Below are positions 1 through 64,000 of a stretch of DNA of 64,000 nt, in pieces; positions within the stretch are counted from its first letter, which is position 1, and the number at the start of each line of letters is the position of its first letter. Made by a program: the position numbers and the translations under genes. Where the stretch lies: positions 1 through 64,000 of the IMG/VR virus record IMGVR_UViG_3300042482_001026. One strand, given 5' to 3'. Origin of the DNA: a virus. The notes below the pieces were generated by a model. That model was not told the DNA's origin. It saw only the letters and a list, made by a program, of their open reading frames with translations, and searched no databases.

Positions 1-123
1 CAATCTTTCTTGGTTGGTGGCAACAGATGATTTAAGGTCAGTCAGATCTTTCGTGATATGCAATACGTTGTTGGACGTGGTTGTAATCAGCGAGATCATT
101 TCCTGTGTTGCTGACGGTGCCAT
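1..123 (-). CDS. partial CDS, possible coiled-coil protein (N-terminus only)
   Basis: The first 41 codons of a gene that runs off the left edge. The ATG at 123 is preceded by GGAGG with 8-nt spacing, a strong ribosome-binding site. The visible peptide begins MAPSATQEMISLITTTSN and continues with a polar, helix-prone stretch (LTDLKSSVATNQERL). That pattern of short helical segments resembles small phage proteins with a coiled coil before a membrane anchor, such as XhlA-type proteins, but too little is visible to assign it. The next 258 nt (124-381) hold no reading frame I would defend. Confidence 0.6.
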   Translation of the reverse strand, partial: MAPSATQEMISLITTTSNNVLHITKDLTDLKSSVATNQERL

Positions 124-381
124 CAGTCGTGCCTCCAAGAAAGTCCGTTGAATAGATCTCTTCGAGTTCCCCACTGCCCGAAGTACCGATGCTTGTACAA
201 GACAAGCCGAAGGGGCGCTAAAAGGCGTGCGTTCCCTTCACCACCTCGATCCCGGTCTTCTCACCATGGACCGTCCCATGAATACGCATAAAGCGAATTC
301 CACATCACCAACCGACGCCTGCGGTAAACCTATCCAACAGACTTAATGATTGTAACTTAAATGCGCAAATAAGAAAACGCA

Positions 382-1284
382 CTAGACCGGTTCTATATTC
401 TCACGCACCACATCAGCCATTTCCTGCTTAATTATTCCATCCACGTTTTGGCTTATCCAATAATTTTCCGTAGGAACGTCGTAAGTAAATGCGTGTCCGT
501 CGGAGCCTTCTATGTCCACGCTTATGCCATTCCATTTAAAGGCAGACAACATGTTTACTACCGTCTCTTTATTTTCTTGCAACCACGCGGAAGTACGCGT
601 GCCTTTTGATGCAACTGATAATTGCCTGTAATAGTCAAAAGGCTTGATGTGTCCGGAGAAATGAATCCCTGCAACGAAAAGCAGTTCCTTTGTGCGCAGT
701 AAATTGAATTTGATTGTGTTGAAATTATTGGCGAAGTAATTAACTATCTGTCCTGAAGGATATTGTCTGATCGTTGCATCCAATGGTGGCAACATGTCCC
801 TAGCCATAATTAATGACGGAGAACAACATCTTTGCTGGGCAGGTGACGTAGGATCAGCTAATAAAAAGTCCACAATAAACAGTTCGTTGGAATCGTGGTA
901 ATGGTATGCGGCGTGAGCCAGTACCGTTGCACCTGTCTGCCCTAAGCGTAATTGCCCTTCCATCTGCACAGCCAAGCGTGTGGGGGCACTCAAGTTGTCG
1001 TCATCCCACAAAGCCACATAATCTCCACGCGCAACGGCCAAGCCCTGCAACAAGCCGTCTAAAGCCTGCCTCGTGTGGGGCCTGAGTATGACCTTAATGT
1101 TTTGGTCGTCACACTGAGGATTATTGGTGACAAATGCTTGAATGCGTAATGCGTGCTTGGGGTCGTGCGTGATAATGATCAATTCTTTGCGCAAATAAGT
1201 TTGAGCACAATAATTGAAAATAGCGCGCTGAAGATGTGGAAAGCGAATTGGTAACGTCGGACAAATACATGACACCAATGTCAT
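382..1284 (-). CDS. family 2-like glycosyltransferase (GT-A fold)
   Basis: A 300-aa protein opening with VSCICPTLPIRFPHLQRA, the typical GT2 first strand and nucleotide-binding loop. The metal-binding motif is WDDDN at residues 93-97, inside ARGDYVALWDDDNLSAP, which fits a DxD glycosyltransferase. It probably transfers a sugar from a nucleotide donor in the host cytoplasm; donor and acceptor cannot be read. The start overlaps the stop of the upstream gene as ATGA at 1281-1284, so the two are translationally coupled. It is the last gene of the sugar cluster before a 258-nt gap. Confidence 0.8.
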   Translation of the reverse strand: MTLVSCICPTLPIRFPHLQRAIFNYCAQTYLRKELIIITHDPKHALRIQAFVTNNPQCDDQNIKVILRPHTRQALDGLLQGLAVARGDYVALWDDDNLSAPTRLAVQMEGQLRLGQTGATVLAHAAYHYHDSNELFIVDFLLADPTSPAQQRCCSPSLIMARDMLPPLDATIRQYPSGQIVNYFANNFNTIKFNLLRTKELLFVAGIHFSGHIKPFDYYRQLSVASKGTRTSAWLQENKETVVNMLSAFKWNGISVDIEGSDGHAFTYDVPTENYWISQNVDGIIKQEMADVVRENIEPV

Positions 1285-1919
1285 AAATCCACCCCAATAG
1301 AATTGTCGGCAATTGATTGAATCAAATCTAATTCAGTTTTATTGGTTACGTTTAACGTTTCTATTAACTGCACAGGTACACGCATTCTTTTATCCGTCAG
1401 TTGCACACAAAACGTATTTTCCGAGAAATCAAAAGAAGAATCAAAGGCAAGTACGTTTTCTAACCAATATCCCGAACGCGTTAAACGTACGGCACCACTA
1501 TGAAAATCACTGTAGCCATCAAACTCTCTTACAAGTAATGACACTTTCCCATTGCGCGCCACTATGTTGTGTATGCAATGTTCAATGGAATTAGCCGTTA
1601 AGAAAGGCGTGACAGGTTTCCACACAAAGTATTTTTCATAATTAGTCGCCACATTGATTGCGCCACATGCTTCATAGAAACTCATGTTGGCAGGAATAAT
1701 GTCAATCAGAAACTGGTGTTGAGGGAAAATCTTTTCGATTAAGCGCTTATTCAATTTGTCATGAATTGCTGAGCTTGTCACGATTGCCACATTGTTGCTT
1801 ATGTTGCGTACATGGGCAAAGGCTGACGCCATACGCGCTAAAGCCGTAGATGCCACAGACGGGAATAAATCACGCTGGTAGTCTAAGGAATCAAGATAAA
1901 GAACAGATGTGGCACGCAT
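1281..1919 (-). CDS. cytidylyltransferase-like protein (CMP-sugar synthetase fold, degenerate N-terminus)
   Basis: A 212-aa protein. The segment around residues 95-117 (KPVTPFLTANSIEHCIHNI) matches the conserved 'SPFL...I..CI' stretch of acylneuraminate and KDO cytidylyltransferases. The C-terminus (NVTNKTELDLIQSIA) matches their 'dT.eDL..ae.i' ending. The glycine-rich N-terminal loop that binds CTP (usually GGSKRIP..N) is absent, so the protein may have lost activity or use another substrate. Its start forms TAATG with the upstream stop. A CMP-sugar would suit the two GT42-like proteins at 5799 and 8116. The family call is moderate and activity is inferred. Confidence 0.5.
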   Translation of the reverse strand: MRATSVLYLDSLDYQRDLFPSVASTALARMASAFAHVRNISNNVAIVTSSAIHDKLNKRLIEKIFPQHQFLIDIIPANMSFYEACGAINVATNYEKYFVWKPVTPFLTANSIEHCIHNIVARNGKVSLLVREFDGYSDFHSGAVRLTRSGYWLENVLAFDSSFDFSENTFCVQLTDKRMRVPVQLIETLNVTNKTELDLIQSIADNSIGVDL

Positions 1920-2722
1920 TAAAATAAGTCTCTTGCTTGAATATCCCGGCGAACATCTTCAGGAAGCTCTGCCAGTACTTTGTTTAATTGGAACACGCGG
2001 TCAACAATTGTTTTGTTGGGTAAACGAAATACCGTGGGATAATGCCGAGAAGATGGTAACTCAAGAAATGACAATACTTCAGTCAATACATTATCAAAGT
2101 TAAAGTACAAATCGTGATAATTGATTTTGCACATATCTCCGCTTACTTGATTTATTCTGTCTCGTGTTGCCATGTGTTCTTGTACAAAATCCGTCACTTC
2201 TTCTACGTCTAACCAGATACGGGGAGGTATAACGGTTTTTAGTTTTCTTGTGCGCTGACAATACACATTTGTTTTTTCAGCTTGCTTCTTAGATACGTAA
2301 CACATGAGGGGATTACGTTCGACATGAATTACGCAAAAATCACCTTCATTGGTTGACTCTTTGAGTAAATCGAAAAGATCGTGTTTGCGCAGTTCGTCGT
2401 ACGTTATGCGAATGCCGATTGTTTTTTCACCGCGTACTGGTCGATCAAATATGCGGTTTTTTAAAAAGTAATGCGCGCTATTCTCTTCGGGATCAAAAGG
2501 CATGCCTCGATGTTCAAAATAAGAACGATATGCTTTAGTTCGCGTCGCAGTGTCAGCATTCAATAAGTGCATATGCATTGCTAAAGATGGGACCGCAGCT
2601 AACGCAGTGTGCAACGGAAACGTACCTGCCCGAACATCGCCCACAAGAACGAAGTTCAGGCATTGAATTTTTTCAATCAAGCCGTGGCTAATTTTTGGTT
2701 CAGCCGGCACAGGTTGTCTCAC
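1919..2722 (-). CDS. sulfotransferase-family protein
   Basis: A 267-aa protein with the layout of PAPS-dependent sulfotransferases. Near the N-terminus, VGDVRAGTFPLHTAL (about 27-41) resembles the 5'-phosphosulfate loop (G..RSGTT.L). VIHVERNPLMCYVS (about 131-144) resembles the 3'-phosphate motif (R.P...S), and a later Y.DL..NFDNVLTEVLSFLEL stretch is the usual C-terminal helix. It would move sulfate from PAPS to a sugar or other hydroxyl. The start is GTG and overlaps the upstream stop as GTGA; the ribosome-binding site is weak, so coupling is likely. The lysine-for-arginine pattern of the first loop is atypical. Confidence 0.65.
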   Translation of the reverse strand: MRQPVPAEPKISHGLIEKIQCLNFVLVGDVRAGTFPLHTALAAVPSLAMHMHLLNADTATRTKAYRSYFEHRGMPFDPEENSAHYFLKNRIFDRPVRGEKTIGIRITYDELRKHDLFDLLKESTNEGDFCVIHVERNPLMCYVSKKQAEKTNVYCQRTRKLKTVIPPRIWLDVEEVTDFVQEHMATRDRINQVSGDMCKINYHDLYFNFDNVLTEVLSFLELPSSRHYPTVFRLPNKTIVDRVFQLNKVLAELPEDVRRDIQARDLF

Positions 2723-3627
2723 GTGGGGACCGGCACCACATTGGATGCTGACGGGGTTAATTCGTCGCTAGGTATTTTATACCCGAAACTAACTAGAATT
2801 TCTTTTAAGCGTTGCACCATGGCAGCACTTGGTAAAGAAATCGAATTACTTTCGTGTTTGCCGTGCATGAATATTTCCGGCCTCGTAATATTGAGTCCGT
2901 GATGAACCGCAACCATGTACATACAGTAAGGGAACGCAACGTTATTAACCAATACCGTCTTGTCTACCCAATACTTACGGTAGAAGTTTTCATCTTCAAG
3001 CGTATCTGTGGAATATCGTTGGTCTGTCTTTGGGAAAATCAACGTACTGGGATGGCCGTATGACGTACGCAAAAAGGCAGATGGCATGAAAGGCATATTG
3101 TCTTGATTTGACTTTAAACGCAACAGTACTTGAGTAGACAACATGATGGCTTTGCCGGGCTCTGCAAAACCCATCTGATATGCCAACAGATGTGGATCTC
3201 GGTAATCATCGTCATCCCATTGCGCAATCCACGCCTTGGTCGCTCTATCGATTCCAATGTTGCGCATTGCTCCCACAGACAGATCTGTTTGCTTTACTGA
3301 AATTTCGTGCAGCGATGGATGTTCTGAATCAAGCAACGCAGTACCCGTAGCATTAACAATCACCAATTCCTTGTCAGGGTAACGTTGCTGCAAGAACCTA
3401 TTGATGCACGCTCTAGCCATGGTGCGCCGTCGTGGATCAGCAACAGGCATGATGCAAGAAACACCGTAGCTGGACGCAGGTGTCGCAGCTACGGTTGTTG
3501 GCGCAAAGTTAGAACTAGGAGGTACAGGCAAACCTTTGGACAAGGCCTCTAACTGCTCTCTTGTCGCATTGGGGAACATGTCAAACATGCTAAGAGTCGC
3601 TTTACTCGAAACAATCTGCCCGGCCAT
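2719..3627 (-). CDS. family 2-like glycosyltransferase with N-terminal extension
   Basis: A 302-aa protein. Residues 1-54 are a low-complexity leader (FDMFPNATREQLEALSKG, then Pro/Ala/Ser-rich). The GT-A domain starts at GVSCIMPVADPRRRTMARAC and carries the DxD-type motif WDDDDY at 137-142, with SVGAMRNIGIDRA before it as in other GT2 enzymes. AGGAGG lies 5 nt before the ATG. It follows the metacaspase gene after 31 nt and is coupled to the sulfotransferase. It is about 30% identical in layout to the gene at 382, which suggests the two are distant paralogs. Confidence 0.8.
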   Translation of the reverse strand: MAGQIVSSKATLSMFDMFPNATREQLEALSKGLPVPPSSNFAPTTVAATPASSYGVSCIMPVADPRRRTMARACINRFLQQRYPDKELVIVNATGTALLDSEHPSLHEISVKQTDLSVGAMRNIGIDRATKAWIAQWDDDDYRDPHLLAYQMGFAEPGKAIMLSTQVLLRLKSNQDNMPFMPSAFLRTSYGHPSTLIFPKTDQRYSTDTLEDENFYRKYWVDKTVLVNNVAFPYCMYMVAVHHGLNITRPEIFMHGKHESNSISLPSAAMVQRLKEILVSFGYKIPSDELTPSASNVVPVPT

Positions 3628-3658
3628 AAAACCTCCTAATTTTAAAAGCTACGTCAAA

Positions 3659-4456
3659 TTAAACAAAAGCAGGCGAGTCCTTGTCAATATATGTTCCGTT
3701 AAGTTCGGGAGACTGTGGATATTGCCAGCTAGGCAGCCGTTCACGAATGGCTTTGTATAGTTCGTAATAGGTGCCTGTGAAGTTGGCATTCAACACATCG
3801 AGTGCCGCGCGCGAAAATGCACCATTAGGTCTGCCGTTGAAACGGGCGTCACATGAGTATTCGGCATCACCACATCCAGAAAAATGGATAAAACCTTTAA
3901 CAGGTTGATCTCCAAAAGATGTAGGGGAAAACCTTTGAGCAATTTGAGCATTGTTTAAATCTTTTTGATCCGTAAAAATGTTGGCCGGAGGTATGTATCG
4001 GATGTGAGATACATATGACTCTGAGCCTTGCTGATTTCCGGCAAACCTAAACACAGTACCTGAGTGACAAGCGTCTGTGATAAACACAAGCTGCGCTCCG
4101 GGTTTGATTTCAACCCAGCATTCAGCCAGTTCGTCGTCTACAAGCAAACGATCGGCAGACATGTCATAGGGACAGAGACATTCATCACGGCCGTCTACTT
4201 CATCTCCCTGCATGTCGGGGATCCATGTACCGTGGCCTGCAAAGAAAACAACGCCCTTATCTCCCGGTTGTAACGACTGCACCAGTGTACGGATACCTGT
4301 GTATATTGCAGCCTTCGTAGCCGCTGAATCTAATAGTGTGGCAGTTGCGTAACCACGTATCGTTAGAAACTTAGCCCAATCCAACGCATCATTAACACAT
4401 CCGGCCAATGGTGCGGATGCATAAGAGTTGATACCAATGCACAATGCTTTTTTCAT
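3659..4456 (-). CDS. metacaspase-like cysteine protease (peptidase C14)
   Basis: A 265-aa protein with the caspase/metacaspase core. It opens with KKALCIGINSYASAPLAGCVND, the usual first strand plus 'L.GcvNDA' loop. The catalytic His is H75 in FFAGHG and the catalytic Cys is C130 in ITDACHSG. Between them is DEVDGRDECLCPYD, matching the metacaspase 'DG.DE.lcP.D' element that shapes the acidic S1 pocket. No signal peptide or extra domain is present; it is a bare p20/p10-type unit and looks catalytically intact. It sits between two glycosyltransferase genes with a clean ribosome-binding site (AAGGAG). Target unknown: virion protein processing, interference with a host suicide system, or host killing are all possible. 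Confidence 0.85.
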   Translation of the reverse strand: MKKALCIGINSYASAPLAGCVNDALDWAKFLTIRGYATATLLDSAATKAAIYTGIRTLVQSLQPGDKGVVFFAGHGTWIPDMQGDEVDGRDECLCPYDMSADRLLVDDELAECWVEIKPGAQLVFITDACHSGTVFRFAGNQQGSESYVSHIRYIPPANIFTDQKDLNNAQIAQRFSPTSFGDQPVKGFIHFSGCGDAEYSCDARFNGRPNGAFSRAALDVLNANFTGTYYELYKAIRERLPSWQYPQSPELNGTYIDKDSPAFV

Positions 4457-4467
4457 GGAAACACTCC

Positions 4468-5112
4468 TTAGTTATGCACAAACAAGGTAGCGTCCAATTT
4501 TCGAGCACGTTTTGCAGACGCAACCAGTGCTTCAATGTAAACCCCATCGCCGGAAAATGAGAAATCTGTCCATGGTACTTTGGCAATTAAATCTCGAGAT
4601 GCCATGAAACAACCTAGATCAATACGGCCTTTTTTAGGAGTCGTCAGGAACGGTTGCCATAGTCTGTGACTGTGTACCATGTCGCAGTACATGAAATCAC
4701 TTTTGGTACCTACGGCTTCAGCAAGCATCCATTCAAGAAACACAGGCATGTAATAATTGTCGTCGTTAGTGAAAACAATGTACTCAGGTTGTTGCACGGT
4801 ACTAGGTGAACCCTTGTACGTGAACGGAGCTAAAGCCTGTTCTCTTCTGTGAGGATGCCCGTGTTGTTTAGTGCGATTAGGCGTGCAAATAAAATCAATA
4901 CGCGGATCGAGAGTAATGTGGTTGGCAGGCAAGGCACTATCGACAGGGCCGTCATGCACGATCTTGACCGACCAGTTAGGATATGTCTGAGCCACAATTG
5001 AAGACAGGAAACACATCAACGCGTCTTGGCGCCTTGAGTCGTCGTTAAGGTACGACGCAACGACGATTCCAACTGTGGGACCATCTTTCAGTTTGGTCTT
5101 CCAGTAGCGCAT
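4468..5112 (-). CDS. family 2-like glycosyltransferase
   Basis: A 214-aa GT-A protein. TVGIVVASYLNDDSRRQDAL starts the fold, WSVKIVHDGPVD is the second strand with its acidic residue, and VFTNDDNYY at about 113-121 is the metal-binding site in the NDD variant. It is shorter than usual GT2 enzymes (250-300 aa) and seems to lack most of the C-terminal acceptor region, so it may be a minimal enzyme. It starts at an ATG behind AGGGATG and is followed by the metacaspase gene after 11 nt. Confidence 0.75.
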   Translation of the reverse strand: MRYWKTKLKDGPTVGIVVASYLNDDSRRQDALMCFLSSIVAQTYPNWSVKIVHDGPVDSALPANHITLDPRIDFICTPNRTKQHGHPHRREQALAPFTYKGSPSTVQQPEYIVFTNDDNYYMPVFLEWMLAEAVGTKSDFMYCDMVHSHRLWQPFLTTPKKGRIDLGCFMASRDLIAKVPWTDFSFSGDGVYIEALVASAKRARKLDATLFVHN

Positions 5113-5146
5113 ATGTCATCCCTGCCCTTAAAACGTTTGGCAATCT

Positions 5147-5779
5147 CTAGGCAGGATAGACAGTAACAACCTGTATGTCCAAACCATTTTTAGGAATATG
5201 ATCTATTGGCACTAACGGCAACCCAACATATTTTCCTTCACGGTTAATTTGTTCAACCAATGAGCGGCACCCAAAGTCCGTACGATTAATGTAATAATCG
5301 TCCATCAAAAATACATTTTCGGTTGCAATCAAATGTTCCAAATTCTTAAAATCTGACGCAATAGTTTCAAGGCTATGCCCGCCGTCAATGAAAATAAAGT
5401 TTGGTTTGAGCGAGGCTGGATCTTCTTTCCACGCCTTAAGCGTTTCCTGTGTATTACCTTTAAACAACTGCGCTCCCTTAAACCTTGCGCCATATTTTTT
5501 GCCGACAGTTTTTTGAAACACATCTTGTACCGCAGCAGTAGCCGCAGGCAGAGTACTTTTAGAGAACTCAGCTTTTGACATGTCAAGCGTCATATCTTCA
5601 AACAAATCAAAGCCAATATATGACGCTGTTTTGTTTGACCCGGCACTTAAAAAATAGTCCAGCATATTAGCGGCACGGACGCCGTTAAATGTACCAACTT
5701 CCAAGTACACGAAATTAGCTGTACGTGCAGCTAAATCATCAAGCTTGCGCAACAAATTTACATAACGACCGGCAAACAT
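5147..5779 (-). CDS. class I SAM-dependent methyltransferase
   Basis: A 210-aa protein with a Rossmann methyltransferase layout: VYLEVGTFNGVRAANML (about 24-40) is motif I (E.G...G), SYIGFDLF is the acidic end of strand 2, and NFIFIDGGHSLETIASD (about 127-143) is motif IV with the IDG.H signature seen in Methyltransf_24-type and small-molecule O-methyltransferases found in glycan clusters. LMDDYY follows. It probably methylates a sugar or a sugar-bearing acceptor. The start has AGGAG upstream. Substrate unknown. Confidence 0.75.
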   Translation of the reverse strand: MFAGRYVNLLRKLDDLAARTANFVYLEVGTFNGVRAANMLDYFLSAGSNKTASYIGFDLFEDMTLDMSKAEFSKSTLPAATAAVQDVFQKTVGKKYGARFKGAQLFKGNTQETLKAWKEDPASLKPNFIFIDGGHSLETIASDFKNLEHLIATENVFLMDDYYINRTDFGCRSLVEQINREGKYVGLPLVPIDHIPKNGLDIQVVTVYPA

Positions 5780-5798
5780 GGGGAACTCCTATATGTGT

Positions 5799-6503
5799 TT
5801 ATTTACTCGTATTCGGCGCAGTTCTAAGATAAGTACTTGTATCTTCGGGAGGCGGTAACCACGGTAAATTGAATTCAGTAAGAAGTCGTTTGTAATCTTC
5901 CTCGCCGTGTACCGCACCGATAAACGGACTTAGCGTAAACGTATTAATGCCACCTTGCCGCAAAATATTACGTATTTTGGCTGTACCCTGCCTGTACTCT
6001 TTGTAAACATCTTTGGGCGCTAATCCGTGAAACTTAACATGCTGATCGTGTCCGTGGTGTTCGCCGGCAAGATCTGTCATGTCTACACCGACTAAAAAAA
6101 TGTTCTTGGCACCCATCAACATTGCCATATGCATAGCTGTCTGTTGCACGCCGCACTCGATAAATAATGTATGTTCTTTAGGCGTGTAAAACAAATCGTA
6201 ATTTTTTTGCTCTGTGACAAAAACGTAATACTCAGGGTCGTCGTATTTTAAATGACGCATCGGTGTTTTTTTCTTAACAATCCATTGTGTGTGATTACGC
6301 GTGCGTGTCTTGTTGTACAGCTTAAGCAATTCTGGATGCACCGTAATGCTGTACGTCAAAGTCCTATAGCGCCACGCCTGATTTAATCCAAGCGTAATCT
6401 TGCCGTCTAAAATCTCTAAAGGGAATACGCGCATGCTGGGGCCTGTGCCCACAATGTAAATATCCTGACCTTTGTGTTTGTTGTATAAATCAGCAATGTG
6501 CAT
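5799..6503 (-). CDS. DUF115/GT42-like protein (sialyltransferase or MptE-like fold)
   Basis: A 234-aa protein starting IYIVGTGPSMRVFPL (15-29), the nucleotide-binding loop shared by GT42 sialyltransferases, DUF115 flagellin-modification proteins and MptE pyrophosphokinases. TLGLNQAWRY (38-46) corresponds to the conserved Asn-containing strand, and GVQQTAMHMAMLMGAKNIFLVGVDMTDL (118-145) is the family's second signature. GEHHGHDQHVKFHG supplies several histidines; GT42 enzymes use a histidine as base. It may use a CMP- or nucleotide-linked sugar, or act as a maf-like glycosyl carrier. A paralog lies at 8116-8724. Confidence 0.6.
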   Translation of the reverse strand: MHIADLYNKHKGQDIYIVGTGPSMRVFPLEILDGKITLGLNQAWRYRTLTYSITVHPELLKLYNKTRTRNHTQWIVKKKTPMRHLKYDDPEYYVFVTEQKNYDLFYTPKEHTLFIECGVQQTAMHMAMLMGAKNIFLVGVDMTDLAGEHHGHDQHVKFHGLAPKDVYKEYRQGTAKIRNILRQGGINTFTLSPFIGAVHGEEDYKRLLTEFNLPWLPPPEDTSTYLRTAPNTSK

Positions 6504-6505
6504 GA

Positions 6506-7312
6506 TTAAAAGATTCCTAACTTGCGGCCGTGCCTGCCTTTGTCGTGCGTGATGTAACCACGCAACGCACTGTTCTCGACAACATCTGCGTTGCCGGTAA
6601 CAGCTTCGGCAAGATCCACAGCACTGACACCGGGATCCAACAAAACCCTCTGAAGTTGCATACTGTCGTCCCAGCGATCTTCTTGTCTAAAGTCGCCGGA
6701 CGTATAACGAGCAATCAACTTTTCCAACAAAGCTTCGCCGTTGCCTTTAAGATTAAAACCGAAGACACCTGTTTCCATGACAGGCCGTTTGTTCTTAAGG
6801 TAAAACGCGTCTTTACCATTAAACCAACTATCAATGACTTGAGAAGAAACACTTGAAGTAAATACACAGTCGGCATCAATCCACAAGATGCTGGAATACT
6901 GCGTGTGCGTTTTGTGTCTCGCCAAGGCCACACGCAAAGTCACAATCTTACGAAACCAGCGCGCGGCATTGTAATTAAACCACGCGGCAGGACACTTAGG
7001 CTTATGGCTTTTACTGTTAGGGCCGTGAGGTCCCTTAGGGCACTTACACGCATTGTCAGATTTGCCACCGAATTGAATCGGAACGATGTCACTGTTTTTG
7101 TCTAACCACTGTTTAAGGAAATCATCGGCCAATACGTTGTGGTGCTGAAACAACGGCGACAAAGGTAACTGTTGGTAGTTAACATGTTCCAGACCCAACA
7201 GAAAATCAAAAGCGTTCTCGTTCTGTAAATAAGACTGCACCAACGGAATACCACTCTGATGTAGTATTCGGTCAGAGAAAGAAGTAACCCACAGCGGTTT
7301 AGGTCCAGCCAT
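6506..7312 (-). CDS. GT-A glycosyltransferase, WIDAD type
   Basis: A 268-aa protein. The metal site is WIDADCVF at 144-151, preceded by a helix rich in Arg/Lys (KIVTLRVALARHKTH), a layout seen in GT-A enzymes of GT34/GT8-like groups. Residues 83-110 contain a Cys/Gly/Pro/Lys-rich insertion (ACKCPKGPHGPNSKSHKPKC) that could bind metal or be a flexible loop. ETGVFGFNLKGNGEALLEKL resembles the acceptor region of these enzymes. AAAGGA precedes the ATG. Donor unknown. Confidence 0.7.
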   Translation of the reverse strand: MAGPKPLWVTSFSDRILHQSGIPLVQSYLQNENAFDFLLGLEHVNYQQLPLSPLFQHHNVLADDFLKQWLDKNSDIVPIQFGGKSDNACKCPKGPHGPNSKSHKPKCPAAWFNYNAARWFRKIVTLRVALARHKTHTQYSSILWIDADCVFTSSVSSQVIDSWFNGKDAFYLKNKRPVMETGVFGFNLKGNGEALLEKLIARYTSGDFRQEDRWDDSMQLQRVLLDPGVSAVDLAEAVTGNADVVENSALRGYITHDKGRHGRKLGIF

Positions 7313-7314
7313 GA

Positions 7315-8088
7315 TTACAATCCTTTGATGTGCTCGAGATAAATAGGATGCAGCCCATTCGTGTTGCGCCAGTCTTCCTTAACGTTGAACTTGGCAACAG
7401 CATCTTTAACCTCGGTCTCTGTAATAACTGCATTACGGTAGGCATGCTTAAATTCTTCTATCCACAAATACGCTAAGGGATGATCAGGTTTGTACCAAGG
7501 CTGTTCTGGCTCTTTGGTGTAATGCAACAATGCCGTGGTGTTGGGATTGTAAACGTTTAAATGATTCCATTCGATTGGTAAGATTCCCGGGGCAGGTTGC
7601 ATCCACTTAGCGTGCATAAAATCGGCATATGCTTGTTTGGTTGGATTTTTCTTTAGCCAATCAAACATGTAACGGCGGCTCCATTCAAAATAATTCTTGG
7701 CCTTAAGACAATCAATCACCATGACGGATGACTGTGGCCATGGCTTAGGATTGAATTTATCTGGTTGATATGTCATAGCTGCTGAGGTCTTATCCCTCAT
7801 AGCCTCAATGCCCATCTGCAACAAGCCTGCAATGTCTTTGAAAACAATCTGATCAGCATCCAGATAGATAGCGTGCCCTTGCCAGTTACACGCTTCGGGA
7901 ATCATCCATCTGCGTAACGAGAAACCTGTGCCGACTTGAATACCTTCTGTTGCGTATTCCCATTCAGCGCCAATCATAGGTGTGAACGTGACAATCGATG
8001 CTGTGCGGCGCTGAATGGAGTGTTGAAGAACTTTGCGCGCTATTTCGGTCTTAGGCTCGGTGCCAATAAACACCTTGATATCTGGCAT
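7315..8088 (-). CDS. GT8-like glycosyltransferase
   Basis: A 257-aa protein when started at the second in-frame ATG (8088), which has GGAG 8 nt upstream; the first ATG at 8094 sits only 2 nt after that site. IKVFIGTEPKTEIARKV is a typical GT8 opening, FSLRRWMIPE is the helix before the metal site, and AIYLDADQIVFKDI (about 73-86) is the DxD motif. TAAMTY and SSVMVID follow as in glycogenin-like folds. It is the second DAD-type enzyme in tandem with 6506. Substrate unknown. Confidence 0.75.
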   Translation of the reverse strand: MPDIKVFIGTEPKTEIARKVLQHSIQRRTASIVTFTPMIGAEWEYATEGIQVGTGFSLRRWMIPEACNWQGHAIYLDADQIVFKDIAGLLQMGIEAMRDKTSAAMTYQPDKFNPKPWPQSSVMVIDCLKAKNYFEWSRRYMFDWLKKNPTKQAYADFMHAKWMQPAPGILPIEWNHLNVYNPNTTALLHYTKEPEQPWYKPDHPLAYLWIEEFKHAYRNAVITETEVKDAVAKFNVKEDWRNTNGLHPIYLEHIKGL

Positions 8089-8115
8089 GCGCATTCTCCG
8101 TGGTTAAAGCGCATT

Positions 8116-8724
8116 TTACAATTTAACTATGCGAACGCCAGATGACTTTATGGTTTTTTCAAACTCGTCAAACTGTATATCAAACGAACTGCGACCATTG
8201 GATAAACGGTCTTTGGTGTCAAATGCCGGGTTGTAACGCGTGCCGCCATCAACGCCTAATGTGTAAATTTCTTCTGTGTGCCCTGCGGCTACCAACAGAT
8301 TGATTGCAGCTACGGCACTGAAATACCTAACTCTTATTACTGGGTAATCGGGATTAGGTTTCAAAGAACTGGTGGTGCTGTTGAATGTGTACACGTTACC
8401 TGCGTCTGCGTATTCCTTCCAATAAGCACTTGTAGAAAATAAAACATCGAGAGAATCTTTACCCGACTTGGCGTTCTGGTGGGGTCTCCATGGCAATATG
8501 ACTTTAATGTTTTTTGCTTTGAGTTCGTCAAAACATTCCGCAAAGGCTTCACGGTCAATGAACAGAGCAGCAGAAGGTGTCGTCAGCCTAAACGCATGAT
8601 TAAGCGTTAGGATGCTAACAATATCAGTGCTGAAGTTTTTGACTTTATCCGATGTTGGACCTTTGCCGACAACTAGCCAACTTTTAGACATGTCTTTGAG
8701 CAAATCAAGCGCGTTAAGAAACAT
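8116..8724 (-). CDS. DUF115/GT42-like protein, paralog of 5799-6503
   Basis: A 202-aa protein. SWLVVGKGPTSDKV (about 15-28) is the glycine loop, SILTLNHAFRL is the Asn strand and AAINLLVAAGHTEEIYTLGVDGGTRY is the second signature, all in the same order as in the 5799 gene. I chose the ATG at 8724, which overlaps the cupin gene by 11 nt; a longer frame would reach 8781 but would run deep into the cupin. MSKSWL at 8691 is another possible start. It may be a nucleotide-sugar-using transferase. Two copies in one cluster suggest two acceptor sites. Confidence 0.55.
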   Translation of the reverse strand: MFLNALDLLKDMSKSWLVVGKGPTSDKVKNFSTDIVSILTLNHAFRLTTPSAALFIDREAFAECFDELKAKNIKVILPWRPHQNAKSGKDSLDVLFSTSAYWKEYADAGNVYTFNSTTSSLKPNPDYPVIRVRYFSAVAAINLLVAAGHTEEIYTLGVDGGTRYNPAFDTKDRLSNGRSSFDIQFDEFEKTIKSSGVRIVKL

Positions 8725-9112
8725 TAGATTTTTTCGGTGTAATACCGCCCTCATCCGCACGAACAATGTCTGAAGGGTCAAGACTTACCCAGTAGGTCTC
8801 AATCAATTCCACGTCCGTGATTGCCTCGAAACGATGCTCCACATTGGAATGCACCGAAAATCTATCTCCGCAATTTAGTGTAACAGTTTGTATCTCATTA
8901 CCGTCTGCGTCGTACACAATAACTTTTAGCGTACCTTCAACGAGGTAGAAGTCATTGGCTTTAGCTCTATGGTGGTGCCGGGAGCTGTAACCCCCGGCGA
9001 CGATCTGTGCGTGATGCACTTCAAAGTTAGCGTCAGAAAAAATACAGCGATTGGTTCCCCAGCGTTTTGACAACACTGGTACGGTACACGCTTTTAGGTT
9101 AGACGAAGACAC
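8714..9112 (-). CDS. cupin, mannose-6-phosphate isomerase type II-like
   Basis: A 132-aa single cupin domain. Residues 41-62 carry the first cupin motif with HHHRAK (46-48 plus E59), and GDRFSVHSNVEHRFEAI (82-98) is the second motif with H93. WGTNR near the start and SDIVRADE at the end match the isomerase half of GDP-mannose pyrophosphorylase/isomerase proteins. It may isomerise a phosphosugar for the cluster or bind sugar. It begins at GTG with TAGGAC upstream. No pyrophosphorylase partner is seen in the window. Confidence 0.7.
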   Translation of the reverse strand: MSSSNLKACTVPVLSKRWGTNRCIFSDANFEVHHAQIVAGGYSSRHHHRAKANDFYLVEGTLKVIVYDADGNEIQTVTLNCGDRFSVHSNVEHRFEAITDVELIETYWVSLDPSDIVRADEGGITPKKSNVS

Positions 9113-9127
9113 GATAAGTCCTAGTTG

Positions 9128-10939
9128 TTAAACGCTGGGAGGCCCGACAAAATTATCAGGCGGTCCAACAAAATCAGGCGGTCCGACAAAGTCGGGATGT
9201 TCGGGATATTGCTTTGGATTAAAGTAAGGATTTTGCCCCGGCAAACTAAAGCCCATATGCTTACGCATAAGCGGATTTAGCAATCTTGCGAGGTGCGGAT
9301 AAGCGCCTGCGCCAAGACCAAGGGCGCCAAGGCCAGTTAATGTATTATTTCCTGTCAACAATCCAAGACCGCCGGCAAGCCCGCCACCAAGCATAGAGTA
9401 ACGCTGCCATGCCGGCATTGTTTTAACGTCATATCCAAGCATTTTAAACATTGGATTTGTAAATTGTTCTATGGCGTTGTGGGTGTCTCCGAAAAATCCG
9501 CGTATTGCACTATCACGTTCATTAACTACGTGGTCTTGTATGTCTGTAGCACTCTGTTGCGCTTTATCTGCGATTTTACCTGCGCCAGCATTAACACCGG
9601 CACCTATTTGTGGTAACGCATCTGTAATTTTTCCAAAATTTGGAATTTTACCCTGCATTGCACCGCCTAGCGCTTGAACGCCCCCAGTAGCTGCGCCGGT
9701 AATTGCATCTATTCCGCCTGTGACCGCTTTACCTATAGACGGCATATATGGTTTTATTGCGGATTTCATTTTTTGGCGCAATGCTTCTTGCTTGATTACA
9801 TCCATAAAGCCGCCTACGCCTTTTTGTACATCTCCCCATGCTGGAAGTTTAGGAAATTGCGGAGGTGCTGCGGGTGGCTGCGGGTTAGCACCAGCCGGCG
9901 GGACAGCGGGTGGTGCGTTTGGTGGGGCAGCTGGTTGCTTTGGTTTAAACCGATCCAAGAAGTCGCCTACGCCTTTTTGTACATCTCCCCATCCTTTTTG
10001 TACATCTCCCCATGCTGGAAGTTTAGGAAATTGCGGAGGTGCTGCGGGTGGTTGTGGTGGCAGAGGTGGCAGAGGTGCAGGCGACGTAGGAAAAGGAGAC
10101 GGAGGAGACGGCGGTAATTGCGGGCGCAAAGGATCGGGATTTAATGCGTCGGCGATCGGATCAATCGGAGCACTAGCTCCGGCAAACTTTTCAAGGCCTG
10201 ACAACAATTGTCCAAGCAATTGCGGATTAACAGCTCCGCTTGTTTTAATAAGTGCTTGTGCAATTTGATCCAGATTCATACCTCGTGCCATACACGTATC
10301 AACAAACGTGTCTGCCAGAGTCATGTCATAGCTTTGTTTTTTACGGAAACGATCTAGCGATTGCATAGCTGCCATACCCGTTGCGTGGTCTTCTGGTCGC
10401 TGTGCGTAGCTCAAACCGTTAGATTCGCCCATGGCGCTACGAGGAGGCTTAGCGTTATCTTGTCGTGAATATTTATACAGTGCCGCAAATTTGCCAAATG
10501 AATGCGCAAAATCGTTTGCAGCTTTACCCGTAGAAAATAGGTCCGCATGCAATTCTCTAGTAGGAGACCGGTCCTGTGAATTACGCGCCACGGCACCTTC
10601 CTCCAAAAGACTGTTTAATGTGTTCTGTTGGTAATTGTCAGATGGGGTACGCATACGGGATTGTTTTCGAGGATTAACCGGTATCGGCGTCGGCATACCA
10701 TTCTGTGCCTGCTTAACCGTGTCATCGGCTCCGGGAATTTGTGCAACTTGCTGCACACCACTAGCCGTGGCAGGCGTTGGAACTGGCGTCTTGAGCTGCG
10801 TGGCAGGATTAGTATTCTGCTTACCCGCAAGTGCCGCAGCATTTAGATTAGCGCCAAACATTGCAGACAACGGTTTAGGTTGCCTACTGCTGGCGCCAGT
10901 AGGCATAAATCCCGATTGATTAAAGGACTGCGGTATCAT
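9128..10939 (-). CDS. large Pro/Gly-rich virion-like protein with internal repeats
   Basis: A 603-aa protein. Residues 1-120 are polar and low complexity; 120-250 look folded; 255-400 are proline-rich with repeats of FPKLPAWGDVQKG; 410-490 are helical with Gly-rich turns and KITDALPQIGAGVN; 500-560 have two hydrophobic Gly-rich segments (MLGGGLAGGLGLLTG and TGLGALGLGAGAYP) that could insert in membrane; the C-terminus repeats PDFVGPP. It shares the DAL.QIGAG, NPYF.P and PDFVGP modules with the 18557 gene, so the two are related. Its start makes TGATG with the upstream stop. A structural or injected virion protein is my inference. Confidence 0.55.
   Translation of the reverse strand: MIPQSFNQSGFMPTGASSRQPKPLSAMFGANLNAAALAGKQNTNPATQLKTPVPTPATASGVQQVAQIPGADDTVKQAQNGMPTPIPVNPRKQSRMRTPSDNYQQNTLNSLLEEGAVARNSQDRSPTRELHADLFSTGKAANDFAHSFGKFAALYKYSRQDNAKPPRSAMGESNGLSYAQRPEDHATGMAAMQSLDRFRKKQSYDMTLADTFVDTCMARGMNLDQIAQALIKTSGAVNPQLLGQLLSGLEKFAGASAPIDPIADALNPDPLRPQLPPSPPSPFPTSPAPLPPLPPQPPAAPPQFPKLPAWGDVQKGWGDVQKGVGDFLDRFKPKQPAAPPNAPPAVPPAGANPQPPAAPPQFPKLPAWGDVQKGVGGFMDVIKQEALRQKMKSAIKPYMPSIGKAVTGGIDAITGAATGGVQALGGAMQGKIPNFGKITDALPQIGAGVNAGAGKIADKAQQSATDIQDHVVNERDSAIRGFFGDTHNAIEQFTNPMFKMLGYDVKTMPAWQRYSMLGGGLAGGLGLLTGNNTLTGLGALGLGAGAYPHLARLLNPLMRKHMGFSLPGQNPYFNPKQYPEHPDFVGPPDFVGPPDNFVGPPSV
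9812..10051 (-). repeat. direct repeats in the Pro-rich gene
   Basis: A 59-bp sequence is repeated exactly at 9819-9877 and 9993-10051. A third partial copy (28 bp, 9964-9991, matching 9812-9839) abuts the second. They encode the WGDVQKG and PPQFPKLPAWG modules. Perfect identity at DNA level points to recent duplication or ongoing slippage. Confidence 0.9.
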
Positions 10940-11868
10940 CAGTTGCTCTCGTTTTTCTTTTTCTTAGAACCGGACATTGCGCGATACAAACCGTATCCGC
11001 CTAAACCACCTGCGGCAAGCAAAGCCAAAACACGAGGATCTTTAGCGTATTCAGCTAATCGACTAAGCATGGAAGGGGAAGGAACTGTGGGAGCGGACGA
11101 ATCTGCGGGCGCAGACGAAGCTGCGGGCGCAGACGAAGCTGCGGGCGCAGACGAAGCTGCGGGCGCCGCCGGCGCTTCGCCGCTGTTTGCCTCTGCGCGC
11201 TCTAACGCCTGTAAATTTCCTAAAAAATCACCGGTAGGTGTTACTTTTGAACGATCAATTTCTGCGCATTTACGCATAACGGAATTCTTATTCTTAACAG
11301 AAACGTCGTTATAGGATTGCGGCGTTTGCACTGCTACTTTGCGAGAATCATCAAGCGCAGATTTGCATAGTGTCAATGCAAACACACCACGCTCTTCGCC
11401 TGACAAATGCGGAAACGCCATCTTAATTGACTGCACCAAAGGGTAACCATTTGACAAGTTTGCTTGCAACGCTCTAAAGGCAGAACGTTTCGTCATTGGC
11501 AACGCAGCGGCTACCTTAGTAAGCAAAGAATCCATCATCAACAAAGAAGCTTGTTTGACTAAGTATCCGTGCAACTTGTTGGCCATGGCGCTCTTCTCCT
11601 CGTTGTCAGTATCTGGTTCAGATACCGGTTTAAGTTTAGGTAAATCCGGTGTGTACTTAGACTTTATCACAGGCGGTAGCTTAGGCGGTAATTTAGCTTT
11701 GCGTTTTTGCGGAAAAGACGCCAAAGCTTGTTTAAGTATGGGGTTCATCGTGTCTGAACACCTTGAATCTTCTACCTTTGTCGCAGTACGTTTGTCGTTG
11801 CGATTAGGTAAAAATATGTAAGGATCATATGTCCCCGGACGCCCAGAAGCTAATTTATTGTAAAACAT
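10939..11868 (-). CDS. unknown protein with SSAPAA repeats and C-terminal hydrophobic segment
   Basis: A 309-aa protein. Residues 1-110 are basic and proline-rich (PPKLPPVIKSKY), 110-220 are helical and look folded, 235-270 are repeats of SSAPAA, and a segment near 285-300 (LALLAAGGLGGYGLYRAM) could be a membrane anchor before a lysine-rich end SGSKKKKN. No catalytic motif is visible. The start has GGAGA 8 nt upstream. The same arrangement (linker, Gly-rich hydrophobic helix, basic tail) recurs in the genes at 9128, 11892 and 12599, which suggests a group of virion or membrane-associated proteins made together. Confidence 0.6.
   Translation of the reverse strand: MFYNKLASGRPGTYDPYIFLPNRNDKRTATKVEDSRCSDTMNPILKQALASFPQKRKAKLPPKLPPVIKSKYTPDLPKLKPVSEPDTDNEEKSAMANKLHGYLVKQASLLMMDSLLTKVAAALPMTKRSAFRALQANLSNGYPLVQSIKMAFPHLSGEERGVFALTLCKSALDDSRKVAVQTPQSYNDVSVKNKNSVMRKCAEIDRSKVTPTGDFLGNLQALERAEANSGEAPAAPAASSAPAASSAPAASSAPADSSAPTVPSPSMLSRLAEYAKDPRVLALLAAGGLGGYGLYRAMSGSKKKKNESN
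11103..11166 (-). repeat. 18-bp tandem repeat
   Basis: Three complete exact copies of an 18-bp unit (ctgcgggcgcagacgaag) and a partial fourth. They encode the SSAPAA linker of the surrounding gene. Copy number is likely to vary between related phages. Confidence 0.95.
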
Positions 11869-11891
11869 CTATATGTCTCCACACAAACAAT

Positions 11892-12554
11892 TTATTTGAC
11901 GCCAAATTGCTTGGACAACGCATCAAGATATGTGCCACCTTGTCGGCTAAACGGATTGTCGTAAACATGCCGAAGAGGACTTTGTCTTGTATTTAAATCT
12001 GCGCGCACAGATTCGTGTTGTCCAAGACGCGATTTGTTGTTGTATAACATTTCTTTACCCGCATCAAACTTGTCTGCAAACCAATTATTTACTGAATCCA
12101 CATATGTTTGAGGATGCGTTGCCTTATCCACACGCGCTTGCCGGTTAGTTGCAAATTGCATGGAAGGCAATACTCGCATGGCTTCTGTACCCAAGCCACC
12201 TATTGCGGCACCGCCTACTCCGCCGTAAATACCGCCACGCACTGCACCACTTAGTCCGCTACCAATACGACTCATAACGTCGTCATCGTCGTCGTCATCA
12301 GAAGAAAACAACCCACTGATACCACCAATACCGGCACCAAGAAGTGCGCCTGCTCCACCTAAACCTACGGCATTTGCAAGCGCAGGATCCGCCGCAGCTG
12401 TCTTTACAGCCAATTCCTGAATTGTAATTGCACCACTTTTTTCTGCATGCTCAGGCAGTTTTTTAATGTCGGGCGTATGGTCAGCCCAACGCTTTGCCAT
12501 TTCAGGGTGATTGGCAAACATCCAGCGTTGCTGTGCTTTTGATTTAAACGGCAT
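11892..12554 (-). CDS. virion-associated protein with KSKAQQRWMF N-terminus
   Basis: A 220-aa protein. The start MPFKSKAQQRWMFANHPEMAKRW belongs to a short N-terminal module common in phage structural-region proteins, where it looks like a targeting or scaffold-binding peptide. Residues 55-80 and 100-125 are Gly/Ala-rich hydrophobic stretches (GLGGAGALLGAGIGGISGLF and GIYGGVGGAAIGGLG) with a run of aspartates between them (SSDDDDDDDVMS). The remainder is polar. GAGG lies 9 nt before the ATG. Membrane insertion during DNA entry would fit but is inference. Confidence 0.6.
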   Translation of the reverse strand: MPFKSKAQQRWMFANHPEMAKRWADHTPDIKKLPEHAEKSGAITIQELAVKTAAADPALANAVGLGGAGALLGAGIGGISGLFSSDDDDDDDVMSRIGSGLSGAVRGGIYGGVGGAAIGGLGTEAMRVLPSMQFATNRQARVDKATHPQTYVDSVNNWFADKFDAGKEMLYNNKSRLGQHESVRADLNTRQSPLRHVYDNPFSRQGGTYLDALSKQFGVK

Positions 12555-12598
12555 GATTCAAACCTCGCATAAGCGTTTATGTCTTGTCTGCGCGTAAA

Positions 12599-13738
12599 TT
12601 AACCGGGCGCAACACTTAGCAATTTATTGAGAGCAGCTTGTCTACCGTCATTAGTACCGCCGTAATATGCCGCAAGTCCACCAAGCCCAGCTCCACCGAG
12701 AGTAGCCAACAATTTACTTGCGGTAAGACCCTTCTTGGGATTAACACCAGATAAAGCTTGATGCAAATAATAACCAAGCGCTCCGCCGGCAGTTGCGCCC
12801 GTTGCGGTAATGCCAATGTTTTTAAGTTTATTTCTAGCCATCAATGCGCCTTGCGCTGGCGCAGCGTAATTACCCATTTGCTTACGTAAACCACCACCGG
12901 CTGGACCTGAAATACCGGCGGGTTCGACAATGTTGTGTTTTTTAAGAAAATCAGCCGTTGTACCTGCGGACTCTGCCGCCGCATATTCGTCCAACATAGC
13001 TTTCGTGGCCGCTGGATTTAATCCTTTACTGGCAGCCACATTTTCTAAATATGTCTCGGCACCCGTTTCATATTTTTGTACTGCTTCCTGCAATTTAGGC
13101 GGCAATTCTTTGTGATATTTGCGCAAAAATCTCATTTGCCGATCGTGAGGAATTAAGTCTGTGTCGATTTCATGCGGATCGACATAACTCGTTTCAGGCG
13201 TATCGAGTTCTTCCTTCAAAAAAGTTCGCCACGCTTTATCAAATTCGGGACGAGCGCCTTCAGCCATACCGCGCACATTTGGATGCGCTTGATGAAAATA
13301 AGCAGAAATAGGTCCTTTTCTAAAAGCGTCATAATGCGTACGCGATTCTAATCGCTGTAAAGGTGTTTTAACTACATATGACGGGGGAACGTTAGCTTTC
13401 GCCATAATCGCAGGACTGCTGCGCAACTGTGTCATGATTTCGCCAACTGGAATACCAAACGGTTTTAAGCTGGCTGCGGCTGACAACACATCGTGATAAT
13501 GTGTAAAGTCCGTATCCCCGGGAAGTCGTGCTGGCTTAGTGGCTGAGTCTAATTTTCTTTGTACAAAATCAGCTTGAGCGTCTCCGGCAATACCATACGC
13601 AGCACCCAAACCAGCAGCACCAACACCGGCACCAGCTGCACCCAATGAAGGCAACACATAGTCAGTCCAATTACGCGTTTTCTTTTTGGCTTTTTTAGCC
13701 CCAGTTAACGCTTCAAGCCGTTCAGCAATTTTGTACAT
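12599..13738 (-). CDS. unknown protein with Gly-rich hydrophobic segments at both ends
   Basis: A 379-aa protein if started at the ATG at 13738, which has GGGAG 7 nt upstream; an upstream ATG at 13765 has no such site. YKIAERLEALTGAKKAKKK is a basic N-terminal helix, then a Gly/Ala hydrophobic segment (about 32-60). Residues 70-270 are a soluble helical domain without recognised motifs. The C-terminus has two more Gly-rich hydrophobic stretches (GITATGATAGGALGYYL and LLATLGGAGLGGLAAYYGG). The pattern matches the 11892 product, suggesting a family of virion membrane-active proteins. Confidence 0.55.
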   Translation of the reverse strand: MYKIAERLEALTGAKKAKKKTRNWTDYVLPSLGAAGAGVGAAGLGAAYGIAGDAQADFVQRKLDSATKPARLPGDTDFTHYHDVLSAAASLKPFGIPVGEIMTQLRSSPAIMAKANVPPSYVVKTPLQRLESRTHYDAFRKGPISAYFHQAHPNVRGMAEGARPEFDKAWRTFLKEELDTPETSYVDPHEIDTDLIPHDRQMRFLRKYHKELPPKLQEAVQKYETGAETYLENVAASKGLNPAATKAMLDEYAAAESAGTTADFLKKHNIVEPAGISGPAGGGLRKQMGNYAAPAQGALMARNKLKNIGITATGATAGGALGYYLHQALSGVNPKKGLTASKLLATLGGAGLGGLAAYYGGTNDGRQAALNKLLSVAPG

Positions 13739-13781
13739 GCCGCCACTCCCGTTAAATGTAAGCATGTTTCAGTATAGTCAC

Positions 13782-14582
13782 TTATTCGATGTCAAACAAA
13801 GAATCGATGTCACCGTTGGTTTCATCTAATTGTTCTGCGATTTCTTGCTTAGGATCAAAATCATCATCGTAATCTGACATGTTTTCAAACGCACTGTCTT
13901 TGCCGTCCTGCGATGGTGCAAACACCCCGGCGACAAACTGCTGCAAGAATATTAAATTCTTGGCAAACTTTTCTTTAAACAACAACGACGCTTTTTCCAA
14001 CAAGTTATACGCAAGATATGCAGAAGACAGGGATATGTTGTTTTGCTTGTGTATGTTGTCTATGCCCTTCTCAGAAACAATAGCCGTAATGTTGTCCAAT
14101 GTGGCCTTGAGCGCCAACATGACAGATGCATCGGTCAGGGGCATCTTGTCGTCAGGATCCGAACGGGCACAGATAGTTTGAGTTTGCACAATAGCCGTAG
14201 TGTTGTCGTCGTAGCAAAATCCAACGCTCACTGTAACTGCTTTGATGCTTTTCTCAGGCTCGTCGTGCGTCGCCATTGTGTACACAGGCCACAGCGTCAG
14301 AACAATATCTTGCCCCGAAGAAACATCAAGCATAGAACTTAATTGCTCATAAACTTCACGTGTAACTTCAGCTTCGTGGCATAACTGCTTAGCGTCAAAT
14401 TCTTCAAAATGCTCAATAAGCCAAAACAGAAAAGCGGCCGGAGATGCCCGGTGCTTTTCTGTTTCTGTTGATTCGTTGTCTTCTGTTTCCCAAAATCGAT
14501 CAAACAATACGCGTAAAAGATACGGAACGCCGGGGTCCATGAACGTGTCATCATCATCGTCAGAAGAGTCGTCGTATGGCAC
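13782..14582 (-). CDS. unknown acidic protein
   Basis: A 266-aa protein with acidic ends: DDSSDDDDDTF near the start and YDDDFDPKQEIAEQ plus DSLFDIE at the end. The middle (about 20-235) is a mixed alpha/beta domain with no recognisable motif. It starts at GTG with GAGG upstream, 8 nt after the previous gene. Acidic tails also occur on the proteins at 25278, 38498, 39072 and 40625; they may be interaction tails for basic partners. Position between the tubulin gene and the virion-like genes suggests a virion or assembly role. Confidence 0.55.
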   Translation of the reverse strand: MPYDDSSDDDDDTFMDPGVPYLLRVLFDRFWETEDNESTETEKHRASPAAFLFWLIEHFEEFDAKQLCHEAEVTREVYEQLSSMLDVSSGQDIVLTLWPVYTMATHDEPEKSIKAVTVSVGFCYDDNTTAIVQTQTICARSDPDDKMPLTDASVMLALKATLDNITAIVSEKGIDNIHKQNNISLSSAYLAYNLLEKASLLFKEKFAKNLIFLQQFVAGVFAPSQDGKDSAFENMSDYDDDFDPKQEIAEQLDETNGDIDSLFDIE

Positions 14583-14590
14583 GGCTAACC

Positions 14591-14932
14591 TCAGAAAATG
14601 GCGTTAACGGACGTAGCACTCACACCGTTCTGCCCGGGTTGGGATCTTGCGACGCTGATCGAGACTGCTTCAGATGGTTGCATTGTACCTGAAGTCGTAT
14701 CTGTTGTCGTAGTGACGCGGACGTTGTTGCTTAGACACATACCAATGTTGCCAGTACCGTCAGGATAAAACAATTCGATGACGCGATGCTGATCCATGTA
14801 ACTTTTAGCGAAAGCAATAAAAGCATCAAGGGTCTTTGCTGCAATTGTCGTGTCTGCGTCAAATGCCGTCTTAAGATGCGTCACGATGTCAGGTACAGAT
14901 GCTGAATTTACGAACGCCGGAATCGTACTCAT
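14591..14932 (-). CDS. unknown small protein (113 aa)
   Basis: A 113-aa protein: residues 1-55 form two helices (VPDIVTHLKTAFDADTTIAAKTLDAF, shown in part), then a beta-rich C-terminal half (IGMCLSNNVRVTTTTD, AVSISVARSQPG). The ATG at 14932 follows AGGGGG. It lies 8 nt after the stop of the 40-aa membrane protein, so it is probably on the tubulin transcript. No family recognised; small size and mixed helix-sheet layout would fit a virion decoration or fibre-type protein, but this is a guess. Confidence 0.55.
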   Translation of the reverse strand: MSTIPAFVNSASVPDIVTHLKTAFDADTTIAAKTLDAFIAFAKSYMDQHRVIELFYPDGTGNIGMCLSNNVRVTTTTDTTSGTMQPSEAVSISVARSQPGQNGVSATSVNAIF

Positions 14933-14940
14933 CACGCCCC

Positions 14941-15063
14941 CTACTCTTTAATGTTCATAGTCACAAACACACCCAGAAAAAAGCATAACGTACACGACAC
15001 CACATCAATAGAGTGTCTTATCAAATCGTGCAGATTTTGGTTAAAGTCGAAATGCCCAAACAT
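14941..15063 (-). CDS. 40-aa single-span membrane protein coupled to the tubulin gene
   Basis: Too short for a length filter, but its ATG (15063-15061) overlaps the tubulin stop as TGATG, the same coupling used elsewhere in this genome. The sequence starts MFGHFDFNQNLHDLIRHS, an amphipathic or polar N-terminus of about 18 residues, followed by a hydrophobic segment VVSCTLCFFLGVFVTM (about 21-36) and a short charged end NIKE. It would sit in the inner membrane with one span. Stop-start overlap means roughly matched expression with the tubulin, so it could be its membrane anchor or regulator. No homolog is known to me. Confidence 0.6.
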   Translation of the reverse strand: MFGHFDFNQNLHDLIRHSIDVVSCTLCFFLGVFVTMNIKE

Positions 15064-16304
15064 CAGTCAACGCCCAAAAAGGAAGCAATGTTACTGGCGG
15101 CATTAGCGGCCGTAACACTACCAACGCGGGCAAGCTTAGATAGGGTTTCACGAGGTGGCTCCAGATCACCAATCAAGGTGTAACACTGGATACCTGAATC
15201 ATCGTCACCTGTGTAGATGCCTCTGTGCAGAACAGTCGCAGGCTTCTCAGGATACCCACTACCTAGAAGCTGATCTAATTGCTCAAATCCCGACATGAGG
15301 TAATCGTCAGAAAACGTTTGCTGTACTTCGGGACTGGTAGCAAAGACACAGACACCCTTCTTACCTCGCCGCAGATCACAGGCTGACAAGACATTGTTGG
15401 CCAGTTCATCTCTAATGACGCTGCGCACATCAGCAGGCGACGATACCTTCTTAGGATCAATGTATGCCGAACCCATGACAAGGATGCCTGAGTCGAGAAG
15501 CTGGAAGAACTCACTCTGATCAAACGTTACTAAGCCCTTACGGTTGGCTGCGTAGTAATTAAAGACGTTAAACAATTCCGCCACTACAGAGTTAGCCTTG
15601 GGATAAAGATCGGCCATGGAAGACGAGTAAATGTTTTTGACTCTAGCATTGTCAATCACGATCAAAGGACTGACCTTAGCTGCCATCAGTTCAGAAAATG
15701 CTTGAATGGCATTACGGCACGTCAATTGTCCTTCGCCCGGTTGTGGCAATGAAACGATGGCGCCTACACGGGTATCTTCTCCCGTGGTCTGTGCCATGTG
15801 CTTGCGAGCTAATGCTACGAGGCTGGAGCTCATGCCTCCACCTGTACCGCCACCAAGACCAGCACAGATCAAAATGCAATCTAAAGGACCAGAACCCCAC
15901 GCCCTAAACAACAAGTCTCTTACATCTGCATCTCGATTAGCCAGAACTTGCTTGGCCAACTTCATGTCCTTGGATGCTCCGCCCACGTCCAAAGACAGTT
16001 TGGGCATCTCGGCATCTAGGCCATCAAAGTCGTTTACCGTGGTATTGAGAACACCTACACGTCGATATCCTAAGGCCCAGAACGCTTGCGCAATACGACC
16101 ACCCGCCTGACCACATCCAAGTACACCAATCCGAGCTGCGACGGGGTAAGACAAATCATCTTCAATTGGAGCTACTTGTTTAGTCGCCTGCTTGGATTGC
16201 GCCACAGATGTTGTCAGCGCAATGTTGCCCGGACGAGACGGCATAGGGGGACCAGATGGCTTCAATTGTTCTGCGGCATTCAAGGACTTGGAAAAATCAG
16301 ACAT
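15063..16304 (-). CDS. FtsZ/tubulin-family GTPase
   Basis: A 413-aa protein. Residues 1-55 are a disordered, Pro/Ser-rich leader. The GTPase domain has the T1 loop VLGCGQAGGRIA (61-72), the tubulin signature GLGGGTGGG (149-157) as the T4 loop, and SLPQPGEG near 185-192. The T7 region reads VTFDQSEFFQLLDSG (259-273), so D262 and E265 are candidates for the GTP-hydrolysing acidic residues; this differs from the usual N.D..D. The C-terminal domain follows and ends without the classic FtsZ-binding peptide. It probably forms filaments in the infected cell. It lies far from the replication genes and among virion genes, unlike plasmid tubZ loci. Confidence 0.85.
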   Translation of the reverse strand: MSDFSKSLNAAEQLKPSGPPMPSRPGNIALTTSVAQSKQATKQVAPIEDDLSYPVAARIGVLGCGQAGGRIAQAFWALGYRRVGVLNTTVNDFDGLDAEMPKLSLDVGGASKDMKLAKQVLANRDADVRDLLFRAWGSGPLDCILICAGLGGGTGGGMSSSLVALARKHMAQTTGEDTRVGAIVSLPQPGEGQLTCRNAIQAFSELMAAKVSPLIVIDNARVKNIYSSSMADLYPKANSVVAELFNVFNYYAANRKGLVTFDQSEFFQLLDSGILVMGSAYIDPKKVSSPADVRSVIRDELANNVLSACDLRRGKKGVCVFATSPEVQQTFSDDYLMSGFEQLDQLLGSGYPEKPATVLHRGIYTGDDDSGIQCYTLIGDLEPPRETLSKLARVGSVTAANAASNIASFLGVD

Positions 16305-16307
16305 GTC

Positions 16308-16667
16308 TTACTCCGCGTCAGACTTGGGCTGTGGTTGTTTACGCCCGTACCTGTGTGGAGCTTGTTTGCCTCCACGACCTTCCATGATGTCCCTGTGCGC
16401 ATCCTGAGATTCATTGGCCGGTACGGTTTTCGACATTATTGTAAGTTTAGCTGCCTTGATCAATTCCAATGCTGAAAAACGTCCAAGGTCAGCCGCCGTG
16501 ACAATCTTGTCCCCGGATACTTTGTCAAGTAACGCCGATACGTTTCCAATCAAAGCTGATGGCGCTGACTTGCGCACGCGAGTTACACGATTGATTACGT
16601 CATCTACGTCGCGATCGGATTCGACGTCTTTGTTGAGATTGTATTTGGTCGTGCGGCGGCGTGGCAT
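16308..16667 (-). CDS. small basic protein upstream of the tubulin gene
   Basis: A 119-aa protein starting MPRRRTTKYNLNKDVESDRD and ending in a basic tail (GGKQAPHRYGRKQPQPKSD). The middle (about 20-85) is helical and could hold a small DNA-binding or adaptor fold (VDDVINRVTRVRKSAPSALI, then AADLGRFSALELIKAAKLT). It ends 3 nt before the tubulin ATG. In plasmid type III partition systems the tubulin partner is a small winged-helix protein (TubR); position and size fit, but I see no sequence proof. Confidence 0.5.
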   Translation of the reverse strand: MPRRRTTKYNLNKDVESDRDVDDVINRVTRVRKSAPSALIGNVSALLDKVSGDKIVTAADLGRFSALELIKAAKLTIMSKTVPANESQDAHRDIMEGRGGKQAPHRYGRKQPQPKSDAE

Positions 16668-16682
16668 TGCACTTCTCCTCCA

Positions 16683-17735
16683 CTAAGGAACAAGTAACTC
16701 GCACCATGCGTCGGCAAAAACCGTAGAATTTTCAATGGAGCGTGTTGCCATTGTCTCAAAAATCTGTTCTTGCGCAAACGCTAACGATGCGTATTTGACA
16801 AAGTTTGACGTGTCATTAATTGCGGAAGGCGCTTGCATCCAATTTGTTTTAATATCGCATGGCACCAAAACGCCTGTCTCGTCGGTTTTGATAATGTCGC
16901 TATAAGGCGGAATGTCCCACGCTAATACAGGACAACCACACGTAGTAGCCAATGTCGCAAATGCTCCAAAATTAGATTTACGTGACGGGAACCATACCCA
17001 ATCGTGTGCATGAAAATGCGTTGCAAGTTCGTCTAATTTGGGCATTGGTTGCATAACGAACCGCGTCGGTAAATCTCGCAACATGCTCTTAAGGGTTTGC
17101 TTGTCTGTAGGTGCAAAGTTTTTAGTACACAACAATGTAAATTCTAGATTGGAGTGTAAGTTCAATAACTCATCAATCGCTGACAACATGAATCCCGCTG
17201 AATTGCTGATAGCATCTGAATCCGCTACCACACAAATTCGTCTGATGTTTTTGCGGACGTGTCCCGTTCGCTTTGTAATCGGCGATCTAACATCCCACGG
17301 CACTGTCAATAACTTCTTAGTACGCGTCTTACCGTAAACACATTGTGTAAACGTTTTTTTAATTGAGGGTGTCGGCACAACGCAATAATCAAAAAAGGAT
17401 CGTATTGTTTCTACGGATTCCAGTCGCGTGGATTGCCATAAAGGTACAAGGATTTGATTGCATTTTTTAGACACGGAGCGCCGATAATGTTGAGTCATTG
17501 TAATAAAATCATGATCGACACCCATGTGTACGATCGTTGTAGCTGACAGTATAGCCGGCAACACATTTACGCGAGATAACACGTGCGCATCCCAGAAAGA
17601 TGATGCCACGCCAGATTTAGTACCCTGTGGTAAAATAAACACTTCTTGATTTGACATTTCCAAAGCAACTTGCGCCACACGCAACGCCGCATATGTGGTT
17701 TCATCTCGGCGATAGGGCGTGTAGATATAAATCAT
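16683..17735 (-). CDS. GT4-like glycosyltransferase (GT-B fold)
   Basis: A 350-aa protein with a GT-B layout. The C-terminal domain holds IRRICVVADSDAISNSAGF as the first strand-loop, then TLLCTKNF, and WFPSRKSNFGAFATLATTCGCPVLAWDIPPYSDII, the donor-binding region of GT4. The conserved acidic residue normally found before FG (E..FG) is missing here (KSNFG), so donor choice or activity may differ. I start it at the ATG at 17735, which makes an ATGA overlap with the upstream gene; the longer frame begins at TTG 17747. Confidence 0.7.
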   Translation of the reverse strand: MIYIYTPYRRDETTYAALRVAQVALEMSNQEVFILPQGTKSGVASSFWDAHVLSRVNVLPAILSATTIVHMGVDHDFITMTQHYRRSVSKKCNQILVPLWQSTRLESVETIRSFFDYCVVPTPSIKKTFTQCVYGKTRTKKLLTVPWDVRSPITKRTGHVRKNIRRICVVADSDAISNSAGFMLSAIDELLNLHSNLEFTLLCTKNFAPTDKQTLKSMLRDLPTRFVMQPMPKLDELATHFHAHDWVWFPSRKSNFGAFATLATTCGCPVLAWDIPPYSDIIKTDETGVLVPCDIKTNWMQAPSAINDTSNFVKYASLAFAQEQIFETMATRSIENSTVFADAWCELLVP

Positions 17736-18538
17736 AGTCGCGTCCAATCGCCTTTGTTGTATCTCGGGCCGCGCGTGACAGACCTGTAATGAAACACGTA
17801 GCTCGATAAAGCTATGCCTGATTTTAAACCAAGCTTATGCCAACGCGATTGTAACTCATACTCTTGTAACGTCATAGCCGGGGTAGGGTTAGGCTGGCCT
17901 TTACTGTTAAAAGGGTTTACATCTCTAAAAGGTTGTTCAGGCGCATACATATTCTTTTCCCATGTGCTTGCCTTGGCCATCATGCAAAAACCGTTGATTG
18001 ATGCCACTTTTACTTTGGTTGCTTGTTTGGCGAGTAATTCTAGTTGTACATCATCCATGTTTGTTGCGTCGGGACCCCGATATGTTTCAGCATAATGTTT
18101 AACGAATTGTTCGTCTTCTGTTCCGGGAGCATTGGTGACGGGACCGACTAATTGCACACGATCAGCGCGTAACGCCGATACCATGCCATTGTCGTAATTT
18201 TTAGGGAAAACAACGTCACTGTTAGTTACACAGATAAAAGAAAACCGGGTATCGCGCAATGCCGCCATGATCCCGGCATTCCACGTTTTAGTAAGACCCA
18301 TGTTTTGGCGATTTACAATCAAACGCATGCGCGTCGGATACCGTTCCATAAGATTGCGCACAATCGTATTAGGTATGTGCACATCACGACTTATAGTTTC
18401 ATGGAAGTCAGGACTGGCATCGTCTACCAGATAGACATGCGTCTCTACGTGAGCCGCAGCTTCGATCGCTGAAGTGATCGCAAGCGCGGCATACTCAAAT
18501 TTTCCGTACGTGGGGACGATAACACATAGCCGATCCAT
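17732..18538 (-). CDS. family 2 glycosyltransferase
   Basis: A 268-aa GT2 enzyme with clear motifs: LCVIVPTYGKFEYAALAI start, VYLVDDASPDF (about 34-44), NMGLTKTWNAGIMAA (about 94-108) and FICVTNSDVVFPKNYD (about 116-131) as the metal-binding strand in its NSD variant. The C-terminus ends WHKLGLKSGIALSSYVFHYRS, the conserved acceptor-side histidine region. It is coupled to the GT4-like gene and separated from the main sugar cluster by the tubulin genes, so it may serve a different glycan. Confidence 0.85.
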   Translation of the reverse strand: MDRLCVIVPTYGKFEYAALAITSAIEAAAHVETHVYLVDDASPDFHETISRDVHIPNTIVRNLMERYPTRMRLIVNRQNMGLTKTWNAGIMAALRDTRFSFICVTNSDVVFPKNYDNGMVSALRADRVQLVGPVTNAPGTEDEQFVKHYAETYRGPDATNMDDVQLELLAKQATKVKVASINGFCMMAKASTWEKNMYAPEQPFRDVNPFNSKGQPNPTPAMTLQEYELQSRWHKLGLKSGIALSSYVFHYRSVTRGPRYNKGDWTRL

Positions 18539-18556
18539 AAGTTCGTCCCTTAATTA

Positions 18557-20446
18557 TTACCTGCGACGGCCGAACAACCCACGGCGTTGTTGCGGTTGCG
18601 GTGGGCTGAAATAAGGATTTTGTTGCGGTAGCGCACGTGGCTGGTATTGCGATGGCGGCAACGCTTGACCCGGAATGCGCGGAGGTGCTTCTGCCGGTGG
18701 CTCCGCAGTTTGCGGGGGAAGAATGGTTTGCGGGGGAAGAATGCTGTCGGCAAAAGGGTCAATTCCGTCAAATGCTTTTTGCGTTTCCGTAAGACCCGGT
18801 AAATTTGGATCTGGCTGGAAATTATCAGCATTTGGCAAATCTTTAAAAATGTCCCGTGGCGGTACGCGAAGAGGATCTTGCCCCGTTACACGCGGTGGCA
18901 CTGCTGCCGCAGGCGGTCCTACGGGATTTTGTGGGCCAACAAAATCAGGATGACTCGGATCATTTTTACGATTTAAATTTAAATCATCCATAGGAAGTTT
19001 GTCGTCAAAATCTATAGGCGCCGCAGGTGTGGTATCATAATCTGGATGTCCCGGATATGGCGTCGAATCACCCGGATCTCCCGGGAACGGACCAACATTT
19101 TCAACTTCTTTTCGTCGTTTTTGTTGCTCAGCAAACGCTTTTGGATTTTTTCTTGGGCCGTAGTCCGGCGGTGTTGGCGCCGGTTTTGGCTGTTCAGGCG
19201 GATACATATCTGCGTTAACACCCTCCCGAAGCGAAGCAATCTCTTCTGGTGTTTTACCTTCTAATAAATTTGGATCATTTGCATCATATGTTGGTTTTGG
19301 AGCAGGTGCTTGTGGTGCTGGCGCAGGTGCTTTTGCTGCTGGAGCAGGTGCTTTTGCTGCTGGAGCAGGTGCTTGTGCTTGTCCCGCCGGCGTGCGCGGA
19401 AGTAATCTAGGATGTGACGTTTGTTGCGTTGGCTGCGGGAGCGCCCTAGCTACGGCACTACCGGCAGCGCCACCAAGACCTCCTGCACCGCCACCTCCGC
19501 CGCCTCCGCCGCCTTGGCCACCACCGCCATAATTGTAGCCGCCAAAACCACCGCCGCCCCGTGGCGCATTAGTACTTGTAAATGAGTCTATTACAGGCGG
19601 GACGTAATCTGTACCGGGTATCGGCGGAATAGTACCTACTTCATACGGCATTATAAACGGTTGAAGTTGTTTTCTGCGGACTTCTGCGGATTGCATGTGA
19701 AATAGATTGAGAGGATTATTCATATCAATCGGGTGCTTTTGTTTCGGTGTGGCACCAGCAAAGTTTTTATATTGCGTTGGTTGTGGTCCGCCCGGCCAAG
19801 TTAACGGTTGGCCGTTAAAATACATTTGCCCTTGATGTTCATATATTTGCCCTTGCGGGTGTGGCTGTTGTTGCTGTTGTTGCGGTACTTGCGCTGAAAT
19901 TTGCTGTTGTCCTGCACCGGGCTGTGGTGGCACAGGTCCGGGCTGTGGTTGCGGCTGTGGAGCTTGTGCTCTGGCAGCACTTTCTCGAATTTTATTTGTA
20001 AATTGATCTACAGCGTTATTGGTACCGGCGCCTATTTGATTTATAGCGGTATTGGTACCGGCGCCTATTTGCCCCAACGCATCAGTAATTGGATTCTGGA
20101 ATCCCCCCTGTTTGGGCTGTGGTTTTGGTGTCGGAGGCGGTGGTGGCGGTGTGTTGCCCGGAGTGTTAGACGGCGAATTGCCAATTTGACCACGGCGTTT
20201 TTGCGCGTCTGCTGCTGCTTGTTCGGCAGATGGGCCGGGTGGAGGCGGAGGGAGACCGCCTAATTCAGAACGCCGTTTTTGTGCGCCCGACGGATCTGCT
20301 GGCGGCTTTGGAGGAAAACCGCCAAGCCCACCACCAGCTGCTTGCTTTATAGCCGTAATCGCACCCAAATCAGCTGCGGTCTTTGCAACCGCAACCTGCC
20401 GACGCGCAATTTCAGCGCCAAGATCATAAGCAGTTATAATTTTCAA
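18557..20446 (-). CDS. Pro/Gln/Gly-rich virion-like protein, TTG start
   Basis: A 629-aa protein. The longest open frame reaches 20563 but overlaps the portal gene by 107 nt; the TTG at 20446-20444 sits 9 nt behind TTAGGAG just after the portal stop, so I start there (LKIITAYDLGAEIARRQ). Residues 1-40 are helical, then Pro/Gly/Gln-rich linkers, an ITDALGQIGAGTN module, a glycine run (about 320-345), APAPAAK repeats, PDFVGP motifs and a basic end RGLFGRRR. It shares modules with the 9128 product. Probably a virion or injected protein; low complexity prevents a family call. Confidence 0.6.
   Translation of the reverse strand: MKIITAYDLGAEIARRQVAVAKTAADLGAITAIKQAAGGGLGGFPPKPPADPSGAQKRRSELGGLPPPPPGPSAEQAAADAQKRRGQIGNSPSNTPGNTPPPPPPTPKPQPKQGGFQNPITDALGQIGAGTNTAINQIGAGTNNAVDQFTNKIRESAARAQAPQPQPQPGPVPPQPGAGQQQISAQVPQQQQQQPHPQGQIYEHQGQMYFNGQPLTWPGGPQPTQYKNFAGATPKQKHPIDMNNPLNLFHMQSAEVRRKQLQPFIMPYEVGTIPPIPGTDYVPPVIDSFTSTNAPRGGGGFGGYNYGGGGQGGGGGGGGGAGGLGGAAGSAVARALPQPTQQTSHPRLLPRTPAGQAQAPAPAAKAPAPAAKAPAPAPQAPAPKPTYDANDPNLLEGKTPEEIASLREGVNADMYPPEQPKPAPTPPDYGPRKNPKAFAEQQKRRKEVENVGPFPGDPGDSTPYPGHPDYDTTPAAPIDFDDKLPMDDLNLNRKNDPSHPDFVGPQNPVGPPAAAVPPRVTGQDPLRVPPRDIFKDLPNADNFQPDPNLPGLTETQKAFDGIDPFADSILPPQTILPPQTAEPPAEAPPRIPGQALPPSQYQPRALPQQNPYFSPPQPQQRRGLFGRRR
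19323..19372 (-). repeat. 21-bp tandem repeat
   Basis: Two exact 21-bp units (19323-19343 and 19344-19364) and a partial third encode the APAPAAK linker of the surrounding gene. Confidence 0.9.
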
Positions 20447-20456
20447 GGTAAGACTC

Positions 20457-22364
20457 CTAACCTGTTGGTTGCGCACCACTCGCCTGTCCCATAGCAGCAC
20501 TGTTGGCCGCCTGCGTCTTCGTATCGCGTCGCTTTTGTGCCATTCTCTCTTTGACCAGAGCATGCATTGTCGGATTAGATTGTTTCAATTTGCGCAGATC
20601 GGAATCTTTAACAGACTCCGGTTGTCCAAGCAATTGATCCGCCAGACTATCCGCAGCCGCCATCATATCCTGAGGCGTCTGTTGCGTGTTCTGTCCCATA
20701 GCTTGAACATACTGCGTAACCGGGCTTTGCTGCTGCGCCATGGCGTTGGGATCTTGTCCACCTTGAGGAGCGCCACCGCCTTGAGGAGGAGCACCGCCTT
20801 GAGGTTGATTAGGATCGCCTGCCTGACCCTTGGCAATCTGCTGAGCAAAGCCTTGTTGCTGCATCTCTTCTTGCATACGGGCTTGAATCTCGGATTGAAA
20901 GCGCGACTCTTCTCCCAGTTGCTTTTGTTCCTGTCTCCAATCATAACCCATGTCGCGCAAAACCGTAGTGCCAGACAACTGCTGTGACATCATCATTTGC
21001 GCAGCCATCATTTGCTTCTCAAGATTGTCAGCAATAGTGATGCGCTTGAGCGATGTCTTAACAGTCTCCCACGACTTAATGCGACTGATCTCTGTCGTCA
21101 ACCAACGCAAGAATCTATTGGCGTCATTTACCAAAGGATGATGCGTGGCTTCAAACAAACGCAATGCTACAGGCGCCGTTTGAAGTTGCAGACTTCCATT
21201 ATAAAGTTCAACGGGAGTACCGCAATCATTCAACAAGCGTTCGTAGCCTTGAGCAATTAATTCCGTTGGTGCCAGTTGCTTGGCATCGGCACCAAACATC
21301 TGGAAATTAACGGGAAACGGAAATACTTGAATTGAGGCGGGATCTCTGCGCCTACGCCTAATCATCTGCAAAGCTTGATTGCGAAAATCACCGCCGTCAT
21401 ATGTCATTAGCGGATCCATAGCTCCGCCTGACGGGCCACCTGCGCCTTGCCGTGGCTGAGGCGTGATAATCCTAAAAGGAATCACGTAGTCAAGAGCGAT
21501 GGCTTCGTTGAAACGATGAAGAACCTGCACGTACCAAATCTGCCTGAAGTTAGACAGCAACCGAGGAATACCCCAACCTCGGTTAATCATGCCTGACAAC
21601 GTTGGTTCTTTCATGTGAAAAATAGCATCAGGGTTAAACCTAAAAACCTGATTTAATTGCACGGCCTTTAGAACTTCTTGGTCCACACGCTCCAAATGAA
21701 ACAAAGAACCTTGGCGAATTTGTCTGCGGTAGTCTTCGGGGATACGCCAAATGTAATTCAAGTCTTCGGTGTAAAGATCATGCAGCAATTCAATTTCGTG
21801 GACGTTCCAATGCTTAACACGAATTTTACTTTCGTCTTTTTCGTCTTTGATTTTCCAAGGCCCACGATATGTTTCTTTACCTTTCTTGGCACATACAGGA
21901 CATGTGGCAACAAAATCAGGCATCTGCCAACTAAAATTAAATACTTTGTTTTCGTAGATTTCTTTGAGCGGCGCCTGATATCCACACTTAGGGCAACTAA
22001 GAAAACGTTTGAAAGGTACAACGATACTGCAAAAACCATTACCGTAACACATGCGATTGCGCAAAGCTGTTTGAATCTCACCAATGATGTTCATATCATC
22101 GCGTAAGTATTCTTCCCACTTTTCGCGCTCATCATCCGAGGCTTCCTCAATGACAACATCAGTAAGGAAATAACTGATGATGCGTTCCATGGCCATACGG
22201 TAAGTGCCATGGTAATTCCAAATAAACTCACACCAGTACAAAGCCGATCTAATGTTCTGAGGAATAGAGAGACTGGCTACGTCCATGAATGGATCGGGAA
22301 ACTCGGCACCACCGCCAAGTCCCGAGAAACGTGTAAACTGCCCGCGCATTAACGCCGAAGTCAT
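20457..22364 (-). CDS. portal-like protein
   Basis: A 635-aa protein. IRSALYWCEFIWNYHGTYRMAMERI is a typical portal helix region; ERIISYFLTDVVIE, EIQTALRNRMCYGNGFCSIVVPF and RFNPDAIFHMKEPTL follow. FRQIWYVQVLHRFNEAIALDYVIPFRI is the stem/wing region, and LSGTTVLRDMGYDWRQEQKQL resembles the late clip-to-crown helix of large-phage portals. Residues near 123-160 have two CxxC pairs (CPKCGY, CPVCAKK) that may bind zinc, an unusual insertion. The C-terminal 120 residues are Gln/Pro/Gly-rich. It would form the dodecameric ring at one capsid vertex. The call rests on overall layout and neighbours, not on a catalytic motif. Confidence 0.7.
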   Translation of the reverse strand: MTSALMRGQFTRFSGLGGGAEFPDPFMDVASLSIPQNIRSALYWCEFIWNYHGTYRMAMERIISYFLTDVVIEEASDDEREKWEEYLRDDMNIIGEIQTALRNRMCYGNGFCSIVVPFKRFLSCPKCGYQAPLKEIYENKVFNFSWQMPDFVATCPVCAKKGKETYRGPWKIKDEKDESKIRVKHWNVHEIELLHDLYTEDLNYIWRIPEDYRRQIRQGSLFHLERVDQEVLKAVQLNQVFRFNPDAIFHMKEPTLSGMINRGWGIPRLLSNFRQIWYVQVLHRFNEAIALDYVIPFRIITPQPRQGAGGPSGGAMDPLMTYDGGDFRNQALQMIRRRRRDPASIQVFPFPVNFQMFGADAKQLAPTELIAQGYERLLNDCGTPVELYNGSLQLQTAPVALRLFEATHHPLVNDANRFLRWLTTEISRIKSWETVKTSLKRITIADNLEKQMMAAQMMMSQQLSGTTVLRDMGYDWRQEQKQLGEESRFQSEIQARMQEEMQQQGFAQQIAKGQAGDPNQPQGGAPPQGGGAPQGGQDPNAMAQQQSPVTQYVQAMGQNTQQTPQDMMAAADSLADQLLGQPESVKDSDLRKLKQSNPTMHALVKERMAQKRRDTKTQAANSAAMGQASGAQPTG

Positions 22365-22392
22365 GCTGCGATTCCTTGTAAGTGCTTATTGC

Positions 22393-22569
22393 TTATTTAC
22401 GGCGAAAGGCATCCGCAGCTTCATCTGCCAGACGTGAGGCGATATGCCGATCATGAATATCTTCGGCCTGTTTTTCAGTAGAACAGGCGCCAGTGCATTT
22501 ACCCGAGCAACCCTTTTCGACCGGGCTGTCGGGTGTCTGTTCTGTAATAATACCGCGTTTTTCGATCAT
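22393..22569 (-). CDS. 58-aa protein with C-x3-C-x3-C motif
   Basis: A short gene between the portal and the 22581 gene. The ATG at 22569 follows CGGAG by 7 nt and lies just after the stop at 22581. The protein starts MIEKRGIITEQTPDSPVEKG, has CSGKCTGAC in the middle (21-29) and ends with a charged helix (EDIHDRHIASRLADEAADAF). Three closely spaced cysteines could bind metal or form disulfides. Function unknown. Confidence 0.6.
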   Translation of the reverse strand: MIEKRGIITEQTPDSPVEKGCSGKCTGACSTEKQAEDIHDRHIASRLADEAADAFRRK

Positions 22570-22580
22570 GACAAACTCCG

Positions 22581-23666
22581 TTAGCCGTTGTCTTCCTCTG
22601 AATCATCTTTATCTACTGTAACAAGGATGACGCAGTCAAACACACCAAACGCAAACTTAAGGCCAAAATACTTGGTGTCGTAGATCTTATCTTTCTCTTT
22701 AAGCTTATTGGGCTTAGGCGCTGGTACAACGACTTTAAGAGGTAAACCTTCAGGATGAGTTTCAGAGCTGTAAGGAGGACAGAACTGTTGGCCGTCAGCA
22801 TAACGTGTGTCATACACAAGGACCACACAACCGTCACCCGTAAAAATACCGTGGAACCAAGTAGACATAGAACCAAAACCGGGCAATTCAATAAACACTT
22901 GCGTTTTGGCTTTTTGAGGCGTTGGTCCAACAACAAAGGGAATTTCCAACGCTTCGTAACCCATACTGGCACTTACGTCTGGTGCGGCTTCTGACATGAC
23001 AGGCTCCTCAGGTTTAACGGTCTTCGTAACAGGGGCAGGCGTAGGTTCATTGCGAGTCAGATTTGTGTGCATCATAGACGTCAGTTGAGATACCTGAGCC
23101 ATGAGTTGCGCAATGATAAGTTGATTGGGGTCTTGTTTGGCGCCAAGAGGAGGAAGGACAGGTTCTTCCGCAGGCGCAGCCGAAGCTACAGTTCTTTGAG
23201 TAACGATAGGGTTTGAGGGAATAGCGTAAGATTGCATGGGAGTGCCTTCCATGTCAGCACGCGGAACAACGTAGCTGCCGGGCATCAAAGGATTAGAACG
23301 AAGGGGTTCCATAGCTTTCTTTTCCGGTAATTTTTGAGCTGTGCTTAATTCAGAATAAATCTTAAACGGGTCTTCACTGCCGTGTTTGGCGTAAATCTTT
23401 TCGTAGTTTTTTTTATCTATGTTGGCCAAGTCAACAACAATGTTGCCGCCTTTTTCATCAGGATCAATACACACAACGTCAGGAACGTTGTGGTCAAAGC
23501 CTTTACTGCGTCCGTCATTTTTGCCATATGAGCCGGGAATAACAGCATAATCACCCGTAACACCACCACCCAACAAATACCTTTGTCTTTCGTCGGGCTG
23601 ATGGTAATGCGCGTCGTCTGGCGTGAAGCGTTTAGTACCTTCGGGTAATACCATCGGATTGGACAT
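22581..23666 (-). CDS. unknown protein, virion region
   Basis: A 361-aa protein. I start it at the ATG at 23666 (MSNPMVLPEGTKRF), which has GAGGTGG just upstream; the open frame continues to 23876 but passes through the terminator at 23754-23798. Residues 1-130 are polar, 130-225 Pro/Ala-rich linker with a Gln/Met helix (QLIIAQLMAQVSQLTSMM), and 225-350 a beta-rich domain (ALEIPFVVGPTPQ, QVFIELPGFGSMS, GCVVLVYDTRYAD). A trailing acidic end DKDDSEEDNG follows. No family recognised. Position before the portal suggests a virion or assembly protein. Confidence 0.6.
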   Translation of the reverse strand: MSNPMVLPEGTKRFTPDDAHYHQPDERQRYLLGGGVTGDYAVIPGSYGKNDGRSKGFDHNVPDVVCIDPDEKGGNIVVDLANIDKKNYEKIYAKHGSEDPFKIYSELSTAQKLPEKKAMEPLRSNPLMPGSYVVPRADMEGTPMQSYAIPSNPIVTQRTVASAAPAEEPVLPPLGAKQDPNQLIIAQLMAQVSQLTSMMHTNLTRNEPTPAPVTKTVKPEEPVMSEAAPDVSASMGYEALEIPFVVGPTPQKAKTQVFIELPGFGSMSTWFHGIFTGDGCVVLVYDTRYADGQQFCPPYSSETHPEGLPLKVVVPAPKPNKLKEKDKIYDTKYFGLKFAFGVFDCVILVTVDKDDSEEDNG

Positions 23667-23753
23667 GGCCACCTCGTGGAAATAGGGGTTTGTGCAAGTG
23701 TAGGAAAGGAAAGGATTAGTTACAAGTTCGATTAACAAAAGTCTCTGATAGCT

Positions 23754-23798
23754 AAAAAAAAGACCAAGCCACCCGGGAACGCCCCGGACAGCTTGGTC
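23754..23798 (-). terminator. intrinsic terminator after the 78-aa gene
   Basis: On the minus strand GACCAAGC pairs with GCTTGGTC (23791-23798 with 23762-23769), enclosing a second stem CCGGG/CCCGG, followed directly by eight T residues (complement of 23754-23761). It lies 6 nt after the stop of the 23804 gene. Confidence 0.9.
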
Positions 23799-23803
23799 AA
23801 ATT

Positions 23804-24040
23804 TTATTTGGACGCCGTTACGGCGTCCAGCGTCCGAAGGACGAGCTTTGAATATTGCCCAAACCTGTTCCGCCATACCACTTCACCGGGGCCAAAGGCC
23901 CCAAGGCATTCGGCAAAAACTTCGGCCGCTTTGGTGGCTTCAGCGGGGCTGGCCGTAGCCAGCTCGCTGATTCCAAGACCGGTGACCATTTTGGTCACGC
24001 GGTCCGCCGCCAAAACCGACGATACGAATTCAGTTTGCAT
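23804..24040 (-). CDS. 78-aa unknown protein in a GC-rich, hairpin-dense unit
   Basis: I start it at the ATG at 24040 (MQTEFVSSVLAADRVTKM), which has GGAGG 8 nt upstream. It is helical and Ala/Glu-rich (ASPAEATKAAEVFAECLGAF) with no motif. Unusual at the DNA level: GC-rich relative to its neighbours, and full of short perfect stem-loops (for example 23810-23828, 23888-23902, 23948-23963, 23982-23998). It has its own promoter-like element at 24097 and an intrinsic terminator at 23754, so it is a one-gene transcription unit. Function unknown; see the findings. Confidence 0.6.
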   Translation of the reverse strand: MQTEFVSSVLAADRVTKMVTGLGISELATASPAEATKAAEVFAECLGAFGPGEVVWRNRFGQYSKLVLRTLDAVTASK

Positions 24041-24096
24041 CGTGCGTCCTCCACCAAACAACGGCTTACGCCGGCACAGCTAAACCGCTGTACATG

Positions 24097-24107
24097 TTAT
24101 ATGACGC
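24097..24107 (-). promoter_or_regulatory. promoter-like element GCGTCATATAA
   Basis: The minus-strand sequence GCGTCATATAA lies 57 nt before the start of the 23804 gene and is nearly repeated (GCGTCATATTA) 62 nt before the start of the 24428 gene. Between it and the start are two small hairpins (24062-24073 and 24076-24091) and the GGAGG site. Because each gene has its own terminator, each needs its own promoter, and this element is the only shared sequence. Whether a host or phage polymerase uses it is unknown. Confidence 0.4.
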
Positions 24108-24122
24108 AATTTTGCCTTGAAT

Positions 24123-24350
24123 TTAGGCAGGCTTGAAAGGTAGCCAATCGTCTGTATTCGAGTTCCAGCGCAGTGCTTCTTTGGTGGCAGTTAACACGTG
24201 ATTGACCGTACAGTAATTAACGGCACCGCATTTACATGACTTTGAAAAACAGTCATAAGTATTTTCATGCTCCTTACAGTCAGGAGCAATAACAACTTTC
24301 ATACAAACGGTACAACGGATAACCACGGTATATTCCTCGTGTCCGCACAT
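24123..24350 (-). CDS. 75-aa cysteine-rich protein
   Basis: I start it at the ATG at 24350 because the longer frame to 24428 runs through a terminator. The protein has nine cysteines: MCGHEEYTVVIRCTVCMKVV, then CKEHENTYDCFSKSCKCGAVNYC. The spacing CxxC, CxH and CxC suggests one or two zinc sites. GC content is low, unlike the two genes on each side. It has no obvious promoter between the terminator at 24382 and its start, so it may depend on read-through. Function unknown. Confidence 0.5.
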   Translation of the reverse strand: MCGHEEYTVVIRCTVCMKVVIAPDCKEHENTYDCFSKSCKCGAVNYCTVNHVLTATKEALRWNSNTDDWLPFKPA

Positions 24351-24381
24351 TCTAAGCTCAACAATAATTTCTGCAATAGTT

Positions 24382-24421
24382 AAAAAAAAGACCACGCCCA
24401 GCCCTAAGGCCAGACGTGGTC
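24382..24421 (-). terminator. intrinsic terminator after the 24428 gene
   Basis: On the minus strand GACCACG pairs with CGTGGTC (24415-24421 with 24390-24396), with a further GGCC/GGCT-type inner stem, and is followed by eight T residues (24382-24389). It begins 7 nt after the stop of the 24428 gene. It is built like the terminator at 23754 and also opens with GACCA. Confidence 0.9.
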
Positions 24422-24427
24422 TCTGCA

Positions 24428-25189
24428 TTACGCCAACATGTCTGGCGGGAACGCCAAACTAATTTTTAGCCCGTGTGGGTATTCCACCCACTCTTTGCTG
24501 TCCCACCTTTCTCCGGTGGACAACGGAGTTAGGACGAAGGCTTGCGCCTCCTCCAAGTAGTTATCCACCTGCCCCTCTCCGAGGAGGTGTGTAACCTCGT
24601 AGGCTACACTACCATCCGACATCGCTGTCGGAATTGGAGACTTGATGTCCCGGAGCGCCGCAAAGGCGCCCACAAACGGATTGAGCAGGACTGAGTCCTG
24701 CTGCAAGATCAGATCGATCTTGCGCAATTGGCCGCGCACAACAAGGGCCATGTCGGCCCATGACCTGCGCCCAGCGGCGCAAGCCGCCGTGGTCATGGCA
24801 ACATCCACCGCCACGGCAGCGGTGAACGACGCAGCGTCGTCCGCCGCGCACTGCGCGGCTGGCATCCCCCTCAAAGGGAAAACGCTTTCGGTGGCATTGA
24901 TGCCACCAACAACACCTGCCCCGAAGGGCAAGATCCGCGCCACGGTGGCGCTGGGAGTGCAATCTCCCAACGCCCCGTCAAGGTAATTGGGCGGTACGTC
25001 TTGTACCACCAGCCATTGCCCTTTTAGCACAAAGTGCCGATCCTCAATGACCGTCACCTCCTCTGCCAAAAGAGCAACTCCAACATTCCCTCGAAACTTG
25101 GTAGCCACACCTACTCGGTTTTTCGGCATCGTGGCATTGTGCCACTTTGCGAGAGCTAGGATGTTGTCGATATTGCTAGCAGTAGTCAT
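24428..25189 (-). CDS. 253-aa unknown protein in a GC-rich, hairpin-saturated unit
   Basis: Started at the ATG at 25189 (MTTASNIDNILALAKW), which has TGGAGG 6 nt upstream, the same site as in the 23804 gene. The protein has a beta-rich first third (GVALLAEEVTVIED, FVLKGQWLVVQDV), an Ala-rich middle with four cysteines spread through it (AAQCAADDAASFTAAVAVDV), and a mixed C-terminal third ending HGLKISLAFPPDMLA. No motif recognised. GC content is roughly 58-65% in places versus about 43-48% nearby. The mRNA would fold into a chain of short hairpins, including one at 25216-25236 before the start. It is a one-gene unit with promoter-like element and terminator, likely strongly expressed. Confidence 0.6.
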   Translation of the reverse strand: MTTASNIDNILALAKWHNATMPKNRVGVATKFRGNVGVALLAEEVTVIEDRHFVLKGQWLVVQDVPPNYLDGALGDCTPSATVARILPFGAGVVGGINATESVFPLRGMPAAQCAADDAASFTAAVAVDVAMTTAACAAGRRSWADMALVVRGQLRKIDLILQQDSVLLNPFVGAFAALRDIKSPIPTAMSDGSVAYEVTHLLGEGQVDNYLEEAQAFVLTPLSTGERWDSKEWVEYPHGLKISLAFPPDMLA

Positions 25190-25250
25190 GAGAAACCTCC
25201 ACGCAATAACTGACACGCTATCCGAAATGGATAGCGCGACGCATTGCAGA

Positions 25251-25261
25251 TAATATGACGC
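25251..25261 (-). promoter_or_regulatory. promoter-like element GCGTCATATTA
   Basis: Matches the element at 24097-24107 in 10 of 11 positions and lies 62 nt before the 24428 start. It is followed by the perfect 8-bp hairpin CGCTATCC/GGATAGCG at 25216-25236 in the transcript leader. Confidence 0.4.
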
Positions 25262-25277
25262 GTTTAGGGTCTGTTAT

Positions 25278-25910
25278 TTAGTCGTCGTAATCGTCGTCAT
25301 TACGCGGTATTGGCGCTTGTCTGACTTGTTTCTTTTTGTCTTCTTTGAACGTGACACTCGTTATCATTTCGACTGGACCAAAATAATAGTCTGCCTGCAT
25401 CTTGACCACAGGCAATAATGTCTCAGTATCGACTTCTGTAACCGCACCATCTTTTACCGCAGGAACTGTCAATGCCGTTGCACCGTCAGGCAGATACACA
25501 TACCTCTGCGGCCCCTTAGTGACAGGCAGAGGTACGCCATAAAAAGGAAATACATAAACGTCTTTACCTTCTGCCGAACTTAAATACTTGGCCAAGGCTA
25601 CAGACGTGCGTACGTTCTTAATCTTAGGAGCCTCGCCGTCTGCGCATTCGACAATCCAATAACCTATCGACGTGAAATTAGGAACGACGTCACCCACAGG
25701 CATTTCGGCTGCAACTTTTTCTTGAATGACGGTTCGTGTAAATTCGCTTAATTTGGCAAAGCTGTTTTTAAATAACTGTGCGTCATCACATACAACTGTT
25801 TTATGCATAGCCAATTCACGCGATACAGGACTACGCCGTGTTTCTTCTACCGTCTCTTTGCCGACGGGACTTAATTTGTCAAACCATGTGTTCCACGCAG
25901 CCAGTGCCAT
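25278..25910 (-). CDS. unknown protein with acidic tail (210 aa)
   Basis: A 210-aa protein without recognised domain. Residues 75-170 look beta-rich (SIGYWIVECADGEAP, VYVFPFYGVPLPVT, RYVYLPDGATALTV), the end is a basic-then-acidic tail (KKKQVRQAPIPRNDDDYDD). The start makes TAATG with the upstream stop and has only a weak ribosome-binding site. It heads a run of four genes (25278-28160) of 210-298 aa that are tightly linked; virion or assembly roles are likely from position, but nothing proves it. Confidence 0.55.
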   Translation of the reverse strand: MALAAWNTWFDKLSPVGKETVEETRRSPVSRELAMHKTVVCDDAQLFKNSFAKLSEFTRTVIQEKVAAEMPVGDVVPNFTSIGYWIVECADGEAPKIKNVRTSVALAKYLSSAEGKDVYVFPFYGVPLPVTKGPQRYVYLPDGATALTVPAVKDGAVTEVDTETLLPVVKMQADYYFGPVEMITSVTFKEDKKKQVRQAPIPRNDDDYDD

Positions 25911-26569
25911 TACACACCATTCTTCGTATTAGCAATTTCAACCAGAGGATTCTTACCCGCCGCAAACGCATCAAAAAACGTTTGCATTTCTTTCTCAGGC
26001 GGCAATTTTATGGGATAGGGAATCAGCTCGTCTGGCTTAAAACAAATCGTGCTGTTGTTGGAAATGATCCCTATTGCTTTGATGGGTATGACATTGGATA
26101 CGAGCATATGCAAATCAGACGCTAGTGGATCGGCAATGTTAAATGTCTGTATCGCAAACTTGGCTGCAAGCTTACGCGCCAAACTAAACATTGTGATGCC
26201 ACAGATGTGATCTTCAAGCGCAGGCCATTGTTCTTTCTGTATGGCAAACAATGTGTGATTCCACGAAGAATCGCCGTCGGTTTTAACTAGATTCTTAAAG
26301 ATCGACGAAAAGAATTTATGCTTATAGATTTTTAAAGGCGCAGTCATGTCTTTCTGCAAATCAACAAAATGTCCATCAACAAAAGCACCGTGCAAGTTAG
26401 CCAACGCCGGCGTGAAAAATACAAAGTCGGCTAACATCTCGTAGAGAGATTTAGATAACCCCAAAGGCAAAGGCACTTTCGGAAACTGTTCAGCGAAATC
26501 GTGTGCCTTACCTAAGCTCACGATTTCTTTCGTGGGATTATTTGCACGGGCTTGTTGTTGACGTGACAT
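25910..26569 (-). CDS. unknown protein (219 aa)
   Basis: A 219-aa protein of mixed alpha/beta composition. Features visible: a polar N-terminus (SRQQQARANNPTKEIV), a region LHMLVSNVIPIKAIGIISNNSTICF that looks like paired strands, and a helical end (EKEMQTFFDAFAAGKNPLVE). Coupled to the next gene by TAATG and 4 nt from the preceding one. No family recognised. Confidence 0.5.
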   Translation of the reverse strand: MSRQQQARANNPTKEIVSLGKAHDFAEQFPKVPLPLGLSKSLYEMLADFVFFTPALANLHGAFVDGHFVDLQKDMTAPLKIYKHKFFSSIFKNLVKTDGDSSWNHTLFAIQKEQWPALEDHICGITMFSLARKLAAKFAIQTFNIADPLASDLHMLVSNVIPIKAIGIISNNSTICFKPDELIPYPIKLPPEKEMQTFFDAFAAGKNPLVEIANTKNGV

Positions 26570-26573
26570 AATA

Positions 26574-27254
26574 TTAGTCGTTCAAAAAGCCAAGTTGCGC
26601 AGCTAGTTCCGTAATTAACCAGCTATCCTGTTGTACATTAACGTGCGGCCGTGTCCAACTGGAAACATCCCATTTCTTGGTTGCGTCGTCCGTTTCCCAT
26701 GGCTTGCGCAATTTCAAGACAATAGGCCACGACAACGAAAACTCAGAAGGCATCACCGCTTCGGTAATATCTCTGTGGTTAGCATTATTATACCAAAGTC
26801 GCAATGGCACTTGCACTTTGCTGTCAGGTAACGTGCAGTCCAAACCAAGCATCTTTAAAAACAGCCGCGTGTCAAACCCAATAAACACGACGTTGGAATT
26901 TGCCGTGTCTAAGATGTCGCCGACGAACGCATCAGGGTTATTACGTAAGATCCACGAGGCTGCGGCTTCGGCAACTGTCAGACCATCCGCAGCGTCACGG
27001 TCTTTGCTGGACCATTTACCCACAAGCTGTTTCTGCAAATCTACAAGCATCACTTCATCGAACGTACCCGTATAAGGTTGGTTAGCTGCATCGGCCTCGA
27101 AACTGTCCTTACGTTCTTTAATGTACTTGGAGATCTTGTCGGCGTCCTTGTAGTTAGACGGCGCCTTAAAGTCCGGGGTCATCGAAGCAATATTGTCAGG
27201 ATCCACAAGTTTAGTTGTAAACGACACAATAATTCTTGTAGTCTTGCTGCTCAT
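26574..27254 (-). CDS. unknown protein (226 aa)
   Basis: A 226-aa protein with a beta-rich start (TRIIVSFTTKLVDPDN) and end (FSLSWPIVLKLRKPW, VNVQQDSWLITELAAQLG), and a helical middle (LTVAEAAASWILRNNPDAFVG). AAGGAA precedes the ATG. It sits between the 27264 and 25910 genes with 4- and 9-nt spacing. No motif recognised. Confidence 0.5.
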   Translation of the reverse strand: MSSKTTRIIVSFTTKLVDPDNIASMTPDFKAPSNYKDADKISKYIKERKDSFEADAANQPYTGTFDEVMLVDLQKQLVGKWSSKDRDAADGLTVAEAAASWILRNNPDAFVGDILDTANSNVVFIGFDTRLFLKMLGLDCTLPDSKVQVPLRLWYNNANHRDITEAVMPSEFSLSWPIVLKLRKPWETDDATKKWDVSSWTRPHVNVQQDSWLITELAAQLGFLND

Positions 27255-27263
27255 ATACGTTCC

Positions 27264-28160
27264 TTAAGTAATGTTGCCGTTTTCGTCTACCCGGCGCAAC
27301 TGGCTGAATACGCGCAGTTGCTCATACTCGGGTCCTGTAATATCTGAATCCGTCGTCGGCACCGCTCCAAGCAATGCCGAACCTAGCTGTTGACACATAC
27401 GCCAAATAACCTTGTGCGCGTTACCAGCCGTAGCGCCGACAGGTTGACCCACGAATAACTCAGGGTGGGCCAACGCCAAATCATCAACAATAACCAAGTC
27501 AGGCGGTACATCCATTTGTTTGAGAATGGATATAGACGTGAACTTGCCAAAGGTGCTGGGATTCTTAGCGACATCTTTCCACTGTTCAGCAGAAAACGAA
27601 CAGTACATGGCAGACTGCTTATCAGGCTCAGGCTGCATGCCAAAGCGTAGAACCACCATACCAGCTACTTCTGCTGCGGCGGACGTGGCGTTCAATAAGG
27701 CACTAATTTGAGTCGGGTCACCTGCCAGTGTCAAAGACCTGTCTCTGGCAAGTGTCATCGTGTCAGATGGGAGCCTAAACCCTAGAGGTACAGGTGTCTC
27801 CCTTCGGCGTTGTTCCAGTACAAGAAGCTGCTCTTCCTCAATCTTGGAATGCTCAGCCATCTTTTCCTGAAGCCACGGAAGCACAGCACTATGCAATCCC
27901 GTGAACAGTTGCTTTTCCTGAAACGGCTTAGCGGCAGCGTGCATGGCCGACTGTACGATAATGTCACACGACAAGGGATGGTACTCAGCATCATCCTTGG
28001 GAGTGTCGAGCATCTTCTGCAATTCCGAATACGCAACCACATAGGCTCGGCGCAACGACAGAAGCACATTGAAAATGCGTAAGCCTTCAGGGTCTTCTAA
28101 AAACCTAGACACGTCCTGAGTTGCTTCGACCTGTGCCTTGTCCGCTTCTGTCACTTCCAT
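27264..28160 (-). CDS. unknown protein with a Walker B-like strand (298 aa)
   Basis: A 298-aa protein. Residues 1-125 are helical (RIFNVLLSLRRAYVVAYSEL, and LPWLQEKMAEHSKIEEEQLL). The second half has SLTLAGDPTQISALLNATS, VLRFGMQPEPD and PPDLVIVDDLALAHPELF, in which LVIVDDL resembles a Walker B strand, but no Walker A loop is present. It could be a degenerate P-loop protein or the likeness may be chance. It is preceded by a good ribosome-binding site (AGGAG) and starts the four-gene run. Confidence 0.5.
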   Translation of the reverse strand: MEVTEADKAQVEATQDVSRFLEDPEGLRIFNVLLSLRRAYVVAYSELQKMLDTPKDDAEYHPLSCDIIVQSAMHAAAKPFQEKQLFTGLHSAVLPWLQEKMAEHSKIEEEQLLVLEQRRRETPVPLGFRLPSDTMTLARDRSLTLAGDPTQISALLNATSAAAEVAGMVVLRFGMQPEPDKQSAMYCSFSAEQWKDVAKNPSTFGKFTSISILKQMDVPPDLVIVDDLALAHPELFVGQPVGATAGNAHKVIWRMCQQLGSALLGAVPTTDSDITGPEYEQLRVFSQLRRVDENGNIT

Positions 28161-28169
28161 TACACACTC

Positions 28170-28406
28170 CTAAGAAAAATGCCGAGCCAGTACGAGACGC
28201 TTGCCGCACGCAGGCATCAACAAACGTTTCTTGTAACCATTGCCTACATTAACGCCACGGTAGTAAATCACAGCTTGAATTAACTTACCAACAAACTTGT
28301 ACGTCGTCTTGTAACTACTCTTGCCACGTCCAACTTGTATCAAGAATTCAGTCTCATCAGTGTACGCAATATTCTTACCGTCAAGCTCGGATATGTATGT
28401 CTGCAT
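28170..28406 (-). CDS. small protein, paralog of 28416-28658
   Basis: A 78-aa protein. FLIQVGRGKSSYKTTYKFVG and KKRLLMPACGKRLVLARHF align with FLLQVGSGSDAYSV and KKRLVMPYGTNRHILARTY of the next gene, in the same order and spacing, so the two arose by duplication. Beta-rich with a basic end. AAGGGA precedes the ATG. Function unknown. Confidence 0.6.
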   Translation of the reverse strand: MQTYISELDGKNIAYTDETEFLIQVGRGKSSYKTTYKFVGKLIQAVIYYRGVNVGNGYKKRLLMPACGKRLVLARHFS

Positions 28407-28415
28407 AGTCGTCCC

Positions 28416-28658
28416 TTAAACGTTGTAAGTACGTGCCAGTATGTGACGATTGGTTCCGTAAGGCATCACTAATCGTTTCTTATCGCCCTTCTCAAGTTGA
28501 ATGCTGTCGTAACATTCAAGAGCCAGCCTTAAATTTCCTCTTATCGACTTTGTGACGGAGTAGGCATCGCTGCCCGAACCTACTTGCAGTAAGAACAATG
28601 TGGCGCTGTGCCAATTGATCTGTCTTCCCTTGTAAATAATCGATCGTAACTTTGTCAT
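28416..28658 (-). CDS. small protein, paralog of 28170-28406
   Basis: An 80-aa protein; see the neighbour for the alignment. I start it at the ATG at 28658, which forms TGATG with the RuvC stop; a GTG sits three bases earlier. The shared core is F-L-(I/L)-Q-V-G-x-G followed by KKRL(L/V)MP and LAR. A small beta-barrel or OB-like fold would fit, without proof. Confidence 0.6.
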   Translation of the reverse strand: MTKLRSIIYKGRQINWHSATLFLLQVGSGSDAYSVTKSIRGNLRLALECYDSIQLEKGDKKRLVMPYGTNRHILARTYNV

Positions 28659-29221
28659 CACGCACCATATACCTTTCTGCGTAAATACTCCGCCAGCAAC
28701 AAACCCTCCGCGCGATTGTGATCAGCCTTACGGGTAAGTTTGACGTTGGGGAACATGGCTGCGGCTTTCATGCGGCTGAATTCTTTATCCTTGCCCTGAA
28801 GCCCCATGTTCTTCTTCCATGAAATTGGAGCTACGACTTCGTGGTAATAATCTAGCGCCGTAAAGAACAAAGACCACATACCAAAACCAACACCTACACG
28901 AAAACCTGTGTAGGCATTGGCTCCTTTACCTTTGATCTGAACCTGCGCCTCTTCCACGCAAACCCTGATCCGTTTACGCAAAGGATTGAAAGGCTTAAAC
29001 AATTCGACGATAGCTCTGTGATCAAACAGAGTTTTGGTTTTGGAAGAACCATCTAGTTTCTTGCCAGAGCGTTCCGTTTTGTATGTGGGTATGTCCACCA
29101 CACACGCAAAGTTGCCACACAGAAATCCAATGGCGCCTTCCGATCCGGGATCAATTCCCACAAAGATGAGTTCTTCGCTATTGGCGACACTTTTCAGAAA
29201 CTCATCCATGTGTTGACTCAC
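28658..29221 (-). CDS. ruvC: RuvC-like Holliday junction resolvase
   Basis: A 187-aa RNase H-fold protein. FVGIDPGSEGAIGF has the first catalytic Asp (D24), IRVCVEEAQ has the acidic residue after strand 4 (E89/E90), and KADHNRAEGLLLAEYL (about 166-180) is the C-terminal motif with D167 and E172. These are the four-acid pattern of RuvC-type resolvases. It would cut four-way junctions left by recombination-dependent replication before packaging. The start is GTG at 29221 with ATG at 29209 as an alternative. It is transcribed in the middle block, downstream of the recombination genes. Confidence 0.85.
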   Translation of the reverse strand: MSQHMDEFLKSVANSEELIFVGIDPGSEGAIGFLCGNFACVVDIPTYKTERSGKKLDGSSKTKTLFDHRAIVELFKPFNPLRKRIRVCVEEAQVQIKGKGANAYTGFRVGVGFGMWSLFFTALDYYHEVVAPISWKKNMGLQGKDKEFSRMKAAAMFPNVKLTRKADHNRAEGLLLAEYLRRKVYGA

Positions 29222-29414
29222 TGTAAGTGCTTATAAGTTTCGTCAGGTAATCCTGAGCTTTTTTCAGATCGTCTACACCGTTCTTATCCCTGTAACGCGC
29301 AATGTACTTAATGACATTGCCTTGCAGAAAACCTTGAAACTGATCCTTTGTCATCCACGCTTCCATGGCATCCCACGGCTGAATTGATTTGTTGTAATGC
29401 TCAGGTGTCGCCAT
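29202..29414 (-). CDS. DUF3310-like protein
   Basis: A 70-aa protein started at the ATG at 29414 behind GGAGGAT. It begins MATPEHYNKSIQPWDAME and continues FLQGNVIKYIARYRDKNGV, then DLKKAQDYLTKLI. This is the full DUF3310 pattern (P.HY..-I.p.d.iea... GN.iKYi.Ry..KnG..DL.Ka..Yl..Li) common in phages, often called nucleotide-kinase-associated; its biochemical role is not established. It overlaps the upstream gene by 14 nt and the RuvC gene by 20 nt. Confidence 0.85.
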   Translation of the reverse strand: MATPEHYNKSIQPWDAMEAWMTKDQFQGFLQGNVIKYIARYRDKNGVDDLKKAQDYLTKLISTYSESTHG

Positions 29415-29628
29415 GGTTATCCTCCGGATCAGCATCAAGGGAATCCCACAACAACAGGTCGTGGCGATATGGCTTGTATAAGTGATGCCTGTCTCTTTCC
29501 CGATGCAGATCAATAGCGCGTCTCAAGCGTTTGACTTCTGCCATCAGCCGCCGCGCAGATACTACTGTGTCTGTCGGCGTGCTGATGGTCAACATAGCTT
29601 CGATGATTCTCAATTCATTTTCAGTCAT
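29401..29628 (-). CDS. unknown small protein (75 aa)
   Basis: A 75-aa protein, helical N-terminus (ENELRIIEAMLTI, ARRLMAEVKRLRRAIDLHRE) and an acidic C-terminus (WDSLDADPEDNHGDT). The ATG overlaps the upstream stop by 8 nt. A helical bundle or small coiled coil. No family recognised. Confidence 0.5.
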   Translation of the reverse strand: MTENELRIIEAMLTISTPTDTVVSARRLMAEVKRLRRAIDLHRERDRHHLYKPYRHDLLLWDSLDADPEDNHGDT

Positions 29629-29857
29629 GAGGACACAGCAGGTCGCGCGCCCACTCCTGTACCATCATTTCGCCTTTTACCGTCACCGAACAGTTATCGA
29701 CAATCGCTCCGCGCAATTCTTGAATGGTGTCAATCAACTTGGCAATGGCACAGGCAGAGTGCCGCAAGTGACATTCTTGCCAATGTGTTGCACCGTCGTT
29801 AGATTGCTTGTCCACGAAATTTAATTTCATGAACACCAGATCTGCATCACTTAACAT
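29621..29857 (-). CDS. unknown small protein (78 aa)
   Basis: A 78-aa, mostly helical protein (CHLRHSACAIAKLIDTIQEL, VKGEMMVQEWARDLL). Residues include HWQECHLRHSAC, which could bind a metal with two His and two Cys, but spacing is irregular. GAGGGA lies before the ATG. Coupled to genes on both sides. Function unknown. Confidence 0.5.
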   Translation of the reverse strand: MLSDADLVFMKLNFVDKQSNDGATHWQECHLRHSACAIAKLIDTIQELRGAIVDNCSVTVKGEMMVQEWARDLLCPHD

Positions 29858-29858
29858 T

Positions 29859-30089
29859 TCAATCCCTCACATACAAGCGTTTGCCGCGCACTTCGACAAA
29901 ACAACTACCCACATTGCTGATCAATGTGCAGTACACCCGATACTTACGCTTGTCATTTGCAAACACCAACATCTTGTCAGTAGCTATTTTCCTGCCGTAT
30001 CCCGAGGGAGACTGTCCGGGCCGTAGCCCTCCGGGTGAAACTCTTACTGGTTTTTCAATGAGCGTATAGTTCTCAGCATAAGTAATCAT
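29859..30089 (-). CDS. unknown small basic protein (76 aa)
   Basis: A 76-aa beta-rich protein started at the ATG at 30089, which makes TGATG with the stop of the exonuclease gene. It has a Gly/Pro/Ser-rich loop (SPGGLRPGQSPSGYGRK) and a strand-rich second half (KMLVFANDKRKYRVYCTL, VGSCFVEVRGKRLYVRD). No motif recognised. Confidence 0.5.
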   Translation of the reverse strand: MITYAENYTLIEKPVRVSPGGLRPGQSPSGYGRKIATDKMLVFANDKRKYRVYCTLISNVGSCFVEVRGKRLYVRD

Positions 30090-30913
30090 CAATTATTCCT
30101 TTGACCTCTGTAACGTGTTAGGGCGTCAGATCTAATAACCGCAGGCAAACCTGCATTAGGAGTTTCTGTCACAGTTTCCGGTACGAGCAATTGCCGAAAT
30201 TTTTCCATCAAAATATGCACACAAAATGCGTCTACACTTGCATTGTGCATTTGTGATTTGTTGACGTGCTGATCAAAACCATATTTAACAAAACAATGTT
30301 CGCCTAAGTTTGATTTAAGCCCTTTTATTCTAAGCGCATTTAATCGCATAAAGTAAGAACGTAATGTGTCAGCTGGCTTAGGAATTGTTACCGGTGTCGG
30401 CCCCAATCCATTAGCTTTCTCGATTCCGTTGGTGTCGATGATGCAGTTATCGTTAAACGTAACTTTGGGAAACTTGAACCTTTGAATGTTGTTGAGAAAC
30501 ATAGGTTCGTCAAAGGCGTAGATGTTGTGCCCGATGACAGGCACGCCTTTGGATAGAAGCGTATTAATCATTTGCGCGTAAAACGTGAATACCTCTTCAG
30601 GTGGTTTACCTTCACGTTTCATGCGCTGGAAATCGAGGTGAAATTGCACTCCTCTTGCGGCCATGGCATTAGATACATTCTGTAACTTGCCTTCTATGGC
30701 GTCAGCGAGATCAGCTTGATGTTTAGTCCAGTCCACAATTGTTGTGAGCCTGTCCACCACTTCGCCGTTACGAACCAGACAGTGACCGAACTCCACAATC
30801 AAATCGTTCTGCAAATCTAGCCCTGTGGTTTCAACGTCGATGACGAAGTAATCACGTGGCCAGCCGCCTCCGTACAGTTTACGAAACTCAGCTGGCCAGT
30901 GATTAGCGATCAT
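30089..30913 (-). CDS. DEDDh-family 3'-5' exonuclease
   Basis: A 274-aa protein with the DnaQ/RNase T exonuclease motifs: YFVIDVETTGLDLQNDLIVEFG (first D and E at about 26 and 28), VPVIGHNIYAFDEPMF (ExoII, with the conserved N and D) and MHNASVDAFCVHILMEKF (ExoIII, HxxxxD). It could proofread, trim DNA ends or degrade host nucleic acid. Two ATG codons (30916, 30913) overlap the upstream stop; the second has better spacing from GGAGAG. It lies between RuvC-side genes and ThyX. Confidence 0.85.
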   Translation of the reverse strand: MIANHWPAEFRKLYGGGWPRDYFVIDVETTGLDLQNDLIVEFGHCLVRNGEVVDRLTTIVDWTKHQADLADAIEGKLQNVSNAMAARGVQFHLDFQRMKREGKPPEEVFTFYAQMINTLLSKGVPVIGHNIYAFDEPMFLNNIQRFKFPKVTFNDNCIIDTNGIEKANGLGPTPVTIPKPADTLRSYFMRLNALRIKGLKSNLGEHCFVKYGFDQHVNKSQMHNASVDAFCVHILMEKFRQLLVPETVTETPNAGLPAVIRSDALTRYRGQRNN

Positions 30914-31434
30914 CATGCTCTCCGCGTCAAAATGTGAAACGCATCTTTAATCCGTTGCCATCCTACGTACAAACCTCGACGCCATTTAGGAATGGTCATG
31001 CGGCGGCTCAGATCACGACCATAGTTGGCCAATTCCTGATAATTTTCACACGGAGAATGCTCCGCAACGGAAGCTTCTCTTACCCCAGCCCAGTACACGC
31101 CTGAGATGACGGTACCGAGCAACGCCATATACAAAAACTGCGCAGGCTCTTCCACCTCAAACCAACCAGACTCAGACAACGATTCCATCATAGATTTGGT
31201 CTTAGGATCTGCCGCAGCAGGCACGAACTTGCAGAATGCCGCACAGGCCTGACCAAGTTGCTCATCCGTCACATTGAAATGTTTCTTAAACGCCGTAAGA
31301 CAGTTAGGGTTGTTTTCCAACTCCTCAAGCCTTTGCGCCACAACCATAGCAATGCTGCCAAAGTTGTGCGCTACGTCTCTCTCTGGACGGTATAAGCGCT
31401 TATCGTCTGCTGAGAACCGTGCCTGCAATCCCAT
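30913..31434 (-). CDS. unknown protein (173 aa)
   Basis: A 173-aa, helical protein. It contains SIAMVVAQRLEELENNPNC, VTDEQLGQACAAFCKFVPAA and a hydrophobic stretch (PAQFLYMALLGTVISGVYWAG, about 98-118) that could be a membrane segment, followed by a basic C-terminus (RMTIPKWRRGLYVGWQRIK). AGGAGG precedes the ATG. No family recognised. Confidence 0.5.
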   Translation of the reverse strand: MGLQARFSADDKRLYRPERDVAHNFGSIAMVVAQRLEELENNPNCLTAFKKHFNVTDEQLGQACAAFCKFVPAAADPKTKSMMESLSESGWFEVEEPAQFLYMALLGTVISGVYWAGVREASVAEHSPCENYQELANYGRDLSRRMTIPKWRRGLYVGWQRIKDAFHILTRRA

Positions 31435-31435
31435 G

Positions 31436-32002
31436 TCAAACCTCCTGCTTCAAATCATCGATGTCATCGCCAAGAAAGAACTTTGCTTGTTCTTTTATAT
31501 AATCACTTGGCAGGCATCCGTCTTTAGGTAATTCCTCAGAAAAGTACCGACAGTCCCAACCGGCAGCCTCGTCTCCCGTTACCAGCAAATTGTCTGAGTC
31601 GTAATATGTGCCGTTTCCTGAAATTATCGGTTCCCTCACGTAATTGGCTTCTCCATGCACGCCATGGACTAACAACTTGCCGCCGATTGTGATTGTGAAC
31701 TTAGCGCCGGGTGGTATTTCGCCCAAATCTGAATACTGCTTTCGTGCACCGTCGTCTATCCCGGCATAAGTGAATCCGTAATCGTGACACTCTGGACCAT
31801 CGGGAGTTACCAATAACGCTGCGCCGTACTCAGATTCAGCCAATTCATCCATGGCTGCATCTACACATTTTGCCTCTACTGCAAAGTGCTCAGGGAAGAA
31901 ACTATCGTCAATAGTCACGAGCCAAATAATACCGCCTGCACCCGGATTGATCACTGTTGCTGTAATGGGCTGTCCGCGAAACTTACCTTCTGCACGTACC
32001 AT
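31436..32002 (-). CDS. unknown protein (188 aa)
   Basis: A 188-aa beta-rich protein with EGKFRGQPITATVINPG, IIWLVTIDDSFFPEHFAVEA, and FTITIGGKLLVHGVHGEANY. The first 60 residues look like a small barrel. The end is acidic (FFLGDDIDDLKQEV). AAGGGAG precedes the start. It sits between ThyX and the 30913 gene with 1-nt spacing on both sides. Function unknown. Confidence 0.5.
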   Translation of the reverse strand: MVRAEGKFRGQPITATVINPGAGGIIWLVTIDDSFFPEHFAVEAKCVDAAMDELAESEYGAALLVTPDGPECHDYGFTYAGIDDGARKQYSDLGEIPPGAKFTITIGGKLLVHGVHGEANYVREPIISGNGTYYDSDNLLVTGDEAAGWDCRYFSEELPKDGCLPSDYIKEQAKFFLGDDIDDLKQEV

Positions 32003-32003
32003 G

Positions 32004-32834
32004 TCACTCTCCCTTAGGCTGAGCCAGTTCGTAAGGTGTTGTTCTCATGCCATATACTTCTGGCAAATCATCAACCATCCGAACCTTTGCGTCGCTAAAC
32101 ATGTGTGGATACTTCTTGCTCAGGATCTCGTAGATCTGCGCAAAGACGTATCGGATTTCCCATTCTGCGTGAGCTGACGTGCGCATCTGGATCATGTGCC
32201 TCGCCGCCCTGACATTCATTGAAAACCCAATCTCGTTTGCAACGCCATTGGGTAGAAACATCCGACGCAACGCCGATGTTACTTTTTTCTTGTAATCGAA
32301 CGACTGCTTGGGGTCGTTCAAATTCATGTCTTCGCACGCCATCCGATACTTCATCTCTAGATACTCAAGCGTCAGCTCGATGTCGTGCTTGATGGGCTCC
32401 AAAATCGGATCCCACACAACCTTCAGCTTGTCCGTACGAACATACCGGCCAGACGTCTGACTGTATTCCGTACCGACATGGTGCCGCACCAATTCGTGCG
32501 TGAACACCCTACTACAGTTCGTAATGACGAAGTTAAAGTTCACATGCCCAAAAACAGATCCATGCCCATGTGCCAAACACGCAGCAAGATTAGCTGGAAT
32601 ATCGCGCGTCCTATCAATGTTGTCGTTCTTGCCCGGCGACAATGATGCGTAGCAAAGCTTCGCATAGAAGCTCACTAAGCATTCTGCTGGTGACAATCCT
32701 AGTTCTAGCGCCTGCCTGTATTGATGGATAAAGGCTTGATTGCCCGTATCCTCCAGATACCTGACCAGCTCTATGTCATTAACCTCAGTGAATCCCAGCA
32801 AATATACAGACGGTTTAACAAACGGAGATGGCAT
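32004..32834 (-). CDS. thyX: flavin-dependent thymidylate synthase ThyX
   Basis: A 276-aa protein with the ThyX signature RHHVGTEYSQTSGRY at 117-131, matching the RHR..S.N..S.RY pattern (the third residue is His rather than Arg, as in some viral forms). NIARLAHGHGSVFGHVNF-type sequence before it and RRMFLPNGVANEIGFSMNVR plus RTSAHAEWEIRYVFAQ after it match the dUMP- and FAD-binding parts. It makes dTMP from dUMP with methylene-tetrahydrofolate and FAD, supplying dTTP during replication. It starts at an ATG behind GAGGAT. Confidence 0.9.
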   Translation of the reverse strand: MPSPFVKPSVYLLGFTEVNDIELVRYLEDTGNQAFIHQYRQALELGLSPAECLVSFYAKLCYASLSPGKNDNIDRTRDIPANLAACLAHGHGSVFGHVNFNFVITNCSRVFTHELVRHHVGTEYSQTSGRYVRTDKLKVVWDPILEPIKHDIELTLEYLEMKYRMACEDMNLNDPKQSFDYKKKVTSALRRMFLPNGVANEIGFSMNVRAARHMIQMRTSAHAEWEIRYVFAQIYEILSKKYPHMFSDAKVRMVDDLPEVYGMRTTPYELAQPKGE

Positions 32835-32841
32835 AGAATCC

Positions 32842-33648
32842 TCACTTAAAAGCTACGGCTACTGGATACTTAGGAACAATATCGTCTCCAAACGTTAAAT
32901 CAAAATACGCCACGATCAATCGGCGTGAAATATACTTACGCGAATTAGTTGTTAATTCAATACTTGTTACAACGTGTTGCGGGCACATTACTTCAAACTC
33001 ATCGCCGTGGTCTGTTGCACATACGGCTACGGCAAAATTAGTAAATTCGCCGCGTCCGCTTTTTACATCCACAACGTTGTAACTTTTAGTCTTAGGCGTG
33101 TGCGCCGCCAAGAAAAATACAGAATCGTTCGATTTGTATCCTTCCGCCGAATGCCGCAAATTGACTCCGGGGTAACCCAACAGCAGACAACGCGATTGAT
33201 AGTAGTTAAGATCTTCCCGGTTACGAATTTTGACCGTTTCTGCACACGTTACTAATGCCCCCGTAAAAGCGTTGAGCTTTTTATATCTTTCAGAAAATGC
33301 AGCTGTGCTGATCTGATCGCACAACACAAATTGCACTTTCGTATTATCTGCCTTTAATTTTTTTAATCGCTTTTGCAACACAGTTTGTGCTATGCCAGTT
33401 TCTGTTAAAAATCCGTCTAGAATTACAGCAGGTTCTTGTGTCAGCGGCCAATGCAATGCGCTGTTGATACGCGGTACAGTTGTGACCGGTGTCGCATCCA
33501 TGGTCACCAACTGTACTTGATCGTTTTCAAGATATGCAAAACAACGTTCGCCCTGCAAAATAGGTTGACCTAATGCGTTGTCCCAGCGTACTTTAGATGC
33601 GCAATCCACGTAATCGCGCGGAAGTGCAGGGCTTGGCATTTTTATCAT
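32842..33648 (-). CDS. unknown protein (268 aa)
   Basis: A 268-aa protein, mostly beta-rich (YLENDQVQLVTMDATPVTTV, KVQFVLCDQISTAA, VFFLAAHTPKTKSYNVVDV, FTNFAVAVCATDHGDEFEVM). It opens with PSPALPRDYVDCASKVRWDN, possibly a DNA- or protein-binding arm. The start makes ATGA with the upstream stop. No recognised motif; a replication- or metabolism-linked role is suggested only by place. Confidence 0.45.
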   Translation of the reverse strand: MIKMPSPALPRDYVDCASKVRWDNALGQPILQGERCFAYLENDQVQLVTMDATPVTTVPRINSALHWPLTQEPAVILDGFLTETGIAQTVLQKRLKKLKADNTKVQFVLCDQISTAAFSERYKKLNAFTGALVTCAETVKIRNREDLNYYQSRCLLLGYPGVNLRHSAEGYKSNDSVFFLAAHTPKTKSYNVVDVKSGRGEFTNFAVAVCATDHGDEFEVMCPQHVVTSIELTTNSRKYISRRLIVAYFDLTFGDDIVPKYPVAVAFK

Positions 33649-34556
33649 GAACTAGAATTCCTTGAACAATTGATGCATGCGGTCACGGCAGCACCGTCGC
33701 TAAAATATGCTTGTGTATTACACGCCGGACACAGTTTTACCGCATATGTCGTTGGATGACAACCCGCTCTGCATTCTTGATAGCCTATAGGACATGTGTG
33801 ACATGCAAAATTATTTGCATACCCAGCAGGACACGCATACTTAGGATTGCGTCGAGCCCTGTAGCGCATTTGCTCTTTATTCCATTTCATCAAGTTTGGA
33901 ATAGCGACAAGTTCTACAAACCTTAAATTTTGTTCGGATTTGTCATAATCCACAAGCGCAGAAAACCGCATTGTCACCAGTTCTAACGGTCCTCTGTACA
34001 AAAATACTTCGCGTTTACGCATACTCGCAGGTAGCCGGCGATACAGCTTTAATTGACGCCATGCTATATACCGACAATACGATAACGGCCACCATGACGT
34101 GCTTGTCAACGTGCAAGGAAATCCTGCTAAAACTTTAAACGTAACGTCGTACCCTTCTACCTTTTTTGCATTAACACGCGCAGTCATTTCCATGATCTGC
34201 ACAGGCACCCATTCCTTACCCTCAAGCCGCACGTAAGGACGTACGGCTTTGTTTTCCTTAAGCGTCCAACAGTTACCAAGCAACCGATGTATCAAATCTA
34301 CAGCCAAAGACTCTGTCAGTTCCGTTCCAGCAAATGGGCGCAACGATTCCTGTATTGTGTCGTATTGCAATCCGGGCATACGGATTGCTAATGAGACCTG
34401 AGCAAAAATGTAATTCACAAATTGCTTGAATATGCTTCCCACAAGTTTTTGATTAGCAAATTTATGGTAAACATCTAAACCTATGCTATTCTTTTGCGCA
34501 ATGATTTGTTCAACGTCGTAGCGTAATCGTGTTGTTTTTTCATTGCTCTCCGTCAT
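33645..34556 (-). CDS. unknown protein with C-terminal cysteine-rich module
   Basis: A 303-aa protein. The first 220 residues are mixed helix/strand with no motif. The C-terminal 70 hold about 10 cysteines: CPAGY..NFACHTCPIGYQEC, CHPTTYAVKLCPACNTQAYF and CINCSRNS. The CxxC pairs suggest two or three treble-clef or ribbon-type zinc sites. Such tails often bind DNA or RNA. GGGGAA precedes the ATG. The gene at 60740 also has a zinc-ribbon-like patch but no overall similarity that I can see. Confidence 0.5.
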   Translation of the reverse strand: MTESNEKTTRLRYDVEQIIAQKNSIGLDVYHKFANQKLVGSIFKQFVNYIFAQVSLAIRMPGLQYDTIQESLRPFAGTELTESLAVDLIHRLLGNCWTLKENKAVRPYVRLEGKEWVPVQIMEMTARVNAKKVEGYDVTFKVLAGFPCTLTSTSWWPLSYCRYIAWRQLKLYRRLPASMRKREVFLYRGPLELVTMRFSALVDYDKSEQNLRFVELVAIPNLMKWNKEQMRYRARRNPKYACPAGYANNFACHTCPIGYQECRAGCHPTTYAVKLCPACNTQAYFSDGAAVTACINCSRNSSS

Positions 34557-35091
34557 CGATCAATTCCCCGTATGTGCCAGTTGAAACACCGGTACTTTCA
34601 TTTACGACAACAATAGGTGTGGTATTTGTTAATCTAGGCAATTCCGGTGCGTAAATATGTTCGTACGAATAAGTAGCTGTAACATCTTCAGAAAAATCTT
34701 CAATTGCAGCGATTGTCAGATAGGATCGAATCAAATGGTACGGCGCATGCTCTGCGGTACCAACCCCATTTTTCTGTAACTGAGAAAACAATACACCCAA
34801 CTCACTCCAGTCCCCACTTGTATTGAAGAAACGCGCGATTGCATCACTTAGTAAATACAGTCGCTGCGCTTCGCCTCGTTGAAATTCGTTTGGTGCTGTC
34901 CAAAATCCCAAGGTAATTGTGCCGTGTTGTTCTTCCGTCATATCCAATAGTGGCACATACCGATCATCTAAACGCAAATTAAAATACACGCCAATAGAAT
35001 TACCGTCATCAATTAACTTAACGACATATCCGTCTCCGGGTTTTAACTTAGTTAGCGTTTTGGGCTTGTCGTCGTTTGACATTGTGTTCAT
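34540..35091 (-). CDS. unknown protein (183 aa)
   Basis: A 183-aa protein (180 if it starts at the second ATG, 35082). It has a beta-rich centre (GYVVKLIDDGNSIGVYFNLR, GTITLGFWTAPNEFQRGEAQ) and a helical middle (LLSDAIARFFNTSGDWSELG). It overlaps the upstream gene by 44 nt and the 33645 gene by 17 nt. No family recognised. Confidence 0.45.
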   Translation of the reverse strand: MNTMSNDDKPKTLTKLKPGDGYVVKLIDDGNSIGVYFNLRLDDRYVPLLDMTEEQHGTITLGFWTAPNEFQRGEAQRLYLLSDAIARFFNTSGDWSELGVLFSQLQKNGVGTAEHAPYHLIRSYLTIAAIEDFSEDVTATYSYEHIYAPELPRLTNTTPIVVVNESTGVSTGTYGELIDDGEQ

Positions 35092-35578
35092 AAATTACCC
35101 TGTTTACTTCTGACCAGTAATATTTAATTACAGCTTTCTTTGAAAACCCTTGTGCCGTTAACTCAAGCATAATTGCTTTTTGTTGCGCTGGTTCTGGATA
35201 AGCGTATTCCCATTTAGCTGCGGCGTTACGCGCTTTTATATACAACTGTGCTACCACAGGATCGTTCTGTTCTAAAGTTAACGGTGTTTTATTGATTTTT
35301 TTGGCTGCATACGCTGCGTACTTTCTAGGTAACAAGTGCTTTAACTGCATGTCAATTATGGCTTGATCCGTCGTCAACGCTGTGACTACGCAATATTCTT
35401 TAAATTCGGTTGAATAACACACGGGAAATATAATCCCGTGTGTTTGCTCTAAAAGCAAATAGCAATTTTTAGTATGTTTCCCGAAGGGAACCGCTTGTTC
35501 CACAGCTTCATAAATGGAAAGCTTAACGTCGGGAAAACGTTCGGCAAATCGATTCAATGCGTGAATAGAAATCAACAT
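35048..35578 (-). CDS. unknown protein (176 aa) containing an intragenic hairpin
   Basis: A 176-aa protein starting LISIHALNRFAERFPDVKLS, a motif seen in several phage proteins of unknown role. The rest is helical with an aromatic-rich C-terminus (IKYYWSEVNRVIYEHNVK). GAGACGATCC lies before the ATG. A perfect 11-bp inverted repeat lies inside the frame at 35416-35444, listed separately. Function unknown. Confidence 0.45.
   Translation of the reverse strand: MLISIHALNRFAERFPDVKLSIYEAVEQAVPFGKHTKNCYLLLEQTHGIIFPVCYSTEFKEYCVVTALTTDQAIIDMQLKHLLPRKYAAYAAKKINKTPLTLEQNDPVVAQLYIKARNAAAKWEYAYPEPAQQKAIMLELTAQGFSKKAVIKYYWSEVNRVIYEHNVKRRQAQNAN
35416..35444. repeat. 11-bp perfect inverted repeat inside a gene
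   Basis: AACACACGGGA (35416-35426) and TCCCGTGTGTT (35434-35444) are exact reverse complements separated by 7 nt. No T-run follows on the minus strand. The core CACGGG...CCCGTG with an AT-rich loop also occurs at 37341-37363 and, less strictly, at 15767-15786. Confidence 0.85.
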
Positions 35579-35590
35579 GGATCGTCTCGC

Positions 35591-36286
35591 TTAAATGCGG
35601 GCAGCGATGTCCGCTATGATTGGATGGCGTACGATGTTTTCATCGCTAATATGAATTACAGCGACGCCCGGAACTTTACCGATTTTGTCAATAATGTCCA
35701 TCATGGCGACCCGACCCACGAGGTCACTTTGTTTTGGATCGCCTGTGATGATCATTTTTGACCCTACTCCAATACGCGTAATAAACAATTTCAATTGCGC
35801 ATAAGAACAGTTTTGCGCTTCGTCCAGAATGCACACCGCATTCTTTAACGTACGCCCACGCAAATAGGCAATTGGGGCAACCTCCACGCCCTTGTCAATA
35901 TATTTACGTTGCGCGTTCTCTTTACCCACCAGATCATCAAGTGCGTCGTACAACGGAAGCATGAAAGGATGTACTTTTTCCTCAAAGGATCCGGGTAAAA
36001 AACCTAAACGCTCGCCGGCTTCCACAATAGGACGTGTGATAATAATTTTCTGGGTTTTATTTTCCAGCGCGCTATGAATAGCAAACGCCGTAGCCAGAAA
36101 ACTTTTACCTGTACCGGCAGTACCTATCAAAAACACTACGTGATTTCGTGCAATTGTTTCCCAGCAAGAACGCTGAAAAGGGTTAAGGAATTCAAGACTA
36201 AATCCTTTTTTCTTTGTAACCTCCATTTCCATATGTTGTTCGGGTTCTGCCAGATCTTTACGCTGACGAACACGTCGTTTTGGCAT
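35591..36286 (-). CDS. phoH: PhoH-like ATPase
   Basis: A 231-aa protein from the ATG at 36286 (MPKRRVRQRKDLAEPEQ). Walker A is LIGTAGTGKSFLATAFA (53-69), KIIITRPIVEAGERLGFLPG is the PhoH-specific loop, and LDEAQNCSYAQLKLFITRIG (about 145) is Walker B and sensor, followed by KMIITGDPKQSDL. PhoH proteins are P-loop NTPases common in phages; they have been linked to RNA helicase/phosphate-stress functions, but the phage role is uncertain. A TTG start 57 nt upstream is possible but has no ribosome-binding site. A hairpin covers the leader (see 36292-36341). Confidence 0.85.
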   Translation of the reverse strand: MPKRRVRQRKDLAEPEQHMEMEVTKKKGFSLEFLNPFQRSCWETIARNHVVFLIGTAGTGKSFLATAFAIHSALENKTQKIIITRPIVEAGERLGFLPGSFEEKVHPFMLPLYDALDDLVGKENAQRKYIDKGVEVAPIAYLRGRTLKNAVCILDEAQNCSYAQLKLFITRIGVGSKMIITGDPKQSDLVGRVAMMDIIDKIGKVPGVAVIHISDENIVRHPIIADIAARI

Positions 36287-36291
36287 GGGCA

Positions 36292-36341
36292 GGTTTCCGT
36301 GTCGCGGGTTAGCCTCAGTGTAAACCGTAGGCACGGAAACC
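36292..36341 (-). promoter_or_regulatory. structured leader of the phoH gene
   Basis: GGTTTCCGTG (36292-36301) and CACGGAAACC (36332-36341) are exact reverse complements; inside, CGGTTTA and TAACCCG nearly pair. On the mRNA the 3' arm holds GGAAACC, the only candidate ribosome-binding site for the ATG at 36286. Just upstream, AAATAAATA (36361-36369, minus strand) resembles the TATAAATA element of T4 late promoters. Together this suggests a separate promoter with a leader that can mask the start of translation. The promoter part is tentative. Confidence 0.45.
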
Positions 36342-36375
36342 AAAAATGTATTGAGATAAATATTTATTTGATCGT

Positions 36376-36738
36376 TTATTCAGGCTTCGCTGTTACAGCA
36401 AAACCTACGTAAAACCGCATTGTTTGTTCTTCTGTGTGCACTTGCTGGCCGATAAACAACAACACTTCTTCAAACTGTAAACGCGGCATGTCTTTGTTAA
36501 GCTGTCCCAGAAACTGGGTTGCCTTTTCCATTCCTGCCGCAAGTAGGTACTGCGGTTCAATCGATGGGACACGATAAGCGTGAATTGGAATGCGAGCGTA
36601 TTCGCCTATCTGCGTATGCCACATTTCATCGTTTGCCAAAGCAAACCATGCTTTTTTGTCTCGAGGAACCACCATGACAGGTTGTTCTTTTGTTTGCAGA
36701 TATGGTTCGACATCAACCCAAACTACACTGACGTACAT
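36376..36738 (-). CDS. unknown protein (120 aa)
   Basis: A 120-aa protein with a beta-rich start (YVSVVWVDVEPYLQ, QPVMVVPRDKKAWF) and a helical middle (LLAAGMEKATQFLGQLNKDM). It ends with RFYVGFAVTAKPE. CTGAGG precedes the ATG; it overlaps the glycosyltransferase stop by 16 nt. No family recognised. Confidence 0.5.
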   Translation of the reverse strand: MYVSVVWVDVEPYLQTKEQPVMVVPRDKKAWFALANDEMWHTQIGEYARIPIHAYRVPSIEPQYLLAAGMEKATQFLGQLNKDMPRLQFEEVLLFIGQQVHTEEQTMRFYVGFAVTAKPE

Positions 36739-37520
36739 ATCTTAACCTCAGTTTGTTCACCGTTGGCGTAATGCTCAACAGTGTAGACAAAAGATTTGTA
36801 AGGACTAGAAATACCGTCGTACCACAGCGGCCGCATACTCAAACCACGGCGAGGTGCCCGAGATTCCCGGTGATGCTCGTCGGCGTTAATTGCTACGTGC
36901 GTATTGTAATGGAACAACCGGTAACTCTGTTGATAACACAGTTCACCCAGCACTGCATCTCCGCCATTGTGGTGCATATCTGGAAAAGGATAATCGTGTT
37001 TTTTTAGTAAATTTAAACGTGTCGCCCACCAACCGCCTGTTGCAAATTTTATCGCATATCCCTGTGGCCATTCTTTATTTGTGTACCACGATTGATTTTT
37101 AATTACGCATCGTTGGTTGCCGTTCCACATACTTGTTAACCGATACACGGAACCAACCAAATCTGCGTCAATAAGATAAGTGCTTATGTCTTGCCAGAAC
37201 GTACGCGGCGCTGATTCACGTATAAAACTGTCATCGTCAAACCACATCACGTTACGTTGTTGCGGGTCTGCGTATCGCAACATCTGTCGCATCAACGGAT
37301 ATTTGCCAACGTTTTCATGATTGTCGGCCGCAAAAAGAAGCACGGGAATATTAAATCCCCGTGCTTCTTCCGTTAAATATTCTTGCACATCTTGCGTTAC
37401 TGCGTTCATCCCTATGCGTAATTCCGATACGCCGGGATATTGCGCACATCGTTTAATTGACGTCAAACAACGCGCAATCAAATCACGATGTTCACCGTAA
37501 CACAAGACGCATACAAGCAT
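36723..37520 (-). CDS. GT-A glycosyltransferase (GT31/GT2-like)
   Basis: A 265-aa protein started at the ATG at 37520, 1 nt after the upstream TAA. LVCVLCYGEHRDLIARCLTS is the first strand; VMWFDDDSFI (about 91-100) holds the metal-binding DDD; and IKFATGGWWATRLNLLKKHDYPF with HNGGDAVLGELCYQ matches the 'G.G.w' and 'eD..lg' blocks of GT31-type enzymes. It lies away from the other sugar genes, downstream of the replication block, so it could act on phage DNA, host wall or virion. A terminator-like hairpin lies inside its frame (37335-37369). Confidence 0.75.
   Translation of the reverse strand: MLVCVLCYGEHRDLIARCLTSIKRCAQYPGVSELRIGMNAVTQDVQEYLTEEARGFNIPVLLFAADNHENVGKYPLMRQMLRYADPQQRNVMWFDDDSFIRESAPRTFWQDISTYLIDADLVGSVYRLTSMWNGNQRCVIKNQSWYTNKEWPQGYAIKFATGGWWATRLNLLKKHDYPFPDMHHNGGDAVLGELCYQQSYRLFHYNTHVAINADEHHRESRAPRRGLSMRPLWYDGISSPYKSFVYTVEHYANGEQTEVKICTSV
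37335..37369 (-). terminator. terminator-like hairpin inside a coding region
   Basis: AAGAAGCACGGG (37335-37346) and CCCGTGCTTCTT (37358-37369) form a perfect 12-bp stem with an 11-nt AT-rich loop. Read along the minus strand it is followed by a run of T residues (CTTCTTTTTG). This is the form of an intrinsic terminator, yet it lies about 150 nt after the start of the glycosyltransferase gene at 37520. Confidence 0.7.
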
Positions 37521-37521
37521 G

Positions 37522-38448
37522 TTAAATACCGGTTGGCGTCTTCTTGGCCGGGCGACCACGTTTACGTGCCGGCGGTTCTGTGTTACGCACAAAACCAGTT
37601 GGCTCAGTCATTTGCTCCGTACGACTGACCGGCGTCGTATACTCACGCTCAACTTCAACACCCGCAGCCGGATCAACTTGTGTATCTTTTGCTGCAATGA
37701 TCCGAGATACACGCTTCTTAATTTCATCCAAACGTGACACGGCTGTCTGCGCAGCTAAAAGCATATCTTGCAATCTTGCGCCTGTTTCTTGCAAGATGCT
37801 GTCCAGATTGTTTGTGACAACGTCTGGCGAGATTGCGTCTAGCGGATTGAAAATATATTGATCGGCAACTTCATCCATGTAATTGCCAAACTTTGCAGCC
37901 AACTTACCAATCTTCGTCACACCCGCTACTGGACTGGTTGGACGTCGTACGGGTCGTCCTGCGTTTGAACTACCGCCCGAACGATCCAAAGCGCCCGAGA
38001 TAACTTCCAACACTTCGTTTGCGGATAGCCCGTCACGGATAGCGCGTTCAATCATCGATTTCTGCGCAAGCGGATCTTCCAGACGTGCGGCATAAATCCA
38101 ATGGTACACAGTCAAGGTCTGTCCGGTGCTCGTCAACTTACCCTGTTGCTCTACCACGTACTGATGGTCAGGAAACGCACGAGCAAAATTCCGATAATCA
38201 CGCAACGTTGCTGCGCGGACGTTAAGGAACGTCTCCAATTTGGCAATAGCATTAGCTCCATAGTAATTGCTGCTATCGTTCAATACGTCGTCCACCATCG
38301 CGCCAATGCGATAGAAATGGATAACCATTTTCTTACTACTGTCCGTCAATTCTTTCTGCAATTTAAGCGCTATTTCTTGCAGCGCTTGCGGCATTTGCGC
38401 AAACACTTCGTGCCGCTGAGCAGACATTGGACCGATCAGATTCGACAT
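37522..38448 (-). CDS. unknown protein, possibly DNA-binding (308 aa)
   Basis: A 308-aa protein started at the ATG at 38448 behind GGAGG; a longer frame to 38562 has no such site. YYGANAIAKLETFLNVRAATLRDYRNFAR (about 75-103, given in part here as IAKLETFLNVRAATL) resembles the helix-turn-helix-like N-terminal part of DUF1016-type proteins. LSANEVLEVISGALD is another helical pair. The C-terminus is polar and basic (RKRGRPAKKTPTGI), similar to an AT-hook. It lies downstream of the recombinase block. A DNA-binding or regulatory role is inferred. Confidence 0.5.
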   Translation of the reverse strand: MSNLIGPMSAQRHEVFAQMPQALQEIALKLQKELTDSSKKMVIHFYRIGAMVDDVLNDSSNYYGANAIAKLETFLNVRAATLRDYRNFARAFPDHQYVVEQQGKLTSTGQTLTVYHWIYAARLEDPLAQKSMIERAIRDGLSANEVLEVISGALDRSGGSSNAGRPVRRPTSPVAGVTKIGKLAAKFGNYMDEVADQYIFNPLDAISPDVVTNNLDSILQETGARLQDMLLAAQTAVSRLDEIKKRVSRIIAAKDTQVDPAAGVEVEREYTTPVSRTEQMTEPTGFVRNTEPPARKRGRPAKKTPTGI

Positions 38449-38497
38449 AACAACCTCCGGTAAAAACAATCCCACCATAACTCTTTTGAATTGGTCG

Positions 38498-39082
38498 TCA
38501 ATACGTCCAACCCGTGTTTTTAACAACCTGTAAAAAATTATCAAACCGCTGCACATACACAAATTTGTGACAGTTTAGCTGCGGATATACAAATACAGGT
38601 CCGACGAATTCCGTCATTTGCAGCGTGTGTGCAATCATCCCGTGCGGAAATCCTTTGCGCGGTACAATTAATCCCGCCGGGCGATTAGCAATTGTGTCAA
38701 CTTTCTCGTCAAAAAAATTTGACAGCAATTTGAACACCGTTGAGCGCGAAAACTCTTTGAACAAGCTAGGTAAAAAACAAGACTCGTCAAGATGCAAAGC
38801 TTTTGGCGGTTTGACCGCACCTAGAAATACAGGAAACGACGGGAACATATCTGCAAAACCAGAAAAAGTTAATTCCGAACCATTGTTGGCTCGAAGTTCT
38901 TGTTCTAGCTTGTTAGCGGCTTTAGGTAGAAAAAACTTCAACAAAAACCGTACCCGTGTTTCTTCGTATCCTTCGTAGTACGACGGTTGATGGGACAAAC
39001 CCGCCAGCATCTCTTGTTGGCGTTGGATCACTTCTGGATCCACACGCGCTTCAAACAAATCGTCATCATCATCATTTGGCAC
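38498..39082 (-). CDS. unknown protein with acidic N-terminus (194 aa)
   Basis: A 194-aa protein starting PNDDDDDLFEARVDPEVI. The rest is helical and aromatic (RVRFLLKFFLPKAANKLEQE, LPSLFKEFSRSTVFKLLSNF). It begins at GTG, overlapping the recombinase stop by 11 nt. Its end overlaps nothing downstream: the 37522 gene starts 50 nt into its 3' region by position (38448 versus 38498), leaving a short gap. Location next to the UvsX-like gene suggests a recombination accessory or mediator, but no motif proves it. Confidence 0.5.
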   Translation of the reverse strand: MPNDDDDDLFEARVDPEVIQRQQEMLAGLSHQPSYYEGYEETRVRFLLKFFLPKAANKLEQELRANNGSELTFSGFADMFPSFPVFLGAVKPPKALHLDESCFLPSLFKEFSRSTVFKLLSNFFDEKVDTIANRPAGLIVPRKGFPHGMIAHTLQMTEFVGPVFVYPQLNCHKFVYVQRFDNFLQVVKNTGWTY

Positions 39083-40565
39083 GGTTGATCAATCGCTCCA
39101 AATGGTTTGCGTAATCCCCAGTCAGTGTGGGAATGTGTGCAATGCACAATCCCTTCCTGATCTTTTTAACTATTTCGGGATTGGCGTGAAGCATCGCTCC
39201 TAGACGACTCCATGACACGGCGTCCTTACCGCTCATGCCTAACGTCTTGGACCATGCTTTATTCTCCACATCCGCACGCGTAGGGCATGTCACGTGAATG
39301 CCCAATGCCTCCAATCGTGGTTTGAAGTAACTGTGTCCTCCTTGATTCAGAATGTAATCCAGCAACCAAACAAGGGACCAATTCCAATCCCAGATCGTGT
39401 GCTGTCGTGACGGAGCCATCTCCATGTCACCGTCAATAATTTCTTCAACATTGTTGTGCCGCCACAACAATCTTGTCGCAATCTTTTTGACGCCTTCGCT
39501 GTATGAGTTCTTGAACGTTTCAATGTTCACCTCATATCCAACGAACTTTGATGACACGATCTTGTGCTTCGGTCCCTTCGCTTTGGACAACTGAAGCTCG
39601 ACAGATTCCTGAAACCCTAACTGCTTGCCGCCACCGATTGAACGCGTCGGTAGTCCTCGTTCGTCCATACCGGTCTTCAACTGATTGACGGTTACCAGCG
39701 AGAATGGCCAACCGTCAAACTCCTGCGGGATAGCTTTGATAAACTTGGTATTAACCAACGCTTCTGTGGCAAAACCACGTGCGGCGTTACCAATACCTTT
39801 ACCTCTCAAACCATCCTTGCCAATCTTGCCAAGTATCTTTTCCTGTTCGGTTTCAGAGGCCTTACCTGATACAGAATCGACTCCGAACAAGAACGGGATC
39901 TTGCGGCCAAAACCCTGAGAGTCGGCAGACCTCTTGGTGATCTTGATGGCGTCAGTCAGATTACGCTGCCACTCTTCCAAAGAACCTGCGCGTAGAAGCT
40001 GCGTCATCCCAAACATCTGCTCACCCATGATTGACGCATACCAATCAGGATTGAACTTAGTCTCGGTCTCGACCAGCCAGAACCCCCCACCGAAACTCAT
40101 GAACCACCGAGCAAACTCTGCCAACATCGCAGACTTGCCCACACCCGTCTCAGCCACCAGTTGATACATCAAACCCAACGGCAACGCATCTAAACCCAGC
40201 AAATACTCCATCGGCAATGACGGTGTCGGAATACCGATCATTAATTCTCGAGATTCCGAACCGATGAAATAATTAGCTGGCGTGGTCTTGCGGGCTTCCT
40301 CCACAAGTGCCGTCATGAATTTCCATTGTTGCTCAGGCCGAATCTTGCTTTTGCCTTTGTCCATGTCAGTGTTAATCAATTGCGCAGGCAACAAATCATC
40401 ATCTGGCATTTCTGGAGCCGTAAATTCAGGTTCCTCTTCAATTTCTTCGACCTTGGGCTTACGCCCACGCTTCTTAGGTTTAACCGATTCCGTGTCTTCC
40501 GTGACAGGAACCGGCGTTACCCCCGTCATTTCTTCGTCATCATCGTCCAACGGTGGCAATTGCAT
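39072..40565 (-). CDS. RecA/UvsX-like recombinase with acidic and basic N-terminal extension
   Basis: A 497-aa protein started at the ATG at 40565 (MQLPPLDDDDEEMTG) behind GGGGGA. Residues 1-80 are a charged linker with KPKKRGRKPK, an AT-hook-like segment. The ATPase core has Walker A AETGVGKSAM (138-147) and Walker B FLFGVDSV (about 225-232); KASETEQEKILGKIGKDGLRGK and the Gln-containing VTVNQLKTGMDE region follow, as in UvsX/RecA. The C-terminal 150 residues are a separate helical part ending KGLCIAHIPTLTGDYANHLE. It would form filaments on ssDNA for recombination-dependent replication. A strong hairpin precedes its ribosome-binding site. Confidence 0.8.
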   Translation of the reverse strand: MQLPPLDDDDEEMTGVTPVPVTEDTESVKPKKRGRKPKVEEIEEEPEFTAPEMPDDDLLPAQLINTDMDKGKSKIRPEQQWKFMTALVEEARKTTPANYFIGSESRELMIGIPTPSLPMEYLLGLDALPLGLMYQLVAETGVGKSAMLAEFARWFMSFGGGFWLVETETKFNPDWYASIMGEQMFGMTQLLRAGSLEEWQRNLTDAIKITKRSADSQGFGRKIPFLFGVDSVSGKASETEQEKILGKIGKDGLRGKGIGNAARGFATEALVNTKFIKAIPQEFDGWPFSLVTVNQLKTGMDERGLPTRSIGGGKQLGFQESVELQLSKAKGPKHKIVSSKFVGYEVNIETFKNSYSEGVKKIATRLLWRHNNVEEIIDGDMEMAPSRQHTIWDWNWSLVWLLDYILNQGGHSYFKPRLEALGIHVTCPTRADVENKAWSKTLGMSGKDAVSWSRLGAMLHANPEIVKKIRKGLCIAHIPTLTGDYANHLERLINRAK

Positions 40566-40579
40566 AGAGTCCCCCAGAC

Positions 40580-40607
40580 GGGCACCGCAACCGAAATTGC
40601 GGTGCCC
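40580..40607 (-). promoter_or_regulatory. 11-bp hairpin before the recombinase gene
   Basis: GGGCACCGCAA (40580-40590) and TTGCGGTGCCC (40597-40607) form a perfect 11-bp stem with a 6-nt loop. It lies between the stop of the upstream gene (40625) and the ribosome-binding site of the recombinase, with no T-run, so it is more likely an mRNA processing or stability element, or a translation control, than a terminator. Confidence 0.8.
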
Positions 40608-40624
40608 ACGAAACAATTAAACAC

Positions 40625-42229
40625 TTATTTTTTACGAGGCGGTCTTGGCGCAGGACTCTTTGGAGGAGCATTGCGCGCGGACTTTGGTGGCGGAGGCATA
40701 TCGTCATCATCCTCGCCGTCTTCTTCAAAATCGTCGTCTTCGGTGGCTTCACCTTCCTCCAAATCATCTTCATCTACAGGCAGTTGTTTACGGACTGGCG
40801 CCGACAATTCTGCATCGTCTTCGTCGTCATCTTGAACCGCTGGCCGAACCGGAGTCGCTACGACTGCTTCGTCTTCGTCGTCGTCCATAGCGGGCACAGG
40901 AATTTTCTTCAGAACTGGCAAATCCAAATCGTCATCGTCATCTGTAAACGTTTGATTGTTTGCAGGACGCGCCGGTGCTGCGGGTTTCTTGCTCACAGGC
41001 GGCGAGAAATCATCGTCGTCCTCAACTTCTACCATTGCAGCTTTCTTAGGACGAGGTGCTTCTTCCGCAGCCGGTACGCTACTCTTGGCGTTACCCAAGA
41101 TCTTGCGCACGTCTGCGGTCATATACTCAGACCGATCAAACCACGCCCATTCCACCAACTTAGGAATAGAGCGGAACGCCTGTGCAATAATTACACACTT
41201 TTCTTCGTTAGACGGGAAGTGCAAGATACCTGCATTCACGCCAGACGGAGTCCAGAAGAATGACGATTTAACAACACGTTCAACCTGTTCTGTGGACAGA
41301 GATGGTTTAAACTTCTGTCCGCCCACACCAAGCACTCGACTAATCGCAAACTCATAACCCGTTGGTTTCTTCGGGTCGATGGTGCCTGACCACGACATGG
41401 ACAGCCACTGGCTCTTTGGATTAACAGCGTTCCGTGCCTGAAGCTTGGTTACCTTCGGGTTGAACGCACACACGAAATAGCCACCCGCAACAGTACGGGT
41501 GTCGGGATCAAACGTACCGACAGGATCTCCGTAGAGATACGGTGCGTTGTAATCCACATCTGGATTTCCATCGAACGAATCCGCTGGCGTGTCGAATATA
41601 TTGAACAAGCTATTTGCCGAGGCAGGTAGCTGGATCACACACATTGCCTCGCCGGGTGCTTCACCAAGTGCATGCTCACGACCATTGCCGATATGCTCGA
41701 CATCGCCATTGGCATACACAAAACCCTGCATGAAGTTCAGGGTAGTGGGTCGCGTGATTGACGCACCCTTGCCAGCAGAACCAACCATCAGCTGATTCCA
41801 CCGAGCATCCCACGAACGGCCGCCGGCAAACACACCTTCCTTGTGCGCACGGAAACATGACCAGTAAAAATTGGTATACGGCTCGTTACGGCGTGATGCC
41901 TCGTCTCCGGGCTGATGCAACAAGATCGTGTACTTATCGCGATCATCTCCACCGAAATACTTAGCCGCAGGCACGGGAAACATGAAGTGCGAGTAATGCC
42001 GCTGCGCAGCACTCTCACGACCACCTGTCAGGTGGCTAGGGTTGTCGTAATCTCTGCCCGGCACCGGACGGAACAGCAACGGTCCCTTGGTGTAGTTCGG
42101 ACGGATTAGCTGGAACGGGAGGGAACAACGTGGATCCAGTGTCTTATCGTCAGGCGGTGCGCTGCTGCGCTTGTCATTGCTACCGTGTGCCCGTGAATCG
42201 TAGCTCGGTCTCTGCCATTTATCAGACAT
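40625..42229 (-). CDS. putative single-stranded DNA-binding protein with long acidic tail
   Basis: A 534-aa protein. Residues 60-380 are a beta-rich domain with many aromatic residues (ESAAQRHYSHFMFPVPAAKY, NFYWSCFRAHKEGVFAGGRS, QWLSMSWSGTIDPKKPTGYE, KSSFFWTPSGVNAG), as expected of a DNA-binding surface. Residues 385-520 are highly acidic runs broken by KKP and RP segments (EVEDDDDFSPPVSKKP), like the protein-recruiting tails of SSB proteins but longer. It sits directly between the recombinase and the polymerase. I cannot show homology to gp32, so the function is inferred from place and tail. Confidence 0.5.
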   Translation of the reverse strand: MSDKWQRPSYDSRAHGSNDKRSSAPPDDKTLDPRCSLPFQLIRPNYTKGPLLFRPVPGRDYDNPSHLTGGRESAAQRHYSHFMFPVPAAKYFGGDDRDKYTILLHQPGDEASRRNEPYTNFYWSCFRAHKEGVFAGGRSWDARWNQLMVGSAGKGASITRPTTLNFMQGFVYANGDVEHIGNGREHALGEAPGEAMCVIQLPASANSLFNIFDTPADSFDGNPDVDYNAPYLYGDPVGTFDPDTRTVAGGYFVCAFNPKVTKLQARNAVNPKSQWLSMSWSGTIDPKKPTGYEFAISRVLGVGGQKFKPSLSTEQVERVVKSSFFWTPSGVNAGILHFPSNEEKCVIIAQAFRSIPKLVEWAWFDRSEYMTADVRKILGNAKSSVPAAEEAPRPKKAAMVEVEDDDDFSPPVSKKPAAPARPANNQTFTDDDDDLDLPVLKKIPVPAMDDDEDEAVVATPVRPAVQDDDEDDAELSAPVRKQLPVDEDDLEEGEATEDDDFEEDGEDDDDMPPPPKSARNAPPKSPAPRPPRKK

Positions 42230-42245
42230 GTCTACCTCACCTTAG

Positions 42246-45200
42246 TTATTTTGCAAATCTCTCAGGTATCCCCAGCCGCGTGCAATCTTCAAGACTGTAT
42301 GGCTCACCCCAGTACTTTTCAACCACAATGTCCACGCCTAAGCGATAAGGACCACCGGGTCGAGGACTACCGTCCAAACCACTGGGATAAATTGGCACAC
42401 ACTCCTGCATTGCATAGGGAATAAGCTCGTCCACAACGTATTCGATCAAATCGTAACGAACTTCAAGCAACGCCGCATCGTGAATTTGCAGCAGCATTTT
42501 AATTTCGTTTTGTAACTCGTTGTCGTAGATGATTTTACGCATCCACGCCAAACCACGATTTACACACGAAGCCACCATGCTCTGAATAGGAAAGTTCTGC
42601 GCTTGTCGTTGAAACTCGCCAAGGATTTTTTCATCAGACGTGTGGGCGAACCGGCGATACCTCCCGAAACATGAAGTCAGCCAGCGATGATTTTCAGCCC
42701 GATCCCGCGCGGAATCGAAGAAAGGCCTCAATCCTCCATACATCTGGAAGATCGTGTCAATCACCTGCTGTGCTTCGTCTACAGTAACCTCGACACCTTG
42801 CTCCTTGGCCTGAAGCGCAATTGCTTTTGCACCACGACCATAGGCAATGCCGAAGATTACATTCTTGGCCAAGGTTCTGAAGTGCGCCTTGCCGAGGCTT
42901 TTAAGTCCTGCCTTTGTTGGCGCACAATCCAACCTGAAAGCAAGTTTGGCTACATTCGAGTGAATGTCGTAATAGTCCGGATGCGGGTGTTTTCCGCCCT
43001 TCACAAGATTGCCTTCTGCATTATATCCCTCGTCAGGATGCAGCGCACGTGTTGCATGCGAAATCATAGTCGCATCGTCGGCCATTACTGCCATGCCAAA
43101 CAATTCTGCGCCCTTGTAGTCAAACTCCACAAAGGCATACCCATCCGTTGCTTTTAAGATGGAACGCAACTTGTGCTTGTAGCGATCCCCAAGCATACGG
43201 AAGTAATCAGGATCTCGCGATTTGCTGATGTTTTGTAAGTTAGGACGTGCTGATCTCCAACGCCCAGTTTCTGTTGTAGGAAACAGATTGGTACGCGCAC
43301 GACCGTCAGGATCAATGAATTCAGCAAGTCCGCCGTCGTAGGTCAGATTGCCGTCTTCGTCCTCATACTCGCCCGACTCTTGTTGACACGGTGGCCTCAA
43401 TATAGATTTGAGCACCTGATCCAAAAACCTCTGATCCCGCAACAAATTGATCTGATCCATTTGTGCTGGATTATCTTGCGCCAGAATCGACAGAATCATT
43501 TTGGACGTACCGGGTGACGCCGACTTAGTCAAATTCTTTTGCTTCAGTTCATGCCATCTGCGAGGAGGCTTGCTGGTGTCAAGCAACGGCTCCAGATACA
43601 AACTGCGGCCCTCTTCAGGACGTAATCGCACAGGTTTACCATCGGCATCCGTACGTCCGTTTAACGTTTCACCGAATAGAAATTCCTTGACGTGCTGCGT
43701 TGACCTGCCGTTGAAGTCCGGCCAGTTCGCCCAGTTCTTGAGCTGCTCTTCTTTCTCCGCACGCGTCTCCATGAAAGCAAACGTCAACGTGTCGATTCTG
43801 TCTCTGTCAATCAAGATACCGTTGCTGTGCATGTCGTAGATGACGGGCAACGTCAGCATCGATTCCCACAGAGCTTCCCAGCAATTGTTTCCGCAATAGT
43901 CGTACGAGATGTACTTCAGTAGCTCGACACAGATACGCCGCGTTACATCGGCATCGTAGTTGGCGTAGGGAATCAGGATTTCATCGGGAACATCACCGTA
44001 GCCGTAGATGGCTTGTCCCAGTCGCTTCTTCTCGTCTCGTTTCCATTTCTCTAGTGGCAAGTCATACCGGGGTGCTGTCGTGTAACGCGTGCTTAATACT
44101 TCCAAACCCAACTGTGCAGTTTCTTCGACAGCGTGTGCCATCATTCCTGTGTCAAGCCAACCGTGACCTTGCTGTAAATACTTATAGGCTTCAATTGCTG
44201 GATCAGGACTTTCTACCAATACAGGACAATCACGTATCGGATCAAAGTTGTACATCCTCAACCATTCCAAGTCAGCATTGAGGAAGTGTCCCACCGCCCT
44301 CTTGTCCTGCATGAATGTCTGCAACAATTCCATCAACGCAGGAACGGCATTCTCACCAGCAGCGTTAACAAAACACGGGTTGCCTCCCGGTTCCGTCAAG
44401 ACAAAGCATATCGCCTTCTTGTGTCCCCACGACGCCTGAAGCGTACGCATGTAGCCACCGGGTTTGCGTGGACTTGGACCATGCCACTCAGCGTCCCAAG
44501 CAATCAATCTGTCTTTCAACGGCAATTCCGTAAACTCGTAATTAACTTCCGCAACCCAGTCTTCTACTTCTTCCAACGTCCTGACGGCCCGGTGATCAAC
44601 ATCTACTTCCGTGTTGTCTAACGTCGCTCCAGCAATCAACATCTTGAACCTAGCCAGATTGCGTTCAAACTGCCGAGCTTTGACAGGATCCCTTGTCACC
44701 TCACTTGGATGAATCGAGACCAACACTGAACACTCGTGAAATTCTTCAGGCTGATCTTCTGCCGTGTGAATCGGAAACCTGTACGTAAGCACCTGCCCTT
44801 CCGATTCAGATACTTTGGCATTCTTACCAAACAACGCTTTCAGTGCATCCGCTCCCAAGCACAAGATGTACTTGGGCTGCACGATACGCAATTCCTGATG
44901 CAACAGCGGTAAGCAATCCGCCAACCACGCCGCTTTGATCGTTGCAGCATTAGCGGGCAACAAAAACTTAATAACGTTTGTTACGTACCATTTGTTGTAA
45001 TTAGTAATTCCGACGGTTTGTAACGCATCTTTGAGAGCCTGTCCTGCTGGTCCTACAAAGTTGGCGCAGACCCTTGCCTCTTCCTTCCACGGTACTTTGC
45101 CTATTACCATCACGTCAGTAGGCACAGGCCCAACTGAGAAACTGAACGCTCCTGCCAGATGCTCTAATGCAAAACTGCTATTGCCCGCATACCGTCCCCA

Positions 45201-45599
45201 CAAATGCCCCGGTACAAAGTTCACAGGTTCCGAATATCCCGGTCGCACTACCACGGGCAATGTAAATCCACGTTCACGCAACGCCCGCGTGTACAACTTC
45301 AACAGCGTTTCAGCCGGAATGTATTGTTGCTCAGATTTTTTCTTAGAGTTCTTTTTAGGCAAAATCGTTGCGTTGTGCCCGTCCAAATGCGTTGCATGTA
45401 ACAAAAAGTTAGGCCCGGGTGGCGGCATGCCGGGCGCGTTGTACGCCCAGCAACCTTGCTTGTTGATACGGCTACCGATCACACGCCGTTTAAGGCGAGC
45501 GTCGTCAGTAACGGGATCTAACAAACGCCGCCTGATTTTTTTAGGTTGCGGCGTATTGTCAGGCGAATCGGACAAATCGCCTTTATGAATGTTCCGCAT
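42246..45599 (-). CDS. uracil-DNA glycosylase-family A DNA polymerase fusion
   Basis: A 1117-aa protein started at the ATG at 45599, which makes TGATG with the primase stop. Residues 160-320 are a UDG superfamily domain: VMVIGKVPWKEEARVCANFV, FVGPAGQALKDAL, YVTNVIKFLLP, LCLGADALKALFG and VSIHPSEV at 294-301. Residues 360-560 are a DEDDy proofreading exonuclease (AWDAEW D369/E371, GHFLNADLEWL D443, WLDTGMM D483, YANYDADVT). Residues 760-1110 are the polymerase: motif A VEFDYKGAEL (D827), motif B RTLAKNVIFGIAYG (R908, K912, F916, Y920) and motif C QIHDAALLEV (D1041). Fusion of a repair glycosylase to the replicase is unusual and could let it sense or avoid uracil. Confidence 0.9.
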   Translation of the reverse strand: MRNIHKGDLSDSPDNTPQPKKIRRRLLDPVTDDARLKRRVIGSRINKQGCWAYNAPGMPPPGPNFLLHATHLDGHNATILPKKNSKKKSEQQYIPAETLLKLYTRALRERGFTLPVVVRPGYSEPVNFVPGHLWGRYAGNSSFALEHLAGAFSFSVGPVPTDVMVIGKVPWKEEARVCANFVGPAGQALKDALQTVGITNYNKWYVTNVIKFLLPANAATIKAAWLADCLPLLHQELRIVQPKYILCLGADALKALFGKNAKVSESEGQVLTYRFPIHTAEDQPEEFHECSVLVSIHPSEVTRDPVKARQFERNLARFKMLIAGATLDNTEVDVDHRAVRTLEEVEDWVAEVNYEFTELPLKDRLIAWDAEWHGPSPRKPGGYMRTLQASWGHKKAICFVLTEPGGNPCFVNAAGENAVPALMELLQTFMQDKRAVGHFLNADLEWLRMYNFDPIRDCPVLVESPDPAIEAYKYLQQGHGWLDTGMMAHAVEETAQLGLEVLSTRYTTAPRYDLPLEKWKRDEKKRLGQAIYGYGDVPDEILIPYANYDADVTRRICVELLKYISYDYCGNNCWEALWESMLTLPVIYDMHSNGILIDRDRIDTLTFAFMETRAEKEEQLKNWANWPDFNGRSTQHVKEFLFGETLNGRTDADGKPVRLRPEEGRSLYLEPLLDTSKPPRRWHELKQKNLTKSASPGTSKMILSILAQDNPAQMDQINLLRDQRFLDQVLKSILRPPCQQESGEYEDEDGNLTYDGGLAEFIDPDGRARTNLFPTTETGRWRSARPNLQNISKSRDPDYFRMLGDRYKHKLRSILKATDGYAFVEFDYKGAELFGMAVMADDATMISHATRALHPDEGYNAEGNLVKGGKHPHPDYYDIHSNVAKLAFRLDCAPTKAGLKSLGKAHFRTLAKNVIFGIAYGRGAKAIALQAKEQGVEVTVDEAQQVIDTIFQMYGGLRPFFDSARDRAENHRWLTSCFGRYRRFAHTSDEKILGEFQRQAQNFPIQSMVASCVNRGLAWMRKIIYDNELQNEIKMLLQIHDAALLEVRYDLIEYVVDELIPYAMQECVPIYPSGLDGSPRPGGPYRLGVDIVVEKYWGEPYSLEDCTRLGIPERFAK

Positions 45600-46681
45600 C
45601 ACGTATCCTCTTTTGTTTTCTGGCAGACCATGCGATTGAACGTCACGGTAACGCCCTGTAACGCTGCCTGTTCTTTGACATACTTGCGCAAGACCCTACG
45701 GTTTGTAGACCCGGGATCTGTACCTTCTGGCAACTTGACGTGAACAAACCCACCAGAATGCGCAAGCAAACGAGGATTGTGCAACAAGTTCTGCACATGC
45801 TTCTCAGCGTATGCCTCAGGATCAAACAACAACACGATTGGTCGTGCAGGACGCCTAAACGCTGCTGTGATTAATTCTAATTGCCTGTCGCTTATGGAAT
45901 GGCCGAAAGTGCATACAGCACCATCACCAAAACCCCATACATCAACAACGCCTTCCGTGATGACACAGGCGTTGAACAGCCTAGACCTGTCAAGGTTGTA
46001 CACAACCGTGCTTTTCGACATCCCCGGCATCGTAAAGTACTTTGGAGGTAAATTCTTCTGCGTCTTCCAGTCCAGTTCACCAACATATCGTGCCTGCCAT
46101 CCTTTCAATACTTTGTTCTGATAGACAGGAATTATCAAACGGTCTTTGGCCAAACTATACCGACTGGCTACACAGTACCGCACGTCGTAAATGCGTTGCA
46201 GGCGCCCGGGATCATACCCACGCTCTTGCACATACTGGATTGCTGCATGTTCTTGTGGCAAAGTCAGCAATGGAACACAATCGCCCGGCCACACGGCAAT
46301 CGTGTCGCTTTCCGCCACTCTGCGTCCCGGTTTTACTTGCACCTTGCTCAACGGAATCAACATAGGTGATTCCAGCTTGTCCACAAACTCGGAATAATAC
46401 TGTGGATTGCTCAAGCAATTCTCGTTGAAGCAATGTGCCAAAAACCTCATCGGCTTACCGTCAGAACCGTTCTGCCCAAACATGTACGAGATGTACAGGC
46501 GGAACCGAGAATCCGTACAGAATGGGCAGCATACCTGATAGTACTCACCTTTACTGCGGAAATTTAAACGACGCTTGCCCGCCACCATCATGGTGTCAGC
46601 ATCAAATTGTTGACCAGCGCTGGAAACCCGAACTCTGCCAAAAAGGGTTTCCAGCCGCTTGTGTAATGGGAAATTAAGCAT
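45599..46681 (-). CDS. DnaG-type primase
   Basis: A 360-aa protein. A zinc site is visible as CCPFC (51-55) with HC (83-84) and C89, the CHC2 class. The TOPRIM domain has VITEGVVDVWGFGD (240-253) with E243 and D247, and VLLFDPEAY (283-291) with D287. Shorter than bacterial DnaG (about 600 aa) because the helicase-binding C-terminal domain is absent. It would make RNA primers for the family A polymerase. It is joined to the polymerase by TGATG and to the helicase by TAATG, so the three are likely made in fixed proportion. Confidence 0.85.
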   Translation of the reverse strand: MLNFPLHKRLETLFGRVRVSSAGQQFDADTMMVAGKRRLNFRSKGEYYQVCCPFCTDSRFRLYISYMFGQNGSDGKPMRFLAHCFNENCLSNPQYYSEFVDKLESPMLIPLSKVQVKPGRRVAESDTIAVWPGDCVPLLTLPQEHAAIQYVQERGYDPGRLQRIYDVRYCVASRYSLAKDRLIIPVYQNKVLKGWQARYVGELDWKTQKNLPPKYFTMPGMSKSTVVYNLDRSRLFNACVITEGVVDVWGFGDGAVCTFGHSISDRQLELITAAFRRPARPIVLLFDPEAYAEKHVQNLLHNPRLLAHSGGFVHVKLPEGTDPGSTNRRVLRKYVKEQAALQGVTVTFNRMVCQKTKEDT

Positions 46682-48396
46682 TAGCCAGCTGCGCCCTGTG
46701 TCGCCACTGCCGGCGATGAGCGGCGTACTTCCGTGGGTGGAGGTACGGTACGGGTATCACTCTTGGAGATCACCGTGTCTCCATCCAAAATCAACTTGTC
46801 AGAATAATCGATCAGACGACTAAACTTACCATCAACTTTTACCAAAGGATTCTGCATCACCGGCGCACCACGTCGAACCTTAGTGAACGCAAACTTGACA
46901 ATCTGTTCCTGACCAATAGGCCGCGTCGTAGTCACAGCCACATCCGCAAACTCACCAATGCTGGCACTCTGCGAACCGTCTGTGTGGTCAATCTGCGTTG
47001 CGATGTTGCGGGCCATCTTGTTAGCCTTACCCGTCAACTGATGCATGACCAGCGCCGGGATGTTGTAGGTCTTGGCAATCTTCTCGCTTAGAGACCGACC
47101 TACCGTGTTGATGACAAGATGCATGTTGTCAAACGAGTCTTTCTTCTCGCAGATACGATTTGCCAACGCCGATACGTGATCCAGTACAAACGAATACGGA
47201 TACAATTCGCCATTCATTCGCATGTGGTTATCCATGATCGTCTGGATATCCGCCACCCCGTTCTTGCCGTACTGCTTAAACTTGGGGTTGGAATCCATGA
47301 ACTCCACAAACAACAAATGCTTGCGCAATAGTTCGATCGCCGTGTTAATCCTCTGCCGTTCACTGACGTAACGCATGCTGCACCCGAAGATATCCGGATT
47401 CAAATTGTGCTGCCGCAGTGCGTCTCGTTTCTGCGCTTCAATCTCGTGCTCGTACGGTTGTGTCGGCACGTCAGAATCACTGAAGAAATTCAAATCTCCA
47501 CGCGATTCGAGAATGCGTTCACGCGGTACCTCAGCCAGAAACGTCAAACATCTTTGCTGGAATTCGTTACGTGTCGCTTCTGTCGATACATAGAAAACCA
47601 CAGGACATTTCTGCACGGCGGTACCGTCCGAGTGTGTCAGGAACGGTCCCTGCTGCGCTGTAAAAATGCGCTGACACGCCTTTGCCATATTGCATGCTGC
47701 CATGACTGCAAAGGTTGTCTTACAGGAGCCGAACGGTCCCATAAACAAAAGCATCTCGCCGCCAAGCAATCCACCCCCAACATGCTTATCTATGACAGAT
47801 ACACCTGTGGGAACGTATGTCACATCCGGCGGCACACCAAGACCGTCAAAGAACAACTCGTCGATCAGCGGAGAATCCAAACCTTCCAGCCGTGTCTTGG
47901 TTGTTTCAAACGATTTAACCAGCGTGTTAACACGATCAATGTTCTTGCTGTCGCCTTGAAGTTCATTAAACAACGACGTGGTCAGATTCAACGTAGCCAG
48001 ATGCATCGACCAGCGTTTAATAATCGAAATAGCCATGTCTTGCAGTAATTTATCTGCGGCGTACCGTTCACTGCGTTGGTTCGGTGTTTTAACAAACTCA
48101 ACAAGCTCATAGATTTCGTCGAATACATCCGGTGCAACGTAATCGCCATACCGTTCTCGGCGCCGTTCAATGATTCCACAGATTTCTTCGTGGAGCGGAA
48201 GCCTGTCGTGTTTGTCCACGAACCAGCAAATTAACTGAATTACTTCTGCGTACGCTGGGTTTTCCTGTCCAATCAATTCTGGACGAAATACTTCCCGTAC
48301 AAATTTCTGCACGTTGATGTTGCAAATAAACACCCGCAACGCACGTATCTTTTCTTTTTCCGTCGGGGCGTCGTTTTCATTAACTAGCTGTTCCAC
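46681..48396 (-). CDS. DnaB-type replicative helicase
   Basis: A 571-aa protein. Residues 1-160 are an N-terminal helical domain. VTYVPTGVSVIDKHVGGGLLGGEMLLFMGPFGSCKTT contains the RecA-fold start with Walker A at 220-228 (given in part as GPFGSCKTT). YPYSFVLDHVSAL holds Walker B, LSEKIAKTYNIPALVMHQLTG the DnaB H3-like stretch, and DGSQSASIGEFADVAVTTTRP the arginine/hydrophobic loop region. It would unwind the fork as a hexamer. Its order with primase and polymerase matches a standard phage replisome. A cysteine (SCKTT) replaces the usual glycine in Walker A. Confidence 0.85.
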   Translation of the reverse strand: MEQLVNENDAPTEKEKIRALRVFICNINVQKFVREVFRPELIGQENPAYAEVIQLICWFVDKHDRLPLHEEICGIIERRRERYGDYVAPDVFDEIYELVEFVKTPNQRSERYAADKLLQDMAISIIKRWSMHLATLNLTTSLFNELQGDSKNIDRVNTLVKSFETTKTRLEGLDSPLIDELFFDGLGVPPDVTYVPTGVSVIDKHVGGGLLGGEMLLFMGPFGSCKTTFAVMAACNMAKACQRIFTAQQGPFLTHSDGTAVQKCPVVFYVSTEATRNEFQQRCLTFLAEVPRERILESRGDLNFFSDSDVPTQPYEHEIEAQKRDALRQHNLNPDIFGCSMRYVSERQRINTAIELLRKHLLFVEFMDSNPKFKQYGKNGVADIQTIMDNHMRMNGELYPYSFVLDHVSALANRICEKKDSFDNMHLVINTVGRSLSEKIAKTYNIPALVMHQLTGKANKMARNIATQIDHTDGSQSASIGEFADVAVTTTRPIGQEQIVKFAFTKVRRGAPVMQNPLVKVDGKFSRLIDYSDKLILDGDTVISKSDTRTVPPPTEVRRSSPAVATQGAAG

Positions 48397-49099
48397 AACG
48401 AGCTCCTTGTCGCAAAGCGTAAAACTGCTTATACAATTCCGGAGCGCTCTTCACGAACGTTTCCGGTAACAGATGGGTCCAATGCGCCGTGTATTCATTC
48501 TTGAAAAAATGAAACTGCACAGCAGCTTTGTGTTTAAACGCTTTAGCGATTTCTTTGAACTCAATCATCCGCGTTGCCATAAACGCCCGATACGCATAAC
48601 AGTACCGGAACAACATTGAAATGCTCAGATTAAAATCAAGTAAGCTTTGTATAACGGCATCTAATTTTTTGATACCTTGTTGTTCTAAGTACGAAACATT
48701 TTGTTCAAACACGTTTTTGTTCACATCCAACAACGTGCGAATCTCATCGCCTTTAGCGTGTTTAAACTTTTCCCAGTGCTTCAGGCATTGTTCCGAAAAC
48801 AGATGATTAGGCTCAGGTGGTCGGTGCGCAATATCCCGAGCGTCAAACTGTATAGAAATGTACGCCTCTGGATCAATTTCCAAAGTCACAAATTTCTTAG
48901 CCAGCTTAGGCCACAACGGCGGTATGTCTTTCTCTAGACAAACGCCGTCATCAGTTTCTACTCCCTGCTTACCGTCGTACAGCTTGGGAATGACGTACAC
49001 CACCGGATACCCCGCCTTGGCCGTTTCGTACAGGCTACGAGTCAGACTGTACGCGGCACGGACAGTCTTGGCCAGATCATCAATGGCATTATTTGTCAC
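48380..49099 (-). CDS. unknown protein in the replication operon (239 aa)
   Basis: A 239-aa, mostly helical protein starting at GTG with GGAGAG upstream, overlapping the helicase by 17 nt and the SF2 helicase stop by 11 nt. Features: AAYSLTRSLYETAKAGYPVVY, a beta pair (VTLEIDPEAYISIQFDARDI), and a helical second half (LEQQGIKKLDAVIQSLLDFN). No catalytic motif. Its place between the SF2 and DnaB helicases suggests a helicase loader or accessory, which is inference. Confidence 0.5.
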   Translation of the reverse strand: MTNNAIDDLAKTVRAAYSLTRSLYETAKAGYPVVYVIPKLYDGKQGVETDDGVCLEKDIPPLWPKLAKKFVTLEIDPEAYISIQFDARDIAHRPPEPNHLFSEQCLKHWEKFKHAKGDEIRTLLDVNKNVFEQNVSYLEQQGIKKLDAVIQSLLDFNLSISMLFRYCYAYRAFMATRMIEFKEIAKAFKHKAAVQFHFFKNEYTAHWTHLLPETFVKSAPELYKQFYALRQGARCGTAS

Positions 49100-50615
49100 T
49101 GATCTCTCCAGACAGATATTCCAACAATCGAGATCGCTGCGTTGGGGCTAACTGCTCCCATCCCATCTGTGAATAGGATGTCGCTCGCTTATCCGCACGC
49201 TTGGCAAACCGACTGTTGAACTGGTCCTTGTAATCGTGCACGATGCCATACGACTTGTCGTGATGGAGTCGGGATGTTCGGCCCGGTATCTGCACGTCAT
49301 TAATCGGAGAAGCGCCGCCGTCACCACGGATCAGCACCTGCAATTTACGAAAGTTTACGCCCCGATTCCATACCGTGGTTACAATAACTTTCTTAAGTTC
49401 GCCTTGCTCAAAGGCTTGTGTCAATTCTTGTCGTTTGCTGGCAGTTATAACTTCAAAGTCAGGCGGCAACAAACCGCGTTTGTCAAAATACCTTTGATCC
49501 CCTTCATCAATTCCCATCTCGCGATACACCAGCGTGAATTCCGGTAACAATCGTTTTAGATGTAACGCATGCTCGATCGTCTCAACAGTAATCAACGTTT
49601 GAACACTGGCGTCATAAGACTTAGCATCTTCAGCTATGACACGATTACGCGTTTCGTTCTGCCATATCCCCAATCGTTTGCGTTCAATCGGATCATCGAT
49701 ACCCGCTACAGGATCGTAGTCCGCCATGACGTTGTTCCATTGCACCACCAGAGGTACTACCATCTCGTGCTGCACAGCTTCGTCGTAACTAACTCTTAAC
49801 CTTACTGGACCGAACAAGCCTTCGCAGATAACGTCCTTACCGTCAATACGCATATCGTGAGATGCCGAGAATCCCCACATATGCGCATGCGTAAACCGAG
49901 CCAGTTTGGCGGAGATTGAATCCACAGGCGCTTCGTGGCATTCATCGTAAAACACAAAGTCCGCATCTGCGGGAGCGTGATGCAGACTGTCCGCTGTGAC
50001 ACAAAAAATTCTGTGCCCGGGAACCTTGCGACCTCCTCCAACCAAACCGACCTCAGGAATCATCTGCGCCAGTTCTGGATACAGCCGTTGCGTCATGACA
50101 TCAACAGACTTGGTAGACACCACGATCTTGGCATCTGGGAAGAGAATCGCCGCACAACCAATGACAAACGATTTACCCCAACCGGGAGGACAGTCAATCC
50201 GCCCGTTGATGTACTTCTCAATAACCTGAAGTGCCTCGTCTTGCCGGTACCTCAGCTCAAAGTTCAAACTGTTAAGCCTATCCCAGTCCGCTATGAACGC
50301 GTCAGGGCGGGGGTATTCAGTTAAGTTTTTGTACTTGACTGAATACCCGTGCGCTTTCAATTGCTTGGTGACACGCTTGTAAAAACCAAACGTTGTCACC
50401 AACCGGTTTTTGACATCTCGGGTAAACATGTCAATCGGTACCGTCATCATCAAAGACTTGTTTTCCCGTTTGGCTTTTACACGGGCTGCGCCATACAACG
50501 GCTTGACTTCGATACAAGTCAGCACGCGGCGAAGAACATCAAAGACACGAGGCTCTTGTGAATTAACAATAAGCCTGTTGCCGTAACGAATCAGTTCTAT
50601 TGCGGACTGCGGCAT
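49089..50615 (-). CDS. SF2 DNA helicase (UvsW-like)
   Basis: A 508-aa protein started at the ATG at 50615 behind AAGGAG. FELRYRQDEALQVIEKYINGRID leads into Walker A CPPGWGKSFVIG (142-153). KIVVSTKSVDVMTQR is motif Ia, VFYDECHEAP (about 213) is the DECH box, and WGFSASHD is motif III. ITVETIEHALHLKRLLPEF, TASKRQELTQAFEQGELKKVI and PGRTSRLHHDKSYGIVHDY are motifs IV-VI. It matches the UvsW group, which drives branch migration and fork regression. The order Rad50/Mre11, SF2, DnaB, primase, polymerase, SSB, recombinase is compact and typical. Confidence 0.8.
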   Translation of the reverse strand: MPQSAIELIRYGNRLIVNSQEPRVFDVLRRVLTCIEVKPLYGAARVKAKRENKSLMMTVPIDMFTRDVKNRLVTTFGFYKRVTKQLKAHGYSVKYKNLTEYPRPDAFIADWDRLNSLNFELRYRQDEALQVIEKYINGRIDCPPGWGKSFVIGCAAILFPDAKIVVSTKSVDVMTQRLYPELAQMIPEVGLVGGGRKVPGHRIFCVTADSLHHAPADADFVFYDECHEAPVDSISAKLARFTHAHMWGFSASHDMRIDGKDVICEGLFGPVRLRVSYDEAVQHEMVVPLVVQWNNVMADYDPVAGIDDPIERKRLGIWQNETRNRVIAEDAKSYDASVQTLITVETIEHALHLKRLLPEFTLVYREMGIDEGDQRYFDKRGLLPPDFEVITASKRQELTQAFEQGELKKVIVTTVWNRGVNFRKLQVLIRGDGGASPINDVQIPGRTSRLHHDKSYGIVHDYKDQFNSRFAKRADKRATSYSQMGWEQLAPTQRSRLLEYLSGEISDK

Positions 50616-50651
50616 CGACTGCTCCTTCCAAGGCAGCAATGTGCCGCCCTC

Positions 50652-51527
50652 CTATGTGGTTAATCCTATATGCTTGTAAAACGCTTTAAGCTCATCTTCC
50701 CGTTTGAAAAACATAGACGGCATGAACTTTACTTCTTGATGCGTGGTTAGCTTAGCCCGCCACAACAAATAAACGTAATCCAGCAACTTTTTAGAAACCT
50801 TTGTCAAACTAATGGATGGATCAGAATTTGTCATGAAGATGCGCCAGAGAAAATCTTCTGGCCTTGAGGGTTTTTGCTGTTTGTAATACTCACATGCTTT
50901 TTCATTGTGCCATGCGTTAAACACCGATAACGCTCGATCAAAATTCATGCCGGGGGTTTCATCTTCAAAGAACCGTTTACCGTTCGAGTAGTTGACGCCC
51001 ATGTAAGCATACAGACGGCTTAATCGATTAGGTTTGAACGGATGCACGAATCTGCGAGGATCACCAATTTCCGCCAATATGTTACCTACTGAATGTTTGT
51101 CAATAAACGGAATGAACGACATGAATGACCACGCAGGATGTTGCTTCAATGCTTTGTCAATTTGCTCGGGCGTACTGTCAGTCTGCAATGCCAACAATTT
51201 ATACGCAAAATATTCAGCCTTGTGCATAATCGCCGACCGATACTGCGGCTGCACCAACCCGTGCAGCGTCGCAATCACGTCCATAACCTCAGGCCCAAAC
51301 ACCAACCGTATTTGTGTGGTTGTGTCGTGAAACAATTCAAACAGGCGGCACATCAACGTTGCATTTTGAGGTGACGCCAACACAGAGATTTGTTTAAATT
51401 TGGCCGTTGGAAATGACCCGATAAATTCCACAACATCTTGTTCGGAATTACATACCGACAACGAATCGTCGGCGTACCAAACTGTTTCGTCATAAGCACA
51501 ATGAACTTTCAGGTTATTGTGCGTCAT
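50652..51527 (-). CDS. unknown protein (291 aa)
   Basis: A 291-aa protein from the ATG at 51527. The first 100 residues are mixed (ETVWYADDSLSVCNSEQDVV, FKQISVLASPQNATLMCRLF), the rest helical and aromatic with a basic end (KFMPSMFFKREDELKAFYKH). Located between the Rad50-like and SF2 genes. No motif recognised; co-transcription suggests a recombination or loading factor. Confidence 0.5.
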   Translation of the reverse strand: MTHNNLKVHCAYDETVWYADDSLSVCNSEQDVVEFIGSFPTAKFKQISVLASPQNATLMCRLFELFHDTTTQIRLVFGPEVMDVIATLHGLVQPQYRSAIMHKAEYFAYKLLALQTDSTPEQIDKALKQHPAWSFMSFIPFIDKHSVGNILAEIGDPRRFVHPFKPNRLSRLYAYMGVNYSNGKRFFEDETPGMNFDRALSVFNAWHNEKACEYYKQQKPSRPEDFLWRIFMTNSDPSISLTKVSKKLLDYVYLLWRAKLTTHQEVKFMPSMFFKREDELKAFYKHIGLTT

Positions 51528-51531
51528 GGCG

Positions 51532-53682
51532 TTATCCCAGTGTGATGATCTGATCAAAACATCCCCGCAGATTGTCTGCGTGTGTCACCATTATAATTTG
51601 CCGATGCCCCGAAATCTTTGTCGATAGCGAACTTAACGCGTCTGCCAAGAAACTCCGATTGTCTTCGTCGAGGTTTGCTGTTGGTTCGTCCAACGCCAGC
51701 AACCCGACAACAGACGCCAAAGACAGCCAGAACGCAATCGCCAAGATAACCTTCTGGCCCGTAGACAACCTACCTGCGGCCTGCGGTGGTTCCCCGGGTT
51801 TGTGCACGATGAACGTCAAATCATCGTGTGCCGTTTCAACCCAAAAGGGACTACCAAACTTGGCCAGATTATCGTTGATGCCTTGCTCCATCCTTTCCAT
51901 ATTGGCAACGGCAACGATGTTCGGCAATTTATCCCTATGCACAACCGTTCTGACTTGCTCCAACATTGACAGCAACTGACGCATCTTCTTGTTGCGCTTA
52001 ACCGACATGCGCAAATTATCTAGATCACGTTCGTAGCGTTGGATGCTTTTCTGATTGGCTGCAATTAGGCCTTCCAGTTTGGCAATCTCGACTGTCGTTG
52101 CATAATGCTTGCGGCGTCTGGCTGTCACGTGCTCTACAAGGTCTTCCGTAACCGTGTACGTTTTAGTGCCGGACTGAACGACCGTGTTGTCTTTGATCGT
52201 CGTCTCTACGTCTTTCAACTGTACAGAAAGCGCGCTCAACAAAGATGACGCTCTTGTTGATTCAATCTCGTGAATCCGTTCATCGGCTTCTGCACCACTC
52301 AATGCTTGCTTGTATTTCTCGTATTTATCAAGCACCGTGATAGCGTCTTCCAAATCTACAAGCGGTTCTTCTACCACAGGAATATTGTCCAGAACGGCAG
52401 TAGCTGACGCATGTGCTGCCGTTGCTGAACTCAAATCATCCTCATACGTTTTCTTCAGAATCAATGCTTGCTGAAGTGCTTGCAACGTTTTCTTGCGCAA
52501 CGTACACGCTTCTGTCAGCGTCAACAATTCTCTGCGGTATTCCACTAACTGAGCCTGCAACGAATCCACAGGCGTCAAACAAGTCGGACATACTACCTTC
52601 TTCGTGTTCTCAAACGTATCAAGAATCTTTGTCAACTCAGCAACACGCGCCAATCGTGTTTGCTGTTCTTCTTTCAACTGGTCGTACTGCTCTCGGGAAA
52701 CATCTTCAGGCGGCGTAAGCGCATCAAGTTTGCGTTGAGCTGCTGACACTTTAGCTTCGGCAGCTTTGCGTCGTTCTGTAACTGCCTCATATTGCCGCCA
52801 TGCTGTCTTAGCGTCTCGAGCTGTTGTTACCTGTTCTTCAATCTTAGTCAAACGTTCTTTGATCTTTTCCGTATGCGCAACGGCGTCAGTCACTGCTTGC
52901 TTGGCCGTAACCAGTTTAGTACTAGCGGTTTCGATCTTGTCGGTCAGCGTCTTCTGTGTCGCCTGCGCCGTTGTCAAATTCTCAAATGCTCTAACAATTG
53001 CCTCAAGCGTCAGCAACGTTTTCTGACTCAAGACCTGCTGCGTGCATTCATCAATCTTTTCCTGCACCGTACTGGTCTCAGACGTGAGGCTAGCAATGTT
53101 GGCCATCAATTGGTCGCTGTTATCTACGGTTGTCTGCACCGAAGATGAGTTGGACAGAATGAACCTGCCCAGTGCCAACCACACCGTTTCGCAATGCTCA
53201 GTACCACACAACTTCTGAAACGCTTTCTTGCGGTCGCCGTCTGTAGCCGCAAGGAAGTCGTAGATCAAATGCTGCTGCTTGAAGACAAACCTGTCCAATA
53301 CCCCAAACTCAACACCCAGAATGTTCTTGAGTTCTTCGGCGATCTTTTCGGAGTTGGTAATCTCAATCCCGGGAGTGTCGGCATACGTGAAAACACTCTT
53401 GTTGGGGCGCAAGCTACGGCACAGTTTGAAGTGCACGTTGTTGTGTTCTACTTCAATCTCGGCAAAAGCCTTGTCTGTGGGTTTAGCTTGATTGTTGATG
53501 CAATCCGCTTTGACACCCTCGAACCGACTCCAGTCATTGGTCAACACTGCGTAGAGCAAGTTGACCACCGTTGATTTTCCACACCCGTTTCTGCCGACAA
53601 TCCCGACAAGCCCACACTTGAAATCAATCTCCAATTTCTTGTGCGGACCCACATTCAACACTGTCAATTTCTTGATGTACAT
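51532..53682 (-). CDS. SbcC/Rad50-like (gp46-like) ATPase
   Basis: A 716-aa protein. Walker A VGRNGCGKSTVVNLL (29-43), Q-loop region FVFKQQHLIYDFL, long coiled-coil arms with a central zinc hook VVCPTCLTPVDSL (about 362-374), the ABC signature RLSTGQKVILAIAFWLS (about 638) and Walker B GLLALDEPTANLDEDN with the D-loop. Together with the 53624 product it would form the Mre11-Rad50 type nuclease that processes DNA ends for recombination-dependent replication. Start behind GAGGAGAG; the first 59 nt overlap the upstream gene. Confidence 0.9.
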   Translation of the reverse strand: MYIKKLTVLNVGPHKKLEIDFKCGLVGIVGRNGCGKSTVVNLLYAVLTNDWSRFEGVKADCINNQAKPTDKAFAEIEVEHNNVHFKLCRSLRPNKSVFTYADTPGIEITNSEKIAEELKNILGVEFGVLDRFVFKQQHLIYDFLAATDGDRKKAFQKLCGTEHCETVWLALGRFILSNSSSVQTTVDNSDQLMANIASLTSETSTVQEKIDECTQQVLSQKTLLTLEAIVRAFENLTTAQATQKTLTDKIETASTKLVTAKQAVTDAVAHTEKIKERLTKIEEQVTTARDAKTAWRQYEAVTERRKAAEAKVSAAQRKLDALTPPEDVSREQYDQLKEEQQTRLARVAELTKILDTFENTKKVVCPTCLTPVDSLQAQLVEYRRELLTLTEACTLRKKTLQALQQALILKKTYEDDLSSATAAHASATAVLDNIPVVEEPLVDLEDAITVLDKYEKYKQALSGAEADERIHEIESTRASSLLSALSVQLKDVETTIKDNTVVQSGTKTYTVTEDLVEHVTARRRKHYATTVEIAKLEGLIAANQKSIQRYERDLDNLRMSVKRNKKMRQLLSMLEQVRTVVHRDKLPNIVAVANMERMEQGINDNLAKFGSPFWVETAHDDLTFIVHKPGEPPQAAGRLSTGQKVILAIAFWLSLASVVGLLALDEPTANLDEDNRSFLADALSSLSTKISGHRQIIMVTHADNLRGCFDQIITLG

Positions 53683-54775
53683 CGTCTCTCCTCAGCCATT
53701 CCTGTCTCAAAGCTTCTAGTTCGGCGTCAACATTTGTTGCGGCCAGAAAACGAGAAACTACAGAAAACAGGCGGGGATCTTCCTCTGGATCTACAGCCAA
53801 TCTCAGCAATGACGTTGGCGTAAGCACTTCTACATTTGTCGTGGGTGCGGAGACTACCAGCCTCTCCTTGGCCTTAGGTGTTTCCTTCAAGAACAAGTGC
53901 ACCTTGTCTACACACGCCGCTTCCAATCGTCTGGCTGCGTCGTGAAGCTCGGCGTTGTACTTCACCCTCAGATACGGTCTGCGTATGTGCGGTGGTAAAT
54001 GTTCTGACTCCGATGCCAACTGTTCAATACGCGCGGGCAGTTCTGATAAGTATTTATCTAATGTCGGGTCATCTGTGATCTCGACATCATCTAGTGTTGG
54101 TCTGACTTTAAGTTCTCCGACCATCCAGTGATCGTCGGCGTGAAGCATAAAATATTTATCGGGCTGCTCGTCGATTGACTGCCGACACGTCGATCCCGGC
54201 GAATACACAGTAACGGGCTGACCTGTCTTGCCTGTGGTGTGAAAGACTTTGTGCACATGCAAATCACCCGTGAAGATTGTGGACACATGCGGCACGTCAC
54301 TGAAGTTAGCTTCGGGCGTCGTGATACCGCCCATGAACTCTCCCCACACCTGATGGCTGACCAGAATATCAGTGTCCACAGGGATCAGCGCAAATTCATC
54401 GTGAATACGATCGGCTGGCTGCCAATCCATACCGTAAATCGTTACACCGTTAATCATTACGTGACGACCGTGTAAATGTGTGGCGTGAGCATGGGCCGAC
54501 AACCACGTGGGATTGTCTCTGTCGTGCTGCCCTTGAATAAAATAGAAGGGGATATTCGCATCCCTAAGTCTGTCTAGTTGACGAAAGAACTCTCGTATTG
54601 GATAGGCCCGATTTCGTTGCTTATCGATTAGGTCGCCGGCCCCAATAACCGCCGAGACTTTCTTAGTCACGGCATGCGTCACAATTTGTTCAAGGGCAAA
54701 TGCAGCGTCACCAGCTACGGCACGAGTTGTCCATGCCGATTCCTGCAAATGCGCATCAGCAAAAAACAAAAGCAT
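53624..54775 (-). CDS. SbcD/Mre11-like (gp47-like) nuclease
   Basis: A 383-aa protein with the calcineurin-like phosphoesterase motifs in order: LLFFADAHLQES (D7, H9), VSAVIGAGDLIDKQR (D48), YFIQGQHDRDNPTW (the GNHD/N block), ILVSHQVWGEF and STIFTGDLHVHKVF (metal-binding histidines). The C-terminal 170 residues are a helical tail that would contact the Rad50-like arm. It is the nuclease half of the 51532 pair. The start has AGGAG; it overlaps the ATPase gene by 59 nt, so the two are coupled. Confidence 0.85.
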   Translation of the reverse strand: MLLFFADAHLQESAWTTRAVAGDAAFALEQIVTHAVTKKVSAVIGAGDLIDKQRNRAYPIREFFRQLDRLRDANIPFYFIQGQHDRDNPTWLSAHAHATHLHGRHVMINGVTIYGMDWQPADRIHDEFALIPVDTDILVSHQVWGEFMGGITTPEANFSDVPHVSTIFTGDLHVHKVFHTTGKTGQPVTVYSPGSTCRQSIDEQPDKYFMLHADDHWMVGELKVRPTLDDVEITDDPTLDKYLSELPARIEQLASESEHLPPHIRRPYLRVKYNAELHDAARRLEAACVDKVHLFLKETPKAKERLVVSAPTTNVEVLTPTSLLRLAVDPEEDPRLFSVVSRFLAATNVDAELEALRQEWLRRDDVHQEIDSVECGSAQEIGD

Positions 54776-54809
54776 TGTTTGCTCCTGAGTATTGTTACAA
54801 CAACGCGTT

Positions 54810-55319
54810 TTAAATAGTGAAGACCAATGCGGCGTAAGGACTGTCTAAATTGTTTGCAAGTTTTAATTGCACAACACGTACGTTGCCGTCTATTTTAAAA
54901 TCTTCACGTTTAATTGCGTCTTGAATTGAACTTGTTAATTCCGCTTCGTGGTTTTCGTTGTATGTGTCTTCATTATTTAGATCAAACGAAAGACCTACAA
55001 CTTGCACCGTTACATCTAATTGCATTTGTATTGCGGCGTCATACGTTTTCTTGTACCGTCTTTCGTTAAAAATTGCATTAAAATCGTGTTGTCGTCGATT
55101 AAAAACTAAGAACGGCTGGTTTTCGTCAAAGATAGCCACCATATCCTCTAAAACGTCTTTTTTCATTTCTTCTGCGGTTATACAATCAGCAAGAGAATAC
55201 GGCGTATCTTTAACTTCGTCGTAAACAGAAACTGACATTTCTAATTGTTCGTCTGTAAAACCTTTTAACACTTTTAACAAATCTTTGTACGAAGGGTGCC
55301 TTTCGTTAAACCGTGACAT
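54810..55319 (-). CDS. unknown protein (169 aa)
   Basis: A 169-aa protein with a helical first half (YKDLLKVLKGFTDEQLEMSV, DCITAEEMKKDVLEDMVAIF), and a beta-rich second half (AIQMQLDVTVQVVGLSFDLN, FKIDGNVRVVQLKLANNLDS). No family recognised. GCGAGG precedes the ATG. It is the last gene before the replication block. Confidence 0.5.
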   Translation of the reverse strand: MSRFNERHPSYKDLLKVLKGFTDEQLEMSVSVYDEVKDTPYSLADCITAEEMKKDVLEDMVAIFDENQPFLVFNRRQHDFNAIFNERRYKKTYDAAIQMQLDVTVQVVGLSFDLNNEDTYNENHEAELTSSIQDAIKREDFKIDGNVRVVQLKLANNLDSPYAALVFTI

Positions 55320-55335
55320 ATCAACCTCGCTTAAA

Positions 55336-55545
55336 TTACTCTTCAGTCCAAAATGCTTTTCCGTTTAACTTATCTGCGTATTTTGTATTTTCTAGTCCGT
55401 GCAACCCAACGGTGTAATTATTTAATGTGCACACGATGTAATAATTTTCTTTATTTTTTATAACTTGATATGCCTTAGTGTCAGCAAATACAGTTTTACC
55501 TGCGTCAACGGCTTTTTTTATCTTTTCAATTGTGTCTAGTTTCAC
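55336..55545 (-). CDS. unknown small protein (69 aa)
   Basis: A 69-aa protein starting at GTG (55545) with GGAGATGATGC upstream, overlapping the stop of the small gene at 55542 as GTGA. Helical N-terminus (KLDTIEKIKKAVDAGKTV) and beta-rich rest (YYIVCTLNNYTVGLHGLE). No family recognised. Confidence 0.5.
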   Translation of the reverse strand: MKLDTIEKIKKAVDAGKTVFADTKAYQVIKNKENYYIVCTLNNYTVGLHGLENTKYADKLNGKAFWTEE

Positions 55546-55631
55546 GCATCATCTCCTACTAACGTTGTAACGTATTGTGCCAATTCTTTGCTAAGAATAA
55601 AAAGCAGTTGAGCTAAACCCGTGCTGTTCAT
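55542..55631 (-). CDS. 29-aa peptide sharing its 3' end with the 55959 gene
   Basis: A very short frame, MNSTGLAQLLFILSKELA to the end YVTTLVGDDA. Its last codons and the ribosome-binding site that follows match the 3' end of the 55959 gene over 22 bp with one mismatch. It ends in a GTGA overlap with the next gene. It may be a leader or remnant rather than an independent protein. Confidence 0.35.
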   Translation of the reverse strand: MNSTGLAQLLFILSKELAQYVTTLVGDDA

Positions 55632-55638
55632 CTCTATC

Positions 55639-55962
55639 TCACACCCCGTTGTTATTTTCGTCGGCGTCTATGCGTTTTATTTTTAAAGCTTTTTTAATCG
55701 TTCTACTGAGGTGTTCTTTTGTTATTACAAAATCAATTTCATCCGACAGATCACACATAATGTGCTGGGGACCGCCGTATAATTCTTCTTTGTCAATTAA
55801 ATACCGTTCGCAACATTTTTTTGTATTTTCAACGTTCGGACAATTACCGCCGCAATAATAACATGGCGACGTCATCATGCTTTTATTTGCGTTTTCTAAA
55901 TTTTTTGACAAATACTCTAAAGCCGCAAGCAATATAAAACGGTCTCGTCTTTTCATTTTCAT
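55639..55962 (-). CDS. unknown cysteine-rich small protein (107 aa)
   Basis: A 107-aa protein with YYCGGNCPNVENTKKCCERY in the middle (about 35-54), which could bind zinc through four or five cysteines. The N-terminus (RRDRFILLAALEYLSKNL) and C-terminus (EHLSRTIKKALKIKRIDADE) are helical and basic. It starts with an ATGA overlap on the upstream gene. Function unknown. Confidence 0.5.
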   Translation of the reverse strand: MKMKRRDRFILLAALEYLSKNLENANKSMMTSPCYYCGGNCPNVENTKKCCERYLIDKEELYGGPQHIMCDLSDEIDFVITKEHLSRTIKKALKIKRIDADENNNGV

Positions 55963-56129
55963 TCGCCGTCTCCTACTAGCGTTGTAACGTTACGTAATTC
56001 CTCAAAGAAAGCGTCTCTTTCCAAACCCATGCGATCTAGGATTTTGTTCAATGTTTTTGGTGATACAACATTTAGTGCGTTTACAACTTCAAGCACTGCG
56101 CACAAACCGCTGTATTGTTTCTGTGTCAT
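55959..56129 (-). CDS. unknown small helical protein (56 aa)
   Basis: A 56-aa protein started at the ATG at 56129 behind GGAG; it makes ATGA with the upstream stop. TQKQYSGLCAVLEVVNALNV and SPKTLNKILDRMGLERDAFF suggest two helical hairpins. The end RNVTTLVGDGE is shared with the 29-aa peptide at 55542. Function unknown. Confidence 0.5.
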   Translation of the reverse strand: MTQKQYSGLCAVLEVVNALNVVSPKTLNKILDRMGLERDAFFEELRNVTTLVGDGE

Positions 56130-56317
56130 TTTGGGTTCTCCGTCACTGCTATAATCGTACAAGTCCCCGACTCAGATTCGCACCATTCAACGTCAGATTC
56201 ACCAGACATGGCGCGATCCAAGACTAAATCTTCCGCTGCTTCTCTATCAACAGCTTCAACATCAATGTCTGCGCTCATAACCACGTCACGTAAAACTCTA
56301 ATGCGATACTTTGGCAT
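56126..56317 (-). CDS. DpnD/PcfM-like small protein, copy 1 (63 aa)
   Basis: A 63-aa protein started at the ATG at 56317 (MPKYRIRVLRDVVMSADID). Its opening, and the AAGGAG site before it, are identical over 24 bp of DNA to those of the 56319 gene. The layout (strand-strand, VEA..REA helix) resembles DpnD/PcfM-type small proteins, whose function is unknown. It ends GTCTIIAVTENPK. Confidence 0.55.
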   Translation of the reverse strand: MPKYRIRVLRDVVMSADIDVEAVDREAAEDLVLDRAMSGESDVEWCESESGTCTIIAVTENPK

Positions 56318-56318
56318 A

Positions 56319-56543
56319 TCATTCTCCTTGGCCGTCTTCACCGTCTTCACCGTCTTCACCGTCTTCACCGTCTTCGCCTTCAGCCGAAATTAATTGTGTC
56401 CCTAAGCTTTCTGTATCATAATCGGTCTCAGGACCGTACATTACAATTTCGCACGCTTTCTCCTTCGCCTCTTTTCGGCTATTTGCTTCCACCTCTACCT
56501 TATGATGCAGAATCTCTTCAAAGATCACTTCATACTTTGGCAT
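56319..56543 (-). CDS. DpnD/PcfM-like small protein, copy 2, with EDG repeat tail (74 aa)
   Basis: A 74-aa protein started at the ATG at 56543 (MPKYEVIFEEILHHKVEVEA). Compared with copy 1 it keeps MPKY, VEA and the EA.E helix and adds an acidic tail of five EDG-type repeats. The tail codons run into the ribosome-binding site of copy 1. The two genes arose by duplication. Confidence 0.55.
   Translation of the reverse strand: MPKYEVIFEEILHHKVEVEANSRKEAKEKACEIVMYGPETDYDTESLGTQLISAEGEDGEDGEDGEDGEDGQGE
56332..56376 (-). repeat. 9-bp tandem repeat, five copies
   Basis: ccgtcttca is repeated four times (56332-56367) and once as ccgtcttcg (56368-56376). On the coding strand it encodes GEDGEDGED. 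Copy number is likely to vary. Confidence 0.95.
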
Positions 56544-56544
56544 A

Positions 56545-56799
56545 TCATTCTCCTTTGGCAAAAGAACTAAACGTCAACAAATTAGGATTAACATCAATCA
56601 ACATTCCAGTCCCAATAAATGATCGAAAATCATCATCATCATCACAATCACAATACATATGGGCTGTAGCTTCGACTCGCAGCAATTTGTCATCGTCTGG
56701 ACTCCAATACAAAACCCGTACTGGTGTTCCCTTAGGAATGTAATCCCCGTCATTGATATATGTTTCGTCAAGCCGGCAAAACATTTCGTTACGACTCAT
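56545..56799 (-). CDS. unknown small protein (84 aa)
   Basis: An 84-aa beta-rich protein (GDYIPKGTPVRVLYWSPDDD, LRVEATAHMYCDCDDDDDF, GTGMLIDVNPNLLTFSSFAK) with an acidic cysteine patch CDCDDDDD. It starts at the ATG at 56799 with GGAGTAG upstream. No family recognised. Confidence 0.5.
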   Translation of the reverse strand: MSRNEMFCRLDETYINDGDYIPKGTPVRVLYWSPDDDKLLRVEATAHMYCDCDDDDDFRSFIGTGMLIDVNPNLLTFSSFAKGE

Positions 56800-56829
56800 C
56801 TCACTACTCCTTTGAGTTACGCATTTCCT

Positions 56830-57042
56830 CTAATTAGCCATTTCGCCCTTATTCACAATGTCGAAAGTTGGGTTAGGTAGGAACCGGAACTGCCCACTAC
56901 GGTAATGCCGCAGTATGCCATCCGACTCCGATACTATGGCAAACACGTCGTTGGAAAACGCGCCGCCGTCTCGCACGTAAACTAGCATGCCGTATCCGAG
57001 AGGAGTCTGCACCGGCATTGGATTCCTAAATTCGTAAATCAT
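56830..57042 (-). CDS. unknown small protein (70 aa)
   Basis: A 70-aa beta-rich protein (FRNPMPVQTPLGYGMLVYVR, AFSNDVFAIVSESDGILRHY). It makes ATGA with the upstream stop. It resembles the 29859 product in size and in the YVRD element but not clearly in sequence. Function unknown. Confidence 0.5.
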   Translation of the reverse strand: MIYEFRNPMPVQTPLGYGMLVYVRDGGAFSNDVFAIVSESDGILRHYRSGQFRFLPNPTFDIVNKGEMAN

Positions 57043-57374
57043 TTGTTAACTTCGTCCTCACGTATTAGTTTTCCAATTAAATTGTTTGCCTCATCAAGTG
57101 CCTCATACGAAAAACCGTCTGAGTCTTCTCCATCTTCAATCTCCAAAATTGTCTCAAAAGACTTAACAAGCGCAATCAACGCGCTGAGCAAGCTTGGAGC
57201 TTCATTAATCAACTTGGCATTTGCTTCTTTGTTTTTTCCGTAAACAGTTACAGACTCCCACTCTAATGCTTGTTTCCCTCGCTCCGGATGAGGCACATGG
57301 AGAATTGTTCCCCACAACGAGTTGTAATGCTTATCGAACTGCCACTGAATGTTCCACGGTCCTTCTGTATGCAC
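57039..57374 (-). CDS. unknown small protein (111 aa)
   Basis: A 111-aa protein. GTG start at 57374 behind AGGAG. The first half (EGPWNIQWQFDKHYNSLWGT) is like the N-terminus of common phage proteins of unknown role that begin 'H.p.PW...'; NKEANAKLINEAPSLLSALI and a helical acidic end follow, in the pattern of DUF-type 'ANA.LI..AP.LL..L' phage proteins. Role unknown. Confidence 0.6.
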   Translation of the reverse strand: MHTEGPWNIQWQFDKHYNSLWGTILHVPHPERGKQALEWESVTVYGKNKEANAKLINEAPSLLSALIALVKSFETILEIEDGEDSDGFSYEALDEANNLIGKLIREDEVNK

Positions 57375-57383
57375 AATCAGCTC

Positions 57384-57515
57384 CTATACGTCAAATAGAA
57401 CGCGCAACAGCTCTTGCAACCTGCGCACTTCACTTGCCACTTTGTGTAATTGCTTGATACAACCGACGGCGTCAAAGCCGTCGATTGTCTTCTTGTCCGT
57501 AGACTCTTTAATCAT
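57384..57515 (-). CDS. small helical protein (43 aa)
   Basis: A 43-aa frame below the length filter: MIKESTDKKTIDGFDAVGCI followed by an amphipathic helix (HKVASEVRRLQELLRVLFDV). It overlaps the upstream stop by 8 nt and its stop is followed at once by the AGGAG of the next gene, the usual spacing here. A 7-bp hairpin (57464-57483) lies inside it. Plausible but unproven. Confidence 0.45.
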   Translation of the reverse strand: MIKESTDKKTIDGFDAVGCIKQLHKVASEVRRLQELLRVLFDV

Positions 57516-58047
57516 CGTTTTTGGAAACTTTGCAACGGCGCGGTCCGTAATGTCCATTGGTCGTCCTCACCACGTCAATGATGCGCGTGGTGTGCAACTC
57601 ACCACACATCTCTATATATTTGACGTTTTGAGCCAACTCTCCAAGCTTACAAGGGCTGTTTCGGTATTCAGCTCCCTTGACAAACGTCGTAGGTTTAAGC
57701 GCCTGCATAACGTCAGGCCACTCATCAGTCGAACCTTCAATGACGTAATCCACAAACTTGCACGCCAACAAAATGTCTAATCGTTCGGCAAATGAATAGA
57801 AAGGTCTAGAGTCACCTTTTAACTTTTTCACAGACTCATCGGTGTCCAAACCGACAATCAACCGCGCACCCAGATAATGTGCTTCACGCAACAAATGCAC
57901 GTGCCCGGCGTGAAACAAGTCAAAGCAACCCACAGTAAAAACTATGGGTTGCGAAAACTCTAGTGCCCGTAACTGGTTGAATGTTTCTACTTTGGACAAG
58001 TCCACACCAATCGTAGTAATGTCATACCCGTTACGGAATATTCTCAT
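57508..58047 (-). CDS. HldE C-terminal-like nucleotidyltransferase
   Basis: A 179-aa cytidylyltransferase-family protein. FTVGCFDLFHAGHVHLLREA holds the HxGH motif (46-49), LIVGLDTDESVKKLKGDSRPF the second block (with the K.RP sequence), and FVKGAEYRNSPCKLGELAQN the third. This is the pattern of the adenylyltransferase half of HldE (D-glycero-beta-D-manno-heptose-1-phosphate adenylyltransferase) and of glycerol-3-phosphate cytidylyltransferases. With the 58044 kinase it would make an ADP-sugar. In many bacteria the two halves are one protein; here they are separate, coupled by ATGA. Confidence 0.8.
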   Translation of the reverse strand: MRIFRNGYDITTIGVDLSKVETFNQLRALEFSQPIVFTVGCFDLFHAGHVHLLREAHYLGARLIVGLDTDESVKKLKGDSRPFYSFAERLDILLACKFVDYVIEGSTDEWPDVMQALKPTTFVKGAEYRNSPCKLGELAQNVKYIEMCGELHTTRIIDVVRTTNGHYGPRRCKVSKNDD

Positions 58048-59084
58048 TTCAACGCATCCTTGCGAGTTACTGTAGCCGTACCCGGCGTACGCACAGCTAC
58101 TCCTGCTGCGCTCTGTGCAAAATCACATGCGGCAACAAACGGCATACCTTCCATCAACCCCACAGCAAGACCAGCCAGAAACGTGTCACCCGCTCCGCAA
58201 ACGTCTGTCAGATTGGGCAGCAAATGCTTATACGGTGGAGGTGCGTAAATAAAATCACCGTCACACGTTGCGTAGCCCTTATCGCCAAACGTGATAACCA
58301 AACGTTTAAACAATACACCGTGACCTGCCACTTGCTGATTAAACACGTCATACACAGCGCGGTACACCAGTTCGGGTTCTGCATCAGGCGCAATAGGCTG
58401 TTCAGCAAACGCCAAATACTCCCGAGCCTGCCGTTCGTTAAACTTAAAGATCGTATCTTTAGAGCCCCACGCCTGCCAGTTAGAAAGGCGTCTGCCCGGG
58501 ATATGTCTGCCCGGATCAACAATCAACAGTTTGTCTATAGCAGCGTTCACGATACGCGCCCTGACATCCCCAGACCGAGGCTCTAAACCAAAGAACCCTT
58601 TGTGGTAATCAGACACCACAAACACATCAACGGCATTAGGCCACTTCAAATCGTTGCCGGCTTCCTCACTTACGATCAGATTGACACTAGACGTCAGCCA
58701 GTGGTCATAAGGATCTACATCAAAACGGGTTATCCTCGGGCTCATCGTTTGCGTAATGTCGTTGTTTGTGATCCTGCATTTGATTACAGGTCGAACGCGC
58801 GTAGACGACACAATAGGCGTGACTCCTGCCAGTAACAACTGCTCACGCACAATGGCATAATCATCGCCACGAGCACCGGCTGTATACAGCGTCACAGCAT
58901 TATCATTAGGCCCAAACTTACTTAGCGATTGCAGGTTCACTGCAACATTAGCTGCGCCGCCGGGAGTCGTATGGCGGAATGACACATTAGCTTTTAACGT
59001 CCCCGGCTGTTCGTAATTGTCTTTTACACTGTTGATTGTCAAATGACGGTCAATAATCGTGTCACCAAATACAGCGATGTTCAC
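58044..59084 (-). CDS. HldE N-terminal-like PfkB sugar kinase
   Basis: A 346-aa PfkB-family kinase. NIAVFGDTIIDRHL is the first strand with the conserved Asp, TTPGGAANVAVNLQSL (40-55) the sugar-binding loop, VDPGRHIPGRRLSNW the phosphate-side loop, FKFNERQAREYL the 'N..E' strand, and LTDVCGAGDTFLAGLAVGLM (about 292-311) the ATP/anion hole with the catalytic Asp. It fits the heptose-7-phosphate kinase half of HldE. It starts at GTG, with TGA of the small zinc gene overlapping as GTGA. Substrate specificity is inferred. Confidence 0.8.
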   Translation of the reverse strand: MNIAVFGDTIIDRHLTINSVKDNYEQPGTLKANVSFRHTTPGGAANVAVNLQSLSKFGPNDNAVTLYTAGARGDDYAIVREQLLLAGVTPIVSSTRVRPVIKCRITNNDITQTMSPRITRFDVDPYDHWLTSSVNLIVSEEAGNDLKWPNAVDVFVVSDYHKGFFGLEPRSGDVRARIVNAAIDKLLIVDPGRHIPGRRLSNWQAWGSKDTIFKFNERQAREYLAFAEQPIAPDAEPELVYRAVYDVFNQQVAGHGVLFKRLVITFGDKGYATCDGDFIYAPPPYKHLLPNLTDVCGAGDTFLAGLAVGLMEGMPFVAACDFAQSAAGVAVRTPGTATVTRKDALK

Positions 59085-59260
59085 TGATACACTCCTCTAA
59101 TGTTTCCTGCGTCTGGTGATATGCGTCCCAGTGGTGGCTGGTAAGCATCTTCTTTAGATTTACAATCAGAACACCTACGGACACGCGTAGAGTCAGGTGT
59201 GATAAATTTCCACTGACACCCAAGACACACACGTACCGTTGGAGTTGGTTGCATTGTCAT
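59081..59260 (-). CDS. small zinc-ribbon protein (59 aa)
   Basis: A 59-aa protein not seen by a length filter. It starts at the ATG at 59260 with an ATGA overlap on the upstream stop and ends in a GTGA overlap with the kinase gene. CLGCQWKF and RRCSDCKS (CxxC ... CxxC, 15 residues between) form a rubredoxin- or ribbon-type zinc site. The tail LGRISPDAGNIRGVYQ is polar. Perhaps a regulator or adaptor. Both overlaps make it credible. Confidence 0.6.
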   Translation of the reverse strand: MTMQPTPTVRVCLGCQWKFITPDSTRVRRCSDCKSKEDAYQPPLGRISPDAGNIRGVYQ

Positions 59261-59820
59261 TCCTCAGTAATTAAATCGTCGTCATCGCATTTGTCACGAC
59301 ATTCGCCAACAAATATGTCGCAAGGGTCACCCTCGCCACTTGTTACGTACAATTTGCTTTTGTCTGCTTCGGCATTTAACTTGTCGCTGTAAAGCTCGTC
59401 AAGGTAAGCCTCTCGGCTACCTATCCCGTTACAGTGCAAACAAGTCTTTTCATACCGATTTAGCAACGTCCGCGCGTTTCTGTAATAACGAAACCAGCCG
59501 TGCTTTTCTAACTTTGCAAGATTACCCGCCAAATTAAATTTAGATGCTAAATTGCGCGTTCTTATTGCAGCTTTTTTCCATTTCTTCAAGAACCGTTTAT
59601 TTATTGTTTCGACTTTAGCTCGTCCTTTACATTGTGGACATGGCGCTAAATTACTGCACGCCCAAGGCATGTAATACTTTCCACTAGGCATCAAACTAAA
59701 TACCGAACCAATAAAAATCGAACGTTCAAACTGATCGTTCCATTCGTTCCATTGCCATTCCTCCCGGTCAAGATCTTTTCTGACACGATCCCAATCAATA
59801 CCCGTTTCTACAGCCGTCAT
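59257..59820 (-). CDS. unknown protein with split DnaJ-like zinc site (187 aa)
   Basis: A 187-aa protein. APCPQCKGRAKV (about 58-69) and TCLHCNGIGSR (about 122-132) look like the two CxxCxGxG halves of a DnaJ zinc centre, separated by about 55 helical residues (WKKAAIRTRNLASKFNLAGN). The start is helical and Trp-rich (DREEWQWNEWNDQFER). The C-terminus is acidic (GECRDKCDDDDLITEE). The separation of the two halves is unusual. Function unknown. Confidence 0.5.
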   Translation of the reverse strand: MTAVETGIDWDRVRKDLDREEWQWNEWNDQFERSIFIGSVFSLMPSGKYYMPWACSNLAPCPQCKGRAKVETINKRFLKKWKKAAIRTRNLASKFNLAGNLAKLEKHGWFRYYRNARTLLNRYEKTCLHCNGIGSREAYLDELYSDKLNAEADKSKLYVTSGEGDPCDIFVGECRDKCDDDDLITEE

Positions 59821-60161
59821 GGCATTTCCTTTCTATAAGTACTTACGATTTTGTTCTTCAATTCGTTGTTCCATTCTTGATTCTTGGCAGGGTCACATCG
59901 CCATGAAATCATCACCCAGTCATCAATCGTGTCATCGTCATTAATTGTGTACGTCTCAACCACTTCGTAACGTCTAACTGTTCCAATAATTCGCGCCGTG
60001 CGCAACTCTACACGCTTGTCAGCCATGATCGCCAACGTGTAATGACCAATCTCTAAGTCTATTACTTTTAAGTACTTAGGGTCATCAATCCATTTCTTGT
60101 AACGGTCACTTGCGTGTTTTTCGGCACTCGTAGGTTCACTAATTGGCACAAACACAAACAT
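59817..60161 (-). CDS. unknown protein (114 aa)
   Basis: A 114-aa beta-rich protein (LKVIDLEIGHYTLAIMADKR, VRRYEVVETYTINDDDTIDD, WVMISWRCDPAKNQEWNNEL). It makes ATGA with the downstream gene. No family recognised. Confidence 0.45.
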   Translation of the reverse strand: MFVFVPISEPTSAEKHASDRYKKWIDDPKYLKVIDLEIGHYTLAIMADKRVELRTARIIGTVRRYEVVETYTINDDDTIDDWVMISWRCDPAKNQEWNNELKNKIVSTYRKEMP

Positions 60162-60170
60162 AGGTTTTCC

Positions 60171-60443
60171 TTATTTGTCAAACGACAGGAAATTACCGTC
60201 TGCGCCCGTAATCGCAGCGATCAATTGCTCGTACGAATACGTGATGTCGTCGTATACATCTTTGTCTTTCAACACAGAGATAGTGACAACATCATCGTCA
60301 AACTCAAAACGAATAGCTGTGTACCCCAAAGCTTCCGCTGTTGGGGTTTCAGTGACAACAACTGTGCGTTCGTCACTAGCCAAAGGAATGGCTTTTTGTT
60401 TATTTCGTTTGTTGACGACGTGCACGCTTAGGTTTTGGTTCAT
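60171..60443 (-). CDS. unknown small protein (90 aa)
   Basis: A 90-aa beta-rich protein started at the ATG at 60443 (MNQNLSVHVVNKRNKQKAIP). The C-terminus has an acidic strand region (FEFDDDVVTISVLKDKDVYD) then YSYEQLIAAITGADG. It overlaps the upstream gene by 44 nt. Function unknown. Confidence 0.45.
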   Translation of the reverse strand: MNQNLSVHVVNKRNKQKAIPLASDERTVVVTETPTAEALGYTAIRFEFDDDVVTISVLKDKDVYDDITYSYEQLIAAITGADGNFLSFDK

Positions 60444-60804
60444 CAGGCTCACCCCAGTTCATTTCTACAAGAAAGGCCCGCCAAGCCTCGATCAAGGTCT
60501 CACGGGGGCAAAGTACTTCTTTGTCACAGAAAGCGCTCACGCAGTCATAATCGAGGCCCGGAAAGGCACGTTTTAATTCTGCGTGTAAAAACTTGTACGC
60601 GTCAAAGAACACCGTGGTCTTGTGACACGAGCGATAATGTTCTTCTACCACATCTAACCAACTTACCAAATCACGGCGACCTTGAGCATCTTCACTGGCG
60701 TTATAGCACAACATATTTGTAGTTAGCTTAAACGGTATTTTATATTTTTGGATCGTCGCATTTGAGATTAATTCGTCGTCGGGTACTGGCGGAAGTTCGA
60801 TCAT
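60400..60804 (-). CDS. unknown protein with several cysteines (134 aa)
   Basis: A 134-aa protein started at the ATG at 60804 (MIELPPVPDDELISNATIQK), with GGGGAT 8 nt upstream; the longer frame to 60939 would run 200 nt inside the 60740 gene. It is helical with CYNASEDAQGRRDLVSWLDV, HYRSCHKTTVFFDAYKFL, DYDCVSAFCDKEVLCPRETL. The end is basic (PKPKRARRQQTK). Function unknown. Confidence 0.5.
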   Translation of the reverse strand: MIELPPVPDDELISNATIQKYKIPFKLTTNMLCYNASEDAQGRRDLVSWLDVVEEHYRSCHKTTVFFDAYKFLHAELKRAFPGLDYDCVSAFCDKEVLCPRETLIEAWRAFLVEMNWGEPDEPKPKRARRQQTK

Positions 60805-61711
60805 GTAAAGATCCCCATGACTGTTGAAGATGAAATTTCTTGTCCATGAGTCGGCGCATACCAAAGAGATACCCAACAACAGCGCCAGCATGAATGTCGG
60901 TAGATTGTTGCGACAAAAACAACGCGTCGTACAAACCATACGGAAACGTTAATGCTGAACCAAAAATAGACGTGGGATCAAAATCAGACGCTAGATGCCA
61001 TTGAAACGCAACACGGGTACTGATTGACGACGGTAGTGGTGTCTGTAGTGCGTTGGTGTTGGTCAAATGCAACGACAGTCGATTAACCGTGAACACGTTG
61101 CGTGCCTGTTGATAATCAAACCATGTCGTACTAAAACCACCTTGCGGTTCTGTTACACGACAATTTAACGAATCGGTTTCAAACCACAGTTGTTCGTAAG
61201 ATCGTAACAACCTTGCGTTTGTTAAAAGTTGTGCCGCTAATTGTTCGGCATTAGCAACTGAAACAATCGATGGAATAAAACTGTCGTCAAATGCATTGCA
61301 ACCAAAGATTCCCGGAATAATTGGTGCTGACAAAACAAACGATTGACTAAAAGTTACGCCTACATATTTTACGTCGTTGCGTAAAAGCGCAGGTCGTAAT
61401 TTGTCGCGACAGAAAATGTACATCTTTCGGAAGAAACAATACGGGCAAATAAAAGAACCACACCGAAAAGCACTAGCTTTAGTTTCTGCTGTCGGTAAAT
61501 GGTTGCAATACAATAAACGTTTACTAAATTGTTGAGTTAATACGTCAGGTCCAACACGTTGCAACAATTTGCTAATTGCGTTGTGACGATATTGTTTTAA
61601 TCGTACAACTTGCTGGTTGAACGAAAGTTTTCGTTTGGTGTTGTTCAGTTTGGCATTTACAAAGATCGCATCAAGAGACGCTTTGTAAAACTTGTGTGGA
61701 TCCCACGACAT
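60740..61711 (-). CDS. unknown protein with a zinc-ribbon-like patch (323 aa)
   Basis: A 323-aa protein. The first 90 residues are basic and helical (KLNNTKRKLSFNQQVVRLKQ, AISKLLQRVGPDVLTQQFSK), followed by FRCGSFICPYCFFRKMYIFC, a CxxxxCxxC patch like that in plasmid Rep-type and phage replication-initiation proteins. The rest is mixed and aromatic with no clear catalytic motif. A Rep-like role is possible but the HUH or tyrosine motif needed is not visible. It follows the structured intergenic region and has GAGGGAAT before the ATG. Confidence 0.5.
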   Translation of the reverse strand: MSWDPHKFYKASLDAIFVNAKLNNTKRKLSFNQQVVRLKQYRHNAISKLLQRVGPDVLTQQFSKRLLYCNHLPTAETKASAFRCGSFICPYCFFRKMYIFCRDKLRPALLRNDVKYVGVTFSQSFVLSAPIIPGIFGCNAFDDSFIPSIVSVANAEQLAAQLLTNARLLRSYEQLWFETDSLNCRVTEPQGGFSTTWFDYQQARNVFTVNRLSLHLTNTNALQTPLPSSISTRVAFQWHLASDFDPTSIFGSALTFPYGLYDALFLSQQSTDIHAGAVVGYLFGMRRLMDKKFHLQQSWGSLHDRTSASTRRRINLKCDDPKI

Positions 61712-61727
61712 TTGGTGTATTCCCTCA

Positions 61728-61796
61728 AAGCGGGGCCTGCTTTAGCAGGCCACGCTTATCTACTTACGTAGTAAGTAGGTCGTCCTTTAGTAGACC
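61728..61796. other. cluster of hairpins upstream of the 60740 gene
   Basis: Three stem-loops lie in a row: AAGCGGGGCCTGC with GCAGGCCACGCTT (61728-61740 with 61745-61757; 12 of 13 pairs, TTTA loop), CTACTTAC with GTAAGTAG (61760-61767 with 61771-61778; 8 bp, 3-nt loop) and a weaker GGTC/GACC pair (61777-61796). They lie between the intergenic duplication and the ribosome-binding site of the 60740 gene. No T-run follows on either strand. RNA processing, mRNA protection or a protein binding site would fit. Confidence 0.75.
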
Positions 61797-61801
61797 TTAT
61801 C

Positions 61802-62079
61802 TTACAAACTTGCCATAACATTGTGTGCAGTAACAAGTTATGGCATCGAGTTGTGCTTTACGTCTAAAACCTTATAAATTTGACGTAAGTGCTTTATTCG
61901 ATCAGTACATACGGCGTCGAGACAAAAATAATTACTCACGTGTTTGCGACAAATTAAGTTGTTTGTATTGCACAAAGTAAAATAAGTTTTGCTTTGTAAA
62001 TTTGACGTAACATTGCGCGCACTATAGAGTTGTGTCATTTTACTGTGCTTTACATTCAAAACCTTACAAACTTGCCATA
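61802..62079. repeat. degenerate duplication with 192-bp period in a gene-free region
   Basis: 61802-61887 aligns without gaps to 61994-62079 (about 70% identical by hand count). Within it, the 16-mer ttacaaacttgccata is identical at 61802 and 62064, and the related ttataaatttgacgta / ttgtaaatttgacgta lie at 61872 and 61994; each pair is 70 bp apart within its copy. In the minus frame copy 2 reads KVLNVKHSKMTQLY and copy 1 reads KVLDVKHNSMP then a stop. The 388 nt between 61712 and 62099 hold no gene I can defend. It may be a decayed coding duplication or a cis-acting site such as an origin. Confidence 0.8.
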
Positions 62080-62099
62080 TGTACGGATCGTTATTAGAC

Positions 62100-62342
62100 T
62101 TATGACATCGCGGCTTTAATACAAGATGCGCTTATTTCTTCCCAGTTAATTTTAGACAGCGCATCGTCTAACAGTTCAGCGTGAAAGCCTGTGCATTTGT
62201 GTTGCGACAAGTTATCTTCTAAAACATATGCTAATAACCGCGTTGTTTTTTCTACGTCGTTATTGTTGCGTTCTAGTAATTTTTTTGCCGTGTTGACAGC
62301 CCATGTTACGTAGGTGGGCCGGTTGTGGGATTCTATGGTCAT
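62100..62342 (-). CDS. unknown small helical protein (80 aa)
   Basis: An 80-aa helical protein (WAVNTAKKLLERNNNDVEKT, LLAYVLEDNLSQHKCTGFHA, LDDALSKINWEEISASCIKA). AGGAGT precedes the ATG. A perfect inverted repeat ACATG/CATGT (62357-62361 and 62370-62374) overlaps that site. It is divergent from the plus-strand gene at 62455, with a 112-nt region between them that must hold promoters for both. Function unknown. Confidence 0.55.
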   Translation of the reverse strand: MTIESHNRPTYVTWAVNTAKKLLERNNNDVEKTTRLLAYVLEDNLSQHKCTGFHAELLDDALSKINWEEISASCIKAAMS

Positions 62343-62380
62343 AAACGCAAACTCCTACATGTTTCAAAGCATGTCGTAAA

Positions 62381-62408
62381 TTGTTAATCGTTAGAATTAA
62401 CTTAAAAT
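62381..62408 (+). promoter_or_regulatory. putative promoter and operator of the plus-strand gene
   Basis: TTGTTA (62381-62386) and TAAAAT (62403-62408) have the layout of a sigma-70-type promoter with 16-nt spacing. An inverted repeat GTTAAT/ATTAAC (62383-62388 and 62396-62401) lies across it and could be an operator. The gene it would serve is isolated from all others, so a dedicated promoter is required. Confidence 0.45.
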
Positions 62409-62454
62409 CGTTTACACTAAAAGCAACGCACATGTAAATACCTGAGGTTTTGCC

Positions 62455-63609
62455 ATGCCTACGTTAATTGCAGCACGCGCTGTTTATATTCGTACAAATT
62501 ATCGTGCGTCGTTACTCGTTGGAGGAAGAACTTCTGGCGCTCTAAACGCAGCGATTGCCACGGCAATTGCGCGATTGGACGCCGCTGTCGCTGCGCTTAA
62601 TGCGGCTAAAGCTGAGATAGTTGCCGCTAAACAAGCCGTGGTTAATGCGAAAGCAGCACTAGCGGCTGCGATTGTAGGTTTTAAACGCATTAAAGCTGAC
62701 GCATATGCTGCGGCTGCGCTTAAAATAAAACAAGACATTATTATTGCAAAAATAACGTACGAGCAAAATAAAGCTTCAGCGCAAGCTACGTACGATGGAA
62801 TTAAAACGCGCATTACAACACCGGTAACCGGAGATTTAGCTGTACTCAAAACAGAATTAGACGCGGATGCCGCAACGTTTGCAACAGCTACTACAACTAA
62901 AAACAATGCAATCAATACTCCAACGACTGGCCTTAAAGCCGTTTTAGCAACGGCGTTAGCTTTGGCGCGATCAAATTTGGCTACAGCTCGAAGTACTGCG
63001 CAAGGAACGTATACAACGGCCTTAGGTACGTACGCGTCTGCTCGGGCAACTGCGTTATCCGCAATTACAGCAGCTAGAGCTGCCAGAAAAACACAGCTAG
63101 CCGCAATTAACACTGCAAATGCCGCTATTGCCGCAGCTATTGCTGCTAACAACGCCGGGGCTGAAGCTACAGCTCGCGCGCAATTAGCTACTGCAATAGC
63201 CGCACGAGATGCAGCTATTGCAGCAGAAACAAACGCACAAACTGCAATTAACACAGCACTTGCTACGCGTAATACTGCATTGACTACACGCAATACTGCT
63301 TATGACACGGCAAAAAGTACAGCGGACACTGCTATTGCTACGGCTAAATCAACATTTGAAACAAATTTAGCAACTTGCATGGCTACATTTAACGCAGCTA
63401 AAGCTGTGTATGTTGCCGCAGGTGTTCAATACAAACTTGACGTAGAAGAGCTTAAAGATGAACTTGCCGCAGCGCTTGTAGAACGAAACAGATTGTGGGG
63501 AATTGCAAAGACAATTCTTGACAACATGCTTCAAGATGCAAAAGAAAATTTAATTGTTTTGAAACAAGCCGCAGATGCAGCGTACGATGCCGCTGTTGCA
63601 AATGCGTAA
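62455..63609 (+). CDS. alanine-rich helical protein, the only plus-strand gene (384 aa)
   Basis: A 384-aa protein of very low complexity: alanine makes up well over a third, with Thr, Asn, Arg, Lys, Asp and Glu. It has long helical stretches such as AALNAAKAEIVAAKQAVVNA, AIAARDAAIAAETNAQTAIN and STADTAIATAKSTFETNLAT. This suggests long amphipathic helices or a coiled-coil fibre, perhaps surface- or DNA-coating. There are no large hydrophobic spans. GAGG lies 8 nt before the ATG. It has its own promoter region and a 13-bp terminator, and its base use is unlike its neighbours, so it looks like a moron (an acquired independently expressed gene). Confidence 0.6.
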   Translation: MPTLIAARAVYIRTNYRASLLVGGRTSGALNAAIATAIARLDAAVAALNAAKAEIVAAKQAVVNAKAALAAAIVGFKRIKADAYAAAALKIKQDIIIAKITYEQNKASAQATYDGIKTRITTPVTGDLAVLKTELDADAATFATATTTKNNAINTPTTGLKAVLATALALARSNLATARSTAQGTYTTALGTYASARATALSAITAARAARKTQLAAINTANAAIAAAIAANNAGAEATARAQLATAIAARDAAIAAETNAQTAINTALATRNTALTTRNTAYDTAKSTADTAIATAKSTFETNLATCMATFNAAKAVYVAAGVQYKLDVEELKDELAAALVERNRLWGIAKTILDNMLQDAKENLIVLKQAADAAYDAAVANA

Positions 63610-63648
63610 CGAAACGTCAGGACTTATGTGTAATGCCTGACGTTTCGT
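63609..63648. terminator. 13-bp stem terminator (shared by convergent genes)
   Basis: ACGAAACGTCAGG (63609-63621) and CCTGACGTTTCGT (63636-63648) are exact complements with a 14-nt loop. It begins right after the plus-strand stop and lies 21 nt downstream of the minus-strand stop at 63669, so it could stop transcription from both sides. Only short T-runs follow. Confidence 0.75.
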
Positions 63649-63668
63649 AACATGTTTAACAATTAAAC

Positions 63669-63875
63669 TTATTCAGAACTACCACCGTGGTAAGTTCTGT
63701 CGTGTTGAGCGCCGCTTCTATAATCGTCGCCGCATTGATTAGACCCTAAGGGCAAATCCATACGACAAACAGAACATTCTCGGCCCCAAAATTCAACGTC
63801 TTGTTCTGGCATAGGTTTTTTACAGCCGTCACAAGGCACAGTAGGTATGTTTGGTACAATCTTTCGTTTAGGCAC
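63669..63875 (-). CDS. small zinc-ribbon-like protein (68 aa)
   Basis: A 68-aa protein starting at GTG (63875) behind AAAGGAG. VPCDGCKKPMPEQDVEFWGR and ECSVCRMDLPL hold CxxC ... CxxC with about 18 residues between, a zinc-ribbon spacing. The tail has H, R and G residues (YRSGAQHDRTYHGGSSE). Function unknown; similar two-CxxC small proteins lie at 59081 and 24123. Confidence 0.55.
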   Translation of the reverse strand: MPKRKIVPNIPTVPCDGCKKPMPEQDVEFWGRECSVCRMDLPLGSNQCGDDYRSGAQHDRTYHGGSSE

Positions 63876-63886
63876 GATGTACTCCT

Positions 63887-64000
63887 TTAAATGTTTATAT
63901 CATTACTTTTTGTTAAATGTACTAACCACGACGTATCTGCAAACGTTCGATGTGGTTTACCAAATGTTTCAGTAATTGCTTGACACACTCCGGGCCAACT
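63887..64000 (-). CDS. partial CDS at the right edge (C-terminus, 37 aa visible)
   Basis: The frame that ends in TAA at 63887, whose stop overlaps the AAAGGAG of the next gene, reads SWPGVCQAITETFGKPHRTF and then ADTSWLVHLTKSNDINI. Tight stop-to-site spacing is typical here, so this frame is preferred over another that ends at 63922. The start lies outside the window. Confidence 0.45.
   Translation of the reverse strand, partial: SWPGVCQAITETFGKPHRTFADTSWLVHLTKSNDINI

Follow-up and report, generated by a model that had tools for sequence, protein, structure and literature searches.

A TubZ-like tubulin and its optional, putative membrane-peptide neighbour in a large uncultured virus of bacteria

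Virus record IMGVR_UViG_3300042482_001026 (66,555 bases), of which positions 1 to 64,000 form the window analysed here, encodes a tubulin/FtsZ-superfamily GTPase of a widespread yet little-described kind, found in a large uncultured virus of bacteria. The gene is followed directly by a 40-aa hydrophobic frame, and the pair hints at a viral filament tethered to the membrane, yet it is not a fixed one, because the closest relatives keep the frame and more distant ones lack it. The strongest new points are a TubZ-like family that appears to be confined to viruses, the synteny of the tubulin with the portal gene in this lineage, and a sharp-edged block in which tubulin and frame seem to have been exchanged together. 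The features on which the argument rests are the following.

14591 to 14932, minus strand: 113-aa protein, downstream of the 40-aa frame
14941 to 15063, minus strand: 40-aa hydrophobic frame, its start codon sharing one base with the tubulin stop codon
15061 to 15065, minus strand: TGATG stop/start overlap, read from the sequence
14944 to 16393, minus strand: putatively exchanged block (whole tubulin and 40-aa frame, with the end of the 119-aa gene)
15063 to 16304, minus strand: TubZ-like tubulin/FtsZ-superfamily GTPase, 413 aa, ATG start (PF00091, PF13809 and an AlphaFold2 model)
15507 to 15524, minus strand: T7 (catalytic) loop FDQSEF of the tubulin, with D262 and E265
16308 to 16667, minus strand: basic protein of 119 aa, lying 3 bases upstream of the tubulin ATG
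16683 to 18538, minus strand: two glycosyltransferases, GT4-like and GT2 (PF13692, PF00534, PF00535)
20457 to 22364, minus strand: portal protein (by homology), upstream of the tubulin

A Tubulin Family of Viruses

The first-pass annotation had assigned the 413-aa protein to the tubulin/FtsZ superfamily from its motifs, and this identity holds: GCGQAGG (residues 63-69), GLGGGTGGG (149-157) and FDQSEF (261-266) are all present, Pfam Tubulin (PF00091) matches at E 2.5e-12 (47.9 bits against a cut-off of 33) and Tubulin_2 (PF13809) at E 1.2e-6, and the PF00091 GTPase domain carries the GGGTG signature by which the superfamily is recognised. The gene is under strong purifying selection (dN 0.001-0.010, dS 0.12-0.37), and GLGGGTGGG and the acidic residue of the T7 loop are kept across the family alignment. 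In that alignment of 25 sequences D262 is unvarying and position 265 is either D or E; alpha-tubulin has a D..E pair at this position too. The catalytic-loop mutant of Clostridium botulinum TubZ is E200A (PMC5322520, in the part of the text available), so Glu is ordinary for TubZ, and the D262/E265 pair is therefore no sign of the altered polymer turnover that had been proposed from it, a proposal we reject.

By tblastn the tubulin has no match among named phages at 1e-5 and, at E<=10, weak matches only, phage G included; only a degenerate motif pattern, followed by alignments, led to its family. Among 236 viral stretches that fit the patterns, 182 (IMG/VR) encode a relative, 80 of which were kept, and among 91 fitting genome contigs a single one does, in a MAG. 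On these sequence searches the family appears to be restricted to viruses, and the only named phage found to carry a relative is Bacillus phage G, in gp138. PHROGs hold no convincing match for the tubulin, the 40-aa frame or the 119-aa protein (best E 0.05-0.12).

An AlphaFold2 model built from the 25 aligned sequences (pLDDT 82.2, residues 1-43 disordered) finds its best structural match, among the 50 listed, in Bacillus cereus TubZ (4ei7; Z 37.5, rmsd 3.2, 338 residues aligned), followed by CetZ2 (4b45; Z 34.3), the best non-TubZ match, and c-st TubZ (4xcq; 32.3), with Staphylococcus aureus FtsZ at about 31 (Z 30.9). As modelled, the fold is closest to TubZ, helix H11 included. PhuZ is not among these 50 matches, which in itself excludes nothing; a PhuZ identity was ruled out by Pfam, the C-terminal domain PF22334 fitting phiKZ PhuZ at 1.7e-37 and giving no match to the window protein at E<=1. 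Against the family profile phiKZ PhuZ scores weakly (prob 70), and the phiKZ nuclear shell protein (phiKZ054, chimallin) has no match in seven of seven tubulin-bearing virus records, in a search that detected the phiKZ control, the records being possibly fragmentary and shell proteins divergent. The C-terminal domains of TubZ are unevenly recognised in the family. TubZ-like_C (PF22453) is above its cut-off in 5 of 12 relatives scanned and TubZ_C_3 (PF22340) matches the tubulin of locus L062; the window protein matches neither at E<=1, and the tubulins of L063, L064 and L065 have no PF22453 match.

FtsZ binds FtsA, ZipA and SepF through its C-terminal conserved peptide. The window tubulin ends in ...ASNIASFLGVD, where no FtsZ-type C-terminal peptide is visible by eye. 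At the N-termini of relatives (e.g., L027:5899, L017:5854) a conserved stretch such as VDIPTLDIEDYD was seen, which is absent from the window clade; we take it to resemble the FtsZ C-terminal peptide, yet it sits at the opposite end of the protein. An N-terminal [LIVM][DNE][IL]P motif occurs in 78 of 98 relatives as against 2.3 in shuffled sequences, a count discounted as evidence because the relatedness of the sequences and a second site within the domain both inflate it. Some family members are much larger (about 750-890 aa in L055 and L056:5806-8070), and in the L056 protein the GTPase and TubZ-like C-terminal domains lie about 380 residues apart, separated by a large insert.

The Portal Neighbourhood

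The putative portal protein resembles the "portal protein" of Salmonella phage Arash (E 4e-47, 24.7%) and its counterpart in Vibrio phage D69 (29%), two phages in which no tubulin match was found; PHROGs gave no convincing match for it. Portal and tubulin genes co-occur in five of five further records examined (portal identity 97, 88, 56, 63, and 49% in G002 to G006), and the portal gene stands 2.5-4.9 kb upstream of the tubulin in L063, L064 and L065. Because of this co-occurrence and of the upstream position in the three loci, the tubulin is taken to belong to the portal region in this lineage. Glycosyltransferase genes lie between the portal side and the tubulin in the window, and two are also found upstream of the L064 tubulin.

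The small basic protein that had been noted just upstream of the tubulin is confirmed (119 aa, net basic by inspection). It is 97% identical in G002 and 50% in G003, has no match in G004 to G006, and is thus present in three of the six records; its structure model has too low a confidence to be interpreted (pLDDT 53). A homology to the protein of 180 aa encoded upstream of the tubulin in L065 was looked for and none was found. From the earlier proposal of a filament, anchor and adaptor set, the filament is retained as plausible by family, and the adaptor role finds no support in the 119-aa protein, with its patchy occurrence and poor model.

Elsewhere in the window, no tRNA was found. A phage protein encoded at 3659-4456 has the look of a metacaspase-type peptidase, with GHGTW and DACHSG; adjacent kinase and cytidylyltransferase genes at 57508-59084 resemble a split heptose kinase/adenylyltransferase, and many glycosyltransferase-like genes occur at 382-8781 (all by eye). 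A 1118-aa family A DNA polymerase (42246-45602), with an N-terminal part that looks like a uracil-DNA-glycosylase by eye, matches 1331 phage records, all at less than 60% identity, and an alanine-rich 384-aa ORF on the plus strand (62455-63609) has a long open frame on the opposite strand as well.

The 40-aa Frame

Both the overlap and the hydrophobic frame reported in the first-pass annotation are there: on the minus strand the tubulin stop TGA (15065-15063) and the next ATG (15063-15061) form TGATG at 15065-15061, and the frame at 14941-15063 (translation MFGHFDFNQNLHDLIRHSIDVVSCTLCFFLGVFVTMNIKE) has one hydrophobic segment (best 19-residue Kyte-Doolittle mean 2.0) and no Pfam match. Its ATG is without a strong Shine-Dalgarno sequence upstream (TTTTTGGGCGTTGACTG); the tubulin has GCGGAG and the 119-aa gene GGAGGAG. 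The stop/start overlap as such is routine in the window, where 13 junctions overlap by 1 or 4 bases (67 minus-strand ORFs of at least 90 aa), and the RNA fold across the tubulin/frame junction is unremarkable (z -1.28). The 113-aa protein that follows belongs to no Pfam or PHROG family above its cut-off, and in L004 a 204-aa gene (L004:7373-7987, oxygenase-like by eye) is inserted between it and the 40-aa frame.

The frame is intact in L001, L002 and L004, all three complete loci whose tubulin is at least 98% identical to that of the window, and has therefore been kept with the tubulin in four of four complete clade members, L003 and L005 being left out of the counts for their truncated tubulins. 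Its changes, counted by hand under parsimony and 13 in number only, are 7 synonymous against 6 non-synonymous where 23% synonymous would be expected (p 0.016), and the hydrophobic core is nearly unchanged within the clade. In viral contigs a DNA pattern for this core fits five stretches, three of them beside these tubulins; the matches in L112 and L113 are unrelated chance matches.

Beyond the clade the frame disappears. It was not found in records G004, G005 and G006 at E<=1, and the nearest diverged relatives, L063 (48% identity) and L064 (45%), keep the tubulin and have in place of the frame a 148-aa frame and a response-regulator domain (by eye), respectively; many other tubulin loci likewise are without such a frame. 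The L064 protein is 123 aa long, receiver-like by eye, and begins at +38 after the tubulin. Thus, a conserved hydrophobic frame directly coupled to the tubulin gene stands as first described, and its standing as an obligate partner falls with the relatives that have a tubulin and no coupled hydrophobic frame. From this distribution the frame would be lineage-specific and optional, neither an obligate nor a fixed partner of the tubulin.

Exchange of Tubulin and Frame as One Block

Comparison of close genomes revealed an abrupt change of divergence around the pair. Between the window and L002 the block at 14930-16400 differs at 93 of 1471 sites and the flanks at 29 of 3430 (p 1.8e-26), and between the window and L001 at 43 of 1471 and 18 of 3215 (p 4e-10). 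The tubulin dS in these comparisons is 0.12 and 0.26, set against 0.00-0.05 for most neighbours; a more distant 388-aa gene in L002 is an exception (dS 0.185). Against L004 and L003 the pattern is reversed, with 100-base blocks 86-99% identical inside tubulin and frame and 45-86% outside, and the tubulin dS is 0.37, most neighbours being saturated or having values above 2 (p114 has 0.89). The block has one edge among the final codons of the 119-aa gene (about 28 codons inside) and the other where the 40-aa frame has its 3' end; the latter edge holds in L002 and L004, and in L001 the right edge lies within the frame. Tubulin and frame therefore appear, from these alignments, to have been exchanged as one sharp-edged block between near-identical and between distant genomes, of which repeated homologous exchange is the simplest account. 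In co-infection, PhuZ filaments of mixed composition reportedly do not function (PMC13282480, in the available part); by analogy, and speculatively, such non-functional mixtures could favour one shared tubulin allele.

Membrane Genes after Tubulins across the Family

In the 98 tubulin loci whose 3' end is complete, the next frame (the longest starting within -20 to +100) belongs to one of 38 families, 12 of which have a hydrophobic segment, compared to 33 of 244 families after other long genes of these loci (p 0.007; 11 of 37 and p 0.015 without the window's own family). This test was post hoc, and the simple hydropathy rule behind it calls signal peptides, along with some internal segments, transmembrane as well, so that the class includes exported proteins and the calls for L062 and L074 are doubtful. 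Hydrophobic next frames of 30-60 aa that overlap the tubulin gene (-4 to -1) occur at 6 of the 98 loci, in three lineages, and at 1 of 571 next ORFs after other long genes of the same loci. Membrane peptides of 38-43 aa follow the tubulin in L020, L022, L023 and L058, and other small membrane proteins in L059 (47 aa) and L066/L097 (68-69 aa); phiKZ PhuZ is followed by a phosphatase and phage G gp138 by pyruvate phosphate dikinase. The peptide of the L020/L023 kind is also present at the same site in L117 and L119, with the flanks kept and the tubulin gene missing, the gap in L117 falling exactly between two adjacent alignment bases. Such peptides can therefore stand alone, and the tubulin has been gained or lost cleanly in these two loci. 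Since at least 13 changes of the downstream membrane state are needed on a tree of 67 of the 98 rows (31 members of the 35-member largest cluster having been omitted beforehand) and the peptide occurs without tubulin in L117 and L119, the association with membrane genes is enriched but loose.

A Proposed Role and Its Alternatives

The account that we tentatively prefer, while holding it somewhat short of probable, is a TubZ-like filament that positions capsids or DNA, joined in this lineage by an optional membrane microprotein that tethers or modulates it. A TubZ-like cytomotive GTPase of a phage-restricted family, encoded beside the portal gene, would most likely polymerise during infection and serve to position or transport capsids or phage DNA; from the tubulin message, the 40-aa frame would most likely be translated by termination-reinitiation, and its product would insert as a single-pass inner-membrane peptide and tether or modulate the filament at the membrane. 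The peptide would then be a real lineage-specific accessory, dispensable to the tubulin system.

A real possibility, if a doubtful one, is that the frame is an unrelated, moron-like membrane accessory gene in a variable slot, which shares the message and the recombination block with the tubulin and has no part in its function. The slot is indeed variable, with the response-regulator domain of L064, the 148-aa frame of L063, the 204-aa insertion of L004 and many unrelated genes elsewhere, and both the repeated changes of membrane state and the solitary peptides of L117 and L119 point the same way; however, frame and tubulin have been kept together in all four complete clade members and exchanged together, and membrane genes are enriched after tubulins. 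It is quite improbable that the frame makes no useful product and is a chance open frame or a stretch that serves the RNA. Such a reading would suit a frame known from sequence alone, with a weak ribosome site and 13 substitutions in total, but the intact frame in all four members, the excess of synonymous changes, the nearly unchanged hydrophobic core and the ordinary RNA fold argue against it.

Very improbable indeed is a type III partition cassette in which the TubZ and a TubR-like 119-aa adaptor segregate a plasmid-like prophage, even though TubZ is the closest solved fold among the 50 matches listed, the TubZ of phage c-st partitions a plasmid prophage (PMC7950403, in part) and TubZ systems possess a membrane-binding TubY (PMC7762940, in part). 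No centromere-like repeat array is present at 13500-18800, where just two-copy families were found; the 119-aa protein has no HTH family match (Pfam, PHROG) and is absent from three of six records, centromere-binding proteins being diverse by the same source; the tubulin lies near the portal gene; and PF22340 matches the L062 tubulin and not that of the window. Extending the preferred account of an optionally tethered filament, large non-PhuZ phages might use membrane-anchored filaments generally, TubZ-like tubulins having repeatedly recruited different small single-pass proteins, and anchor and tubulin might be traded as a cassette here, perhaps under a need for the filament to match its anchor, or for co-infecting filaments to match one another; we consider this broader idea rather unlikely.

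Phage cytoskeletons have so far been known mainly from PhuZ and c-st TubZ, and the 182 IMG/VR stretches, with phage G as the one named-phage relative, add a widespread further group of phage tubulins. The recombination cassette supplies natural swaps of a tubulin and its candidate membrane partner to work with, and should the peptide prove to anchor filaments, a tubulin polymer would have in it a minimal tether to the membrane.

Comparison with Known Systems

Cellular FtsZl1 proteins offer a parallel in that these tubulin-superfamily genes often neighbour membrane-protein genes (PMC2875224); they differ as a family with vWA and GTPase partners, and the word phage is absent from the text of that source. 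The gp138 of Bacillus phage G, a putative FtsZ-like protein, aligns over 318 columns (hhalign prob 99.7, E 1e-26), shows about 17-25% identity, is the sole named phage match when the L017 tubulin is the query, and is without an annotated small membrane frame after it. PhuZ of the phiKZ-like, nucleus-forming jumbo phages is a phage tubulin too, and by analogy a role in positioning DNA or capsids is likely. TubZ shares the nearest solved fold and a Glu in the catalytic loop with the window tubulin, whereas the latter has a short C-terminal end after the H11-like helix and, instead, a disordered N-terminus of about 43 residues; unlike TubZ systems, the window has no recognisable TubR or centromere, and its tubulin lies near the portal.

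The first-pass annotation knew of no obligate small membrane partner of a phage tubulin, and no small transmembrane partner was found described in the available parts of the literature searched (including PMC7824862, PMC8597652, PMC13282480, and PMC7162821). As to membrane partners in general this has to be amended: TubY, which attaches to membranes by an amphipathic tail and for which a role in freeing the DNA complex from the TubZ filament has been proposed, is likewise a membrane-associating partner of such a filament in the TubZ partition systems (PMC7762940, in the part available). As to a small transmembrane peptide the statement stands, since TubY, in the same text, is a MerR-like DNA-binding tetramer and regulator made from a separate transcript, whereas the candidate partner here is a 40-aa predicted transmembrane peptide encoded directly behind the tubulin itself.

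What the first reader, a model, noticed from the sequence alone, without database searches (positions are those of the whole stretch)
23754..25261. Two GC-rich single-gene units whose coding sequence is packed with short perfect hairpins
Seen directly: the genes at 23804 and 24428 contain at least sixteen perfect stems of 6-8 bp (most with 3-7-nt loops) in about 1.0 kb, several back to back, plus many of 5 bp. A rough chance expectation is about one 6-bp stem of that kind per 800 bp. The gene between them lacks this. Each unit also has the same promoter-like element, a leader hairpin, a TGGAGG site and an intrinsic terminator with eight T. Inference: the mRNA itself, not only the protein, may be selected to be structured, for stability, slow translation, RNase resistance or recognition as an RNA. 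I know of no named phage system like this.
Basis: partly seen in the sequence, partly recalled or inferred. Interest (0 to 1): 0.8.

Follow-up and report, generated by a model that had tools for sequence, protein, structure and literature searches.

The report
Phage regulon of hairpin-packed mRNAs
A large DNA phage and its relatives carry about nine small one-gene units, each with the same private promoter and most with the same terminator, whose whole messages, protein-coding part included, are folded into chains of short hairpins far beyond chance; this is best explained by selection for structured, probably long-lived mRNAs, something I found no description of for a phage of this kind.

Summary
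Genes at 23804 and 24428 hold 4 and 12 perfect stems of at least 6 bp, against 0.6 and 2.2 after codon permutation (folding z about -4 and -9); 63 other window genes show nothing comparable. Relatives (a 186-kb contig G006, plus G008 and G010) show that these two are members of a class. G006 has nine single-gene units sharing a promoter (CTAAAT-N13/14-GCGTCATAT), a 5' leader hairpin, a ribosome site and, in eight of nine, a terminator ending T-A[G/A]CTAT. In a genome-wide scan of G006 the most over-structured ORFs are mostly these units. Eighteen such ORFs hold 102 stems versus 18.6 expected; stems stop at promoter and terminator. Proteins are under purifying selection, so the RNAs are messages. 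Homologous coding hairpins mostly turn over in position while density is kept; only unit U1 and the leader hairpin show compensation. Strand-specific signs (G-U over A-C, RNA tetraloops) favour selection on RNA but are modest. Best explanation: selection for generally structured, nuclease-resistant monocistronic mRNAs, plausibly made by the phage's own multisubunit RNA polymerase. RNA-level selection is well supported; stability is inferred. DNA-level palindromes and translation or defence effects remain rivals.

The parts
23748..24126 (-). Unit A: promoter to terminator, one gene
   Evidence: MFE -0.48 kcal/mol per nt
24098..24126 (-). Promoter of unit A: CTAAAT-N13-GCGTCATATA, followed by ACATG
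   Evidence: shared by nine units of G006, nine of G008, two of G010
24062..24091 (-). Leader hairpins of unit A (ACAGCGGTTTAGCTGT, then CGGCGTAAGCCG)
   Evidence: sequence, fold
24048..24053 (-). TGGAGG ribosome-binding site of gene A
   Evidence: sequence
23804..24040 (-). Gene A, 78 aa, no family; 4 perfect stems of 6-9 bp inside
   Evidence: dN/dS 0.07-0.23
23754..23798 (-). Intrinsic terminator of unit A with T8; followed by conserved AGCTAT (23748-23753)
24376..25281 (-). Unit B: promoter to terminator, one gene
   Evidence: MFE -0.52 kcal/mol per nt
25252..25281 (-). Promoter of unit B: CTAAAT-N14-GCGTCATATT
25203..25248 (-). Leader hairpin of unit B (core CGCTATCC-ATTTC-GGATAGCG at 25216-25236)
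25196..25201 (-). TGGAGG ribosome-binding site of gene B
   Evidence: sequence
24428..25189 (-). Gene B, 253 aa, no family; 12 perfect stems of 6-8 bp inside
   Evidence: dN/dS 0.08-0.10
24382..24421 (-). Intrinsic terminator of unit B with T8; followed by AACTAT (24376-24381)

Best explanation
The two genes belong to a regulon of about nine monocistronic units in a ~185-kb phage that encodes its own multisubunit RNA polymerase. Shown by sequence statistics: transcripts of these units are structured from the leader hairpin, through the coding sequence, to the terminator, by choice of synonymous codons; the coding hairpins mostly change position over time while density is kept; and the proteins are conserved. 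Inferred: selection acts on the RNA for being folded, not for one particular fold. Inferred and less certain: the benefit is a long-lived message. A 5'-terminal hairpin, a 3' terminator hairpin and few unpaired stretches in between are what would shield a message from RNase E-type and exonucleolytic attack, useful if it is made by a phage polymerase not coupled to ribosomes.
For: Codon-permutation and codon+dinucleotide tests; 102 stems vs 18.6 expected, loops of 4-5 nt favoured. Among 211 G006 ORFs the most over-structured are mostly the promoter units. Stems fill 20-28% of bases inside units versus 3% genome average and drop at the promoter and terminator. Non-coding parts of units are hairpinned too (U6). 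Every strong unit has a 5' leader hairpin, with two-sided compensatory changes at 5 of 11 pairs. dN/dS 0.06-0.23 in most units. Strand-specific RNA signs: interior mismatches G-U 20 vs A-C 4, p=0.007; one-sided changes G-U 76 vs A-C 47; UNCG/GNRA tetraloops 9 vs 1 for their mirror classes. Fourfold sites in stems change less (odds ratio 0.25). RNA polymerase beta and beta' domains in G006; in the distant relative Arash these subunits are abundant in the virion (PMC10585845).
Against: Sense and antisense strands are equally over-structured, so most of the signal does not by itself say RNA rather than DNA. Compensation is at chance level for A and B. The fourfold-site result in B is confounded by mosaic divergence: the stem-poor 5' part is also the diverged part. 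The G-U preference in one-sided changes is weak once base composition is allowed for. Ribosome site and start codon are not especially open. A distant relative, G009, uses the same promoter without strong hairpins. No RNA data exist.
Confidence: 0.5

Rival explanations
1. Selection is on the RNA, but for something other than stability: pacing ribosomes or delaying expression, hiding from RNA-cutting or RNA-sensing defence, keeping the transcript from forming R-loops or pairing with other RNA, or local compaction for transport.
For: Same RNA-level evidence as above; several products look like small membrane proteins or lipoproteins (U5, U3 second ORF), for which slow or late synthesis would make sense.
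Against: Nothing specific; the 5' leader hairpin plus 3' hairpin architecture is the classic stability arrangement. No defence or delay signal could be tested.
Confidence: 0.25
2. The hairpins are DNA-level palindromes: made or repaired by template switching at quasi-palindromes, or kept for cruciform or single-strand DNA functions, and merely transcribed.
For: Stems are mostly perfect Watson-Crick pairs with short loops; sense and antisense are equally over-structured; rapid turnover of positions.
Against: Stems respect promoter and terminator limits; G-U over A-C and RNA tetraloops over their mirrors; single-sided changes far outnumber two-sided ones, unlike template-switch correction; hairpins of different units are not copies.
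Confidence: 0.15
3. The transcripts are specific functional RNAs (recognised, scaffolded or packaged) that happen to carry ORFs.
For: U1 keeps 85% of its pairs at 78% protein identity, with 5 of 6 double changes compensatory; U1 dN/dS 0.46 is the least protein-constrained.
Against: A and B share almost no pairs with distant homologs; no Rfam family matches; dN/dS is low elsewhere.
Confidence: 0.08
4. Chance or base composition: GC-rich genes fold more.
For: A and B are 57-58% GC in a phage genome of about 46% GC.
Against: Permutations keep composition and codons and still give z to -12; U1, U7, U4 and G008 A are at 49-52% GC.
Confidence: 0.02

Closest known systems
Genome-scale ordered RNA structure of positive-strand RNA viruses and RNA phages such as MS2 (own knowledge)
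   Same: Coding RNA is pervasively base-paired beyond codon-preserving controls.
   Different: Here it is mRNA of a double-stranded DNA phage, confined to about nine promoter-defined units and absent from the rest of the genome.
5' and 3' mRNA-stabilising hairpins of bacteria and phages (ompA leader from own knowledge; mRNA decay in T4, PMC3014915)
   Same: Hairpin at the 5' end, hairpin terminator at the 3' end.
   Different: The coding sequence itself is folded from end to end, and these are unrelated small genes sharing a promoter class.
Designed 'superfolder' mRNAs (PMC7457604)
   Same: Synonymous choice raises base pairing of a coding sequence.
   Different: Natural, with many short local hairpins, and for bacterial rather than therapeutic translation.
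Jumbo-phage transcription by phage multisubunit RNA polymerases (AR9, phiKZ; PMC7598289)
   Same: Phage-encoded beta/beta' polymerase and phage-specific promoters.
   Different: I found no description of the GCGTCATAT promoter class or of hairpinned messages; which polymerase reads this promoter was not tested.

Membership tests
Genome-scale ordered RNA structure (GORS) | Pervasive pairing of coding RNA beyond sequence controls | tested here: met
   within the units only
Genome-scale ordered RNA structure (GORS) | RNA genome, structure spread over the whole genome | tested here: not met
   DNA phage contig with DNA polymerase and terminase; rest of genome near background
Known structured RNA families (Rfam, including large phage ncRNAs such as ROOL/GOLLD) | Match to a curated covariance model | tested here: not met
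   no match at gathering threshold in the window
Mobile palindromic elements inserted in genes (Rickettsia type) | Hairpins are copies of one repeat family | tested here: not met
   coding hairpins of different units share no sequence; units share only promoter, leader and terminator
Phage multisubunit-RNAP regulon | Phage encodes beta/beta' RNA polymerase | tested here: met
   PF00562 in G006, G009, G012, G015, G021; PF00623 in G006
Phage multisubunit-RNAP regulon | That polymerase reads the GCGTCATAT promoter | not testable with these tools
   needs in vitro transcription or RNA-seq
Nucleus-forming phages (Chimalliviridae) | Chimallin shell protein | not tested
   only a tubulin/FtsZ domain was found

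The most novel reading that the evidence does not exclude
A phage lineage has evolved a class of natural 'superfolder' messages: a promoter-defined regulon in which any gene, whatever its protein, is recoded into a chain of local hairpins, with selection on structuredness rather than on a structure.
Probability: 0.5. Interest if true: 0.88.

Novelty: new variant of a known kind. Interest (0 to 1): 0.78.

Why it matters
It gives a natural, replicated case in which coding sequence, promoter class and RNA structure evolve together, so the old question of whether coding-region structure is selected for mRNA lifetime, for translation speed or for defence evasion becomes directly testable with unrelated genes under one promoter. 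It also bears on how uncoupled phage transcription keeps its messages alive, and offers natural counterparts to engineered stabilised mRNAs.

Tried and rejected
Pfam and PHROGs for the two proteins and neighbours: nothing for A or B (the only PHROG matches for A have E of 0.045 or worse). AlphaFold: A pLDDT 75 with no PDB match at E<=0.001, B pLDDT 41, uninformative. B is absent from annotated phages. Vibrio phage D69 and Salmonella phage Arash, related by portal only (24.7-29%), lack the promoter and comparable hairpin units. Records found by the looser promoter pattern (G012, G015, G021) are GC-rich and show no clear hairpin class in the 20-kb pieces read; G015 shares the T-AGCTAT terminators. 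Other structured ORFs of G006 at 79-83 kb lack the motif and are weaker. Searches of Rfam, for repeat families, and for a sense/antisense difference were negative. A first genome-wide scan timed out and was repeated smaller. The first DNA alignment used wrong coordinates and was discarded. Phase test of stems against codons gave only a weak bias.

Full report
What was checked. The window is part of a 66.5-kb IMG/VR virus record. The two genes contain 16 perfect stems of 6-9 bp. Permuting synonymous codons within each gene, which keeps protein, codon usage and composition, expects 0.6 and 2.2 stems in place of 4 and 12; folding energy z is -4.2 and -9.2, and -3.0 and -7.4 when dinucleotides are kept as well. 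None of 63 other window genes combines such energies and stem counts.

It is a class, not a pair. Close relatives at 92-93% DNA identity include a 186-kb contig, G006, whose two ends carry near-identical sequence, suggesting a circularly permuted genome of about 185 kb. Motif scans found nine units in G006, each with a CTAAAT-N13/14-G[C/T]GTCAT promoter, a leader hairpin, a ribosome site and a small ORF; eight of the nine end in a terminator whose T tract runs into AGCTAT or AACTAT, while U7 ends in a long hairpin. Scanning the viral collection with the promoter found two more distant members, G008 (74 kb, nine promoters) and G010, and a far relative, G009. The same permutation test on 22 unit ORFs of the window, G006, G008 and G010 gave z from -1.5 to -10.7, with stems of at least 8 bp often present where about 0.1 is expected. 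Over 18 ORFs there are 102 stems of at least 6 bp against 18.6 expected, the longest 16 bp. In an unbiased scan of 211 ORFs of G006 the most over-structured ORFs by excess energy are, with few exceptions, inside these units; some of the ORFs listed there are wrong-frame calls within a unit. Stems occupy about 20-28% of bases inside units and 3% genome-wide, and fall off at promoter and terminator. G009 shares the promoter but its units are only mildly structured, so the strong trait belongs to one lineage.

The RNAs are messages. dN/dS is 0.06-0.23 for A, B, U5 and U7, and 0.46 for U1. No protein family was found for A or B; model quality was too low or matches absent. U5 looks like a small membrane protein and the second ORF of U3 like a lipoprotein, by eye.

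Structure is kept, structures are not. Gene B of the window and of G008 (44% protein identity) share 7 of 180 mappable base pairs, yet both have z of about -8 or below. Double substitutions in stems are compensatory 29 times and not 39 times, which is chance. Exceptions are unit U1, which keeps 85% of pairs with 5 of 6 double changes compensatory, and the leader hairpin, where 5 of 11 pairs show two-sided changes across units. At fourfold-degenerate sites stems change less often than other sites in close relatives (odds ratio 0.25); in B this is confounded by a diverged, stem-poor 5' part, but A shows the same direction without that problem. Comparisons within a trio are not independent.

RNA or DNA. 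Folding of the antisense strand is just as over-stable, so the bulk signal cannot decide. Four smaller tests lean to RNA: interruptions inside stems are G-U 20 times and A-C 4 times, against 1.29:1 expected from composition, p=0.007; one-sided changes give G-U 76, A-C 47, a weak excess once composition is considered; stable RNA tetraloops (UNCG, GNRA) occur 9 times and their mirror images once; and loops of 4-5 nt are favoured, although DNA hairpins like these too. Confinement between promoter and terminator points the same way. I put selection at the RNA level at about 0.8.

Why be structured. G006 and relatives encode RNA polymerase beta-type domains, and G006 also a beta'-type domain. In Salmonella phage Arash, related through a portal protein of about 25% identity, these subunits are among the most abundant virion proteins (PMC10585845), so transcription by a phage polymerase is likely in this group; that it reads the GCGTCATAT promoter is inference. 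A message with a 5'-terminal hairpin, a terminator hairpin and hairpins throughout would expose little single strand to RNase E-like enzymes. That makes stability my first choice, at about 0.5, with translation pacing, defence evasion or other RNA roles at 0.25 together. Pairing of the ribosome site is similar to other genes, so a translational purpose is neither shown nor excluded.

Comparison with the known. Literature searches of the open-access library found structured coding RNA in viral mRNAs, general trends in coding-sequence folding, and engineered structured mRNAs, but no promoter-defined class of hairpinned genes in a DNA phage. The library lacks most subscription journals, so absence is not proof. 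Mobile palindromic elements are excluded because hairpins of different units share no sequence, and no Rfam family matches.

Noticed in passing
window 15063-16304 (-): The ORF corresponds to the G006 gene with a tubulin/FtsZ GTPase domain (Pfam PF00091), as in phages that use a tubulin spindle; another match lies in G012.
   Followed up: partly
window 28658-29221 (-): Holliday junction resolvase (PHROG 1770, E=6e-22).
   Followed up: no
window 28170-28661 (-): Two adjacent ORFs of 78 and 81 aa look like tandem paralogs with a shared KKRL-MP C-terminal pattern.
   Followed up: no
21 terminators in window, G006, G008, G010; also G009 and L111 (G015): The T tract is followed by conserved A[G/A]CTAT, also in far relatives; it may be part of the termination or processing signal.
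   Followed up: partly
window 23804-24040 and its homologs: Gene A is 73-81% identical in DNA among phages whose gene B is 92-94% identical: unusually fast or recombined.
   Followed up: partly
G006 (L018-L027): One protein matches a caspase-type peptidase domain (PF00656, E=2.5e-24), unusual in a phage.
   Followed up: no
G006 ends (L018:1-600 and L027:5444-6054): Contig ends overlap with a few differences in what looks like a ribonucleotide reductase gene, suggesting a circularly permuted genome of about 185 kb assembled from mixed strains.
   Followed up: no
unit U6 (G006 184331-184639): U6 encodes only about 35 aa; most of its RNA is non-coding hairpins, including a perfect 16-bp stem.
   Followed up: partly
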